Under the pieces are notes generated by a model. It ran no database searches, had not been told where the DNA came from, and saw nothing but the letters and a program-made list of their open reading frames with translations. Shown one piece after another: positions 1 to 64,000 of a stretch of DNA of 64,000 bases. The position numbers and the translations under genes are program-made. Source of the stretch: Antedon mediterranea (lineage: Eukaryota; Echinodermata; Crinoidea; Comatulida; Antedonidae); contig NC_092675.1 in the NCBI RefSeq assembly GCF_964355755.1, positions 2,762,312-2,826,311 on the forward strand, given 5' to 3'. Within the stretch, counting starts at the first letter, position 1, and each line of letters begins with the position of its first letter.

Positions 1-2321
1 AATTAATATTAAAAACAATAGGTCTGGATTAGTGTTCTGATTAAAACATAACCGAATTATGTTGTTATAAAGATGGATTGATTCGTGTATAAAAAATTGT
101 TCTCTCTGTAATTATATTCTTAGTTGCTAAGCAACGGGTAGATTTATTAACGAGGAAATTGTATTTTCTTTAAAAACATGTGGGAAATGAACAGCAAGGA
201 GTGGCGAAATGGAATCGAGTGCTAATTGCAGATGTTTTAATGAACGCTATGCCATCAAATTATAGCGAGCAGGAATAGGCTTGTTTGTCTACCAGTACCA
301 TACATTGAAATAGAATTAAGAGCGTGATGTAGAAAGTGGCTATTTAATTTATTAAGCTGGCTCCTTCTTTCTAGACTGGAGACAAGAAATTAATTTTTAT
401 CAAGGTAGAAGCTGTAAAAATTATATTAACAAATTGTAATTTCATACAGCACTATCAGTTGGACATTTCACAGATCTCCATACTCAATACAATCAGGACA
501 TTTCACAGATCTCAATACAATCAGGAAAGGGAAAAAAATAGATTAAAATCGGTAACATTTACCATTGATATTATTCTGATTATCAAAGGCACATTTCTTA
601 AAATTCTATATCACTTTATAAAATAAGTTAAAAAAATTATAACAAACAGGATTTAAAAAATGTGAATATACCTTAGTTTTTGCATATGGTTTTTTAAATC
701 TTTTTTTGTTTTGTTCAAGTACTGTTAAGTTCAGTTAAATTAGGATGTCCAAATGTCGGTAAGACACCCTAAGGGAATTTAACTTGTGATTGTAATTACT
801 AAAAATACAATTAATGCGGTGTATTAAAGTTTGACATTTTTCTAAGATCATTTGGTTGAAAAGTGTAAGAAAATTGAGTTTTTTTTAACTTATTATATTA
901 ATATTTTCCTCGTACTACACAGATATCCAAAAGTGTGTAGTATGTTTATTTGTATGAAATTGATATAAATAAGTGTACACTTTTACAAAGGGATTTAGTA
1001 ATTATTAATATTTGCCTCATACTAGACGGATACACAAACATCTATAGTAAGTTTACTTGTATTGAAAAGGGATTTAGGCCTTTATTAATATTTGCCTCAT
1101 ATCCGTCTGTTTACTTGTATACTATATAAAATTGATATTTTATAAATAAGTTTTCACATTATATGTGTGAAAAGGAATTTAGGCCTATAGTTCAATGGTT
1201 TTATTTTCTTCTCATTTCCTATTAATGCATCGTATATGGAGTAGAAAATAATTAGCATACATCTGCTTATTCATAAATTGAATATGGTCAAAGATTAATC
1301 TTAAAAGTAAATGAGTCATGTTAGATAACTGCAGGTGTATTGAAAACGGCTACGAAATGGAGGACCTTTAAAGCAAATGATACTAACCAAGGTCGTAGAC
1401 GTTAACATTTAAAAAGAAAGGAAATTACGTATCCAGACTGCTGGACAAATTAAATAGTATTGTGTCGTTAGTTTGTGTGCATTAAAAAACGACAATGACT
1501 AGAGCACTGAGCGAGCTAGCAAGCTAGCACTTGGAATATTTAAGTGGATTTCATGTTGAGGATTTGAAAGAAAACCACAAGGACTTAAATGAAGATGAAC
1601 AGAATGAATGTGAAATGAGAATGTAGAGTGGATAGCTATAGATTTTAATGCTAATTGCCGCTAGCTAAATTTAAGTAACTACATAATAATATGACCATAA
1701 TATTCTAATTCGATTTTGATATTTCCTTGCGTTCATTCAAGAAACATTTGTACGGAAAGAAAATTGCTTTTTGAAAATTGATACGATTTAGAATAAGTGT
1801 GATTTAAATATTCTATGAGTTAGAGAAAATAGTGATGCAGGCATAGTTAGTTTATGCTGCCTGTGAAGGGCATTCAAGCGTGAAATGTAGTGGTCTTCCC
1901 TGCGATGAGTACTTGATATTTATTCATTATCAAGGGACTGATAATACACATTACATAGTAAAAAGCAATGGAATCTACAAGACATTTAGTCAAGCGAAGA
2001 CTAGCAGATTGAATGCCATAGTTTGTTGTAAATTATTATTTGCTTTTGAGGCAATTCACTTCTGGAATAAATTATTATAATTATTTTACAGCTTCTATTT
2101 CTTAGGAAATGTTCATCTTTAAGATCAGTATTTCAGGATGCTCTTGAATATTATTTATTTCACGATATGTATGATTATATTTGTATTTTATTTTGTTGTT
2201 TGCTGTACAGTAATACTAATATGGAAAGAGTGGCGGCATGGTGTGGCAAGAATAACTTCTAGGTTTCAATGGAATTATCAAATATTTTGGATTTTTTATA
2301 AATTTGTTTTTTTCTTTGTAG
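1..2321. other. Upstream of hnRNP K, no gene recognised
   Basis: AT-rich sequence with only short unconvincing reading frames (the longest 66 codons at 1880-2080, of no recognisable family). It probably holds the 5' UTR, the first coding exon or the first intron of the hnRNP K gene that begins to be readable at 2322, because that exon opens in mid-codon behind a good polypyrimidine tract and AG. I could not identify the exon carrying the start codon. Confidence 0.5.
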
Positions 2322-5300
2322 GAGGCAACAAACGTGATCGTGATGAAGATATTGGGTCTCCAGAACAATCGGTCAAACGACCTCGTGGAGATGGTCCGGA
2401 GATAACCCTACGTATCATGATTATGAGTAAGGTATGTTCTAAATAAACAGTTTATCATTATTATTTTACCCAACTTAAACAATAAGCAATATTTTGTATT
2501 TAAATTAATATGTTATTATAATCTGCATTTTGGTTGGTTAATTATAAACGTTGAGGGTAAAAGGTCGTTAAAGACCAGCTTTACTTCAGCTGCTCAAGGC
2601 AGTCTTGTCTGAACAAAAGCTTGTGGCAATCAATTAATATGCAAATTAGTTGTTAATTATGTTGAGGCTATTCATATGCTCATTCGTTTTAGACATTTGT
2701 ATTTTCTGTGTTAATCTTAAAATTATATGTGTACTCTCTTACGGAAACATTCAAGTAACCAACTACACCTAATTGCATTGTGATCTGATTAAACATTAAT
2801 TGATATGTTGTCCTACTGTACTATAAAATATAATACTCTAGGTATGGTTCCCCCCCCCCCCCCCAAAAAAAATTAATTTATAGACCGCTAATATGATAAT
2901 TTGTAGTATTGTAGCAGTAATATTGATTTTTAAAAACAGAAATGTAATATTGTAGTCAATTTATTAATTTTTAATGTTTTGTTTTATCAGAATGCCGGTG
3001 CAATTATTGGCAGAGGAGGTACCAACATTAAGCGCTTGAGATCAGACGTTAGTATTTATTCTGTTCTTATCTTAAATTGATTATATTATGATATTATTAT
3101 ATTGTGTTTAGATTTTATATGAAATATTAAGAATTTTATATTGTTTTGATATAAACCATTTTCATGAATATTTTCCTCAAATTAAATGAACGGTGCTGTG
3201 GGTAAATTAATTTTACTTGTGTATTTTTCTATAAAGACAATACAAATATCTTGTATCTTACACTGTACAAAACAAATAGTAAACCAGCAAACCAACAGTC
3301 TTTTTATCATAAAATGATTTACTTGCTTTTACTGAAGTCTAAATTCATCTCATGAAAATGGTTTATGACTTGAAATACTTCTATTGAGATTATTTGTCAG
3401 TCATGTACTGTATTATTGATTACTATAAACTTCGAATCAATGTTTCTAAGACTACGCATATAATGTCAGCTTTGTCGACGACAAAGAGGAAAATAAGTAA
3501 ATATAAATGACAAGCCTTCTAAATCCATATAATATGTCAATGAATTTTAAATTGAAGCTTGTGTAATATTAAGATTCCGCCATGTTTTATTTCTGATGAT
3601 AATGAGTATTACCATAAATGGCCAGACCACAATGTGCTTATGTTTTAATAAGCCCTTTATTTTTTTAAAGCATAATTAATAATTTGACGCAAAATTGCAT
3701 CTCTGGAGTTTTACTCATTCATGCGTAACCAAGCAAATTTATATATTAACAGCGCATAGCAATTAAAATTGTTTTTTCTTTGACCATATATGGTAATACC
3801 TTAATGTTAAAAAGATTGATTATGAATATATGATGTATTTTTATAACGCCATTAACCCCGTGCCCATTTCTCCTTCCATTACTATGTCCCATCTACTACT
3901 CTTCCCGTCACTGATCGCCATCGACCATGGTGCCATTACCCAACTTGATGTCCGTACCTGTCCGAATCTATCCATGAACCCTATGGCCCCGCTCCGCTCG
4001 GGACTCCACACATTCTCCCGACCTGTTGGCCCGATCGTCCAGTACAATGGAAAAGTTAACGTGCCCGACTGCAGCGGGCCAGAGCGGTATGTCCAATCAT
4101 CCCGGTTTGTTTACCTTTGTAGAAAACATTAGTTAGGTCATACTCATACACATTAATTAATATATTTAATTATTCATTAAAATAACCCTTCTTAAAAGGG
4201 TTTTTACCAATGTGACTCGTATGTAAACTATCAACATTAATACAAAGAGTCAATTTAGTTAATAATATGTTCATCACAGTATGTTAATTAAAGGGTTTTG
4301 TTATAATGACATATTAGACTAGGAACCAGTCATTTTGGGGGGTTTTGTTGTTTTATATGTATTAGATATCTATCTTAATGGTCATTGTTGATTCTTTGGG
4401 TTCAGTTTTTAATCTAATAGAACTAATGGAATGTCAATGACTTAACAATTATATTATCACTAAATTTGGATCAACAATACTTAAATATGTTAATTAATTA
4501 AACATGGGATGTGGTATACTACCAAGATAACAGGCACACTTGCAATGTATACACTGTATATGAACATCTATTTATTATCTGTCATTAAAAGTAACCGTAA
4601 AGCGTTATTTCACATGTCATACAAATTGTACTAAATTTGTATTTAAAAAATATTTTTCTACACAATCCAAAAAGTAATGTATGTATACCTGAAAGTGTGC
4701 CTGTCGTTGTTGAGAATTATCGATATGGGTGGTGGATTATAAACATGCACATCTATGTGGTAGTAATGCCCGTATTGTTCTCTATATAGGATCTTGACAA
4801 TTACAGCAGCCCAGGATGATGCTATTGCTTGTCTTATGGATACTATACCAAGTTGGGATGAGGTACAGTAACACCTTACTGACTTATTGAAATTTTGCCT
4901 TATTAATGCTCCTATGAACTAAATTGTTATGCTGCCAAGTTTGAGTTGAGCCATAACTGAGTTCATTCGCACCCCTGTTCATAAAAAAAACATACACATA
5001 AGATGCTCTACACAGTCTTATTACTTTGAGAGTACAGTTGGTTTTGTAATGGGTTTGCAAATCATGCCAACTGACAGGATTTGAATCAAAGACCCTAAGA
5101 TCACAAAACAAAACTACGTTGCAGTTTTACCACTCCCATTATTTGAGGAAACAAACCAGTTGGGTTTTGTTTATTATATCTTGCCTTGATTTGAAATTAG
5201 TCATTGGACCAGCCTAGAGCTTGCATGAACAAGATGCTTTTGTTCAAATTTGTACCTAGGAGGCCGAGGCCTTTTTCATTACAGCTGTTATGTTAATATC

Positions 5301-8300
5301 TCCCAGGAAGAAGCTAGGGCATTATCCATTCCTATATTAAGTTAATTGTATGTAAAACAAAATATCCTTTGTATTAACTATTATTAACTAATAAAAAACA
5401 TTGCCTAATATGTTGGATTGATATTTTGTATTAGTGGTAATGCGTATTGACAATGTAGGCATCACAAAATGAGTTAAATCTTAACGTGTATCAATTACTT
5501 TTTTTTCATTAGTACAAACAACGTCCCGACAAAGAGGTAAAAGTAGATGAACTTCAGATTGAGGTTCGTATGTTAGTTCATCAGAGCCAAGCTGGTGCTG
5601 TCATTGGTAGAGCTGGCTTCAAAATCAAAGAACTTAGAGATGTATGTATTCACTTTTACTAATTTTGAATTTTATATTAATTTCCTATTCATAAGATATT
5701 ATAAACTGGTGTAAATCTTGCTTTTTGGATGCATTTGCAAAATATCAACTCTACTTATGTGTGTACAGGAACGTTAAAAGTTAATTGTGTTTTTTTTTTC
5801 TAAATTCAGCAAAGTGGAGCAGCAATCAAAGTATACCAAGATGTGTGTCCCAACTCAACAGATCGTGTTGTTCAGATGGCTGGCGTCATTGAGAAAGTAT
5901 CATCAGCCATGCACAAAGTACAGAAAGTCTTACAAGATGTAAGTGCATATTGTGACATTTTAAGAATGTAGATTTACACATTGAAATATTGAAATTTACC
6001 CCATATTGGATATTGAAATGCACCCCATATTAGATATTGAATTGCACCCCATATTGGATATTGAAATGCACCCCAAATTGGATATTGAAATGCACCCCAT
6101 ATTGGATATTGAAATGCACCCCAAATTGGGTACTGAAATGTACCCCAAATTGGGTATTGAAATTTACCCATATTTGGATATTTAAATATATCACACATTA
6201 GATATTGATTATCCCCCATATTGGATATTGAAATGCACCCCATATTGATTATACCTCATATTGGACATTGAAGTGTACTCCATAATGGTTATTGAAATGC
6301 ACTAACATAGCAATATTTTGGATGACTTTTAACACACTGTCTTTATGTAATTCTCTACTATAGACACCCATAAAAGGACCGCTTCAGCCATATGACCCCT
6401 ATTGTTACAATGTCTTTGCTGCAAGAGGATATGGCGGTTACGGAGATCCATCATTTGATCGTGGCGGCGGAGGAGGAGGACGATTTGGTGGTGGAGGAGG
6501 ACGAATGGGAGGTGGCGGAGGACGAATGGGTGGAGGAGGAGGAGGTGGAAGACATGGTGGTTTTGGTGGTGGTGGAGGAGGAATGGGTGGTGGACCAAGA
6601 GGGTTTATGTCACGTGGAGGACCACGACGGGGAGGCGGAGGAGGAGGTGGCGGCGGAGGGCCGAGAGGTAGACGACAGCAGTTTGATGACTACGACTATG
6701 CTTCCGACAATATGGTAAATAATGCTAATAGTGAATGTTCTACCTTATTTGTTTCAAAGAGGATAAAATAACAATGAACAAACCTAATTATAACATTTAA
6801 TTAGTGTTGAAAGACCTAAAATCTAATTCAATCTGCTTAATAAATTATTTGCATTTTTAATTACATTTTTATTTAATAAAAGGTACATGTGTTTTAACAA
6901 TAATAATTTTCTTTTCTTAGGGTGGTGACTTTGGAAGTGGATTTAATGGAGGCTACAGCGGTGGTGGAGGAGGAGGAGGTGGTGGTGGCGGTGGTGGTGG
7001 TGGAGGAGGAAGTGGTGGCTTTGACGAGGTCAAAGGTGAATCTGCTCAAGTCACCATTCCCAAAGAGGTTTGTGAAATATTATATTCAACCTAAAAGATT
7101 ATACAGTCATAGAAATATATTTGTTTTTGTGTCAATTCCTTTTAATTAAATATTTAAAAATTTAACAATCTCGATTTAGAAAATATTTCTTAGACAAAGC
7201 GAACTAATAAAACTGTAAATAACTGTATTATATTTAATTTATTTAAAAAACATGTGTAAATAAATCAAATTAATAAATCATAATAATTCTTGTCTTGCAG
7301 TTGGCTGGGTCAATTATTGGCCGAAACGGAGAACGCATAAAAAATATCCGAAAACAAAGCGGTGCTGTGATAAAGATTGATAATGCTTTACCAGGCCAAA
7401 CAGATCGCGTTATCACAATCACAGGCAGAACGGAACAGATACAAAATGCACAGTACCTCCTGCAACAAAGGTAGTTAACTCGTTCATGCATGACATTTCA
7501 TCATCTAAACTAAAAAAATTGTATTGAAATCAAGTTGATATTGAAACTGTTTCAAAATTTAAAATGGTTTTTTCAAGACCCACCAAAAAATAAACATTTC
7601 AAAGAAATGTTTTAAGTTTCAATGAACAGCTTGATTTTAATATGTTTAGCATTTTTAAACTGGTTTTTGAGGAGCATTTGCAGTATTCTGTAGCCTTGAC
7701 GCATGCTACAGTATTCAATAATAGTGACTGTATTGTAAGGATTAGGCCTACTTTTGGTTGAGAACATCAATAGGGGCTGCATGCTGTGGGCCTGACAATT
7801 GCATCGACTAATCGTAACAACGCATGATGTATGCTGGGATACTTGTACTGATCTGAGGTTTTCGGTTCTGCTATCGAGTTAGAGAATGCATGACTCCTGC
7901 AGATAGCATATAGTATGCAATTCACACAGAATAACAACATCACCAGCTAACTTTATTAACCTCTCAATTATTAACAGAATAATAATAATGTATTGCACAC
8001 TAACTAACAAAAGTAGCCAGATTAATTTAGACACATAGAAAAGAAAGTAATATGCCAAATTTCTATAGATAAATTCTCACTTTAGTTTCAACTAAAATAT
8101 GCTCATATTATTATCCATAGAGTATTAATACTAATTTTTTTACTTTTATGCCCTTGTAAAAAATGTATTTTAATATTTGTTTTCTTTTAAATAGTATAGT
8201 TTAGTATAAAAACAAATAGAAATGTTTTTAATGTGTAATTGACTCGTTGATATTTTAAAAAAAACAAATAAATACATTAAATTATATATACAATCAAAGA

Positions 8301-9417
8301 AAGATGTTATTGCTAGTTAGCCAAATTGTAAACATAAATTTTATTCATAAAAAAAAAACGTAAAAAGCTGACTAAACATAGATGATTTACACAATTGTTA
8401 TGAACATTTTTTTGCCACATTTGTTCAAATGAAACTTATTTTTTGACAAGTGCAAACTAATTTTTAAAAATACTAACATAAAATTAGTTTTGCTGTGCCT
8501 AATTAAAACAATGCTGTGTTCACAATAATCATAATAACAATCATATACTATTAATACAACTATAACAACACTCATGCTACTTGATTCTTGCTAGTCTCTC
8601 TCATCCAGTCTCACCTGGTTAACATTTCTGCTTCAAACCGTATGGAAGACTAGTGATTTTGTTGTTGTGAACCCAGACAAACATAAAATCCTAGTCTGCC
8701 TTAGGGTGAGAGGTGCTAACATCATTTCTGCACTTGCTAACCTGTATATAATGCATCACATCCAGAGATCAACTCTATCATGGAAGACATTTGACCCTTG
8801 AACTTGTGGTCATAACTCTTTTATTGAATCATTTAACTAGTGGTTAATTATTAATTCAGATTCAAGATTTATTATGTGGATTTTGCTGAGTGTATTTTTA
8901 ACTTCATTATTCATTGTTTATTTTCAGCTTTTTCTCTTAATAAAAAGCAGTTTTATAAACATTACATAAAAATTTGATCATTGTCTTTCTTTACCAGATT
9001 ACACATTACCATTGATGGTTAGCATTAATACCCCTTTTACATTGTCTAGCAAAACTCTGTAGTTAACACGCAACAGGGCGTCTGCACCAGTATTTTGTAG
9101 GTGTACGTCCCGATGTGTTTAAAACTTTAGACGTTTACCAGGTGATGTGAAAGGGGTATTTAATATCTTTATTAATTCTAAAGCTCTGTCTACACTATGA
9201 AACTAGCAATGTGCCCAAATATGGTGGTGATATGACATCATCATGTCCATATATGGGCATATCACATTTTTTGTCACATAAAGTTTGATAGTGTAGACAG
9301 ATTTTTAGATTCATTGTTTGTGAACGATTCAGTTACATAGTGTGTTTCATTTATCTGAATAATCATTTTATTTTCTTTCTTTTCTTTAGTGTGAGAGACA
9401 ACTCAAACAGATACTAG
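2322..9417 (+). CDS. HNRNPK: hnRNP K-like KH-domain RNA-binding protein (5' exon missing)
   Basis: Poly(C)-binding RNA/DNA-binding protein acting in nuclear pre-mRNA processing, transcription and translation control. Exons: 2322-2431, 2991-3047, 4043-4086, 4790-4862, 5513-5641, 5810-5938, 6364-6714, 6921-7067, 7301-7470, 9390-9417; all junctions keep phase, giving 411 residues after an unidentified first exon. Three KH domains carry their GxxG loops: [10 protein letters not shown] (KH1), [10 protein letters not shown] (KH2) and [10 protein letters not shown] (KH3). Between KH2 and KH3 lies a long glycine/arginine-rich region (two blocks, exons 7 and 8), the counterpart of the RGG/KI region of vertebrate hnRNP K but with far longer glycine runs. 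An N-terminal basic KRPR cluster resembles the bipartite NLS. The protein ends SVRDNSNRY. The 44-base exon at 4043 is very short and sits in a GC-rich patch. Family assignment is firm; the gene symbol is by domain order and by the SGPER and SQAGAVIG motifs. Confidence 0.93.
3840..4110. other. GC-rich pyrimidine-biased patch around a micro-exon
   Basis: About 270 bp of markedly higher GC and C-rich content than the surrounding AT-rich intron, ending with the 44-base exon of hnRNP K (4043-4086, encoding [14 protein letters not shown]). The upstream part is not conserved protein in any frame. It may be an unusually extended polypyrimidine/splicing enhancer context or gene-converted sequence. Confidence 0.5.
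5985..6290. repeat. 24-bp minisatellite in hnRNP K intron
   Basis: About 12 to 13 imperfect copies of a roughly 24-bp unit of the form GGATATTGAAATGCACCCCATATT. It lies in the intron between KH2 and the glycine-rich exon and ends some 70 bp before the acceptor at 6363. Reading frames across it are repeat artefacts. Confidence 0.9.
9181..9306. mobile_element. Family A MITE (TA-flanked), in hnRNP K last intron
   Basis: Short inverted-repeat element whose ends read AAGCTCTGTCTACACTAT and its complement, next to a TA dinucleotide on the left as in Tc1/mariner-type target duplications. Interior has the family hallmark ATGACATCATCATGTCCATAT. The right terminus is mutated. Six more copies occur in this window. 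Confidence 0.8.
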
Positions 9418-12400
9418 ATGAGCATCCAGCCATACATCTACCGGAGAAGTGTCATCATTTAATCCTGTTAATATCTTGCATTAATAATTCCAAACACATT
9501 TTGTTATTTTTGTACTCAGATACTGCTTTTCTTTTTTCAATGTATTTTGTAAATAAATATAATTATTGCCCCTTCTTAACCTGTCTGCGATATTAGTAGC
9601 GAAATAGCCACCATGTTTTTACTATTAATAAATTGTTGATTTAAAAATTGGTGTATAAATTTTAACGCTTAATTGATAAAGATGTCGATTGTTGCTCCTT
9701 ATAAGTTCGTGTAACAGAAGAAACAAGTGTGAAGAAACCCTGTGTATAAAGAACCATGGTAATTCTTTGATTTAATTTACATTTTTATTTTATAGTTTTA
9801 AACATTTGATGCATAAGCTGAAGTTATTTTGGCTTTTTGAATGGAAGCTCATTTGCACGATCGTGGGCTAATGAATTGTAATGTTTTTACAATGTTGAAA
9901 AAATACTTTGAATAAAGAATATTGCATGTTTTAATTTGACTGTTTTTCAGAATTTGATTTTATTGTGTACAAGATATTTGAATGTTTACAGTGAATGTAA
10001 ATTAATGGAAGATTCCTAAATCACTTGAATAAGGGATGGGGATTTATTTGAGTTGATTGTGAGAACCTTACATTATTAAATAACATTCTGAGAAAGGTGG
10101 TGTGCAATTGTGGATAGTTTAACTCACTGTGAACTGACATATTATATTGGTTCTTATGACTGAATGAAAAAAAACTAAATGTGTGCAGATATTGCCTCCA
10201 TATGATGTCATAGGTCATCGCAATATTAAAGCTTCTTAATAATAATTACCCATATTATTTTATCCGATCGGTATTGTTTTTGTGGATTGGTACAATGTAA
10301 AACGGAATACTGCAGTATTAATACAGTTGGTTTTTATGTGTTTAGGAGGCTTGTGAGTTTGGTAGTGTGCATTGGAAATAAATATAGCCTTACTCTATAT
10401 ATTTATTTAAATGAATGAAAAAAAAACGTTCCTGATGAAATTGTATATCATGCAGCGTCTAATGGTCTTACAACGCATTGTGTGTCGAGTCAAAATCAAA
10501 ACTTTTGTGCGGATCATTTTTTCTTTTCAATATGAATATGGAATAAAGGCGTTGATAAATCCTAATGAATTATAGTTCGTACATCTTTTGTTTAACATAA
10601 TCTTATTATTACCAGCAGAATTCACTTATCGTTTATCGGAAAGTGGTTTCCTACTCTTAATGGAAAATGTCAAATTCTTGAGTTGATTTAAACAAGTCGT
10701 ATTTTTACAAATTGGACTTTTAAGTACACAAGCGATATAATTAGTACTTGTTTCAGTTATATGTGACCTGGTGCTGTCGTTATCCCAACTGGAAACCAAT
10801 AATTTTTTCTGTCCTGTGGTCTATTTAGCCACTCTGTCCTAATGTTAGATGTTAGGGATGCTCAACCAATCAATTTCTCTGTTAAGTAAGCTCAACCAAT
10901 CAATTTCTCCATTAAGTAAGCTCAACCAATCAATTCCTTTGTCTTGCCAACTACTTCACCCAATCAAATTATGTGTACTGCTGATTGTCCTTCAATAAAT
11001 TGGTTTCACGAACTCTCCTCCATCACTCAATTTGAGTGCTCGTTATTTGGGTCATAATGCATTTGTAATGCACTCGTTATTCTTGCACAATTAATCACAA
11101 CAAAACAAGTATAGAATATGACTGTACCACATGAATTACCAGGTTTCATTATCGTAATTGCATGACTGCCTCAAGACAAAACCTTGAAAAACATTTTCAC
11201 TTGCATTAAACAATAGTCGTGATGTCATCATGATGTCATCTGTTTTATTAAAATAATTAAATTCATTCACTTGGAGAACAGCGAGAAGGAATGTACTGTT
11301 ATGTAACCTGGGTAACGAATGAGTTACATTGTTAAGTAGATACATGTTTCTTATATAAATGATCACCAGAACATCCTCTGGGCTACAATATTGTGTTGTA
11401 ATTGGAGTGCAAGTCTTTCAAAATATTACAACTGTTACATATAAAAAAAATCAATAAAATTAAATTGCTTATGATATGAAATAATAAATTATGCACCAAT
11501 CTTTAATATCAAATTAATAAGAGCATCATGGTTTTGTGTGAATTACATTTTTACTGTCAAGAAATGGTATGGTTTAGCATAATTATATAGGTCTTAAACA
11601 ACAAGCTACCTACAAAATAGTGCCTATTGCATTAAGAATACAGTACATTGACTTCATTATGAATTAATAATATACCACAAAACGTATTTAATATTGAAAA
11701 TTGTTTAAATTTTAGATGGTAACTAAGTCCAGCTTCTTTGTTAAGCACATACTTGAGTAGGTAATAATGAAATGTTGCTTAGCAACACTAATTATTAACT
11801 GATAACCATGTAAGCTATGCACAGCCTGGTTCCATAGTGTTCATGCGGTTTTATTAAATGTTTGTTTCCAAATTTTTTTTGAAATGGCAGAATCTTCTGA
11901 ATTTAAAATATATTCTGATGCATTGGTGCTCAGTCAGAGCAGAGATGGGACCTAAATTTCTGAAACGATATTTGAGGATGAAGAGATTGCTAGGCCTTGT
12001 TCAATGGCATATCCCACTGCAGCGGCAATTCCATATCATTCTTTCAACTTTCAGTTTGAAAATTTTATCCTCCAATCCAATTGTTATTCATTTTTATATT
12101 TTAGTATGTACAACATTTTAAGAATGTGTTCATTTAAGGGATACAATAACAAGAAAATACTTTAATTAATTTATACTTGAATAGGCTTTATCAACAAAAT
12201 TGTTATATTAATTAAAAAATAAAATAAATAGATATACATTGAAATACATTTTTCAGTAATTTATTTTAATTTTTTCTTTCAATATTTCAAGATTGATTAA
12301 AACCTCCCATTTTTATATATTACTACAACATTTCTATATTATCACTGGGTAGAGATTTTTAACTTATACCCATTTCATATTTAGAGCAGGGGACACATAA

Positions 12401-12528
12401 AAAACCGCCTGTGTTGACAACTCCACAGTTTTTCTAAGCGATCGGTATTTATTACATTCTTTGACATAGTACTGTATATCAGTTCTTTTTTAAAATTATC
12501 ATACTAATAGCATAAGTTGTCAATATTT
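9418..12528. other. hnRNP K 3' UTR and convergent intergenic region
   Basis: Begins with the hnRNP K 3' UTR; possible poly(A) signals AATAAA occur at 9552 and 9911. The rest is AT-rich spacer up to the 3' end of AMACR on the other strand. The only structure seen is a three-copy ~29-bp direct repeat (CTCAACCAATCAATTTCTC) at 10858-10945. No coding region is recognisable; small frames at 10021-10218, 11136-11366 and 11858-12121 have no family resemblance. Confidence 0.6.
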
Positions 12529-15394
12529 TTATAAATGTGATTGTGGATAACCAACTTCAATCACATCTTTGTTTTCTAATTGTTTTATATCTTGATCTGA
12601 GTAACCTATTTCCTTCAGTACGGCAGCAGTATCAAATCCAATCACAGGTTGGCACATATCCCGCACTTTGGCTGGCGTCCGCGAAAGAACTGGTGCTGGT
12701 GCTGGCTCCCGTTCGCCTTTTGTGTTTGTTAGAAACGATTGCCGGTCACGATTATGAGCATGTTGCGGTGCTTCGTCTAAAGATAATACTGGCGTGACGC
12801 ATGCATCGGTACCGTCAAACACCTGACACCACTCTGCTTGCGATTTTTTTGCAAACATGCGAGAAAAGTGACGTTTCATTACGGGCCAATCATCCTGGCT
12901 CTGCTGATCTGGAAAATCATCTTCGTCAATGCCAAGCCCTAATTAAGTGATGTAATGAAAAAAAATAAAAATATCAATATATGGAAAACTCCCACTGAGG
13001 GTGTTAAAGAGTTGCTTTCCAATCAGATTTGAACATAAAGCCTCAGTGGTCTAATGGTGGGGTGCATATAGAGCAGAAGATTCCAGGTTTGAATCTCATT
13101 TGGGGACAACTTTTTCTAATTCTGACAGATCTCCTTCGGCTTAATATACAGATATTCACAACTGTTAGACTACTACAGATTTTATGGTATTGTTCAAGTT
13201 TGATTAGATAACTAGACATTAACACACTCGGCATAGCACTAGATCCAAATTGTATGCACAACAGATCACATTGATACGCCCTCATCTTTTAAACAAAAAA
13301 TAATAATAATTTTGATAAATAATAGTTGATAAATATTTACCTGGCTTTATCTGGCTTAGAACTATAGTATAGTTGTTCTATATTAGCATGGAGTAAAGAA
13401 TCTTTACTCCATGATATTAGGCAGTTTTGGTATATTTTGTTCAGTACACAATACAAACTTTCTGAAATTCTCCTTAATTACTATATATTTACATCAATAT
13501 AAATTTTAAAAAGTTACCTTTCAAAAGTTGTCTATAAAACTGCGGTTCTATTGCTCCAACTGCCATATACTTATTATCAGCTGTTTTATATGTCTCATAA
13601 AATGGTGCACCTGTGTCCAGTAAATTTTCTCCACGTTCTCTGTTCGAAAAACCAAGGTCTCGGGACGTCCACATCCACGATCCTAAATAAGCTGTGCCTT
13701 CAACCTAAAATTGTAACGCAATTCATGTTGTTTTTAATACTAATTTACATATTTGTGTTCATTTGCATATGAAGATGTTCAATTTGTTTGTTATTGTGAT
13801 CAAAGTAAAGTGTTTTTTAAATATATTATTTATTGCCCTCAACTCGAAATTGGGTATAATTAGAACTGAGCACTCTACAGATCCAAGACAGCCATAGTTC
13901 AGCACCTACCATAATCAGCATAGCAGGCTTCCTACTAGCAAGTTTATTGTGCATTATGTACAAAGGCTAACTAAGTCCAATCAGAAGGACAAGGCATTGA
14001 GGTAGCATCATTTTCTTAATGTGTACAATATACAAGCAATATGGCACAGACAGGTCTTGAACCATATCTCTGACAATGAACTGTATATGTTAACCTGATG
14101 TGCTTTACCACTATGTCACGCTCGTTCTTTGTATGCATATGCATTTATCTACCACTCATTGATGCACTTTTTCTTGCCTTGAGTGGTCCCTGGGCTGAAT
14201 CGTCCCACTACCAGTATATGCAATCTTACCATATTAGCATCAACAATCTGACCCTTTCCCGATTTCGCTTTTTCCAACAGAGCCATTACAATCCCAAGGG
14301 AACACATCAATCCTCCACCAGCAAAGTCCGATAATAGATTAATTGGAGCTATAGGATTCTCACCTTTTCTGCCAAGCAGTGACAGGATACCTTGGAAAAA
14401 ATGTAACATTATAACCAATCAGTTCATGAATTGACTTAGTTATATACAGTATATAAACAAGTGTGTGTAACATAGGCTCTCACAGGGCAATCCCTGAACT
14501 TGTGGATATAGGTTGATTCACTACATTTTTTTGGGTGTAATCATAAGCCAGCCAATGAATGACATCTAAAGCTCTGTCTACACTATCAAACTAGTATGAT
14601 GTACCCAAATATGGTAGTAATATGCCAAATTATGGTAGTGATATGACATCATCATGTCCATATTATGGGCACATCACATTTTTTTGTCACATGAAGTTTG
14701 ATAGTGTAGACAGAGCTTTAGATTTTCATATTTGTGTGTAGAGTAATACAATACCTATTACATTCACTTACTGACCTGTTAAAGCAAGGTAGTTGATGTC
14801 ATGGCCAGCCATAGACTTGAATGCACCAGACTGCCCAAAGCCCGTCATTCTTGCATATATTAACTCTGGGTTTTCTTTCATCAATATCTCAGGGCCTAGA
14901 CCCATCCTTTCCATTACACCTGAAAGTTAAAAGAAAAACAATGAATAAATCACTTTATTTAAAATATTTAAAATAGAATAAGACATTAAATGAGAGTTTA
15001 GCTTTGGTTGAATCATTGGAAAGAGATTGCCATACAGCATGGAGTAAATTGAATTGACTGTAGTCATTATGGTAAACTGTATTGTTAAATTGATCTTGCC
15101 AATATGCACTAATTGTGTAAGTAACAATATACTACTCTCATTCATACCAGGTCTGTATGGTTCAATAAGAACATCAGCAGTTTTACAAAGTTTTCTCATC
15201 ACCTCTACACCAGCAGGCATCTTTAGATTCAATGCGATTGAAAACTTTCCCCTTGCTAAACGATCGACAGTCATCATTTCTTTTACACGATCAATACGTA
15301 TTACTTTAGCCCCGAAGTCGCTTAGAATCATCCCTGCAAACGGTGCTGGTGCCAGTCCGGAAAGCTCAATCACTTTGATACCTTTTAATGCCAT
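12529..15394 (-). CDS. AMACR: Alpha-methylacyl-CoA racemase
   Basis: Class III CoA-transferase family enzyme that interconverts (R)- and (S)-2-methylacyl-CoA so branched fatty acids and bile-acid precursors can enter beta-oxidation in peroxisomes and mitochondria. Five exons on the minus strand: 15394-15148, 14919-14776, 14390-14230, 13704-13518, 12938-12529; they join in phase to 382 residues, the same length as human AMACR. It opens [19 protein letters not shown] with the family's [17 protein letters not shown] motif. Catalytic residues known from mycobacterial MCR can be placed: His in AGHDINY (about residue 122), Asp in LLSDFAGGG (about 152) and Glu in GAIEPQFY (about 240). The C-terminus is SHL, which fits a type 1 peroxisomal targeting signal. 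It diverges from MRG15, 662 bp away. Confidence 0.95.
14569..14718. mobile_element. Family A MITE in AMACR intron 2
   Basis: Best-preserved copy: both ends match (AAGCTCTGTCTACACTATCA and its complement) and a TA lies directly outside each end (14567-14568 and 14719-14720). The interior contains ATGACATCATCATGTCCATA. About 150 bp, no coding capacity; non-autonomous, Tc1/mariner-like by its TA duplication. Confidence 0.88.
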
Positions 15395-16056
15395 TTTAAA
15401 ATTTCTGAAAAGAAACACGAACATTTAAGTTGTTTTTTTTTATCAAAAAAAATTGAATTATGTGCACACTCTTGGCCTAATTTAGTACTAAGCTAGGCCT
15501 ACTGTTGTCCCTAGCTAGCAGCTACAGAGTAGGACTCTAGGGCTAGACCTAGGCCTAGGCTAGTTTTGTTACTTTTTAGGAAATTTATATAGCCTAGCCT
15601 AGGCCTAGGAATAGATATGTATGTTTACTCTTTGGAGTAATAAATCCTAGCTATTTTCTATGAACTAAAGTATGGTAATTACGAATAGGCTTAGTCTAGT
15701 AAATAACATTATAAAACAGTTTACTGTATTACTATTCTAATAAATATTGATAATTGTTTTTTAACAAAAATTTGCAAAACAAAAAACACATTTCTTTCAA
15801 AGTGGGAGGATTTTGTCGTCTGCAATCGTAAATATAAGTATTGTTTAATTAAATTCTTTATTTTGAAATTTTTTTAAGCAGTTTTATTGTTTTAACATAT
15901 AAAAAATGTTAGTATAAATTTAGTATTATTATATTCATTTTTCAATTATACTACCTTATTTGAAGCAATTTATTTTTATGGCCTTTTAAAATTCATTTAT
16001 TATTTACATTCTGACCTCATTTGACATTTGTGGAGCAGAAGAAAAAAAAACACAAC
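15395..16056. promoter_or_regulatory. Shared AMACR/MRG15 bidirectional promoter region
   Basis: Only 662 bp separate the divergent start codons, so both promoters and 5' UTRs must lie here. It contains a cluster of CTAGGCCTAG-type palindromic stretches (about 15480-15610). No TATA box could be assigned with confidence. Promoter function is inferred from gene layout. Confidence 0.55.
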
Positions 16057-19000
16057 ATGGCTCCTCAGAAAGCAAAGTTTGCTGATGGTATTCCAACTAA
16101 ATTTACAGAAGGTTGTTGATTTAATATTATATTAATGTTAATAGTTGAAATGAAATATAAACACGGATATCCGTAGATACTTTTGAATGGTAAAAGTTAA
16201 TAATATGTTTAATTAAGATAAACTCGTGAGTGACAAGACAATGAATATCTCAACATGACAACATGTGTGTTGACGCGGTGTACGGTGCGGCAGTTGCCCT
16301 TTTGGCTTTGGCATGTCTTTGTTATGAAGTCGGTTCGCCCATCATCTGTAGAATGGAAGCAACCTACTTTATTTGGCGCTACTGCTGTTTCGCACGTTAT
16401 ACCTTCGATTTCTCACCTAATTCCTCTTAGTCCTACAATAAATAACATTCTAACACCTGCAGCAGCAAAGTGTTTTCCCTTCTCTTCTGTTCTGTTGCTG
16501 CTGTGTCTTTTAACATGTGTACTGTACATGAATATTTTTGTATATATAAAAAAAAGTACTAGCACTAGTAGTCTAGTACTACAGTAGCTAGTACCTGTAG
16601 AAGGCATAACATAATGATTTTGAATAAGGAATATTTGTTTTTTTACAACAGGTGAACGAGTTTTGTGTTTTCATGGACCACTTTTGTATGAAGCAAAGGT
16701 AATATTTGATAGTCCATTTGGCATTTACAGTATGTTGTAAAAAAACTTATAATAAAAAATTATATTCAGTTGTTACATATTTGGGCATTTATATAAGTTT
16801 ACAACAAGTACTGTAAGTCCACTAAAATTTAAAAAGATTACCGGTATCCATCCCATGGCATATGATAAACATGGATTGGAGAAACCCATTAAGATATAGT
16901 AGTCCTCTGATATACAGTAATCTACCAAACTTATCTGTTTATTGGTAATTTCCCAAGTCAGTGATGTGTAAGTATTATTATGCAAGTGTAGTACTGTTTA
17001 TCCAAATAAATAAATTTCATATTTTCATAATACAGTATATAACATGACAATAAAGTATATCTTTTAAGTTTTAATTGATATGTGTAAATCATTTTTATTT
17101 CTGTTACCAGTGTGTGAAATCTAATGTGAAGGAAAAGACAATCAAGTATTTTATTCATTACAATGGTTGGAACAAGAAGTAAGTGTGCACACTTTAAGAA
17201 TATAATTAACATAGGGTAATTATAAATGTGACATACCATTTGTTTGTGTTTTTAAAAATAGTATTTTTGTTGTTATAAATTTTCAAATTTCTGACAGTTA
17301 ATTACGTTATGTTGTCCTTTTCTAGTTGGGATGAGTGGGTACCTGAAAGCCGAGTATTGAAGTTTAATGACGGAAATATCCAAAGACAAAAAGACCTACT
17401 AGCTGCCCATTTGTAAGTATCAGCAAAAAGATAGCACTATAAATAAGTTTGTTTTTACCATAAACATAGCAGCTCAGTTGTAGCAACAAGCTGCCATATC
17501 CATCAATCAAACTTAGCCAAAAATTAAAAGATTCAAATTTTAATCTCATCCATTTCTGAAAATTCCATTGCTTGCATTAAAAGTTACAGAACAACAATTG
17601 AAAATACATTGCATATTTGATAGATATATACAAACAATTAAAAGCAAACCTATTTACAGTATATTTTACTTATAGATAGTGTAGACATACTTAAGTGTGA
17701 ATTGTGAAAATACAGCCATAGAATATTTGTGTGCAATATATCTCTATTTGATTAATAGTTCATTACTTTACACTAATAGTTTGCCTTCTCAAGATTGCTC
17801 TGGTGTTGTTACACAAGAAATCTAAACTTAACCAACATTCACGACCGATGATTCTCAAAATCTGCCTTTGAATTAATTTAAGATTTTTAAGACTTTTACA
17901 ACTTGCATGTTACAAGTATTGACATTAATTTATTGGATCTTGTAGAAATAAAACAAGAATAGCAAAAGCCAAAGCAGCAAAACAGAAACCAGCAGATCGA
18001 GAAAAGGACCGAGAAAAAGATAAAGAGAAAGCACAAGAAGAAAAAGCATCCAAGAAGGGTAAATACATGGATATATTTCAATTAAATGAATTTATCAATG
18101 TTATAATATGATTGTAGTTCAGTTTGTGTTCTTACGTTATGGATGGAGAAATCGGTCAACTGTGACCATGTTTGGACGTACATCAGTTTCTTGTTTTGTA
18201 TTCACAAAAAAAATATGTATTGATGAAAATTATGATGTTGTATGTATTTAATTGTTAACCAGGAAAGATACCTCGCCTAGTTTAAGGACCATGTGTATAT
18301 GTCTGTGCATAAATTTGTATAACAGTCAAACTTACAAATGCTCTCTCTTATGATTGTTAATTTTACAATATTATTTCAGCCTCACAAACAGAAACATCAA
18401 CAAGCTCAGTAGATGCACCACGAAAAAAGCGGGCAAGACTTGATCCCACGGTTGAATCGGTATTTACATTTTGTCCATTTCATGATAGGTTTTTAGCCTC
18501 TCCAAATTAATTATTATTCATTATTATGATTATTGTAATAGTAGTTTTGACTTTATCTATATTTATAATTTTACTACAGGAAGAGACATTTATAAATAAA
18601 ATTGACATCAAAGTTAAGATACCAGATGAATTGAAACCGATTCTAGTGGATGACTGGGACTTGGTGACAAGACAGAAGCAGGTATGGTAAATTCATCTTT
18701 CTTTGCCTATCATCAGGGAGGTCTCGCAACCTTCCTAAATTTGAACTAGGTGGCTAGGCTTCCTAGGCCTGGTATAAAAGATGAGAAATACAAAATTGCT
18801 ATTTAACGTAATTTATGTTAAATTATTATAATAATGTTATAAAACATGTTCCTTACTAAGCACTACTGAAAAAAACCCAGCAAATATGAAAAGTGACATT
18901 TTAGTCACGTGCAACGCGACTCTACAGCTCACTATGTTGGTCGGTTGGTCGGTAAACACTAACTTGAACATGTGACTGCAGCCATGTATATGGCCTTGTA

Positions 19001-20380
19001 TGTATGTTATCCTGTTTGTAAAGCTCTGTCTACACTATCAAACTTTATGTGACCAAAGAATGTAATGTGCCCAATGGACATGATGATGTCATATCACTAC
19101 CATATTAAAGCATATCACTGCCATATTTGGCCACATCACTACCATATTAAAGCATATCACTACCATATTAAAGCATATCACTACCATATTTGGCCACATC
19201 ACTACCATATAATATTAAAGCATATCACTACCATATTAAAGCATATCACTACCATATTTGGCCACATCACTTGTTTTGTCAATCTAGTCTGATACTGTAG
19301 ACATACCATTTTATGTTAAATTTATAATAAAATAAAATAATAATTTTTTTATTTGATTTGACAGCTGGTGCACCTTCCTGCAAAAACTACCGTGGATCAA
19401 CTTCTGGACGATTACATAAAGCACAAAAAATTAAAGAAGGATCTATCGCCTGCCAAGTAAGTAAAGATTAAACGGACAGCATCTATGAATCAAGAAATTT
19501 CTTGAAGTTTTGCCGTAAGATGCTGTCTGATTTGGCCTTTACAGGCCAATCATCTTGGAATCTTTATGTTTTATTGTAAACTTTATATATTCTATCTTAC
19601 TTTGTTTTAGAGAAAGTGCGATTGTTGAGATAACGCAAGGTATCAAAGAGTATTTTAACACGATGCTTGGAACACAGCTTCTCTATAAATTTGAAAGGCC
19701 TCAATATGCAGATGTATGTAACAGTTTTATATTTTAACTTGTGTATATAGAGCTTTTTAAATGCTTCAAATTTGTATCCAGTTCTCTGTCTTAATAATGA
19801 TAACTTGGACTTCTTCAAATTCCTTTCAGGTACTTTCTAAGCATCCTGATGAGCCAATGACAAAAGTATATGGAGCACATCACTTACTACGTCTATTCGG
19901 TAAGATATATAAACCTTTACATGTTCTTCATCACCTGATATATGAATTAATATTAATGATTAATATTCATTTCTGTTTGCCATAATTAAGACCAATGTAC
20001 ACATATGAGTGGTAACTATAATGGAAAACCGCGTAGCTTGTCCCACATAGAATCTGTATATGCCCGCTCCGTGGTTTGTGTAAACAAGTAAATAGATACT
20101 ACATTTTTGATTTCCGTTAATACCATTTACCAGTTACCATTACTGCTAATCTGTGTAATTTTGCTGTTATGCAACCTCAAAAGTTGAGATTAGTGTAAAT
20201 TTTCTTACAGTGAAAATTGGCAACATGTTGGCCTACACAACCCTTGATGAAAAAAGCGTATCACTGCTTCTCACACACGTGCACGATCTGCTGAAATACC
20301 TGTACAAAAACTCAACGACGTTTTTCCAAGAAAGCGACTATGAAGTTGCACCCCCGGATTATCATCGAAAAGCCTTGTGA
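16057..20380 (+). CDS. MORF4L1: MRG15 / mortality factor 4-like chromodomain protein
   Basis: Chromatin reader shared by NuA4/TIP60 acetyltransferase and Sin3-HDAC complexes; the chromodomain binds methylated H3K36 and the MRG domain binds partners. Exons: 16057-16111, 16652-16698, 17111-17178, 17326-17412, 17946-18058, 18380-18459, 18580-18681, 19365-19456, 19611-19713, 19830-19899, 20211-20380; in phase for 328 residues, close to human MORF4L1. Start [20 protein letters not shown]. Chromodomain at about 10-85 with [13 protein letters not shown] and [14 protein letters not shown]; then a charged lysine/glutamate linker with a KKRARLD nuclear-signal-like patch; then the MRG domain (about 155-325) with [44 protein letters not shown] and the terminal YHRKAL. 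Intron 1 has a weak donor (GTTGTT). Convergent with SNAPC3. Confidence 0.95.
18905..18958. mobile_element. End fragment of family G element in MRG15 intron
   Basis: Sequence ACGCGACTCTACAGCTCACT followed by a TTGGTCGGTTGGTCGG run matches, in inverse orientation, the right end of the 794-bp element at 48544-49337 (GACCGACCGACATAGTGAAC ... GCGACT). Only this end is present. Confidence 0.55.
19021..19304. mobile_element. Family A MITE with expanded interior, MRG15 intron
   Basis: Begins with TA then AAGCTCTGTCTACACTATCA; the right end is a degraded version (GATACTGTAGACATA). The interior has grown by tandem copies of CATATCACTACCATATTAAAG and a TTTGGCCACATCACTACCAT variant, making this copy about twice the usual length. 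Confidence 0.82.
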
Positions 20381-21835
20381 TTTAAAGTTAAAATGAATCA
20401 AATTTTTTGTTTTTTATTTAAGAAATACATTCTATAAATTGTAGTTATAATCATGATTTCTCCCCAGGGCCTTTGCAGCACTGTGAGTCTGTTTAAGCTA
20501 AAATGTTAAATTGTGATATTTTAGCTTAGTTTATATTGTACACCACAATGTTTCTGCTGGAATAGTATTAAACCTTTTTTTACTCTGGTATAAAACTAGT
20601 AGGCCGCTGACACTGTGTTCAATTGTACGCTCATGTCTGCATGGTATGCAAGAAACCAGTTAGGTCATGGTCACTGGTCAATCCATGAAATTGGTTAAAT
20701 TAAGGTGGCCATAAATTAATGACAATAATTAACATGTGACCACTAGATTGGTCTCATCCTGGAGAGAACATTAATACTTTAGAAAAACCACAGAGGTGGA
20801 TATTATTTCATGGAGAAAAAATGATTTGTGTTTTAAGCTTGATTTTGTAATAAACAACCTTCTTTTGCGAATGGTAAACCTTGTAATATAACTTACAGTG
20901 AAAAATAAATTTCTTTTCATTTTGTAAAAAAAGTCTTTATTTTTGTCCAGAAATATTTCTGTTTCATGTTTAGCTTATTCAACTTTTTTACACAACCAAC
21001 AGCGAGCAACTCGTCAATTACAGGATGGATAAGTATTTGATAATTTATTGTGCTTACAAATCAAGTCTCATTTGAGGCTTAGTAAGTGGAGTTGTAACTT
21101 ACTTCACTCACTCTTTCACTAGGTCAGATTTGACCCCCGACCTTGTGATTGAAAAGTCAAGCACGTTAACCACCAAGCTGCTTATAAAACTGCGAGAAGT
21201 TCAAAGAGCTGACGTCCACAGGATGGATGTGGATAAGCCTACATACAACCAAGGATTTAGCATACACCCTCTAAAATATACACATTTCACAGGCTCTTTA
21301 AAAGTGAATGGCTCCAGATAATATAACGTTTATCGGTACAGTAGCATTTAACTGTTTTACCCTGCCTTGTATGAAACCAGTAGGTCACTGTTCAATTGTA
21401 CTGTATACACCTATGTCCATATATGGGTATGCAAGGAACCAATAGGTTACTGACACTGTTCAATTGTATACACCCATGTCCATATTTGGTTATGCAATCA
21501 CCCAATAGGTTACGGACACTATTCAATTGTATACACCTATGTCCATATTTGGGTATGCAAGGAACCAATAGGTTACTGAAACTTCAATTGTGTACACCTA
21601 TGTCCATATATGGGTATGCAAGGAACCAATAGGTTACTGAAACTGTTCAATTGTATACACCCATGTCCATATTTGGTTATGCAATGAACCAATAGGTTAC
21701 GGACACTGTTTAATTGTATACACCCATGTCCATATATGGGTATGCCAGGATCCAATAGGTTACGGACACTGTTTAATTGTATACACCCATGTCCATATAT
21801 GGATATGCCAGGATCCAATAGGTCATTAGCACTGT
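20381..21835. other. MRG15 / SNAPC3 convergent 3' region
   Basis: Holds the MRG15 3' UTR (possible AATAAA at 20904), a diverged copy of the SNAPC3-tail repeat near 20600-20665, non-coding AT-rich sequence to about 21360, then the tandem array listed separately. A 63-codon frame at 21130-21321 is not recognisable as protein. Confidence 0.5.
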
Positions 21836-21890
21836 TCAATTGTATACACCCAAATCCATATATGGGTATGCAAGGAACTTGCCTTTTTTT
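21361..21890. repeat. 60-bp minisatellite containing the SNAPC3 C-terminus
   Basis: About nine tandem units of roughly 60 bp, each with GTATACACCCATGTCCATAT and CCAATAGGTTACGGACACTG. Read on the minus strand every unit re-encodes LAYPYMDMGVYN-stop, which is the conserved C-terminus of SNAPC3. The most gene-proximal unit (about 21826-21885) is the actual end of the gene, with Leu for the second Met; the remaining units follow in the 3' UTR or just beyond it. Confidence 0.92.
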
Positions 21891-24800
21891 TGGCCATCTT
21901 TATCATAATGAAGCATTTTGAAGCAACGTTCACAAAAGAATCCTGGATCAGTTATTATGTGGGTATCCTCTTTGGTAATCCATCTACAATGGAAAAATAC
22001 AGACAGACAGACATCAACAGTCTACAGTACTTAAAAATGTGAATAAAGGGTTTGCGGAAAGTTGTTGTGGTGAGTACTACTTTATTGTACTTAATGTATT
22101 TATTGGATAAAAAAAAAATGGATTTCAATATTATTCATATTATAAAGCAATAATATTCTAATAATACTTGAAAAAAAATTATGATATGAAAGAACAACAT
22201 ATGATAAATGGTAATACATTTACCTTGAGACTCGTTCATTGCAGATCTGACAAATGTTCATATAACGAACACGTTTATATATTACAACTGGGTATGCATT
22301 TAGATCTTGGCAATCTTCATTGTGAAGTAACCTAGGAAAAAACAACAGATTTAGGTACTAAATTCTACACTGGATTCCCCACACTTAGGAACACTATATT
22401 TATTAGAGAGAGACAGAGAGTTTGCACATCTGTTTGTTGTACAAATTGTTGCTATTGCACCAATCCAAACAAATGAGAAATCAACATGTTTTGGGAAGCT
22501 TTACACTACGATTGAAAATTATTACATTTAAATCCAATATGCTAGCCAACAAACACTCAATCAACCACATAACCTCTCGCCATTCTGGCGGAGGTAATAA
22601 TTCTAAATACTGTTTAACTCCTCACCGTATATCTGTAAACATAAAGACATGCTCACAGTCACCCTGATGCTGGTAGAGATAGGGGTAACCAAGGCGTACA
22701 TTTAAATCAGCAATGGTCACTTTATCCATGTTAGCTGTCTTGAATGATTCAGATCCCTCCAAATTGCGTTCCTGGGCCCACTTAATTATGGGTCTTGAAA
22801 TAATAATAGAATTATATTAATGTCTACACTATCAAACTTTATGTGACAAAAAAACGTGATGTGCCCATATATGGACACGATCATGTCATATCACTACCAT
22901 ATTTAGGTATATCACTACCATATTTAGGTATATCACTACCATATTTAGGTATATCACTACCATATTTGGATATATCACTAAAACTCTGTGGCTGTATTCA
23001 CCAATCATACTTAAGTGAGATCCTTTACTATTTCACTCAAGTAAAATATTTAAGGATATTTTTATTCTCTTAGATTAAGACTTTTTAAATTTGAAGTGTA
23101 TTTGCCTTGCTTAAAGGGTCTTTCACGGTTCTGGTCCGACGCCGGCAAATCAAACGTCAATGTTTCGTTTCCACTCGGCTATGCGTATATCAATTGGTGC
23201 ACAGTCGAGAGGAGCGTCGATCTACTAACTTATTTAGAGCCAAAACTGTACTTACTGACTAAGATCAGTACACAAAGCATCACTAAAGTCATTATAAAAA
23301 GTCCCCTCAATAAACAAGAATGATGACTTGAAAAGTGAATCGAATCGAATATCTTGTGGTAGATCAGGGTTTTCACTACATTCATTTGGAACTTGAAGAT
23401 CAGACACACAAACTAAACGATCAAGAAGCACAGATAAATATTGTTCTGGAAGCACAAGAATTTCCCTGTCAACCTAAACAAAATAAATTATAATACACAT
23501 TATAAACAAAATTCAAACAAAATAAAGAAATCATATTCAAGTCAAGAGAAGAAAATAAAATCATGTTTCTCCCACCCAGACAAAATTACAATATTGATAA
23601 TGAAGCAGTAGATAGAGCGAAGAATGTTTTGGCAAATAAAAGTTGAGATTTTTAAAATAATACATGCACAATTTTTTTAAACTATTTTTAGCATAACATT
23701 GTGACATTTTTTTTAGAAAAAATATAAATGATAAATGGTTATCAATTTGTGATGGATTGAATGTTGCACTGTACTTACCTTGCATATAAATTTGACATTT
23801 TTTTCTAGAAAGGCAACAGACACTACTACTTGTGGTTGATCTAAGATGTCAATGTCTTTGTCGGTAGTCTTAGCTCCATGTTTCTAAAAAAAATATAAGT
23901 ATCTGATATGTTTAGCGGGTCAACAGATCATCTCCAAAGCAGAATGCAAGCAATTTAAGGAAGGTGATGGAGATTTTGTTATAGCCTACAGTATAATATA
24001 ATAATATTTTCAACTTACAATGTCAAATCTGTTTTTATGGTAACTTGATACGACACCAAGTGTTCTTTTCATCTTTTCAGCTCTACGAAATCTATATAAA
24101 AGATTAAATAGAAAAGCGAACTTAAACACCCCTTCCCTGCAATTTTGGACGTTTTTTGGAAAATAATACATATATATCACTTTAAAAACATTAAACCATG
24201 TCATTCCTTGTCTTAAATGTACGTTTTATGGTAAATTATGATAAAAAGTGAAAAACAATGCACTACCTAAGTAGCTCGCGGCGATCGACCTCTCGTGGAC
24301 GGTCTTAGGCCTAGCCTAGCTAGGCTTAGTTTTGTAGGCCTAGCTGGTAAACATCGGTAACCTACGAACATCGTACGCTAGCTATATACTTAGCCTGACG
24401 TTGTATAGTTGCTGCATTAATTGTCTTTCTATTTTTGCCAGACTCCGTTGATACAAATTGGGGAAAACCCGGTATTTTCGCTGAAAAGTTAGGAGTCTTC
24501 CATTTGTTTTGGCCTCACGATCGATCGAAAAGTGGGCGAATTACAGGTGAAAAACAAAAATATCAATCCGCGCGCAATGCATTTTGGGATTTATAGCGGG
24601 CCGCTATAATTATTAGAATCGACTTATTTTTCACATTTTTAACCGTTTAAAGACGAAAAAAGTTATCGCAATAAGACCATATAGTATTATTTTTACATCA
24701 AATATAGTTTGTGATCTTAAATTAGATCTAAAAAACGTAGGGAATGGGGCTTTAAATTGTAGCTGATTTTGTCTAGTATGTAAGTGTGTACCCAATAATA

Positions 24801-25635
24801 ATTAAAAATTGAATTATGAAAGTATGAAATATCTAAGTTTATTTATCCAATTAATTCACAATTCATAAAACTACCATAAATAATTTATCTTTCAAGGTTG
24901 TTTTCGGTGTAAAGTAAAGCTTGGTTCACATTGGGCGTAACCCAGCAAATGAGTGTTTAGTTGACGATTTACAGTTCTTTACATTATGGGTCAAAGCACT
25001 TACCCTAAACACATAAGATGCTCACCACCTTTAGGAAGAGACTTGGCCAGATCAAAATGTGCTATCTCATCAGGCAGCTTGCCACACATCAATTTATCAG
25101 GGCTACAATTGACAAACACAATACATTAAAAAAAAATAATTATAGGCCTACAACATATCTTACTTCTTAGGTGTATCTAGTTGAGCCAATCCAACAACTT
25201 TACTCTACTTGTTTGGCAAGTGAAATAAAAATGTTTGGAACATAAAAACCAGAATTGGTGTGTTACTGTTGGTATTATGAGAGGATTTAATGAATTTTTT
25301 GATATAACTCTTCTCAGAGAATATAGGCCAATGTCTGTTTATTCAGGTAAGTTAAGCACACAAAAAAATCTGCTAATTTACTTGCAAACTGTTCCAAGTT
25401 CATCAATTGTGGAATCTTCAACTTCCATCAACTGCACAATTTCTGATTTAATAAGTGCCTCCCTTTTTTCTGGGTCTTCATTTGAATTTTCTGTAGCGAT
25501 GTTGTTCGGTAAGAGATCTTCCTCATCAAAGATTTCCCTACATGCCTCATAGAAACTGCCAATGTGAACGAAGTCGGAAATGTTTGTACGTATCGAATTC
25601 TCTTCCAAGTTTGTGAAGTATTTACCAATGCTCAT
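21836..25635 (-). CDS. SNAPC3: snRNA-activating protein complex subunit 3
   Basis: Subunit of SNAPc (PTF), which binds the proximal sequence element of snRNA promoters for Pol II and Pol III. Exons on the minus strand: 25635-25382, 25102-25004, 24091-24019, 23883-23779, 23473-23256, 22793-22626, 22331-22224, 21983-21836; exactly in phase for 390 residues (human 411). Hallmarks: CVSDLQV, LFIEGTFYND, GYPYLYQHQGDCEHVFMFTD, LLHNEDCQD, the Cys pair CQIC, and the terminal FFCERCFKMLHYDKDGQ and FLAYPYMDLGVYN. These Cys/His residues match the zinc-binding C-terminal half of the family. The acidic N-terminal 85 residues are less conserved. Its start is 738 bp from the divergent CHAF1A start. The stop codon lies inside a tandem repeat, an unusual arrangement. 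Confidence 0.95.
22820..22984. mobile_element. Family A MITE, partial, in SNAPC3 intron
   Basis: Left end TGTCTACACTATCAAACTTT is present; the right end is lost. The interior carries four tandem copies of TATATCACTACCATATTTAG, a second independent expansion of the same interior motif as the MRG15 copy. Confidence 0.75.
23113..23215. mobile_element. Half copy of family J inverted-repeat element
   Basis: AAAGGGTCTTTCACGGTTC through AATGTTTCGTTTCCACTCGG matches one arm of the inverted repeat at 41450-41600. Lies in the intron between SNAPC3 exons 5 and 6. Confidence 0.6.
24280..24600. other. GC-richer block in SNAPC3 intron 2, function unknown
   Basis: Relative rise in GC and CpG, including CTAGGCCTAG motifs at 24306-24345 and a 50-codon open stretch on the minus strand without a start codon (about 24400-24545). 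The SNAPC3 exons on either side join in phase without it, so it is not needed as an exon. It could be an alternative promoter or an unrelated transcript. Confidence 0.3.
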
Positions 25636-26373
25636 TATAACTGAAAAGTAAACGAAAAGTTAAAATTAAATGTTCGCAAAACAACAGTTGCTATTCTATG
25701 GATTTCATGCAGATTTTGTTTTTCCTACAAGGATAATATTATTACACGATCGTTAAATAGTACGTACTATTGCACGCCATGTGACCCACAATCAATATGA
25801 AAAAAGACAAATTTATAATTTTTTCCACATGCATGACACAGACAGTAGAAGTCAGTTGGCAATTTATTATACATATAGGCCTATATGTTATGACCTCATA
25901 CAGTAGGCCTACATTGAAACATAATTAATACTGTAAATTAAAACTTGCGTTATTTGGATATAATAATATGTTATTTTCATACAAATTTCATTATAATTGA
26001 CCCTGCAGGAACTTCTTGAACTTGAGTCTCCAATGCTGCTCCCTCTCGCGGCAGAGTAGATAATCCTTTATTTACTTCCGGGATGATCAACGTCATAGAT
26101 TTTACAACTAAGCCTCTTCAGAGCGGCTTAACAATTGGTTAGAGAAATACAATATTGGTGATGTTGGCCAATTGTGGCGTTTGTTAAATCTATTGATTAA
26201 TTGTGTTTACGCGCGCCAAGAACAAGTCAGTTTTTATCATCAGGAGAAAAGGTCTTTTTTGCAACATCATCAGAGCATAATTTTTGCCGATTATCCATGT
26301 AAAATTGTATCTAAAATAAATACATATCTTTTAGTATAATATAATAGGAGAGTATCTAGTAGATACAGGCAAA
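25636..26373. promoter_or_regulatory. Shared SNAPC3/CHAF1A bidirectional promoter region
   Basis: 738 bp between divergent start codons; must hold both promoters and 5' UTRs. There are no repeats of the MITE families here, unlike the flanking introns. Function inferred from layout. Confidence 0.55.
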
Positions 26374-29300
26374 ATGGAAGAAAATAAAAAGAGAAATGCT
26401 TCACTTGCTGGTAAATATGTTTGGGTTTGTAAATCGTAAATCTAGCGGCTAGCCTCTAGCCTAGCCTACTACTAGCCTAGGCTAGGCCTAGTTAGAGTAA
26501 GCTAAGTAGCCTAACTAGGCCTAACTGTATCACAGCACAACACAGTTGTACCTGGACTAGCCCAGCCTCTCTCTAGCTAGATGGTAGTCTAGTAGGCTAT
26601 CCTGGCTGGGGTCTGCTGCATTCATACATTGCCATTGCATTGGGCATGCAGAGCTAGCTAGACCTATTTCTATAGGCTAGGGGTAGGCCTAGCCTACTAG
26701 ACTGATCATGCTCAGTTGCCTCTTGTGTTAAATTAAAGAGTATTTTATATTATAATAATATTATTATTAATAAATAGGCCTAGGGCCTAGGCCTAATAAT
26801 ATATGAATTTACGATTATTTTGTATTAAATAATATTTATATGCACTTGTCAATTGTATGACCCACTATACGACCCCCAGCCAGGAAAGGGCGCCAGGAAA
26901 GGTGCGTCATGGGTGCATCATTTACAAATAATTATTGACGCAGGGGTGCGTCAAAAAACCTAGCTAGATGGTACGTCACATCAATGAACAATGGTGTGTC
27001 AATGTCCGTCACTTTACCACCCACCATATCATAAACAACATGGTCACAGTGCGTCAAAATGGGTGCGTCATGGTCACCTAAAGGTAAGTCACATTTTGAC
27101 ACATGGGTGCGTCATGGTATTCACAGACAAATGATGTACCTCTCCCAGGGGTCGTATATTGGGTCATACAATTGACAAGTGCATTATTCATCATCATGTG
27201 ACAATTACTAATAAAATGTTTATTTGCAGCCTTTGAATTTGTTTTGAAATTGATGTTGTTTTTTAATTTTAATTAATCCAGTTGTTATTGTTAATTTTAA
27301 TTAGTTAGTTTTTAATATTGTTATTCATTTTATTTCTTTGACTTATTTCATAGTGCACCCATAAAATAAAACATTAAATAACAAAGAAAAACATTCAATG
27401 AATTACAAAAATTGTTTGGCAAATTTATCTACCAATCAATGTTCTGTTTATTAAATTTGAACATGTCAAATGTGAATAATTAAAAATTTATTTTAGGTCC
27501 ATTTTAAATCTGTATGAGTTTCTTTTTTAAAGGTATAGACAGGCCACCAGCAACAAATGTTATTGTAAGCCCTCCATCAAAAAAACTAAAACAATGTAAG
27601 TAACAAGTTGCATCTACAGTTAACTGAAAATATCTTGTTTTGCATGTATAATACTGCAGGCTTTGAGTTGTTGTGTCTTGATGTAGATGTTTACTAAATT
27701 TAATTGTGCTTCTCATGGGCATCATACAGTAGGAGTGTGTTAGGTGAGTGATCGCACTCCGATGCCTAAAAGGTCAAGGCCTTATTCTCTTGTTGGACTA
27801 TGCCATTGTAGGTTATACTTTATTTCTGAAATGTTAATCCGAAGAGTGCATCCTATGGTTGAATGATATGGCAAGCATGAAAGACTGTTTATAAGAGCAT
27901 TGTTTTAAGATTTAGAGTCAAAGTTAATTTATAAAAGGGTTCTCATAATAAAAAAACAAAACAAAAAGAATTATCAACCTGCCTGATTTCAAATGGACAA
28001 CTAAATTGTATTTTTTTCCTAATTTTCTAGGTCGATTGCCATTCCAACTTTTAACGCCATCACCGACACCTAACCAAAAGCCAGCGACGCAGATAGATCA
28101 AGAAACAAATAAAAGAAAACGTGCTGTGTCTGGAGAATCATTAGAGTCCCCAGTCAGCCGAACAAAGTCATCTGAAAATAAACCAAAACTAGCACCAGTA
28201 AAAAAATTTAAATCTATAAGTAATTCCACATCTGATGCTGAAGTGAGCTCAAGCTCCGAAGCTGCCTCAAGTCACGTGTTGGTATTAGAAGCCGATAGTA
28301 GTTCTCAGTCATCAAAGCCTGTTGTACTTGATCAGTTTTTTAACAAAACACAACAGCCTGAAGTTTCTACCTCAGACGGCGAGGATGTAATTGAGAGATG
28401 CGGTTTGAAATCGAAGAATCCTGATGAAGAAGACACCAACAAAATCATTGATGAGTGCATTAAAGAGGTTCTTGATAAGAAGAAATCTAAAACACCTAAA
28501 GTTGACATAATACAAGCCTCTCCTGATACTTCAGTGCAGAAGTCACCAACAGCTACAGAGAAAGGTAGTTCTGTAATGGACGAATGTAAAATGAATCCAG
28601 ATAGATCAAAAAAGTCTGAGTATACTGTCGATGATGACTGTATAATCATTACAGACTCACCCCTAAAGGCTGATGATGATTGTTTCATTCTCACAGACGC
28701 GGCAACAAAATCTAAAGATACAACCGGTTCTATAATTACTGGAACACCAAAGATGTCTATACATGCATCAAAAGATGACGATTGTATAATTCTTATCAAC
28801 ACGCCAAAGACGTCAAAAGATTACGACTGTGTGTTTCTGAAAGACACGCCAAAGACCTCTAAAGTCAGCATCATTTCACCCAAGCATGCAAGTGAGAAAG
28901 AGGAGAATTCCAAAACAGTAAGTCCTAAAGATGGTGAGATGGATGTGGTAACAACACCAGTTCATGTCCGCACAGGTGCAAAACCAGTTAGGAAGTTGTC
29001 AGCATCAGTAGTTGCAGGAAAAACTCCTGAAGTTAAGGAAAGGACACCTGTCACAAAAGGAAAGACTCCAAATAAGGTACAAAGTTTTAAATATTTTAAC
29101 TTTAAAAACAGGAAAAACCCTACCAATAATTATTACGATATTTTGGTTGATTTAATTATATGTTTAAAAAATTTTTTTAAAATCTATTTACACATCTTTT
29201 TATAGACTCCCAAGTCAGCAAAAGCCCTCGAAAAAGAGGCTGAAAGAAAAAGAAAACAAGAAGAAAAGGTTGGTAAATTTTGTATTTGGCAATTTATGCA

Positions 29301-32300
29301 CGATGCTGCTTTCTGAGAACCTTTTAGAAGGTTCAACTGCATATGTGTAATTGTGGAAGTTCATAGACTTTTGGTATCTTTATAACTCATAAAACTGTAT
29401 TATTGTGTTGTATGATTTCTACAGGAGAGACTTATAAAGGAAAAGAAACAAAAATTAGAGGAAGAAAAGGCAGAAAAACAAAGAATAAGAGACGAAGCAA
29501 AAGCGGCAAAAGAGAAAGAAAGACTAGAAGCAAAACGAATGAAGGATTTAGAAAAAGAGAAGAAGGAAAAAGAAAGACTTGAAAAGAAACAAAAGGAAGA
29601 AGAATCAAGACAAGAAATACTGAAAAAGAAAGAAGAGGAAAAGAAGAAGAAACAAGAAACACTAGAGTAAGGAATACAAATGATAAAGAAATAATGTAAT
29701 GTAGCACCATAGAACCAATAACAAGATGAGAACCAATAGGAAACATTTGTGTTTTTCATTGTGTCAAGACATGATATGCCATAATATGATATTTTGAAAG
29801 CAAATGGCCTTTTTGAGGCCACTATCTATCTATTAGCGCTCCTGGTAAACCTATACTAAATGCTTGATGTCTTATAAATTAATTACCCAGTAAGTTATAG
29901 AATGTCTAAATCATCCTAACAAATAGTCCAGAAATACATTTAATTTTGTTCTTTATGTGGGAAATAAACGTTAAAAAGAATTTATATGATGATTCAACAG
30001 GGCTAGATTACAAGAAAAGAAGAAGAAAGAAGATGAGAAACGAAAACAGGAGGAGGAAGAAAGTAAACTGAAAGAAGAAAAAGTAGGATTTATTAATTAT
30101 TTAACAGTTGTATTGTACATTAATTCAACTAAAACATACTGTACCGAGGGGGTTGTACAGCTGCCACACAAACACCCACGCCAACCTCTAACCCCTCTCC
30201 GGGGTGGTTCAATAGTTGGCTGTATTTGTGTACCAACAACTACCTCTATTAAGTGGACACTTTCCTGTGAAACTGTAGCTTAAAAAAGGGCAATAATGTA
30301 TATTTCAAAATATTCCATTTATACAGAGACTGAAACAGCAAAAGCAAGAAAAGAAATTTTTCAACTTTTTTACCAAAGCCCCGGAACCTGCTGCTCCTAG
30401 TGAGAAAACCACTCCTAATCTAAGCTGCGGTCCATTTGCGGCATTTGAGTTGAAAGATGGAATGACCCTTGCACCACGAGTGCGCAGAGTTATTGATGAT
30501 GACGCAAAACAAGAATTGACAAGATATATTAGCAACCAGGTAAATTGGTATTGATAATGGCAAGGTGAAATTGGCAATGATTTGTTTGCTTTCTAGGCAT
30601 TTTGAGATAAATTAAATTATGTGTGGATAATGGTACTGAAAGTGGTTCAACATTAAGTAGTAAATGTGGGAACATATGACTAATTAAATTTAATTATTTA
30701 GAGAAGAAACAAGCACGAATGTGCGATACTCGGGGTACAGCAAAAGAAGCTGTAGTGACGTCATAAGACAGGATGTGACGTCACATACACATCAATAACC
30801 TCACTACCAAATAGTTTATACGGCTATATGGTACCATCTTTGAGACGTCATATGGCTGCATCCGGGTTGAAATTAAAAAATCCGGCTCTATAGCTTTGAG
30901 GACATGTCCCTGTAGTATATTCATGCCAAATCCCAGCTCAAATATGATGCATACGAACAGGGAGGAGTAGTACTTTATAAATCGCACTTTTTACTCAATA
31001 GTGTCGGACGGAGGAGAAGATGAGAGTCCTAGACTCGGGTACCCCGAGTAAAAATTATTAAGACTGATAAAGTTTAACTGTGTTTTTTTTATTGTCTAAT
31101 AGATTGAGGCAGCATCATATTTGGAAGATATCAAGTGTGCTGGATTTAAGCCAGGGAAAGATTTAAAAACGCCAAGGTTTGTTTGTTTGTTTTTGCTGTT
31201 GTCACTAATTATCTAGTTAACAACCATAGATGTATTATATTACAACTAGATAGTCAACTCCAACACAACTCAAAAAGAAGCATATCGAATAAAGCTCTGT
31301 CTACACTATCAAACTTTATGTGACAAAAAAATGTGATGTATGCATATGGACATGATGATGTCATATCACTACCATATTTAAGTATACCAATACCATATTT
31401 GGGCACATCACACTTTTTTTTGTCAAACTAGTTTGATAGTGTAAACAGAGCTTAAGGTTGCATCCTCAATCGGCCAATCAGACACTACGCCTGCATTTCC
31501 CGCGCGCGAGTACACTCTATTGTAAGATATTAAATTCATTGCCATTAACAACTAGTAAACAAGTAAAACTCTTTTAGTATATAAAAAATGTAGTAGATTT
31601 GAGTTTTTGTATAATTTCAGGCCAATTGAACCTGATGTTGTTGTCATCTCGGAAGGGAAGCAACTTGTTAAATGCAAGTTTCTTAAATTCCATGAAAATT
31701 ATCGGCCTGCTTTTTATGGAACCATGAGGAAAAAGAGTGCGAAAGTACGAGCCCGGAACCCATTTGCTTTGGATGAGGTTTGTCAAGTTGTTATTGAGCT
31801 TCATTGTCCATGAATAATAAAGTATTTAACTGAATTTTAGTTGTGTTATCTCAAAGTATTACAGTATTAAACATGATCATATTCATTAATTCAACGTAAT
31901 ATAACAAGAACTCTATAATTATTTGTTTTACTGAAGCATTTAAATTGATTTTATTTTTTGAAGATTTTTGATTATGAGGTGGACAGTGATGAGGAATGGG
32001 AAGAACCTGGAGAGAGTTTGTCTAATTCTGAGGTATATAAACAAATATGTGTATATCATTTATAGTTATTAAACTTCTAAGCAAGAAATATTAGTTACAT
32101 TTTTATCCAACAGCACAACGAACTGAGAGGATTAGGGTGGGATGTGATCTCTTTATTTTAATTTAATTTTTAAAACCAAAACAGGTTTAAGCAGGTTGAG
32201 GACAAATATAATACCTTTACATTTATAATATTTAATGCAGGTGAACCATCATAGTAATTCTACTTTTATTGTAAAATCAGGGTGAAGATGAACCAGCTAG

Positions 32301-34807
32301 TGATGACGATGAAGATGATGATGGGTTCTTTGTTCCCCATGGTTACCTGTCCGAAGATGAAGGTGGTAACGAATGCGAGGTATACCTTTTAAGTTTCTCT
32401 ATTAAACTTTATGTGACAAAAAAAAAATTATGTGCACATATATGGACATGATGATGTCATATCACTACCATATGTCGGCACATGACACTTTTTTGTTAAA
32501 CTAGATTAATAGTGTAGACAGAGGTTTACTCTTTATTTTTAAATCCAGTGTGAACAGGGCTTAATCAAATCTTTTTGGATAAGGTTTTAAAACTGTAGAT
32601 TCAGTGTACATTTCTGGCCGTTGTGCACTTAAAAAGATCCCCGTACTGTAAAGTGTAGGAGGTTACCCAGGTTCATTTTCAGCTCTGTCTTGTGACAGTA
32701 TTCTTGTAACATTGCTGAGTTTTAATTTCACAATAGTTTCTACACTGCTTTTACCCTATAAAGCAAATTTTAGTTATTTAAAAACAGTGTAAAATTCAAT
32801 TTATTCATTCTATTAGACATCTATTAGACATATATTATTAAGATATTATATCAATATAAGAACTGCTATGAAATTTATATAATTTAAATCATTAAACATA
32901 ACATCTTTCTATCATGTTATTTCAGGATGGTATAAAAAAGATGAAAGAAAAGCAAGCAGCTAAGGCCCAGGCATGGGAAGCTGGTTTAAAAAAGAAACTT
33001 GAAGTTCTAACACCAGAGCTGATTGGTCCAATTTGGGTGGGCGAAGACAACGACCACCAATCAAAACAATGGAAAATATTGCAACAGTATGCAGCTATCG
33101 TTTTAGTAAATACTCCGATATCAACTAGTTTTAGCAGGTCACCTGCAAAAGAAAAAACTGAATCTGCAGGTGAAGCTGACGGAAAAAATATTTTGGGAAG
33201 AAAAGGTGTGCCTAAAGAAGGTGAGAAAAAAACATTTTTAAGTTGTTATTGTAATTCAGGTTTTAGAATACAGCAGAACTTCTAAGGGGACACCTTTGTG
33301 ACCCAAAAAGCGTCCTGTTAATAGGGTATCCCATTATTAGTGGTTGGCTGTAGTGTTAAAACATATATTCCCCCTAGATAGTTTTACAGGAAAGTGAAAC
33401 CCTCAATAAGGGTGTCCCCTGAATAGTGGTATCCCAAAGAATGTTTTCTACTGTATATACATTTCTGACTACATTGATGTTTTTGGGCATCAGTAAAGGA
33501 AATATCGAGAAGTAAGCCTCCATTTAAAAAATAAAAGATTTGTACTGATTTTTATGGCCTGCATTGCGTTGAACATAAGAAATACCAACTGAATATTAGT
33601 ATAATAATAATAATAGTAAATATTAAATATTAAGATTGCCATAACTTATGCAACCAACCCATTAACTTTCCTTCATTATAAGTCCTGCTTGGCCTGTGAA
33701 ACTTACTGAGACAGTTTCAACTAGCCAAAGAATCTAGAGTGCTATTTCTCAGTTGTATGTGAATTGAATTTTGTTTTTCTTGTATTACTTTTAACAGCAA
33801 TACCTGATTTAATGCAATTGGTGCATGGGAACACAGCCGGAATCAAGACACTAAGTCGCACATTCCGTGAATACTGGAATAAGAAGGAACAAAATGCCGG
33901 TACAAAAAATATAGTAAAAGGTGAATTTTCGCCTGGTAAGAATGCTACATGTGCTGATATTAGAGAACCATCGCCAGTTAATGATCATTTAGAAAGTTCA
34001 AGCCGTCCAGCCACACCATCCGCTGATGCAGAATTTAGTATATCCGCTCGTCAAATGAAACTAAAGATTAACAAGATCGCAGTACGTGAAAGACGTAATG
34101 GTTACGATCGTGATTGTTGGTACGTTCATGAAGAGTTATTAAAAAAGCATAATCTACTTGATTTACCGGTTCCAAATGCCGCTGTCGTTGTTAAAGAAAA
34201 GAAACCTAAAAATGCAGATAACTGTGTGCAGGCTTCAACTCCAAAAGTTAATCAAATTGCGCAGTTTGCAAAAAAACTTTCGCCAGAGGCTTACCAGAAG
34301 CAAACACAGCAAAGCTTGGCAGTCTTGAAAGAGAAGCAAGATCAAGAGAGGATAAGAAAAGAACGAGAGAGGGCGCTGCAATTAAAGCTGCAACAACAAC
34401 AAATTGAAAGATACCGACAAGAACAAGAGAAGGCCGCTCAGTTAGCGTTGGCAAATGCGCGGAAGGCAGCACAGTATGCAACGTCAAATCATTTGATGCA
34501 GCAATCTTCACTTTTACAATCGATTCATGTGATGCCATCATCCCGGGTCATATTTCAACGATTACCATCTGTTTTTACCTCAACACAAGATGGTCAAAAT
34601 TCTAAACCTTGTCCACCTCAGAAGACAACGCAAAACGTAGTGGAAATACTAGCTAAAAAACAGAACCTTTTATTGAATGCATCATCTGGTGGGAAAAAAA
34701 GTTTACCTCAGAAACCTTTTAACTTATCAACCTCTGATGAAAGTCTCCCTCAGAAAATGGAAGTGGATTGTGGGTATTCTGCAGATTCTGAGGGACAAGG
34801 GTTATAA
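26374..34807 (+). CDS. CHAF1A: Chromatin assembly factor 1 subunit A (p150)
   Basis: Large subunit of CAF-1, the histone chaperone that deposits H3-H4 on newly replicated DNA with PCNA. Exons: 26374-26410, 27533-27595, 28031-29076, 29206-29268, 29425-29666, 30001-30082, 30327-30539, 31103-31176, 31621-31777, 31964-32032, 32281-32379, 32926-33220, 33798-34807; exactly in phase for 1149 residues (human p150 is 956). Order: low-complexity N-terminal region with a large single exon; KER domain (about 385-530, almost wholly Lys/Glu/Arg); a KFFNFFTKAPEP motif like the PCNA-interacting FF motif; NLSCGPFAAFELKDGMTLAP; the acidic ED domain with RPAFYGTMRKKS, FDYEVDSDEEWEEPGE, DDDEDDDGFFVPHGYLSEDEG; and a C-terminal winged-helix region (AIPDLMQLVHGNTAGIK). 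The N-terminal exon repeats a DDDCIIIT-type motif about four times (28620-28850), resembling SUMO-interacting hydrophobic patches. Confidence 0.95.
26440..26790. repeat. CTAGGCCTAG-rich low-complexity sequence
   Basis: Dense overlapping CTAG, AGGCCT and TAGGCCTA words in CHAF1A intron 1. The same vocabulary recurs at 15480-15610, 24306-24345 and 41000-41180, so it looks genome-wide rather than locus-specific. Confidence 0.6.
26841..27183. mobile_element. Family H TIR element with GTGCGTCA repeats
   Basis: A 343-bp element in CHAF1A intron 1 with about 37-bp terminal inverted repeats (TGCACTTGTCAATTGTATGA at the left, its complement at the right). The interior repeats GGTGCGTCA-like words about ten times. 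No coding capacity; a non-autonomous DNA transposon or foldback element. Confidence 0.82.
30728..31049. mobile_element. Family B inverted-repeat element, CHAF1A intron 7
   Basis: Starts ACTCGGGGTAC and ends GTACCCCGAGT, with the adjoining GCACGAATGTGCGAT also shared with the other copies. About 320 bp. Two further copies lie in opposite orientation at 57295 and 58162. Interior contains TGACGTCA-like words three times. Confidence 0.82.
31292..31453. mobile_element. Family A MITE, CHAF1A intron 8
   Basis: AAGCTCTGTCTACACTATCA at the left after a TA; complement at the right ending CAGAGCTT. The two arms keep about 30 bp of pairing. Confidence 0.85.
32396..32528. mobile_element. Family A MITE, degraded, CHAF1A intron 11
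   Basis: Left arm begins within the TIR (ATTAAACTTTATGTGACA); right arm reads TAATAGTGTAGACAGAGG. Interior ATGGACATGATGATGTCATA as in the family. Confidence 0.75.
33271..33461. mobile_element. Family D element, CHAF1A intron 12
   Basis: Inverted arms ACAGCAGAACTTCTAAGGGG and CCTGAATAGTGGTATCCCAA...CTACTGT, with the family words GGGTGTCCCCTGAATAG and TAATAGGGTATCCC. About 190 bp, no coding capacity. Confidence 0.65.
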
Positions 34808-34849
34808 TTTTTCTGTACACAGTCGAACCCCTCTTTTGGGATAACCTTA

Positions 34850-35250
34850 TCAAGGACACACTCCTATCAAGAAGACACACTCCTATCAAGAGGACACACT
34901 CCTATCAAGAGGACACACTCCTATCAAGAGGAAACACTCCTATCAAGAGGAAACACTCCTATAAAAAGGACACACTCCTATTAAGAATGCACACTCCTAT
35001 TAAGAGTGCACACTCATATTAATAGGACACACCCCTATTAAGAGGACACACTCCTATCAAGAGGAAACACTCCTATAAAAAGGACACACTCCTATTAAGA
35101 GTGCACACTCCTATTAAGAGTGCACACTCATATTAGGAGGACACACCCCTATTAGGAGGACACCCCTATTAAGAGGACACACTCCTATTAAGAGGACACA
35201 CTCCTATTAGGAGGACACACTCCTATTAAGAGGACACACTCCTATTAAGA
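34850..35250. repeat. 18-20-bp minisatellite downstream of CHAF1A
   Basis: About 21 imperfect units like GGACACACTCCTATTAAGA, with GAGTGCACACTCATATT variants arranged in higher-order blocks. The unit resembles the subterminal sequence of family D elements (GGGGACACCC...TTAATAG), so it probably grew from one. Confidence 0.9.
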
Positions 35251-35658
35251 GATGCATTATTATTGGTGGTTACTCTATCTGTAACGTTAATTGATCTATG
35301 ATCTGGTTATTTAATGATAATTTTTAATTAGTTAAAAAGTTCCGTTAGACGTAAACTCGTATTCTAACGATTTCCACTCATTTAGTCTATTTATACTGTA
35401 GTATCTATAGTATTTTTGTAATTTTTATTTCAAATATTCATTGAAATATAAATAATTTTCTGTATTTTGGCAAAATTAAACCTTTTGATACAGTGTACCG
35501 CTGTCAAATCTATTTAAATAGTGATTGGTTTTTTTTTAATGTATGTACTTCGATATCAATTCCATCATACTTACGACATAGACACAGCGCAAGCGTATTG
35601 ACCAATGGCAAGCGACAGTTCGAATAATCCATCACTTGTGATTTGTCAAATCACTTAT

Positions 35659-35858
35659 GCTTGGTTGCCACTAGAGAGGCAACACAAAGACGTAACGCAA
35701 CGTGAGTTGACCAGTCACAAGCGATGGATTATTCCAAATGTCGCTTGTCATTGGTCAACACGATTGCGTTGCGTTTACGTCCTTACGTTACGTCCTAGTG
35801 GGAACCAAGCTTTACGTTGCGCAAACGTCCTTGCGATGCGTAGCGGGAACCAAGCTTA
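35659..35858. mobile_element. Family C inverted-repeat element
   Basis: GCTTGGTTGCCACTAG at the left and CTAGTGGGAACCAAGC at the right; subterminal ACGTAACGCAACG repeats and a core GACCAGTCACAAGCGATGGA. Non-autonomous. Other copies at 55446, 56675-57121 and 59895-60175. Confidence 0.78.
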
Positions 35859-36010
35859 AAGGGTTAGTTTCGACACCTAACACAATTTCACTTCATAGGG
35901 GTGTCCATTAAATAGGGGTTGGCCGTCCTATCGCTATAATATGTAACATAATATTTTCCCTCGGGTAATGTCCCTTTAATAGGGTTTCCCAAAACAGGGA
36001 TTCAACTGTA

Positions 36011-37700
36011 TATTGATTCAGTGCAGTACAGTATTCTATTCAGTTCGTTATAGCTTTTTTTTAAAAGTAATTTGTATCCGTTTGTGTGATGGTTGTGAGA
36101 TAAAAACTAAATATCGTACAATCGTCCCAGAAAGTTTATTCATGTGAAAAGCCACAAAAGGTTTGATGGGCTGATTATTTTTTTAATCTAAGATTCAATA
36201 ATCAATGTTGCTGCTGGGTCCTATCCTGTAAATTTTCCATGGGGACACCAAATAAGGGAGGTAAAAAATGGATTTAATCATGTGAAAAGCCACATAAAAG
36301 TTGTTGGACATTGTTCCCATATGTGTATACAATGTTAAAACAGTAATGACAGCAACATTATCCTGTAAATGTTAGAAAAACAAAGTAGGGTAGTCTAAAC
36401 TAAGACTAAAGTTCTGTAATTGGTGTACATTTACAACGATGCTAATATGGAATGTAGTTTGAAATTATGTTTACATTTTACACAATCGCAATTTAAAATT
36501 AAACCTCAAAATAAACCAATCCGCGGAGAGTTAGCGTTTGACTTTTAACATCGTATCGGATTTAGAATTGTACCTACTGCGTTTCGCAACATATTTAATA
36601 TTCAGAGGTTAATTTGGACATGAACCAAACTGTTTATGGTATTTTAGGTTAAGTGCTTGTCTATTAACTTTCTCATAACAACACGAAGAGATGGAGTTAT
36701 TTGTTTATTTAAGTTATAACAAAATATGCTTCAAAAACGTGAGAAAACTTTGAAGCTTAAAAAATGTATAATAGTTTTGTCACACGAAGTAGGCTTCTTT
36801 GAGACATCAATTAAAATACCTTATCGTTAATTTATCAGTCATTTTGTCGATTTTATCGTTTTAATTTCGATACACTTAGCTGAAAATAACTAGCTATAGA
36901 TATTTCATTGGCCTGCAGATTTCCGTACAAAAAAAAAATACATTTGGTATGTTTCACGTTAGGTTAGAAACAATGCCTAATTCTTGTCAATTCAGATAGT
37001 GAACAATTACGTTAGATTGCCTTGGTAAAGCTCTCTCTACACCAAACTAGTTTGACAAAAATAATGTGATGTGCCCAAATATGGTAGTGATAAGCTTAAA
37101 AACGGTAGTGATATGACATCATCATGTCCACATTTGGGCACATCACATTTTGTTTTTGTGACATAAAGTTTGATAGTGTAGACAGGGCTTAGGAGTTGGG
37201 CGTTTTTACTGATCGTAAAATCTCCCCATCATAATTAAGAAAAGTTTGTATAACAATTTAATTCTTAGCTTTATAATCTCGGGCGATGTTTTCATTTTTG
37301 CAAATTTTTCATCTTCACATTGCGCACATTATTAATTATTTAGTTATCTTTGGATTCTCTTTGTGTTTTTGTACGGAAAGTTTTCCGACGTTTCTTTTAT
37401 TAATGCATTATTGGCGCATTATGTCGCATTGCTATTGTTCACTGGTATTTGTGCGTATTTACATATCACTGATCAGGTGAAACATTATTTAATTGAATAG
37501 GCTGCGTGTGCGTTGTTTCGGCCGAAGAATGTTAGTAAGACTTATATCGTATTTCTTTAAGATGTGAATTTTTGCCGATACTGTGAGTAGTTAGCTTGTT
37601 CTAACAATAATGTATTTATTACATTGAATGAATTAGTTAAGTTGTTAAATACCTTTCATTATTTGTATGAAATATTAACCACTGCATTTCCTGAGCTGAA
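36011..37700. other. Upstream flank of the IFI27-like array
   Basis: No gene seen. From 36711 the sequence is homologous to 47339 onward (ATGCTTCAAAAACGTGAGAA; GAAGTAGGC), so this is the left part of a duplicated unit. A family A MITE sits within it. Confidence 0.6.
37028..37190. mobile_element. Family A MITE in array flank
   Basis: TA then AAGCTCTCTCTACACCAAAC at the left, complement ending GACAGGGCTT at the right; interior TATGACATCATCATGTCCAC. Absent from the homologous segment near 47860, where the copies join without it. Confidence 0.85.
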
Positions 37701-38650
37701 ATATAGGCCTATATGCCTACTGTAGACGTTTTCATGAGGATAAGATAGGCCTACGGATAGATTTCGTACTTTTTTTCGTACCGGGTATGCATGGTAATTC
37801 AACAACAAAGCCATGATCTTTTAATATAATAATGGGCTGTTTCCTGAGTGGTAGAGCAGTTTCGATCCTCTCTCTTTTTGGGGAAAGTGAATCTCTTACT
37901 TTTCGGATTTTCTCCCTTATATATTTCTCCTCTACCTAACACCCAAGATAAACCAACCAAACATTAAGCACCGAGGGTTGCTACAAAATTATAAAGAAAT
38001 ATTTGTATGATAATTGTTATTCTTAAAAACATATCTCGAAAGAAAAAATAAATAACTCAATGGCTTTCAGAGCCAAACGATTGCAAATACTGCCCTCATT
38101 TTCCCATTTGGAAATGACGTCATTTGTTATGTGGGAAAACCATGGATTAATAATCCATGGAAAAACCTAGTTCAGATATTAATAAAAATATAAATATTTT
38201 TGCACATATGGCGTTTCATACGTGTATTACTTGAGTGTATTTTAACGACGACGTGTTAATGATTAATGGAATGAGATAAAAAAGACAATAAATACAGACG
38301 TGGAGCAAGTCTAGGATTGACGCAGTAGTTCTACAAACTCATTGTGAGCCTAGAAGAACTTAGATTTACAGGTCAAAATAACGGACAACAGCACAGTAAG
38401 TTAACGTATGTCATTTATTTATCTAAAAACTTAATTACAGTATAGTGTGATTGCATCGGGGAAGGAAATCGAAGAAGTGACTAATTGGGCTACATCAATT
38501 GGGTCTATCTAATCTAAGCATACAACAATGTCAAATAGACGAAGTTTTGATTTCTAAATAGATAGATGAATAGATATTATACAGGGGCCTAGATTAGGCC
38601 TAATATTCAGTGGCCGATCTCGTCTCTTTTCTGTCTGGGTCTGCCCTTGT
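37700..38650 (+). pseudogene. Truncated fifth unit of the IFI27-like array
   Basis: Carries the 5' block shared by all units: the TTCGTACTTTTTTTCGTACC stretch, the promoter-like segment with TTTGGAAATGACGTCATTTG, a noncoding exon ending at 38395 in AACAGCACA before donor GTAAGTTAACG, and the following intron as far as TTCATAGCGCTAAATAAATA. It stops before the signal-peptide exon; the satellite at 38874 begins instead. Either a 5' remnant or an alternative first exon of copy 1. Confidence 0.6.
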
Positions 38651-38873
38651 TCATAGCGCTAAATAAATAAGATAATTCGAGCTTCAAAAAGTAGACCTAT
38701 AGTATAATAGGACCGGCGTGAAGTTGGACACTTATTCCTTATTCGATATTCATTTTTTTTGTGAAGTTGGATTCTTATTCGATCGACATTCACATTCACA
38801 TGTATGGGGCGCAATAATGTGTAATATTTTAATTAAATGATTTTATACTTACGGCTTAGATTAACTAGGGCTA

Positions 38874-40200
38874 TGATTTATAGGGCTATAACTTCGTTAT
38901 AAACGGCATGGACCGGGATGACGATACATGGGTTGGGGCGAGTAGGGTCCAGTCATTTCAGAAAATTACCACTTGCCCGGTCCATGCCGTCTAGCTGTCA
39001 TTTTACACCATTTTAAAACGTTACTACAATTTAACGTTTTTTAAAATAAAAAATGCAATATAACCGGATGATTTATAGGGCTATAATTACGTTATAAACG
39101 GCATGGACCGGGATGACGATACATGGGTTGGGACGAGTAGGGTCCAGTCATTTCGGAAAAATACCACTTGCCCCGGTCCATGCTGTCTAGCTGCCATTTT
39201 AAAAACGTTACCACAATTTAATTTTTTTTTAATAAAAAATGCAATATAACCGTATGATTTATAGGGCTATAATTACGTTATCAACGACATGGACCGGGAT
39301 GACGATACTTGGGTTGGGGCTAGTAGGGTCCAGTCGTTTCAGAAAAATACCACTTGCCTCGCTCCATGCCGTCTAGCTGCCATTTTACGCCATTTTAAAA
39401 CGTTACTACAATTTAAGTTTTTTTTAAATGAAAAATGTAATATAACCGGATGATAATAGGGCTATAATTACGTTATAAACGGCATGGACCGGGATGACGA
39501 TACATGGGTTGGGGCGAGTAGGGTCCAGTCATTTCAGAAAAATACCACTTGCCCGGGTCCATGCCGTCTAGCTGTCATTTTACGCCATTTTAAAACGTTA
39601 CTACAATTTAATTTTTTTTTATTTATAAAAAATGCAATATAACCGAATGATTTATAGGGCTATAATTACGTTATAAACGGCATGGACCGGGATGACGATA
39701 CATGGGTTGGGGCTAGTAGGGTACAGTCGTTTCAGAAAAATACCACTTGACCCGTTCCATGCCGTCTAGCTGCCATTTCACGCCATTTTAAAACGTTACT
39801 ACAATTTAACGTTTTTATAAAAAATGCAATATAACCGGATGATATATAGGGCTATAATTACGTTATAAACGGCATGGACCGGGATGACGATACATGGGTT
39901 GGGGCGAGTAGGGTCCAGTCATTTAAGAAAAAAACCTCTTGCCCCGGTCCATGCCGTCTAGCTGTCATTTTACGCCATTTTAAAACGTTACTACAATTTA
40001 TGTTAAAAAAAAAAAAAATGCAATATAACCGGATGATATATAGGGCTATAATTACGTTATAAACGGCATGGACCGGGATGACGATACATGGGTTGGTGCG
40101 AGTAGGGTCCAGTCATTATAGAAAAGTACCACTTGCCCCGGTCGCGCGCCCCGGTCCATGCCGTCTAGCTGTCATTTTACGCCATTTTAAAACGTTACTG
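38874..40200. repeat. ~190-bp satellite, seven units
   Basis: Seven tandem units starting near 38874, 39068, 39256, 39450, 39648, 39838 and 40032. Each contains AACGGCATGGACCGGGATGA and, about 95 bp later, the reverse complement CCCCGGTCCATGCCGT, so each unit can fold into a hairpin. Units are about 95 percent alike by eye. After the last unit the sequence resumes array-unit homology (ATGCATTTCCTCGGCTGAAA). Confidence 0.93.
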
Positions 40201-41290
40201 ATGCATTTCCTCGGCTGAAATATAGGCCTAATAGACCTACTCCTAGATGAAGATAAGATAGGCCTACAGATAGATTTCGTACTTTTTTTTGTACCGGGTA
40301 TGCATGGTATTTCAACAACAAAGTAATGATCTTTTAATATAATTATCATGGGCTGTTTCCTGCGCGGTGTAGAGCAGTTTCGATCCTCTCTTTTTGGGGG
40401 AAAGTGAATCTCTTACTTTTCGGATTTTCCCCCTTATATATTTCTCCCCTACCTAACACCCAAGAAAAATCAACCAAATATTAAACACGAGGGTTTTATA
40501 ATTGCTATTAAACAAAATTATAAAGAAATATTTGTATAATAATTGTTATTCTTTAAAACATATCAATAAAAAACTCAATGGCTTTCAGCAAAGAACTTAT
40601 AACACAAGAATCTCCTGTTCTTCAATTTGCATTCAAAACACAGTATCGGAAGTACAGGGTTAAAAGGTCAAACTGGGCGACGCCATTTCACAGCATGGAG
40701 CAGCGCCCCCTCCAAACTAGGAAGTCAATTACTCTACCCCCCTCTAGAGTATTAGCAGATCCCTCTATGATTTTGACTTTCTAATTTGATGCGGGCGCCC
40801 TACTCCTCAGTCAATTACTCTATCCCCCCCCCCCCCTAGAGCATTAGCAGATCCCCTAGAGCATTAGATAGCAGATACCCAGTTCAGACTTTTTGAAAGG
40901 TTTGAAAGAGATCAAAATAACGGACAACAGCACAGTAAGTTACAGTATGTCATATGTTTATCTAAAATCAGAGTGTGATTGCATCGGGGAAGGAAATCGA
41001 ATCGAAGAAGTGACTAGGGCCTAGGCCTAATTACATTAGGTCTATCTTGCTAGGCCTACAACAATTTCAATCAATAGGCAACCATTTGATTTCTTAAATA
41101 GACTAGGCCTAGGCTACTAGCCTAAATTCGCATATAAAGAATTATACAGGGGCCTAGATCAGACCTAATATTCACTGGCAGATCTCGTATTTCTGTCTGG
41201 GTCCGTCCCCTGTTCATACCGCTAATAGTTATACATAAGATAATTTTAGCGTAGAATAAAACCTATAATATAATAAAACCTATAAATAAA
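40200..41290 (+). promoter_or_regulatory. 5' block and noncoding exon of IFI27-like copy 1
   Basis: Second occurrence of the shared block; the noncoding exon ends at 40934 (CAACAGCACA) before GTAAGTTACAG. Compared with the other units the promoter part is altered between 40590 and 40900, where duplicated TAGAGCATTAGCAGATCC words and a C-run occur. Confidence 0.55.
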
Positions 41291-41319
41291 AACCTTCTAA
41301 AGCCCGGCGCACACTAGAG

Positions 41320-41620
41320 CTATCGGCCAAACCAACTGGCATCAAAGATTGTATTATAGCGCCGCGTACAATCTTTGCTGGCATGATGAGTAAAGGCAAA
41401 GATTGTATAGCGCCGCTACGCGTAGCGGCGCTATATAATCTTTGGTAAAGGGTCTTTCACACCTGTTCCGGCACGGTTCCGGTCCGGCGAATCGAACATC
41501 AATGTTTCGTTTTCACGCGGCTATGCCTCAATCGATATGTGCGTAGCCGCGTGAAAACGAAACATTGGCGTTCGAATTGGATTTTCCGGCGCCGTGCCGG
41601 GGAATTCGTGAGGAATCGTC
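41320..41620. mobile_element. Family J inverted-repeat element and adjoining hairpins
   Basis: Arms 41457-41525 and 41541-41603 are inverted copies (AATGTTTCGTTTTCACGCGG / CCGCGTGAAAACGAAACATT, then CGGCACGG / CCGTGCCGG). Just before it, AAAGATTGTAT and GCGCCGCTACGCGTAGCGGC form further perfect hairpins. It lies in the intron before the first coding exon of copy 1 and is absent from copies 2 and 3. Confidence 0.7.
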
Positions 41621-41767
41621 CACGCGCGTGCCGCTGAGGAAAATATCTATCGTCGTGTTTAATATTTTCTGTTTGCGTCCGATAGAACATTGTAAATCCT
41701 CATGGTGGCCAGTTTTCCCTGTCCTTCGATCAGGCGAATCAATATCGGATTTGTTTTTTTGTTTCAG

Positions 41768-42464
41768 ATGTCGAAAGTATCAGCAATAATTTGTATCACT
41801 CTTATTGCATCCATGGCAATCCAACCATCTGAAGCAGGTAATTGGCCCTAATAAGTCAGATATCTTATACATTATATCAAAAGAGTCCTGTTCGCGAACT
41901 TTCTAGATCCGCACCTGGTACCATTCCGAGTATGGCTGCGTTTTCTTGGACTGGATAGATTTTCAGATCTGATCTGAACATTCACTTTCATTATCTATCA
42001 CTAGGTTTTATTGTGAGGGAAAGTTGTCATTTCCTTAATTATTATTGGATTGGATAGTGATTATTGGAAGAATGAACAGTTATTTAATTTACATGATTTA
42101 TAATCAGAAATATCGCCTTTTTTAAAATGACACAAAATCGCTTGAATTATCTGATAAAGGATAAAAATATGTCTTTCTCTTATTGCTATTTATAGGAGTC
42201 GGTCACTGGATAGCAGGAGCTGCCGCAGCGGTAACCGCTGTTGCCATTGTCCCTGCGGCATTAGGATTTGGGGCACTAGGAATTGCGTCCGGTTCAATAG
42301 GAGCCGGAATGATGTCAGCTTCGGCTATTGCTAACGGTGGTGGTGTTCTAACTGGAGGCGTAGTGGCTACACTACAATCAGTAGGAGTTGCTGGGGCATC
42401 GTATAGTACTTATGCGGCTGCCGCTGCTGCAGGAGGCGCTGCAGTAGACTACTTCACCAATTAA
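41768..42464 (+). CDS. IFI6/IFI27 (ISG12)-like secreted small protein, copy 1
   Basis: Two coding exons, 41768-41837 and 42196-42464, in phase, 112 residues. Exon 1 encodes a signal peptide ([15 protein letters not shown] then MAIQPSEA); the phase-1 intron falls exactly at the predicted cleavage site. The mature 89 residues are almost wholly Gly, Ala, Ser and Val and match the IFI6/27 domain: [44 protein letters not shown]. In vertebrates this family is interferon-inducible, membrane-associated (mitochondria or ER) and linked to apoptosis and antiviral defence; function here is unknown. A noncoding exon ending at 40934 probably precedes it. No disabling change seen. Confidence 0.87.
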
Positions 42465-43044
42465 GATTAACGATACGCAAGTTGATAATTGCGTAAATCG
42501 TTGCGTCGCACAAATTTCCCTTTTTTGCATGAATAAGCTATAGTTAAAGAATTGTTACTCGTTTGTTTCCATTAGTTTGATCATGGAGGAATTATAGCTT
42601 CTATGGTCTGATCATCATTTAATACTTGTCTGAGTGTATTAAAGACATTGCTGGTTAGTAAAGTGCTTTAATTTACTTAAAAGCTACTAATATAAAAGTC
42701 TGCGAACTCGGTACCTACCACAGTGCAGTTATTAATTGATTTGGTTTTTGAATTATTATTATTATTAGTTGTCCAGTACTACTTTCATAAGGTGCGTAAC
42801 GTAACTGCCAATAACTGGGTATAGCAACAAACACATGAGCATACTACTGATGATGCTACTATAAACACAAACTAAAGAAAGTATTACAAAGTTAAGGTGT
42901 ATTTGAAATAATGTAAATAATGTATTTCTCATGTAAGACGAATTATTGATATTTATAAAACGGATGACAATTATTTCAAATGATGGTTCTTTATTACGAT
43001 TACATCTTCAAGGATTCAATAACTATACACTATAATATCACGGG
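42465..43044. other. 3' flank of copy 1
   Basis: Homologous to the 3' flank of copy 3 (50700-51035) and, in part, copy 2. Contains the 3' UTR; no reading frame of note. From 42766 it continues as the block that also follows copy 3 after the Penelope-like insertion (from about 52096). Confidence 0.6.
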
Positions 43045-44253
43045 TATGTACCTTTCCATTACGGTTACCGATGAGAGCGACAGGATCTCCGTCGATTCAC
43101 CATTGTTTTTCTGCAATTCGAACACATCTTGAAGTAGCTGCTTTGCTGGGTGTCACAAAACCTAAGACCCCCTAAGACCTAAGACCACGAAAGCTAAGAC
43201 CCAAGACCTAAGATTACATTTGATTTGATTTGATTTATTTCGGCATCAGTACATAAAATATCACAGACATACAATTAAAATATTTATCTTTCGCACCTGC
43301 CTTGTATTTTAACTCCAACATTTATTCTGCATGCCACACCTTAAAATTAGCACTTTTATGAAAAAGAATCGCATAAAAAGTAACAAATACATTTTTAAAT
43401 GGATGATTTTACAGACGTTTTTCTCGCACAAACATTGTTTGCGAATTTCGCATGTTTTGTTTCTATGGAACGTCAAAAGAGCAAAAATTATATAGAGGGC
43501 TGAAAACTCAGTGGAGTCAATCTATTTTAACGCATTTTTTAGTGAATATAAAGGAATAAATACTCGAAAATTAATTTTAATTTAAAAATCATGATAATAA
43601 GTTTTTTGTTTCGTTTTCTTTCTGTTTTTATACTTGTACTATTAGTGTTGCTCTTTTGGCGCTCCATAGAAACAAAAATATTGAGCATGGGGAGGAGTTA
43701 CAGTAGGCCTATACAAAGAAGCACGTATGTACAATCATCAATTTAAAGGATTTATTTATTTGTTTTTATGTGTTTGTCCTTAAAGTACTTAATAAGTCCT
43801 AATTTAGGATATTAGGTATTCAGGATAAAGTTAGTTAACAAATTTGGAGTCAAAATACAAGGCAGGTGCGAAAGAAAAACCTCCTCTGAACCAACACAAT
43901 GGAGTAAATATATACCAACAAACAACCCGTCAAGTTTGTTTGTTGTAAAGAAAAAATATACATTTATTCAACGGGCGAAAATAATATGAGTTTTTCTATG
44001 TTTTGCGGTAGTATTTAATTATATTTATGGTAATAAATGAAACCTACTATGTTTAAAATTATGTATGGATAAACAAGTATTGTTTTTTAAGTTGTAGTTT
44101 ATCTTAGAATTTGTAATCTTAGGTCTTGGGTCTTAGCTTTCGTTATCTTAGGTCTTAGGGGGTTTTAGCTTTCGTGGTCTTAGGTTTCGTGACACCCCTG
44201 CTTTGCTTCAATAAAACTCTGTTTACTTGTAATCCAATAAGGTTTTCTGTTAA
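43045..44253 (-). pseudogene. RASL12-like exon fragment, split by an insertion
   Basis: Segments 43045-43147 and 44198-44253 are a decayed copy of the small-GTPase exon at 58618-58811 (AACAATGGTGAATCGAC, GAAGTAGCTGCTTTGCTTCA), joined across a 1050-bp transposon. A one-base deletion near the 'ACAGGATCTC' site shifts the frame. Only part of the exon is present. Confidence 0.8.
43148..44197. mobile_element. Family I TIR element with 10-bp target duplication
   Basis: Ends GGGTGTCAC and GTGACACCC are perfect inverted repeats, with subterminal CTAAGACC repeats. The 10-bp CTGCTTTGCT is duplicated at 43138-43147 and 44198-44207, and the empty site is seen in the sister copy near 52456. Inside, a second inverted pair (TCGCACCTGCCTTGTATTTT at 43290 and complement at 43850) suggests a nested element. 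No transposase. A 9-11-bp duplication is typical of Mutator-like elements. Confidence 0.88.
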
Positions 44254-44340
44254 TTGGGGTGTTTCCTCTAAAGTGTAAATCGTAATATTACACCTCTTAG
44301 TTTCACGGGAAAGTGTCCCCTGAATTACTTCATCGTAAAC
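44254..44340. mobile_element. Family D fragment
   Basis: AATTGGGGTGTTTCCTCTAA and GAAAGTGTCCCCTGAAT match the element in the RASL12-like intron at 58880, so it was probably copied here together with the GTPase exon. Confidence 0.6.
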
Positions 44341-44379
44341 TCGGGAGTAAAGTTTGTGTAACAAGTTAAATTTTCTGAG

Positions 44380-45369
44380 TTATTTTCATTCGGTATGTGG
44401 GAAAAACCATGGAGGAAATATATATCTATATATTTCCTCCATGGACAAATCCAGTTCAGACTTGTTGAAAGGATTGACATGTTATGCGCGATTTGAACGA
44501 TTTGCGCAATTTGAAATTGCGCAAAAAAATCCTTGCGCAATTTTAAATTGCGCAAGAATTATTTGCGCAATTTCAAATTGCGCAAGGATTTTTTTGCGCA
44601 ATTTCAAATTGCGCAATCAACTTGCGCAATTTCAAATTGCGCAAGAAAATCTTTGCGCAATTTTAAATTGCGCTGCACAATTTGTAAATTGCGCAAGATA
44701 GTTCTTGCGCAATATGACACCTTTGCGCAATTTGAAAACGAACTGTAAATTTTCCCATACATGGCTATAGGCTAGGCCTAGGCAGAGGAGTTTAAAATTT
44801 AGTATTTTATTATATAAATAAGACCATTTCAATGAAGATAATGTTTAATACTCACTTTTTAAGTTTTTAATATTAGTTTAAGCTAGGCTATGTAACCTAG
44901 TCAGTATCAGTAGTCCAGACCCTAGCTAGGCTAGAGTAGTATAGCCGGCCGCCCGCGCCGCGCCCGCCTGGTGGAACACCACCGCTTCGTTTTCCTTCGT
45001 CGGTTCTTCGACGGTATGCTAACTTATAACAATATTTGCACTACTAAAATAAGGAAATGCGATATTTATCTTTAAATTTGAATCATTCTTAGAAATTACT
45101 ATAAAAATATGGGTGTACATGATTTCACAATCTGTCGAAAAACCTTGCGCAATTTGCAGATTACTTGCGCAATTTAATACGTTGCTTGCGCAATTTGAAA
45201 CACATGTTTCAATTCAAATTGCGCAAGGATTTTTTTTGCGCAATTTCAAATTGCGCAAATCGTTCAAATCGCGCATAACAGACACAATTGGGCCTACACT
45301 AATCATTGTGCGGCTAGAAGAAGAAGAAATATTTAGATTTACAGGTCAAAATAACGGACTATCAGCACA
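44380..45369 (+). promoter_or_regulatory. 5' block of IFI27-like copy 2, interrupted by a transposon
   Basis: Contains the GTGGGAAAAACC word, a near-perfect 38-bp palindrome (44407-44444, CCATGGAGGAAATATATAT and complement), the sequence AGTTCAGACTTGTTGAAAGG, and after the 801-bp family E element the noncoding exon ending at 45369 before GTAAGTTAACG. The insertion therefore lies in the promoter or first exon of this copy. Confidence 0.65.
44480..45280. mobile_element. Family E TIR element built of TTGCGCAA repeats
   Basis: An 801-bp element with about 40-bp near-perfect inverted ends (TGTTATGCGCGATTTGAACG and complement CGTTCAAATCGCGCATAACA), flanked by a GACA duplication (44476-44479, 45281-45284). 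Subterminal regions are arrays of the palindromic unit TTGCGCAATTTCAAATTGCG. The centre holds a GC-rich stretch (CCGGCCGCCCGCGCCGCGCC). Homologous unit 3 has no insertion at this point. Confidence 0.9.
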
Positions 45370-45851
45370 GTAAGTTAACGCATGTCATTTTTTTATCTAA
45401 AAATCAGAGTGTGATAGCAACGGGGACGTAAGAAAATCAAAGAGGTGACTAATTGGGCTATATCAATTGGGTCTATCTAATCTAAGCATACAATGTCAAT
45501 AGACGAAGTTTTTATATACAGGGGCCTAGATTAGGCCTAATATTCAGTGGCCGATCTCGTCTACTTCTGTCTGAGTCCGCCCCTGTTCATAGCGCTAAAT
45601 AAATAAGACAATTATTTTGAACTTACAAGAAGACCTAAATAGGTCTACATTTTTTTTGCATTGTCTTCTAAAAACATAGTAATTCCTCGATCAGGATGGC
45701 CAGTTCTCCATGTCATTAGACCTATAGGCCTAGGCCTACTTTTTTTGACATTGTTTTTTCTAATAAAAACATAGTAAATCCTCAGGATGGCCAGTTTTCC
45801 ATGTCGTTCGATCAGGCGAAACAATACAATTGGCTTTGTTTTTTGTTTCAG

Positions 45852-46564
45852 ATGTCAAAAGTATCGGCAATAATTTGTATCACTCTTATTGCATCTATGG
45901 CAATCCAACCATCTGAAGCAGGTAATTGGCCCTAATAAGTCGGATATCTTATACATTATCAAAAGAGTCCTGTTCGCGAACTTTCTGGTACCATTCCGGT
46001 CTTCTGAGTATGGTTGCGTTTTCTTGGTCTGAATGGAATTTCCCCATATTAGTCATCAGATCTGATCTGAACATTTTCTGTCATTATCAGTGCACTAGCC
46101 TGCACTAGGTTTTATTGTGAGGGAAAGTTGTCATTTCCTTAATTGGATTGGATAGTGGTATATTGGAAGAATGAACAGTTTATTTAATTTACACGACTTA
46201 TAATCAGAAATATCGCCTTTATATTAAATGAAACAAAATCGCTTGAATTATCTGAAAGGATAAATATGTCTTTCTCTTATTGTTATTTATAGGAGTCGGT
46301 CAATGGATAGTAGGAGCTGCTGTAGGGGTAACCACTGTTGCCATTGCCCCTGCGGCATTAGGATTTGGGGCACTAGGAATTGCGTCCGGTTCAATAGGAG
46401 CCGCAATGATGTCAGCTTCGGCTATTGCTAACGGTGGTGGTGTTCTAACTGGAGGCGTAGTGGCTACACTACAATCAGTAGGAGTTGCTGGGGCATCGTA
46501 TGCTACTTATGCGAAGGCCGCTGCTGCAGGTGGCGCTGCTACAGACTACTTATTCGAAGATTAA
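45852..46564 (+). CDS. IFI6/IFI27-like secreted small protein, copy 2
   Basis: Exons 45852-45921 and 46293-46564, in phase, 113 residues. Signal peptide identical to copy 1; mature part differs at a few sites ([40 protein letters not shown]) and gains one residue with an acidic FED end. The diagnostic [13 protein letters not shown] and [15 protein letters not shown] are unchanged. The introns are close copies of copy 1's, pointing to a recent duplication. Confidence 0.87.
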
Positions 46565-46773
46565 TGATACACAAGTTAATTGCGTAAAGCGCACAAAATT
46601 CCCTTTTTTTGCATGATAAGCTATAGTTACAATGCAATCTTCAAGGATTCAATAACTATACACTATAATATCACAGATATGTTTAACATTTCCCAAAGAG
46701 GAATTATTCATGCCATAGTTGTATATGTGATGTTTTTCATTCTATAGATGTTTTAACAATAGATATTATACTA

Positions 46774-47184
46774 CGGGCGCCATCCGGCACACATTAGTCT
46801 TTTGCAAACAATGGTTTGTCTTTTGCAAACAATGGTTTGTCTTTTGCAAACAATCGTTTCTCTTTTGCAAACAATCGTTTGTCTTTTGCAAACAATCGTT
46901 TGTCTTTTGCAAACAATCGTTTGTCTTTTGCAAACAATCGTTTGTCTTTTGCAAACAATGGTTTGTCTTTTGCAAACAATCGTTTGTCTTTTGCAAACAA
47001 TGGTTTGTCTTCTGCAAACAATGGTTTGTCTTTTGCAAACAATGGTTTGTCTTTTGCAAACAATCGTTTGTCTTTTGCAAACAATGGTTTGTCTTTTGCA
47101 AACAATGGTTTGTCTTTTGCAAACAATGGCTTTTCTTTTGCAAACAATGGTTTGTCTTTTGCAATGTGTCGGATGGCGCCCCGT
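46774..47184. mobile_element. Family F TIR element with a 21-bp satellite interior
   Basis: Inverted ends CGGGCGCCATCCGGCACACA and TGTGTCGGATGGCGCCCCG enclose about 17 tandem copies (46800-47163) of TTTTGCAAACAATGGTTTGT plus C. Each unit is itself near-palindromic (CAAAC-AT-GTTTG) and varies mainly at one site (ATGG or ATCG). Long open frames across it in all directions result from the 21-bp period and are not genes. Confidence 0.93.
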
Positions 47185-48110
47185 ATATACTAGGCCTATA
47201 TCCGTTTTCTTATATTTTACTTAAATAAAAATAACAGTTAAATATTATTCATTTTTTTATTTGTTTCATATTGCTTTGATCAACGTTTTAAGGTTATACC
47301 TCAAATTGGGCCGACAATAACAAAACAAATTTATTCAAGTTATAACAAAATATGCTTCAAAACGTGAGAAACTTTGAAGCTTAAAAATATATAATAGTCT
47401 TGTCACACGAAGTAGGCCTCTTAGAGACATCATTAATTTTAAATACAGGTATTAAGACTTTTATAAATAAGCTTAAAATTTATTTTAAGTAAGATTTTGC
47501 TATGTATTGACGAGTTTTAATGATATTGCAATATATTTTAATTTATTTTGATATAGTATTATATGCATTTTTAATGTTTATATAAATCTTATTCTAAATG
47601 TTTTTTTTCTTCAATCAGTGCAATAGGAGACCTACTAGATAGTGATTAAGTTAACCTTTTAGGAATCCTCTCCCTGCCTGGTTTTGTGTGATGTTTTCTT
47701 GTTGTTTGTCCACGTTTTATATTGTACTTTTATGGAGACAAAATAAATGAAATGAAAATGAAATTAAAAGACCTTATAGTTAATTTATCAGTCCTTTCGT
47801 CGATTTTATGCTGTCGATGTTACCTAGTTGAAATCAACTATAAATATTTCATTGGCCTGCATTGCTATTGTTCACTGGTATTTGTGCGTATTTACATATC
47901 AGGTGAAACATTATATTGAACAGGCTGCGTGAGCCCTCAGAAGAATGTTAGCTGTTGTCGAAGTAAGACATGTTATCATTTTATTTCTTTAAGACGTGGA
48001 TTTTTCTTCGATACTGTGAGTAGTTAAATTGTTCTAACAATAATGTATTTATTACATTGAATGAATTCGTTAAGTTGTTATATACCTTTCATTATTTTTA
48101 ACAATGACAA
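47185..48110. other. Spacer between units, with a LINE-like tail
   Basis: From 47339 the sequence repeats the left flank at 36711. At 47430-47757 it is interrupted by about 330 bp absent there, ending in AAATAAATGAAATGAAAATG. That short-motif tail and the CTGCCTGGTTTTGTGTGATG region are typical of a 5'-truncated CR1/L2-type retrotransposon 3' end. No coding region remains. Confidence 0.5.
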
Positions 48111-48543
48111 TGAAAGTACCGTTTAATATTTTCTATGAAACTGATGCATTTCTTCGGCTGAAATATAGCAGGCCTATAGGCCTACTCCTAGACGTTTTCA
48201 TGAAGATAAGATAGGCCTACAGATAGATTTCGTACTTTTTTCGTACCGGGTATGCATAGTAATTCAACAACAAAGTCATGATCTTTTAATATATCATGGG
48301 CTGTTTCCTGCGCGGTAGAGCAGTTTCGATCCTCTCTCTTTTTGGGGGAAAGTGAATCTCTTACTTTTCGGATTTTCCCCCTTATATATTTCTCCCCTAC
48401 CTAACACCCAAGAAAAATCAACCAAATATTAAACTCGAGGGTTGTATAATATTGCTATTAAACAAAATTATAAAGAAATATTTGTATAATAATTGTTATT
48501 CTTAAAAACATATCTCGAAAGAAAACAAGGCCAACAGCCATTA
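48110..48543. other. 5' block of copy 3, left part
   Basis: Near copy of 37690-38050 and 40200-40560 (GATAAGATAGGCCTACAGAT; GAAAGTGAATCTCTTACTTT). Interrupted at 48544 by a family G element and resuming at 49338. Confidence 0.7.
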
Positions 48544-48577
48544 AGTCGCGTGCTACAATGCATAGTGATACCGGACC

Positions 48578-48608
<31 letters not shown>

Positions 48609-49337
48609 CGACAGACAGACAGACGGACCGACCGACATAGTGAACTATACTGACCGAAATTACTGAACATGTTTAAAAATGTTGAAATGTTTAAAAACAT
48701 TTATATTTTTTTTAATTTACACGTGCGTAGCCTGTCACTTTTGACGTGCTCGTATAACGTAATTTCGAGTTGAAAAGTAAGTCAAGAAAACAGAAATCGG
48801 GCAAAAAGAGTGCGCAATAACATTTAACGCGCAGTGCGCGCGCAAAAATCTGCGCACTCATGGCAATTTTGTAAACGCTTAAAATTGCCTGAAACGTACT
48901 CTTATTTCATCGAAAATAAATTTTGAACATTTTAAGCGCGCGTACGCATGCGTTACATGCGCTACGCACGTAATTGTATTGCCATATGATGATTTATGCC
49001 CTGAAATTTATGAGTACCAAATTTTATTTAATTGTGATTCATGGTTGTTAAGATATGATTACAAACGTGATTTCGTTAAATCGTGCGTAGACCGCGTAAT
49101 TTTTTATTGCGCACCGTGAAAACATAACCACATCGATTCCTGGCCATAAGAAATATTCTGTGAAAAATTGACTTAGCTAGATTAAACTGATATCAAGATA
49201 AGGTCATAAAGCGATAAAACGCATAGTGATACCGGACCGACAGACAGACAGACCGACAGACAGACCTACAGACAGACCGACAGACAGACAGACCGACCGA
49301 CCGACATAGTGAACTATAGAGTCGCTTCCACGCGACT
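48544..49337. mobile_element. Family G element with paired GACA/GACC microsatellites
   Basis: About 794 bp with short inverted ends AGTCGCGTG and CACGCGACT. Two near-identical segments, GCATAGTGATACCGGACCGA plus a GACAGACC run ending GACATAGTGAACTATA, occur at 48558-48655 and 49220-49316. The middle is rich in GCGCGC words. Absent from the homologous position in units 1 and 5. Confidence 0.8.
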
Positions 49338-49551
49338 AAAAAAATAACTCAATGGCTTTCAGTCAAACGATTGCAAATACTGCCCTCATTTTCCCATTTG
49401 GAAATGACGTGTCATTCGGTAATGTGGGAAAAACCCAGTTCAGACTTTTTGAAAGGATTGACGCAATAGTTCTACAACACTCAATTGTGCGCCTTCCGTG
49501 TTTCAGAAGAAATATTTAGATTTACCGGTCAAAATAACTGACTACAGCACA
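49338..49551 (+). promoter_or_regulatory. Promoter-like block and noncoding exon of copy 3
   Basis: Has AACTCAATGGCTTTCAG, TTTCCCATTTGGAAATGACG, GTGGGAAAAACC and AGTTCAGACTTTTTGAAAGG in the order shared by the units, then the noncoding exon ending ACAGCACA at 49551 before GTAAGTTAACG. Conservation across units argues for a real first exon; transcription is not proven. Confidence 0.6.
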
Positions 49552-49961
49552 GTAAGTTAACGTATGTCATATTTGTGTGATTGCATCGGGGAAGGAAATC
49601 GAAGAAGTGACTAATTGGGCTACATCAATTGGGTCTATCTAATCTAAGCATACATTGTCAATTGACGAAGTATTGATTTCTTCAAAATAGATAGATGAAT
49701 AGATATATGAATTATACAGGGGCCTAAATTATGCCTAATATTCAGTGGCCGATCTCGTCTATTTCTGTCTGGGTCTGCCCTTGTTCATAGCGCTAAATAA
49801 ATAAGATAATTTGAGCTTACAACAAGTAGACCTATATAGATAGGCCTACTTTTTTGACATTGTTTCTTCTTATAAAAACATTGTGATTCCTCCAGGGTGG
49901 CCAGTTTTCCATGTCCTTCGATCAGGCGAATCAATACAATTGGCTTTGTTTTTTGTTTCAG

Positions 49962-50677
49962 ATGTCAAAGGTATCAGCAATAATTTGTATCACTCTTATT
50001 GCATCTATGGCAATCCAACCATCTGAAGCAGGTAAGGCCCTACCTAATAAGTCAGCTTTAGGCCTATATCAAAAGAGTCCTGTTCGCTAACTTTCTGGAT
50101 CCGCACCTGGTACCATTCCGGTCTCCTGAGTATGGCTGCGTTTTCTTGGACTGGATGGAATTTTCCCATTATTACTCATCAGATCTGATCTGAACATTCT
50201 CTTTCAATCACTAGGACTAGGTTTTATTTTGAGGGAAAGTTGTTATTTCTTTAATTATTATTGGATTGGATAGTGGTATATTGGAAGAATGAACAGTTAA
50301 TTAATTTACACGACTTATAATCAGAAATATCGCCTTTATAAATGACACAAAATCGCTTGAATTATTTGATAAAGGATAAATATGTCTTTCTCTTATTGCT
50401 ATCTATAGGAGTCGGTCACTGGATAGCAGGAGCTGCCCTAGGGGTAACCGCTATTGCCTTTGCCCCAGCGGCATTAGGATTTGGGGCACTAGGAATTGCG
50501 TCCGGGTCTACAGCAGCCGGAATGATGTCAGCTTCGGCTATTGCTAGTGGCGGTGGTGTAGCAGCCGGAGGCGTAGTGGCTACAATGCAGTCTATTGGAG
50601 CTGCTGGGGCATCGTATGGTGCTTATGCGACTGCCGCTGCTGCAGGAGGCGCTGCAGCAGATTACCTCGCCAAATAA
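49962..50677 (+). CDS. IFI6/IFI27-like secreted small protein, copy 3
   Basis: Exons 49962-50031 and 50409-50677, in phase, 112 residues. Signal peptide as in copies 1 and 2. Mature part more diverged: [60 protein letters not shown], ending ADYLAK. The splice acceptor CTATAG differs slightly from TTATAG of copies 1 and 2. All substitutions keep the small-residue character, consistent with selection for a membrane-inserting sequence. Confidence 0.87.
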
Positions 50678-51023
50678 GAATAAGATTAAAGATACGCAAG
50701 TTGATAATTGCGTAAAGCGTTGCATCGCACAAATTTAATTTAAAGTTGTTACTCGTTTGTTTCCATTAGTTTGATCATGGAGGAATTATAGCTTCTATGG
50801 TCTGATCATTATTTAATACTTTTCTGAGTGTGTTAATGATATTGCTCGCTAAAAGTGCTTGAATTTACTTAAAAGCTACTAAACAATAGTCAATATAATA
50901 TCGGTTGATGGTTTATATGGAGAAAATCAATAAAATGATTTAAAGTCTGCGCACTCACTCGGTACATACCACATAGTGCAGTTATTAATTGATTTGATTT
51001 TTGAATTATTATTATTATTAGTT

Positions 51024-52095
51024 GTGAAGTACTACTTTTTTTTTTCTTTTTTTTTATCTTTTGTGGTTAACTACCACCTTTATTCAACAATTACAGAATC
51101 TCGTATATATATTTACATTATTTTCTGCATATTTTTTTGTTATGTTATCTATTAAAAAATATATTGCATGTTTAATGAAAAAAGCTGTTTAGTTATGAAA
51201 CGTTTGTTAACTTATTTATCATAATTTGTGTATCTTTCAGTTTATATATTTGTATTTGATTTGCCCTTTAGGGAAATGCTTAACAGTAGGCCTAGTATAC
51301 CATGCTGTCACAAGAAATGGCACTAACAAAATTGAAACATATGTTGGACTGACAGAAAATACATTTAAGTGTAGATACAATGGGCATACAAGCTCATTCT
51401 GTAATGAAAAGTATAAAAATAGTACAGCGCTTAGCTAACATGTTTGGAAACTAAAGATGACAACATTACATATAATATTAAATGGCGAGTATTAGCCAAA
51501 TGTAAGCCTTATTCCAATATAAGTAAACGCTGCAAACTATGTCTGCAAGAGAAATATTTCATTATATTTAAGCCAGATATTTGCTCTCTTAGTCAAAGAA
51601 ACGAATTATTTAGCACATGCAGACACAGAAGAAAATTCTTATTGAGATATAAAGGTTACTAATTAAAGACACTTATTGATAAATAGAACAGTTGAGTATA
51701 CAACTATTGTTTTGTTGCTTGCATATATTAACTATAAACAGCCGCTTCTAATTACTTAGAGCCTAACACTTGAAGATTGAGGAGGTATTTTATCTCTCTC
51801 ATGAAACAGTTTGTAGTGTTAATAAATATGTTGAATTATTAACCTGAGTCTTGATTTTTTTCATTCATATTTGTATATGTATATAATATCAATACATTCA
51901 CACGTATATATAGAAATACATACTACATATATCAAACATATATATACATACACATACCTACACAATATATACACATATGCATAAAATTAACATTAAAACC
52001 AAGAACGATAAAAAATATACACAAATATAATACATTAGACCTATTATACACGGGCATAAAAAAACCTATAAAGTACCTGTGAAGTACCCTACTTT
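51024..52095 (+). mobile_element. Penelope-like element remnant (GIY-YIG endonuclease part)
   Basis: About 51274-51663 encodes a GIY-YIG-type domain as found at the end of Penelope-like retroelements: [34 protein letters not shown], then [14 protein letters not shown] and [13 protein letters not shown]. An in-frame TAA after NSTALS and a one-base deletion nine codons later break it, and no reverse transcriptase precedes it, so it is 5'-truncated and dead. A direct repeat (GTGAAGTACTACTTT at 51024, GTGAAGTACCCTACTTT at 52079) flanks the insertion; the empty site is near 42772 in the copy 1 flank. Confidence 0.85.
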
Positions 52096-52359
52096 AATAA
52101 GGTGTGTAATGTACGTAACTGCCAACTGGGTATAGCAACAAACACATGAGCGTAACTGATGATGCTACTATAAACACAAACTGAAGAAAGTATTACAAAG
52201 CTATAAGGTGTATTTGAAAAAATGTAAATAATGCATTTCTCATGTAAGAAGAATTATTGAAATTATTAAAACGGATGACAATATTTCAAATGATGGTTCT
52301 TTATTACGATTACATCTTCAAGGATTCAATAACTATACTCTATAATATCACGGGTATTA

Positions 52360-52497
52360 CCTGTACCTTTCCATTACGGTTACCGATGAGAGCGACAGGA
52401 TCTCCGTCGATTCACCATTGTTTTTCTGAAATTCGAACACATCTTTGGAGTAGCTGCTTTGCTTCAATAAAACTCTGTTTACTTGTAATCCAATAAG
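52360..52497 (-). pseudogene. RASL12-like exon fragment after copy 3
   Basis: Second decayed copy of the GTPase exon at 58618-58811, here uninterrupted (GAAGCAAAGCAGCTACTCCA, AAAAACAATGGTGAATCGAC, TAACCGTAATGGAAAGGTAC) and keeping the splice donor side. A one-base deletion shifts the frame, as in the fragment after copy 1, so the deletion predates the duplication of the two units. Confidence 0.85.
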
Positions 52498-52612
52498 GTT
52501 TTCTGATAATAGGGGTGTTTCCTCTAAATTGGGGATAAAAGCAGTGTTCATAATATTACACCTCGTTAGTGTCCCCTGAATAGGAGTGTCCAAAATTAGG
52601 GCTGTTCATCGT
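52498..52612. mobile_element. Family D fragment
   Basis: TAATAGGGGTGTTTCCTCTA and GTGTCCCCTGAATAGGAGTG match the element at 58880; it sits at the same side of the GTPase exon fragment as in the unit after copy 1. Confidence 0.6.
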
Positions 52613-53408
52613 AAACTCGAAGTAAAGTTTGTGTAACAAGTTATTTTATAGCTTTGGGTCACGATGTTTTCATGTTCATCATCTTCACCTTTCCCACATT
52701 ATTCTCTATTTTAGCATATTAATTATACCTTTCTTTTGTTTTTCTCTTTGCGTGTGCAGTTTATTAAAGGACAACTTTACCGAGAGCCATATTTTGACAC
52801 CGTATTAGGAATGTACAACATATGATTTCAGAACAATCGAAAGATTTACCATATCGCCATGCGCGCGCTCGTCGTACAGTCGTCGTCGCCGTAAATTGCT
52901 ATGACGTCAAGTGTGGCTTAGCAAAATGTACAGGCTGTCTAATAACGATTGTAAATACACAGCCCTCATTGTCCCTTTTTTTAATCGATGTCAGAGATTT
53001 GAAACATAAAACAGATGTCATGTTGGAAAAACCAACTAGGCCTACTATTTACAGAAGCAAATATCGTATGATGGTATTTGTACGAGAGAAATCGATCGTA
53101 AATATCAGATTGAGAGTCTAGGAAAACGTATTCAGACTTCCAGAAAACGTTTGAAATTGCATATCAATTTAACCACTACATCAGAATTTAGCACAGTAAG
53201 TTTTGTAATGTGTTATGGTAGGGTAGGCCTATACATTAATCTCACATTATCTACTAAAAGCCTCAGTTTAAAACGGGCCTGAGAGTAGGCTATATCTGGT
53301 GTGATGGAACTGCTCACGCCGAGCTGGGTGGATACTACAGTATTTGGTTTTGTGAAAAAGCCATGTTAAACAGACGAAGCAACATAACACACATTGTTTT
53401 TCTTGCAG
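52613..53408 (+). promoter_or_regulatory. 5' region of IFI27-like copy 4
   Basis: Diverged from the other 5' blocks. A noncoding exon with TTTAGCACA ending at 53195 before GTAAGTTTTG is recognisable by position and donor. A 99-codon frame at 52822-53121 overlaps this region but resembles no known protein. Intron runs to the acceptor CTTGCAG at 53408. Confidence 0.45.
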
Positions 53409-54262
53409 ATGTCAAAAGTATCGGCAATCATCTTTATTTGTCTCATTGCATCAATCCAACCAGCTCAAGCAGGTAATTATAATGCAATTAAGGCATAGAA
53501 ATATTTTGTTCATGTTAATATTCTGTCTTGAATCTTGGATTATGCATGTCACATTTGGAACTTATCGGCTTAACCGAAAGTGTGCCCAATATTAATAATT
53601 TAGGGAAAAAAACTCGAAAAGAATTTAATGTATTAATGCATCTATAGGTAATTCTTATATTTCTTACTCGACTACCTAATTTCACTTACTAGAAACACTT
53701 AATAAAAATCAAGTAATTTAATGTAAAGATATTCCCGTTTTTAACGACATTTATTCTTGATGTTTATGTCCTTGTGAATATTCATTACAAAAATAACACA
53801 TAGCAAACACCAGGTGTGTTATTTTTGTATTTGGCTGTTAAGGAGTAGTGCTATTTCTATTGTTATAGAAAACGTTGTCATATTTGTGTTTTATAAATTG
53901 TTATTTCGCCAACAATTATCGATAGATTGAACTGTATTTAGTGGGAAGATCTTAAACCGGTTTGTAATTTTATTTCTTTTCATTTTGCTTCAGTACTCCC
54001 CTTGATAGGAGTTGCCTTAGCAGTAGCTGGGGTTGGATTTGGCCCAGCCGCTATTGGGTTTACGACAGCCGGCATTACTGCTGGCTCTGCGGCAGCGGCA
54101 ATGATGTCTGCTTCTGCTATAGCGAGCGGAGGTGGAGTTGTAGCTGGAGGCGTAGTGGCTACACTTCAATCAGTTGGAGCGGCTGGAGTATCCTACGGCA
54201 CTTAGGCTGCTGCTAGTGCAGGAGCAGCTGCAGGGCGTTACATTGAGGGTGAAGATGAGTAA
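53409..54262 (+). pseudogene. IFI6/IFI27-like copy 4 with premature stop
   Basis: Exons 53409-53472 and 53994-54262. Signal peptide is shorter ([21 protein letters not shown]) and the body is the most diverged member: [61 protein letters not shown] at 54203-54205 replaces the tyrosine codon of the other copies; reading past it gives AAASAGAAAGRYIEGEDE and a TAA at 54260, with composition and acidic tail intact. Either a recently disabled gene, a functional shorter protein (85 residues), or a read-through case. The stop removes only the last 18 or so residues, after the conserved core. Confidence 0.75.
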
Positions 54263-55445
54263 AAAATGGAAGGGATTCATCATCAAGCAGCTATGCTTGC
54301 ATTTATTATAGTATTTCATTTTACCGTTTTAAATCTCATAACAACTAGATATTCATGTTAGTATTAATTGTTGCATTATTTTAAGTGCATGACATTATGC
54401 TCATGTGTTTATTATAATACAGGTCCTGTGAAAGACCATTTGAAGACCCTTCTACGTCCACTTACATCGGCCTTTATTTCCGTATTTCTGCGTCCCATGG
54501 GTACGACTCGGGTTACACAATTCCGGATTACTGTCAACTGAGAACTTTTTAGCATAATGCTATTGTTCAACTTTAATAAACACATTAAATACGAAGTTGT
54601 CACCTAAAATAATAAAATAAGATCATAATGTACAGTACCTTCAGTCATCGCTCTTTTTGGTTTCTTGGAGCATTGATTCTTTATCCACGATGATAGAGAT
54701 GAAGATTTTAAATTCATTTCATTTATTTCATTTACTAATAACTTAAATAACGTTTATAAAACTCAAATAAATCTATTTCTGCATTAACATTTTGTTGGTG
54801 GCGCTATTTTTTGGAAAATAAATTTCATTACGTTTATATTTCAGGAAACCTCAGATCTATTTATTTATTTCAATGTTAGGTCGCTTTCTTGTCGATGCTT
54901 TTATTGTAGAACGTAATTTATTTATTTTTCTCTGTTCTGGGTTGACCAACTAGCATAGGTGTTTAGCACCTGTTTGGTCTTTCCGTGCCTCCTTTTATAA
55001 TTGTTTTGTCTTCTTTGTTATGTAGGCCTATATGGCAGAAATTGAATAAATAAAAAAATGTCTGGCAGTAAGTCCATGTATTTCTTATCACACTTATTCG
55101 GGGGGGCTAGGCTCTTATTAAAATCAAATAGATAAGGATAAGACGAATGACAATAAAACATAACAATTGATTTCAAGTGATGGTTATTATTGTTATTATA
55201 CATTTGCAAGGAACAATTGAGATACTTAGGCAGAAATAAGTATTTAACTTACATTTTTGTTTTCCATGCTTCAAGTAACAGTATATCGCGACATGTTTGC
55301 TTTTCATATTCTGCTAAGTATTTACTATATCATCATTTCTTTCATTTATATATTTACTTCAATAAGTAATACAAACTAAATATCAGTCACGTCAATCCAT
55401 CCAAACGTAAAAAACGCATATTCATTCATGATACGTCAAAGAGCA
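54263..55445. other. Downstream of the array, no gene seen
   Basis: AT-rich spacer with no recognised reading frame or repeat family apart from short homopolymer runs. Confidence 0.5.
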
Positions 55446-55629
55446 TTAAGCGTGGTTCCCACTAGCGACGCAACACAAGGACGTAACGCAACGCAAGTGA
55501 ATTGACCAATCACAAGCGATGGCTTATTCGCTTGTGATTGCTAGATGTCTATAACTTCGCTGCCATTGGTTAAAACGCTTGCGTTGCGTTTACGTCCTTG
55601 CGTTACGTCCTAGTGGGAACCAAGCTTTA
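55446..55629. mobile_element. Family C inverted-repeat element
   Basis: GCGTGGTTCCCACTAGCGAC at the left, CTAGTGGGAACCAAGC at the right; subterminal AAGGACGTAACGCAACGCAA and its complement; core CCAATCACAAGCGATGG. Non-coding. Confidence 0.82.
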
Positions 55630-56243
55630 CGTTAAATCACACAGCCCGAATTCGGTGCGGTGCACGGGGAAGACTTCCGGGATGCATTTACCTTTATCGA
55701 CCACACACGTAATAACGTTTTGTACGGAATCCGGATTATTTATCCGGTCACCGGACCGGAATCCGGGCGCAGTGTGAACGTTTTTTTAAGGCATTAATCA
55801 CGTCTTATGTAACGCACATTCGGCTTGACAATAATGTATAACATAGAATGAATAATAACATATATTTCGTAGAACCAAGGCCATCAAATAACAGAACACT
55901 GAGCTCGACTTGCCAAGATAGGATATCGTAACAGATTTGGATCTGCGGTTAGGCTTCGACGAATCCATCATACAAAGCCGTAGACTAGACACAATATTTC
56001 AGATTTTTTCTTTTTTCCCCATGAATTGAAATTATGTTAACCGTTAACCTTCATTTTGACAATGTTGCTAAACATTCATTTTGATTGGCCAATCAAAAAT
56101 CAGTCAAGCGTTTAGGGGAGGAGACTGATAGTGTCGCAACTAGAGGTAAAACCTGTGATCTGGTCGAGCATGGCAGCGTCCTGTTGTTTGATTGCCATGG
56201 TAATAAAGCTAAATCACAAAACAAAGATGAAAGCTCTCGTCTT

Positions 56244-59200
56244 TTAAAATATCTTGAACCCCTTTTTGTTGAATATTTTAAAACTTGTTACAGTCTTTTT
56301 CTGAACTACTTTCGGTGGTTTTGGCGACGGAGACTTTGATCTGTCACCTCGTTCTTTACTACTCGTTGCCGCAGAAGGCGATAATAATAGTTTATCTTCC
56401 GATATAAAAAGTGGTTTTATTGGCATATGTCGCTCGATTTCTCTCTTAATTTCACGAACCATTTTGTGCAACACAATTTCAACATCTTCAAAGTCACCAG
56501 CCGCTGAAACTTCATGATATGCGCATGCGTATTGGGTAGCCAGGATAGTCCCTTCATCTTTACTCACTTGTCTGAAAAGATAATGTTGTACACAATTCGA
56601 ACACAGAAAGAAAACATTAGTGAAAGAACGTCAGTCATCGGTTAGTCAAGGAAGTAGAGGAACTATGGTCAAAGGTTTCCACTGGGGCGCCGCAACGACG
56701 TAAGCGCGCAGCAAGAGATTAATTTGATGGATCGAATGATGGATATCCGAATTACCGCTTGCGATTGATCAATTTCATTACGTTTTGCATACGTCGTTGC
56801 GTTGCGCCCAAGTGTGGGAAAAGCTTGGTTCGCGCAAAGGATCATCATCATCAATTATCAATGACTGTCGAAATTATCTTGCGGTTGCGCTTACGTCCTA
56901 GCGTTGCCTCCAAATGAGAACCAAGCTTCTCATTAATATTAGCAATCACAAACGAGAGTTCGATTGATTAATCGCTTGTGGTCAATTCAAAAACTTGCGC
57001 TGCGCATGTGTACTGCGTTGCGTCATAAAAGGAACCAGTCTTAAGGCGCATCTGTCATATCCTCACTCATTTACGTTGCGTTACGTCCTTGCGTTGCGTC
57101 ACTAGTGGGAACCGAGCTTTAAGAAGGAGCATCTGTCATATCCTAAACATTCATACATCATCATCACCACCACTTTGTATATTGTTGCAATTAGCAATTT
57201 GTGTTAAGTACAATTTTCTGTCATGCGCACAGCGTCTTATTCCCACCGAGTCGACCGGCTTACCTTAGACTTGCCCCAAGTCTGTATTGTTTTTACTCGG
57301 GGTACCCGAGTCTAGGACTTACTCATTTTCTCCTCTCCATCTGGACACTATTGAGTAAAAAGTGCGATTTTTAAAGTACTACTCCTCCCTTATTAGTTGT
57401 AGTATTGAGCTGGGATTTAGCATGAATATACTACAGGGACATGTCCTTAAACCTATAGAGCTGGATTTTTAAATTTCAAACCCGATGCAGCCATATGACG
57501 TCTCGAAGATGGTACCATATAGCCGTATTTGGTAGGTTATTGATGTGTATGTGACGTCACATCCCGTCTTATGACGTCATTACAGCTTCATTTGCTGTAC
57601 CCCGAGTATCGCACATTCGTGCTTTTTAGGTGATCATTTAGAATAAAATGATCACCTATTGTTATTTGTTAATTAATTTGTTTAATTAAGAAGCCACAAT
57701 GTGTGACACACACCACAGTGTTATGTAGTTATATGCGGCTTCTTGGCGTAGTGGTTATCACGTTTGCTTAACACGCAGATGGTACCGGTTCGAGCCCGGG
57801 CTAAACCTTTTTTTTAAACTTTATGGTGAAAAGTACTGTATACGCAATATGATAATTATACAGAGTATATCTTATTTTTATTATTTTTTAAAATAATTAT
57901 TTTGTGTAATCGGTAATTATCACTTTTACACATGTTTATTTTGCTTTGTGCTTATTACCATTTATTTGTAATTTAAATGGGTTAAAAAACTTTCTGTAAC
58001 CCACATTTTTAGTGTAAGAGGTTTCGTAGTGTAGTGGTTGTCAAGTCTGCTTAACACGCAGAAGGTCCCGGTTCGAGCCCTGGCGAAACCTATTTTTTTT
58101 TTAACTTTATGGTGAAATATACTGTATACGTAATATGATATAGAGTATATCTCGTTTTATTACTCGGGGTACCTGAGTCTAGGACTCTCTCATCTTTTCC
58201 TCTTCTTCTTCCATCTGGACACTATTGAGCAAAAAGTGCGATTTATAAAGTACTACTCCTCCCTTATTCATGGTAGTATTGAGCTCAGATTTAGCATGAA
58301 TATACTACAGTGACATTTCCTCAAAGCTATAGAGCCGCATTTTTTAATTTCAAACCGGATGCAGCCATATCACGTCTCGAAGATGGTACCGTATAGCCGT
58401 ATTTGGTAGCGCGGTCTTATGACGTCATTACAGCTTCTTTCGCTGTACCCCGAGTATCGCACACTCGTGCTTGTTTTTTTATTTATTTGTTTTTATTTCG
58501 ACCGCGATTTTTGTCTGAAAATACAAAATACACGTATGAAACGCCATATGTGCAAAAATATTTATATTTTTACTAATATTAAGAAAAAACTCCGTCTGGA
58601 GCCCAGACTAGGCTTACCTGTATCTTTCCATTTCGTTTTTGTTGCCGATGAGGGCGACAGGGATCTCTGTCGATTCACCATTGTTTTTCTGTAATTCGAA
58701 CACATCTTGAAGTAGCTGTTTTGCTTCATTAAAACTCTGTTTACTTGTAATACTGTAGACAACCAAAAGACCATCCGACCAATCCAGGTACCGTTCAATG
58801 TCACGTGCCTCCTATAAAGCAGAATATATAGGCCTACAGTAAAAATTAAGAAGACGCCGCCAGGATCCAAAAATTAGGTTTTCTCATAATAATAGGGGTG
58901 TTTCCTCTAAATAAGGATCGCAGGATATATTACCCCACGTTCGTTTCACGTGAAAGTGTCCTCTTAATAGGGTTGTTCACTGAATAGGAGTGTCCCAAAG
59001 CAAACAATTCGGTAATCACAGAAACCCTCTCCGCTTCGATATCCAATGTTCCTAATTCCTATGCATCGATGGCTTTGTGGCGTGTATATATCGGCCACGA
59101 CATCCAGGAGATGGTTCGCGCAGAATAAAAGGTGTTTTAAGAGGTCTATCTCTATAGTTCCTACGCACAAATACGGAGATGGGAGATTCTTTTACATTTT

Positions 59201-59316
59201 CATGCAATATTTACCAATTGGACCGGCGGCCGGATTACTAACCTGGAAGACTGTGTCGAGAAGCGTAATAAGGACGACCTGGTTATCAACAGTATCTTTT
59301 TTAGTATACGAATCCT
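56244..59316 (-). CDS. RASL12-like small GTPase, 3' exons only
   Basis: Three exons on the minus strand: 59316-59243, 58811-58618, 56571-56244, joining in phase. Segments: DSYTKKDTVDNQVVLITLLD (effector/switch region), then EARDIERYLDWSDGLLVVYS, ALIGNKNEMERYRQVSKDEG, LATQYACAYHEVSAAGDFED and VEIVLHKMVREIKRE, closest to the RASL12/RERG group of unconventional Ras proteins. Switch II reads DTVFQEARD instead of DTAGQE, and the NKxD motif is NKNE, so nucleotide handling may be atypical. The tail is Ser/Pro/Lys-rich and ends KGFKIF with no CAAX box, as in RASL12/RERG. The P-loop exon (GxxxxGKS) should lie upstream, beyond 59316, but was not found in the window. Confidence 0.85.
56675..57121. mobile_element. 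Cluster of family C elements (one whole, one or two partial)
   Basis: GGTTTCCACTGGGGCGCCGC to AAGCTTGGTTCGCG (56675-56835) is one inverted-repeat unit; 56868-56930 and 56945-57121 are partial units ending AGAACCAAGCTT and AGTGGGAACCGAGCTT. They lie in the long intron of the RASL12-like gene. Confidence 0.7.
57295..57607. mobile_element. Family B inverted-repeat element
   Basis: ACTCGGGGTACCCGAGTCTA at the left and GCTGTACCCCGAGT at the right, followed by the shared ATCGCACATTCGTGC. Opposite orientation to the CHAF1A intron copy. Confidence 0.82.
57737..57807 (+). tRNA. tRNA-Val(AAC)-like, probably degraded
   Basis: Has the A-box region GGCGTAGTGGTTATCACG, an anticodon arm TTTGC-TTAACAC-GCAGA with anticodon AAC, and the B-box GGTTCGAGCCC. 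The acceptor arm pairs poorly (GGCTTCT against CTAAACC, three mismatches), so it is likely a pseudogene. It is followed by TTTTTTT, a Pol III-type terminator. Confidence 0.55.
58020..58091 (+). tRNA. tRNA-Val(AAC)-like
   Basis: Acceptor stem GGTTTCG/CGAAACC pairs perfectly; anticodon arm TCTGC-TTAACAC-GCAGA pairs perfectly with anticodon AAC; T arm CCCGG-TTCGAGC-CCTGG has one mismatch; the D stem is weak. A T-run follows directly. About 70 bp of 3' flank (ACTTTATGGTGAAA, ACTGTATACG) is shared with the copy 283 bp upstream, so the two came from a tandem duplication including flanks. Confidence 0.72.
58162..58455. mobile_element. Family B inverted-repeat element
   Basis: ACTCGGGGTACCTGAGTCTA at the left, GCTGTACCCCGAGT at the right, then ATCGCACACTCGTGC. 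Same orientation as the copy at 57295; the tRNA-like pair lies between the two. Confidence 0.82.
58871..58999. mobile_element. Family D element in RASL12-like intron
   Basis: ATAATAGGGGTGTTTCCTCT, GAAAGTGTCCTCTTAATAGG and GAATAGGAGTGTCCCAAAGC mark the family. Fragments of this same neighbourhood accompany the decayed GTPase exons in the array. Confidence 0.65.
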
Positions 59317-59894
59317 CTGAAAAAAAAAATAATAAATTAAGTTTCTTGTAATTGTCAAAAAAAGTAAAAGTCAACGACGCACTGTGGACAATGAGTATCC
59401 TCAATCATAATTCAATTGTTTACAAGCAAATATACCCGCCCACACAGGAGCTATCCTATCCCAGTACAATCATTTCATATCTCATTAGGCCTACCTCACT
59501 CCTCCAACCGGAATGAGGTACTCACGCCCGCCAGTCCACCCCCACCCCAACCGCTAACCGCTAACCACTACCCTCTCCGCTGGGGCGGTTTAATTAGTTT
59601 AATCTAGTACAATTACGGTCACCGTACATAATACTTATACGGATCATTTTCATTGCGTGCGAAATCACTCTGATGACCGTGTATTACAGAGGTGAATGAT
59701 TTGTATATAGAGTATCTTGTCATCTACCGTAATTATTTTTATTGTACGTAGGCAGGACCGGAATATAAACACATAATCAATTTAATAATACGATGTATAT
59801 TCACTCACAATGACATTTGAACGGTGATGTCAGAATTTATAATAACAGCTATCAGTAAAGTGATACATCACCGACAGGATTATAAAAGCATATT

Positions 59895-60175
59895 ATACGT
59901 GGTGCACAACGCAAGGACGTAAGTGCAACGCAAACGAGTTGACCAATGACAAACAACAGTTGTAATAATCCATCGCTTGTGATTGGTCGAATCACTTACG
60001 TTTCGTTACGTCCGTGCGTTGCGTCTGTAGAGTGGGAAACAGACATTAGGGCGGAACGCAAGGACGTAAATGCAACGCAAGTGAGTTGACCAATGACAAG
60101 CGACAACTCGATAATCCATCGCTTGTGATTGGTTAAATTAGGCTACTTGCGTTGCGTCCTAGTCGGAACACCATT
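59895..60175. mobile_element. Two adjacent family C elements
   Basis: Direct tandem of two units: each has CGCAAGGACGTAA, GAGTTGACCAATGACAA and a complement ending TTGCGTTGCGTC near AGTGGGAA or AGTCGGAA. The core ATAATCCATCGCTTGTGATTGG is the same in both. Confidence 0.75.
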
Positions 60176-62658
60176 CTGGTTTATTTTATAATTTTAAGTT
60201 ATGAGAATTACACGAACAAATATGATATTTCCTATAAATTTATTTAAAAAGTATGAATGAACCGATGTTGTGCCAAGATCAAAGTGACGTCACAAATGAC
60301 CTTGGCACGTGTCACGTCTTCTTATTCGTCGTAAAAGTTCAAAATAGAAGACGAATTCCAAGTAACAAGTCGACAATCTACATCATAAAATTTACAAGAT
60401 GGCTATTACGAACCACTTAACGTTATTTGAATATAAACATTGGAAATTAATTACGGTTGATTGGCTTTTGCCCAAATTAATAAGTGATTTGAAAGTGTTA
60501 CGAAATGTTGGATAATAAAATGATGGAAATAAACAATATTGACATTCCATCAGTCAATAATATCACTCTACACACGTGTGCGAATACTAGGCCTACCATA
60601 TTATTTCCAGCGTCCAATGTGTATACTCGAGATTGATTAGCGGTAAATCAAAGCCAAACAAATAATTTATCAAATATTCTATCAGAAACTTGTAAGTCAT
60701 TATTAAAGATTGATGACAAATAATAAAGATGATAATATTTTGAAGGCCCTTTCAGCTAAATTAACACATACGAAATTGTAAAGCAAAACAAAATTAATAT
60801 ACAGTATTATTAATGTTTTAATACAGTATAATACCAACTTAAGACGGAAAAGGGAGGCCTACTTATGACTGTAAAGTTTCATGCATAGCGCCCTCACATG
60901 ATAGACAATCACGTACTGTAAATGTATTATAAAAGACTAATACAGTTATATCAATGTAAGAAAAATCATATTGCCAATAATTTATTATAAACATTATTAA
61001 TTTATATACAACCGGATTGAACCGTTAGAAAATTATGGTAACTACAAACATTCTATGTGCTTTTTACAATATTATTGTCATAATTTCATATTTCTGAACA
61101 TTTCAGTGACCATTGTGTTAGAAACACTCTGGTTCGTTTCGCGGGAAAGTGGCACTCCCTTTAATAAGGGTGCCCTCCCCCCACTCCCCGGAGGGATTCT
61201 GCTATATACAGTATTGATTTGATTGATTCGAAAATGTTCCCGATTTCCATTACTTAATTATAAACTGCTAAACGACTAGTAGCCATAATTATTAATAGTT
61301 AACACGTTGTGTGAATATCTATCAATAATCCATGTAAAATACATGAAAATGGCACCCTCCAATAGTACACTAATATTATAATAGCGTGAATCATCACACA
61401 GAAGCGTGACGCCCATTTTTCTTTAATACAAATTACATCACACGAAGACAATAGAAAAAAAAGCCTATATTTCTAATGGAATCAAATAATCTTTGGTTTG
61501 CTTTCATGGCCATCACTGCCTAAGGGTATTCGAACTGTCTGGAAGTAAATATCAGCTCAAGATAAAATAAATATAATATAAGATTAGTTGATTATCGGAA
61601 CTAGTAAATAATAACATTTCTGTAATTCAGAAACCCACCCGAATCATGTACACGAGAATAATACTATTCGGTTACGTTTTTCTCCGTTCTGAAATGCGTA
61701 CGTTCGCCGTTGAAGTGTGGTGCAGAATACCTAACGATATTGTCAAGTAGGCCTAATATGGACCAGTTTTGGAGTCATCCTATGGTAATCTTTTCTGTAC
61801 GAAAGATTGTGTATTAATCCCGATACCACTGTATGGTTTTTTGTTGTTGGTATCACTCCGTATGTCGGACATGACTTGGTCGAAAGTCATGTAAAATCCG
61901 GTTAACCTACAAAGTACACGTTGGCAACGAAAGGAAATCAAACGAGACCAACTAAAATGTTGCCATGAGTCATAAGTCGATGTCCCCGAACGGTTAATAA
62001 ATATGGCACTTTAGAAATATTATAAGGTAATATGAAAATCAGTTTATAATACGCTAGTAATATCATGATATATGACACAACGGTACACAATGACAAATAA
62101 TGAATTCAGTGAAAATAACCAATTATGAGATCATCACCCTCTTTCACCGGTGTGGACCGCCTGACGAGTAGACGGACCGAAGGCAAAGTCATACCGCAAT
62201 TAAAAGAGGTTATTCGATACAAAACAGCCTCGGATTGTTTTTGAATATTGTTTCTTATGAAAATAATATCTTGACGTTTGAAAATGTTTGCCCTTGGCTG
62301 AAGCTTTTAAGAAGTTATTGAAGTTGGTCACGATTTTGTGATCGGCGGTTGGTGAAAACAACTAGTCTACTGATATAGTTACACTCTTTGACATCTCTAA
62401 TTAAAATGTTACGTATTTAGACACCAGTATATAATGTAATGTCATCATTATTTCACCACAAATAATAACACTGATGCACACACCCCATCATTCTGAATTC
62501 CATGATAGTGTAGCTGTAGTGTCGGCACTTTCGTCCTGTAAATAACACCACAACAATGGATACGGACATAAAATTTGCTGTCAAGAAAACCATTGTCATC
62601 CTGTCAGATCCTGCTACCAGAAAGTTACAACTCCCTACTGCTACAATGCATTCGATTT

Positions 62659-62793
62659 TGCAGCTGTCACTAGATAGAACTTAACTGACTATTGAAAGTC
62701 ACCGAGTGAATATAGCGACAGGCATTACAAATAATTAATACACATTAGATGACTTTCAATAGTCAATTAAGGTCTACCTAGTGACAGCTGCAA
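62659..62793. repeat. Imperfect 43-bp inverted repeat
   Basis: Arms TGCAGCTGTCACTAGATAGA...GACTATTGAAAGTC and GACTTTCAATAGTCAATTAA...CTAGTGACAGCTGCA pair with about four mismatches around a loop of about 50 bases. Could be a small foldback element or encode a hairpin RNA; nothing in the sequence separates these. Confidence 0.75.
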
Positions 62794-64000
62794 ACATTGA
62801 TGACTGGTGACAATTACTATACTGGCCAACACTATTATTTCCACTACCATGACCACCACAATTCCACGACACATGATAATGTACACCCTTGTATATTGGT
62901 ACCAACGAGTGACCAAGTTCCCCTAATTTATCTTTCTAAAGATTAAATCAAAAATAAACTTTTTAAAATTAATATAGAAAATATTATAGTTATTTAACGG
63001 TTGATAAATCTTCCTATGGAATTGATAGAAATCTTACGAGTTTAAAATATTCGAAATGTCTCGAGTAGGTCTATATAATCTTCATGTAATCATAATTTCT
63101 CTAGTAAGTGGCATACCAAATATAGAGCATGGATTAGTTTGCCTTCAAGCAACTATGACAAGTAGGTCATAACTGGTAATTTTAAATTAAAAATAATGTA
63201 CATTAAATATCTGAAGAAGAATGTACAAAGGCCCCGTTGAATAGACCACCGGCTTTGAAACTGACATTTGTGCCAGCTTTGTTTTTAGTCATGTTACCAT
63301 GTTCTTTTGAAATTTGCGGTAATCTTTACACTTTTCATGTTTACATTCGCGGGCCCTACAAACCATCCGTCAATCCTGTATGTCTCATTATTGTATTCTA
63401 TATGAAACTTGTTCGGGAGCCGTCATCACCCACCCCAGGACTTTGTTTTGGCTGACACGCATGTAGAACGTCTGGTTGTGAAGAACTCTGCTATGGTGAT
63501 GTAAACTGGTACCGCAGTATCTGGAACAGAGCGTACAAATCTGACATTTGTCCGTATCATATAAATAAGAACCGACAAAATCCTCTCCTAAAACCATTAA
63601 AACAGCATTTTCATTTTAAATCATTCACCATAATCTGTTTGTTGTGACAAAATTAAACTCCCCAGCTGAGAAAAGTTTACTGAAGATTTATTAACGAATT
63701 TGTATTCTGTACCCGGATCCTTATTGTAAATGTCTCCTCTACGGTTGGATTTGAAATACTTATAATGTTACTTCTATGGTTTGACCTGGATGCATATCTA
63801 CATCGTTTTTAGTAGTATACATTAAATTGAATGTTTTGGGAGAATATTTTGTGAGTTGAAAGATTTACTTTATTTAACGAGGGCGAGATACACACACTAC
63901 GTTTCTAGCATCAACTTTCTTCAATTAATCCGCTGCTTCCATCTTTTATCAGTGCCGGCCGAAAGCAACTCCGATTTCGGGCGTGGAGACGGCAACAATC

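Follow-up and report, generated by a model that had tools for sequence, protein, structure and literature searches.

The window, a 64,000-nucleotide stretch of the Antedon mediterranea genome (C6:2762312-2826311), holds a small family of tandemly arranged IFI6/ISG12-type genes between 37.7 and 54.3 kb, in which four copies with coding sequence (c1-c4) and a 5′ orphan that is non-coding (R0) lie head to tail (Table 1). Four of its stop-to-stop frames contain the block MMSASAIA(N/S)GGGV...VVAT(L/M)QS(V/I)G, and exon 3 of every copy matches the Ifi-6-16 profile (PF06140) at 70-72 bits against a curated cut-off of 29.1, which excludes a chance match. In c4, profile position 67 is reached before the stop, and positions 4-82 are covered if the frame is read past it. 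Among solved structures, the family profile had one match, human IFI27L1 (2LOQ, E 9.7e-19), which aligns end to end over the whole domain but differs in that the aligned region begins at chain residue 25. A first-pass annotation had called the genes IFI6/IFI27-like and proposed the Ifi-6-16 profile search as a check; this identity is borne out, as is its description of three intact genes (c1-c3), one with a premature stop and one 5′ remnant in head-to-tail order. An exon-by-exon search with PF06140 through 354 Mb in 18 contigs returned at least six matches, namely c1-c4 and two on contig C10, a count to be read as a lower bound; tblastn alone revealed a third C10 copy, which carries a frameshift. 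No relatives of the cluster were found in a phage collection and the PHROGs. The ISG12 family was reportedly defined by Parker and Porter in 2004, with members from unicellular eukaryotes to humans. Occurrence of the Ifi-6-16 family outside vertebrates is already published, and the present cluster is mostly an ordinary, well-supported addition.

Table 1. Features of the ISG12-type cluster and of related loci on contig C10 (window positions unless C10 is given)
Feature	Position	Strand	Evidence
R0, orphan 5′ remnant (promoter side, non-coding exon 1, start of intron 1)	37683..38709	+	self-BLAST, donor motif
Tandem array, ~195-bp unit, 7 copies, between R0 and c1	38841..40207	.	repeat search, family D3
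c1 non-coding exon 1, 3′ end	40909..40934	+	conserved GCACA/GTAAGTT donor
c1 exon 2, start codon and signal peptide	41768..41837	+	70 nt, phase-1 donor
c1 exon 3, Ifi-6-16 domain and stop	42196..42464	+	PF06140 E 2.8e-20; gene model
Copied Ras-like exon fragment (pseudo-exon)	43047..43147	-	88% to 58619-58725
Further copied Ras-like exon piece	44198-44233		
c2 non-coding exon 1, 3′ end	45326..45369	+	conserved donor, self-BLAST
c2 exon 2, signal peptide	45852..45921	+	gene model
c2 exon 3, Ifi-6-16 domain	46293..46564	+	PF06140 E 4.9e-20
c3 non-coding exon 1, 3′ end	49509..49551	+	conserved donor, self-BLAST
c3 exon 2, signal peptide	49962..50031	+	gene model
c3 exon 3, Ifi-6-16 domain	50409..50677	+	PF06140 E 9.8e-20
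Second copied Ras-like exon fragment	52357..52489	-	88% to 58614-58751
c4 exon 2, signal peptide, two codons shorter	53409..53472	+	exon 1 donor after 53195
c4 exon 3, Ifi-6-16 domain to in-frame TAG	53994..54205	+	PF06140 E 1.5e-19; gene model; genome-wide match spans one TAG
Ras-family gene exon, source of copied fragments	58614..58811	-	PF00071 E 2.2e-9
Three tandem units, exons A, B, (C,) D and ISG12 exon E	C10 ~1,206,700-1,216,640		L007 3702-5957, L008 4338-4637
Two more A-B-C domain copies	C10:898086-901226 (L024), C10:12395796-12398918 (L026)		no PF06140 match nearby

The window contains exactly five occurrences of the motif GCACA/GTAAGTT (the slash marks the exon border), one ahead of each gene and one in R0. 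Since the motif persists in c4, where the neighbouring non-coding sequence can hardly be aligned, we take it to be the donor of a non-coding exon 1, an exon absent from the first-pass annotation. In every coding copy, the start ATG of exon 2 stands immediately behind the acceptor (TTTCAG/ATG or TTGCAG/ATG). Exon 2 measures 70 nt in c1-c3 and 64 nt in c4 and ends GCAG/GTA in phase 1, and exon 3, the last, holds the entire ISG12 domain. All four copies retain the exon 1 donor, the acceptor of the ATG exon and the phase-1 intron although the c4 introns no longer align, and the conserved GT/AG sites and open frames indicate that c1-c4 are probably spliced in this way, with predicted proteins of 112, 113, 112 and 91 amino acids, respectively. 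The in-frame TAG of c4 (54203-54205) sits at a Tyr codon of c1 and removes ~18 C-terminal residues. The frame past it (AAASAGAAAGRYIEGEDE, then a stop) resembles the intact tails and is open to a TAA at 54260-54262; the ISG12 motif is nearly whole despite the premature stop, and function may not necessarily have been abolished.

Inspection for n-, h- and c-regions and for small residues at -3 and -1 predicted an N-terminal signal peptide ahead of the ISG12 domain in all four copies, identical in sequence in c1-c3 and different in c4. The predicted signal peptide ends at SEA/G in c1-c3 and at AQA/V in c4, and the phase-1 intron splits the codon that follows, so that the earlier claim of an intron exactly at the cleavage site was right to within one base. 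The view of the signal-peptide exon as a separable module also stands, since on C10 the same ISG12 exon, again entered in phase 1, lies behind different exons.

The mature chain consists of 47-56% Gly+Ala and is hydrophobic, with 19-residue Kyte-Doolittle windows above 1.6, and the whole proteins contain only 1-2 Lys/Arg and 0-4 Asp/Glu residues. Hydropathy indicates a strong first membrane stretch at approximately residues 24-58, and a second stretch is not resolved. An AlphaFold2 model of the mature domain had a mean pLDDT of 44 and a pTM of 0.22 and was therefore set aside. Roughly half Gly+Ala, hydrophobic and nearly uncharged, the mature chain is easier to reconcile with insertion into a membrane than with secretion, and the label 'secreted' in the first-pass annotation is doubtful. 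Human IFI6 (G1P3, 6-16) is built from a signal peptide, TM1 and TM2 (PMC6035266) and is reported to reside in the ER, where it is stabilized by BiP and prevents virus-induced (flaviviral) membrane invaginations (PMC10605781); others have reported the protein as mitochondrial (PMC6035266). The composition of the mature chain, together with the plan and reported ER residence of human IFI6, suggests that c1-c4 encode ER or endomembrane proteins.

Similar to IFI6 with its two TM stretches, the Antedon copies combine a predicted signal peptide with one PF06140 ISG12 domain, but they are missing the hydrophilic stretch found in IFI6 between the signal peptide and TM1 (PMC6035266), and the interferon control of the human gene was not seen in a promoter consensus scan of the present cluster. 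Shrimp LvIFI6-16 is likewise an invertebrate member with an N-terminal signal peptide, a TM region and an IFI6-16 domain, but was cloned as one gene, and both poly(I:C) and the virus WSSV induce it (PMC9144789).

Self-comparison showed that c1, c2 and c3 share blocks at ~4.1-kb spacing. By self-BLAST, R0 matches 40202-40588, 47859-48525, 49454-49836 and 45303-45613, and it carries the donor motif GCACAGTAAGTT at 38391, with the donor after 38395. No coding sequence was found in R0; the '5′ remnant' of the first-pass annotation is real, but copies the promoter/exon 1 side only and no coding exon. Fragments of a Ras-like exon lie among the copies (Table 1), so the duplicated segment once extended into the flanking Ras-family gene. 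Together, the orphan 5′ piece, the truncated copy and the co-duplicated Ras-like fragments agree with the proposed tandem birth and death. The accompanying claim of a recent expansion holds for c1-c3, whose introns are 89-94% identical (intron 2 differs by 6-11%), but not for c4, an old copy separated from the others by a dS of 0.72-0.89 and by the loss of intron similarity. With a dN/dS of 0.23-0.32 between c4 and c1-c3, the family has been under purifying selection over that span. Among c1, c2 and c3, the mature exon diverges about as fast as the intron next to an invariant signal peptide, and dN/dS is ~1 between c1 and c2. No test for dN > dS on the mature exon was significant, and the only nominal differences in selection are those pointing to purifying selection in the domain core. 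Unmerged haplotypes were considered as a source of c1-c3 and judged unlikely, given introns 6-11% apart, different flanks and an ordered arrangement on one contig.

Promoters were scanned for consensus motifs of the IRF/ISRE, NF-kB, Rel-type and STAT classes. No ISRE/IRF motif (GAAANNGAAA) was found in the 1 kb preceding any of the exon 1 donors, and no NF-kB motif (GGGRNNYYCC) near any exon 1. The Rel-type motif GGGAAAANCC lies near c2 and c3 and, reversed, near c1; it has no exact counterpart in c4, is at best shared by descent and was not counted. The genome encodes two IRF loci, Rel-domain exons at several loci and 69 TIR_2 matches, and neither it nor the control genomes gave a match to interferon (PF00143). 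An exon matching bindin (PF02084, E 2.3e-28), a fertilization protein known, to our knowledge, only from echinoderms, is also present. Published invertebrate relatives point different ways on an immune role: knock-down of the poly(I:C)- and virus-induced shrimp gene led to higher mortality (PMC9144789), mussel IFI27/ISG12 was enriched in haemocytes, which had been stimulated (PMC4581086), and an IFI27-like transcript of a sea cucumber goes down in Vibrio disease (PMC4906609). An immune role of the cluster is plausible and unproven, and neither 'secreted' nor 'immune-type' is established as a description of these genes.

Taken as a whole, the locus is best explained, in our judgment with good probability, as a tandemly duplicated family of ISG12 membrane proteins that are targeted to the ER and lose their signal peptide by cleavage. 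Each member would be a short protein that begins with a cleavable ER signal peptide and continues into a single ISG12 domain, whose Gly/Ala-rich helical region most likely forms a membrane-inserted hairpin broken at the NGGG/SGGG motif. Following ER targeting and removal of the signal peptide, the protein would be retained in the ER/endomembrane system, the site at which vertebrate IFI6 alters membranes in virus infection or stress, and a role of the cluster in defence or stress might be tentatively suggested. The copies would have arisen by segmental tandem duplication carrying pieces of the neighbouring Ras-like gene, with c4 being old and c1-c3 younger.

A mitochondrial destination, with the N-terminus serving to direct the protein to mitochondria, where it would tune apoptosis as proposed for human G1P3 and ISG12a, draws on a report that placed human G1P3 in the inner mitochondrial membrane and assigned it a putative mitochondrial signal at the N-terminus (PMC6035266), and on the reported mitochondrial location of porcine ISG12A (PMC5578005). 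The Antedon leader instead has the features typical of ER signals: one Lys and no Arg, a hydrophobic core that is long, and a cleavage motif of the small-x-Ala type. The mitochondrial reading seems unlikely. Antimicrobial-like immune effectors, exported as Gly/Ala-rich chains that insert into microbial membranes, would be in keeping with the clear predicted signal peptides and with ends that change fast behind a signal peptide conserved in c1-c3. The near-uncharged, TM-like mature chain is nevertheless neither cationic nor cysteine-rich, as antimicrobial peptides are, dN is not significantly above dS, and among homologues with a signal peptide the best studied is reported to be ER-resident (PMC10605781), so that secreted effectors appear quite improbable.

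The same set of genes could also be a decaying array with little present function, most copies being unexpressed or pseudogenes. The intact frames and splice sites of three copies, a domain core nearly unchanged between c1 and c2, and purifying selection in the comparison with c4 make this very unlikely, despite the orphan R0, the premature stop in c4, the repeats inserted between copies, the replaced c1 promoter and the c1-c2 dN/dS near 1. Taken alone, the cluster mainly offers a clean illustration of tandem turnover within a known family. What ISG12 proteins do in vertebrates is still disputed, and an invertebrate whose genome contains IRF and Rel genes and a small, compact set of family members in two architectures could show the role of the domain before interferon control.

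The second architecture, on C10 and thus outside the window, is the one unexpected point. In the tandem units found there, exons A-C encode a ~140-residue domain (VHIIHAGED...), and the ISG12 exon E lies behind four exons; unit 2 is frameshifted, and unit 3 is without a recognisable exon C. In unit 1, each of exons A-D has a length divisible by three and phase-1 borders, and joined in silico they form one open frame ending in ISG12, the last base of the exon upstream of A being assumed. As in c1-c4, the intron leading into the ISG12 exon is in phase 1 and falls at the same alignment column, but this exon is preceded by the exons of the A-B-C domain and not by a signal-peptide exon, and it therefore occurs with two different leaders. 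The motif order of the A-B-C domain recalls TIR; a TIR_2 E value of 0.13 and an hhalign probability of 0.2% against the genome's own TIR domains do not support that identification, and the domain is left unassigned. It is conceivable, if rather doubtful, that the ISG12 exon is a phase-1 module that takes two kinds of leader, either a signal-peptide exon or these exons with TIR-like motifs. If so, ISG12 would be a general membrane-acting output domain that can be joined to a domain for sensing or signalling, and this would hint at its function in vertebrates.

Several other features share the window with the cluster. A CoA-transferase family III gene (PF02515) occupies 14149-15424 (minus strand), and a probable gene for the CAF-1 large subunit, recognized by eye and with no Pfam match on the one exon tried, spans 27952-34807 (plus strand), followed by a 19-bp array at ~34800-35310. 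A long inverted repeat between c1 and c2 (44480-45280), made of short TTGCGCAATT-type repeats, is probably a mobile element, and between c2 and c3 lies an array of ~18 copies of a 21-bp unit (46794-47185) in which several frames are open. The Ras-family gene flanking the cluster extends over 56244-59404 (minus strand). Two tRNA-Val (AAC) genes or tRNA-like copies, at 57741-57807 and 58019-58092, are flanked as a pair by 82%-identical blocks at 57290-57627 and 58157-58475.
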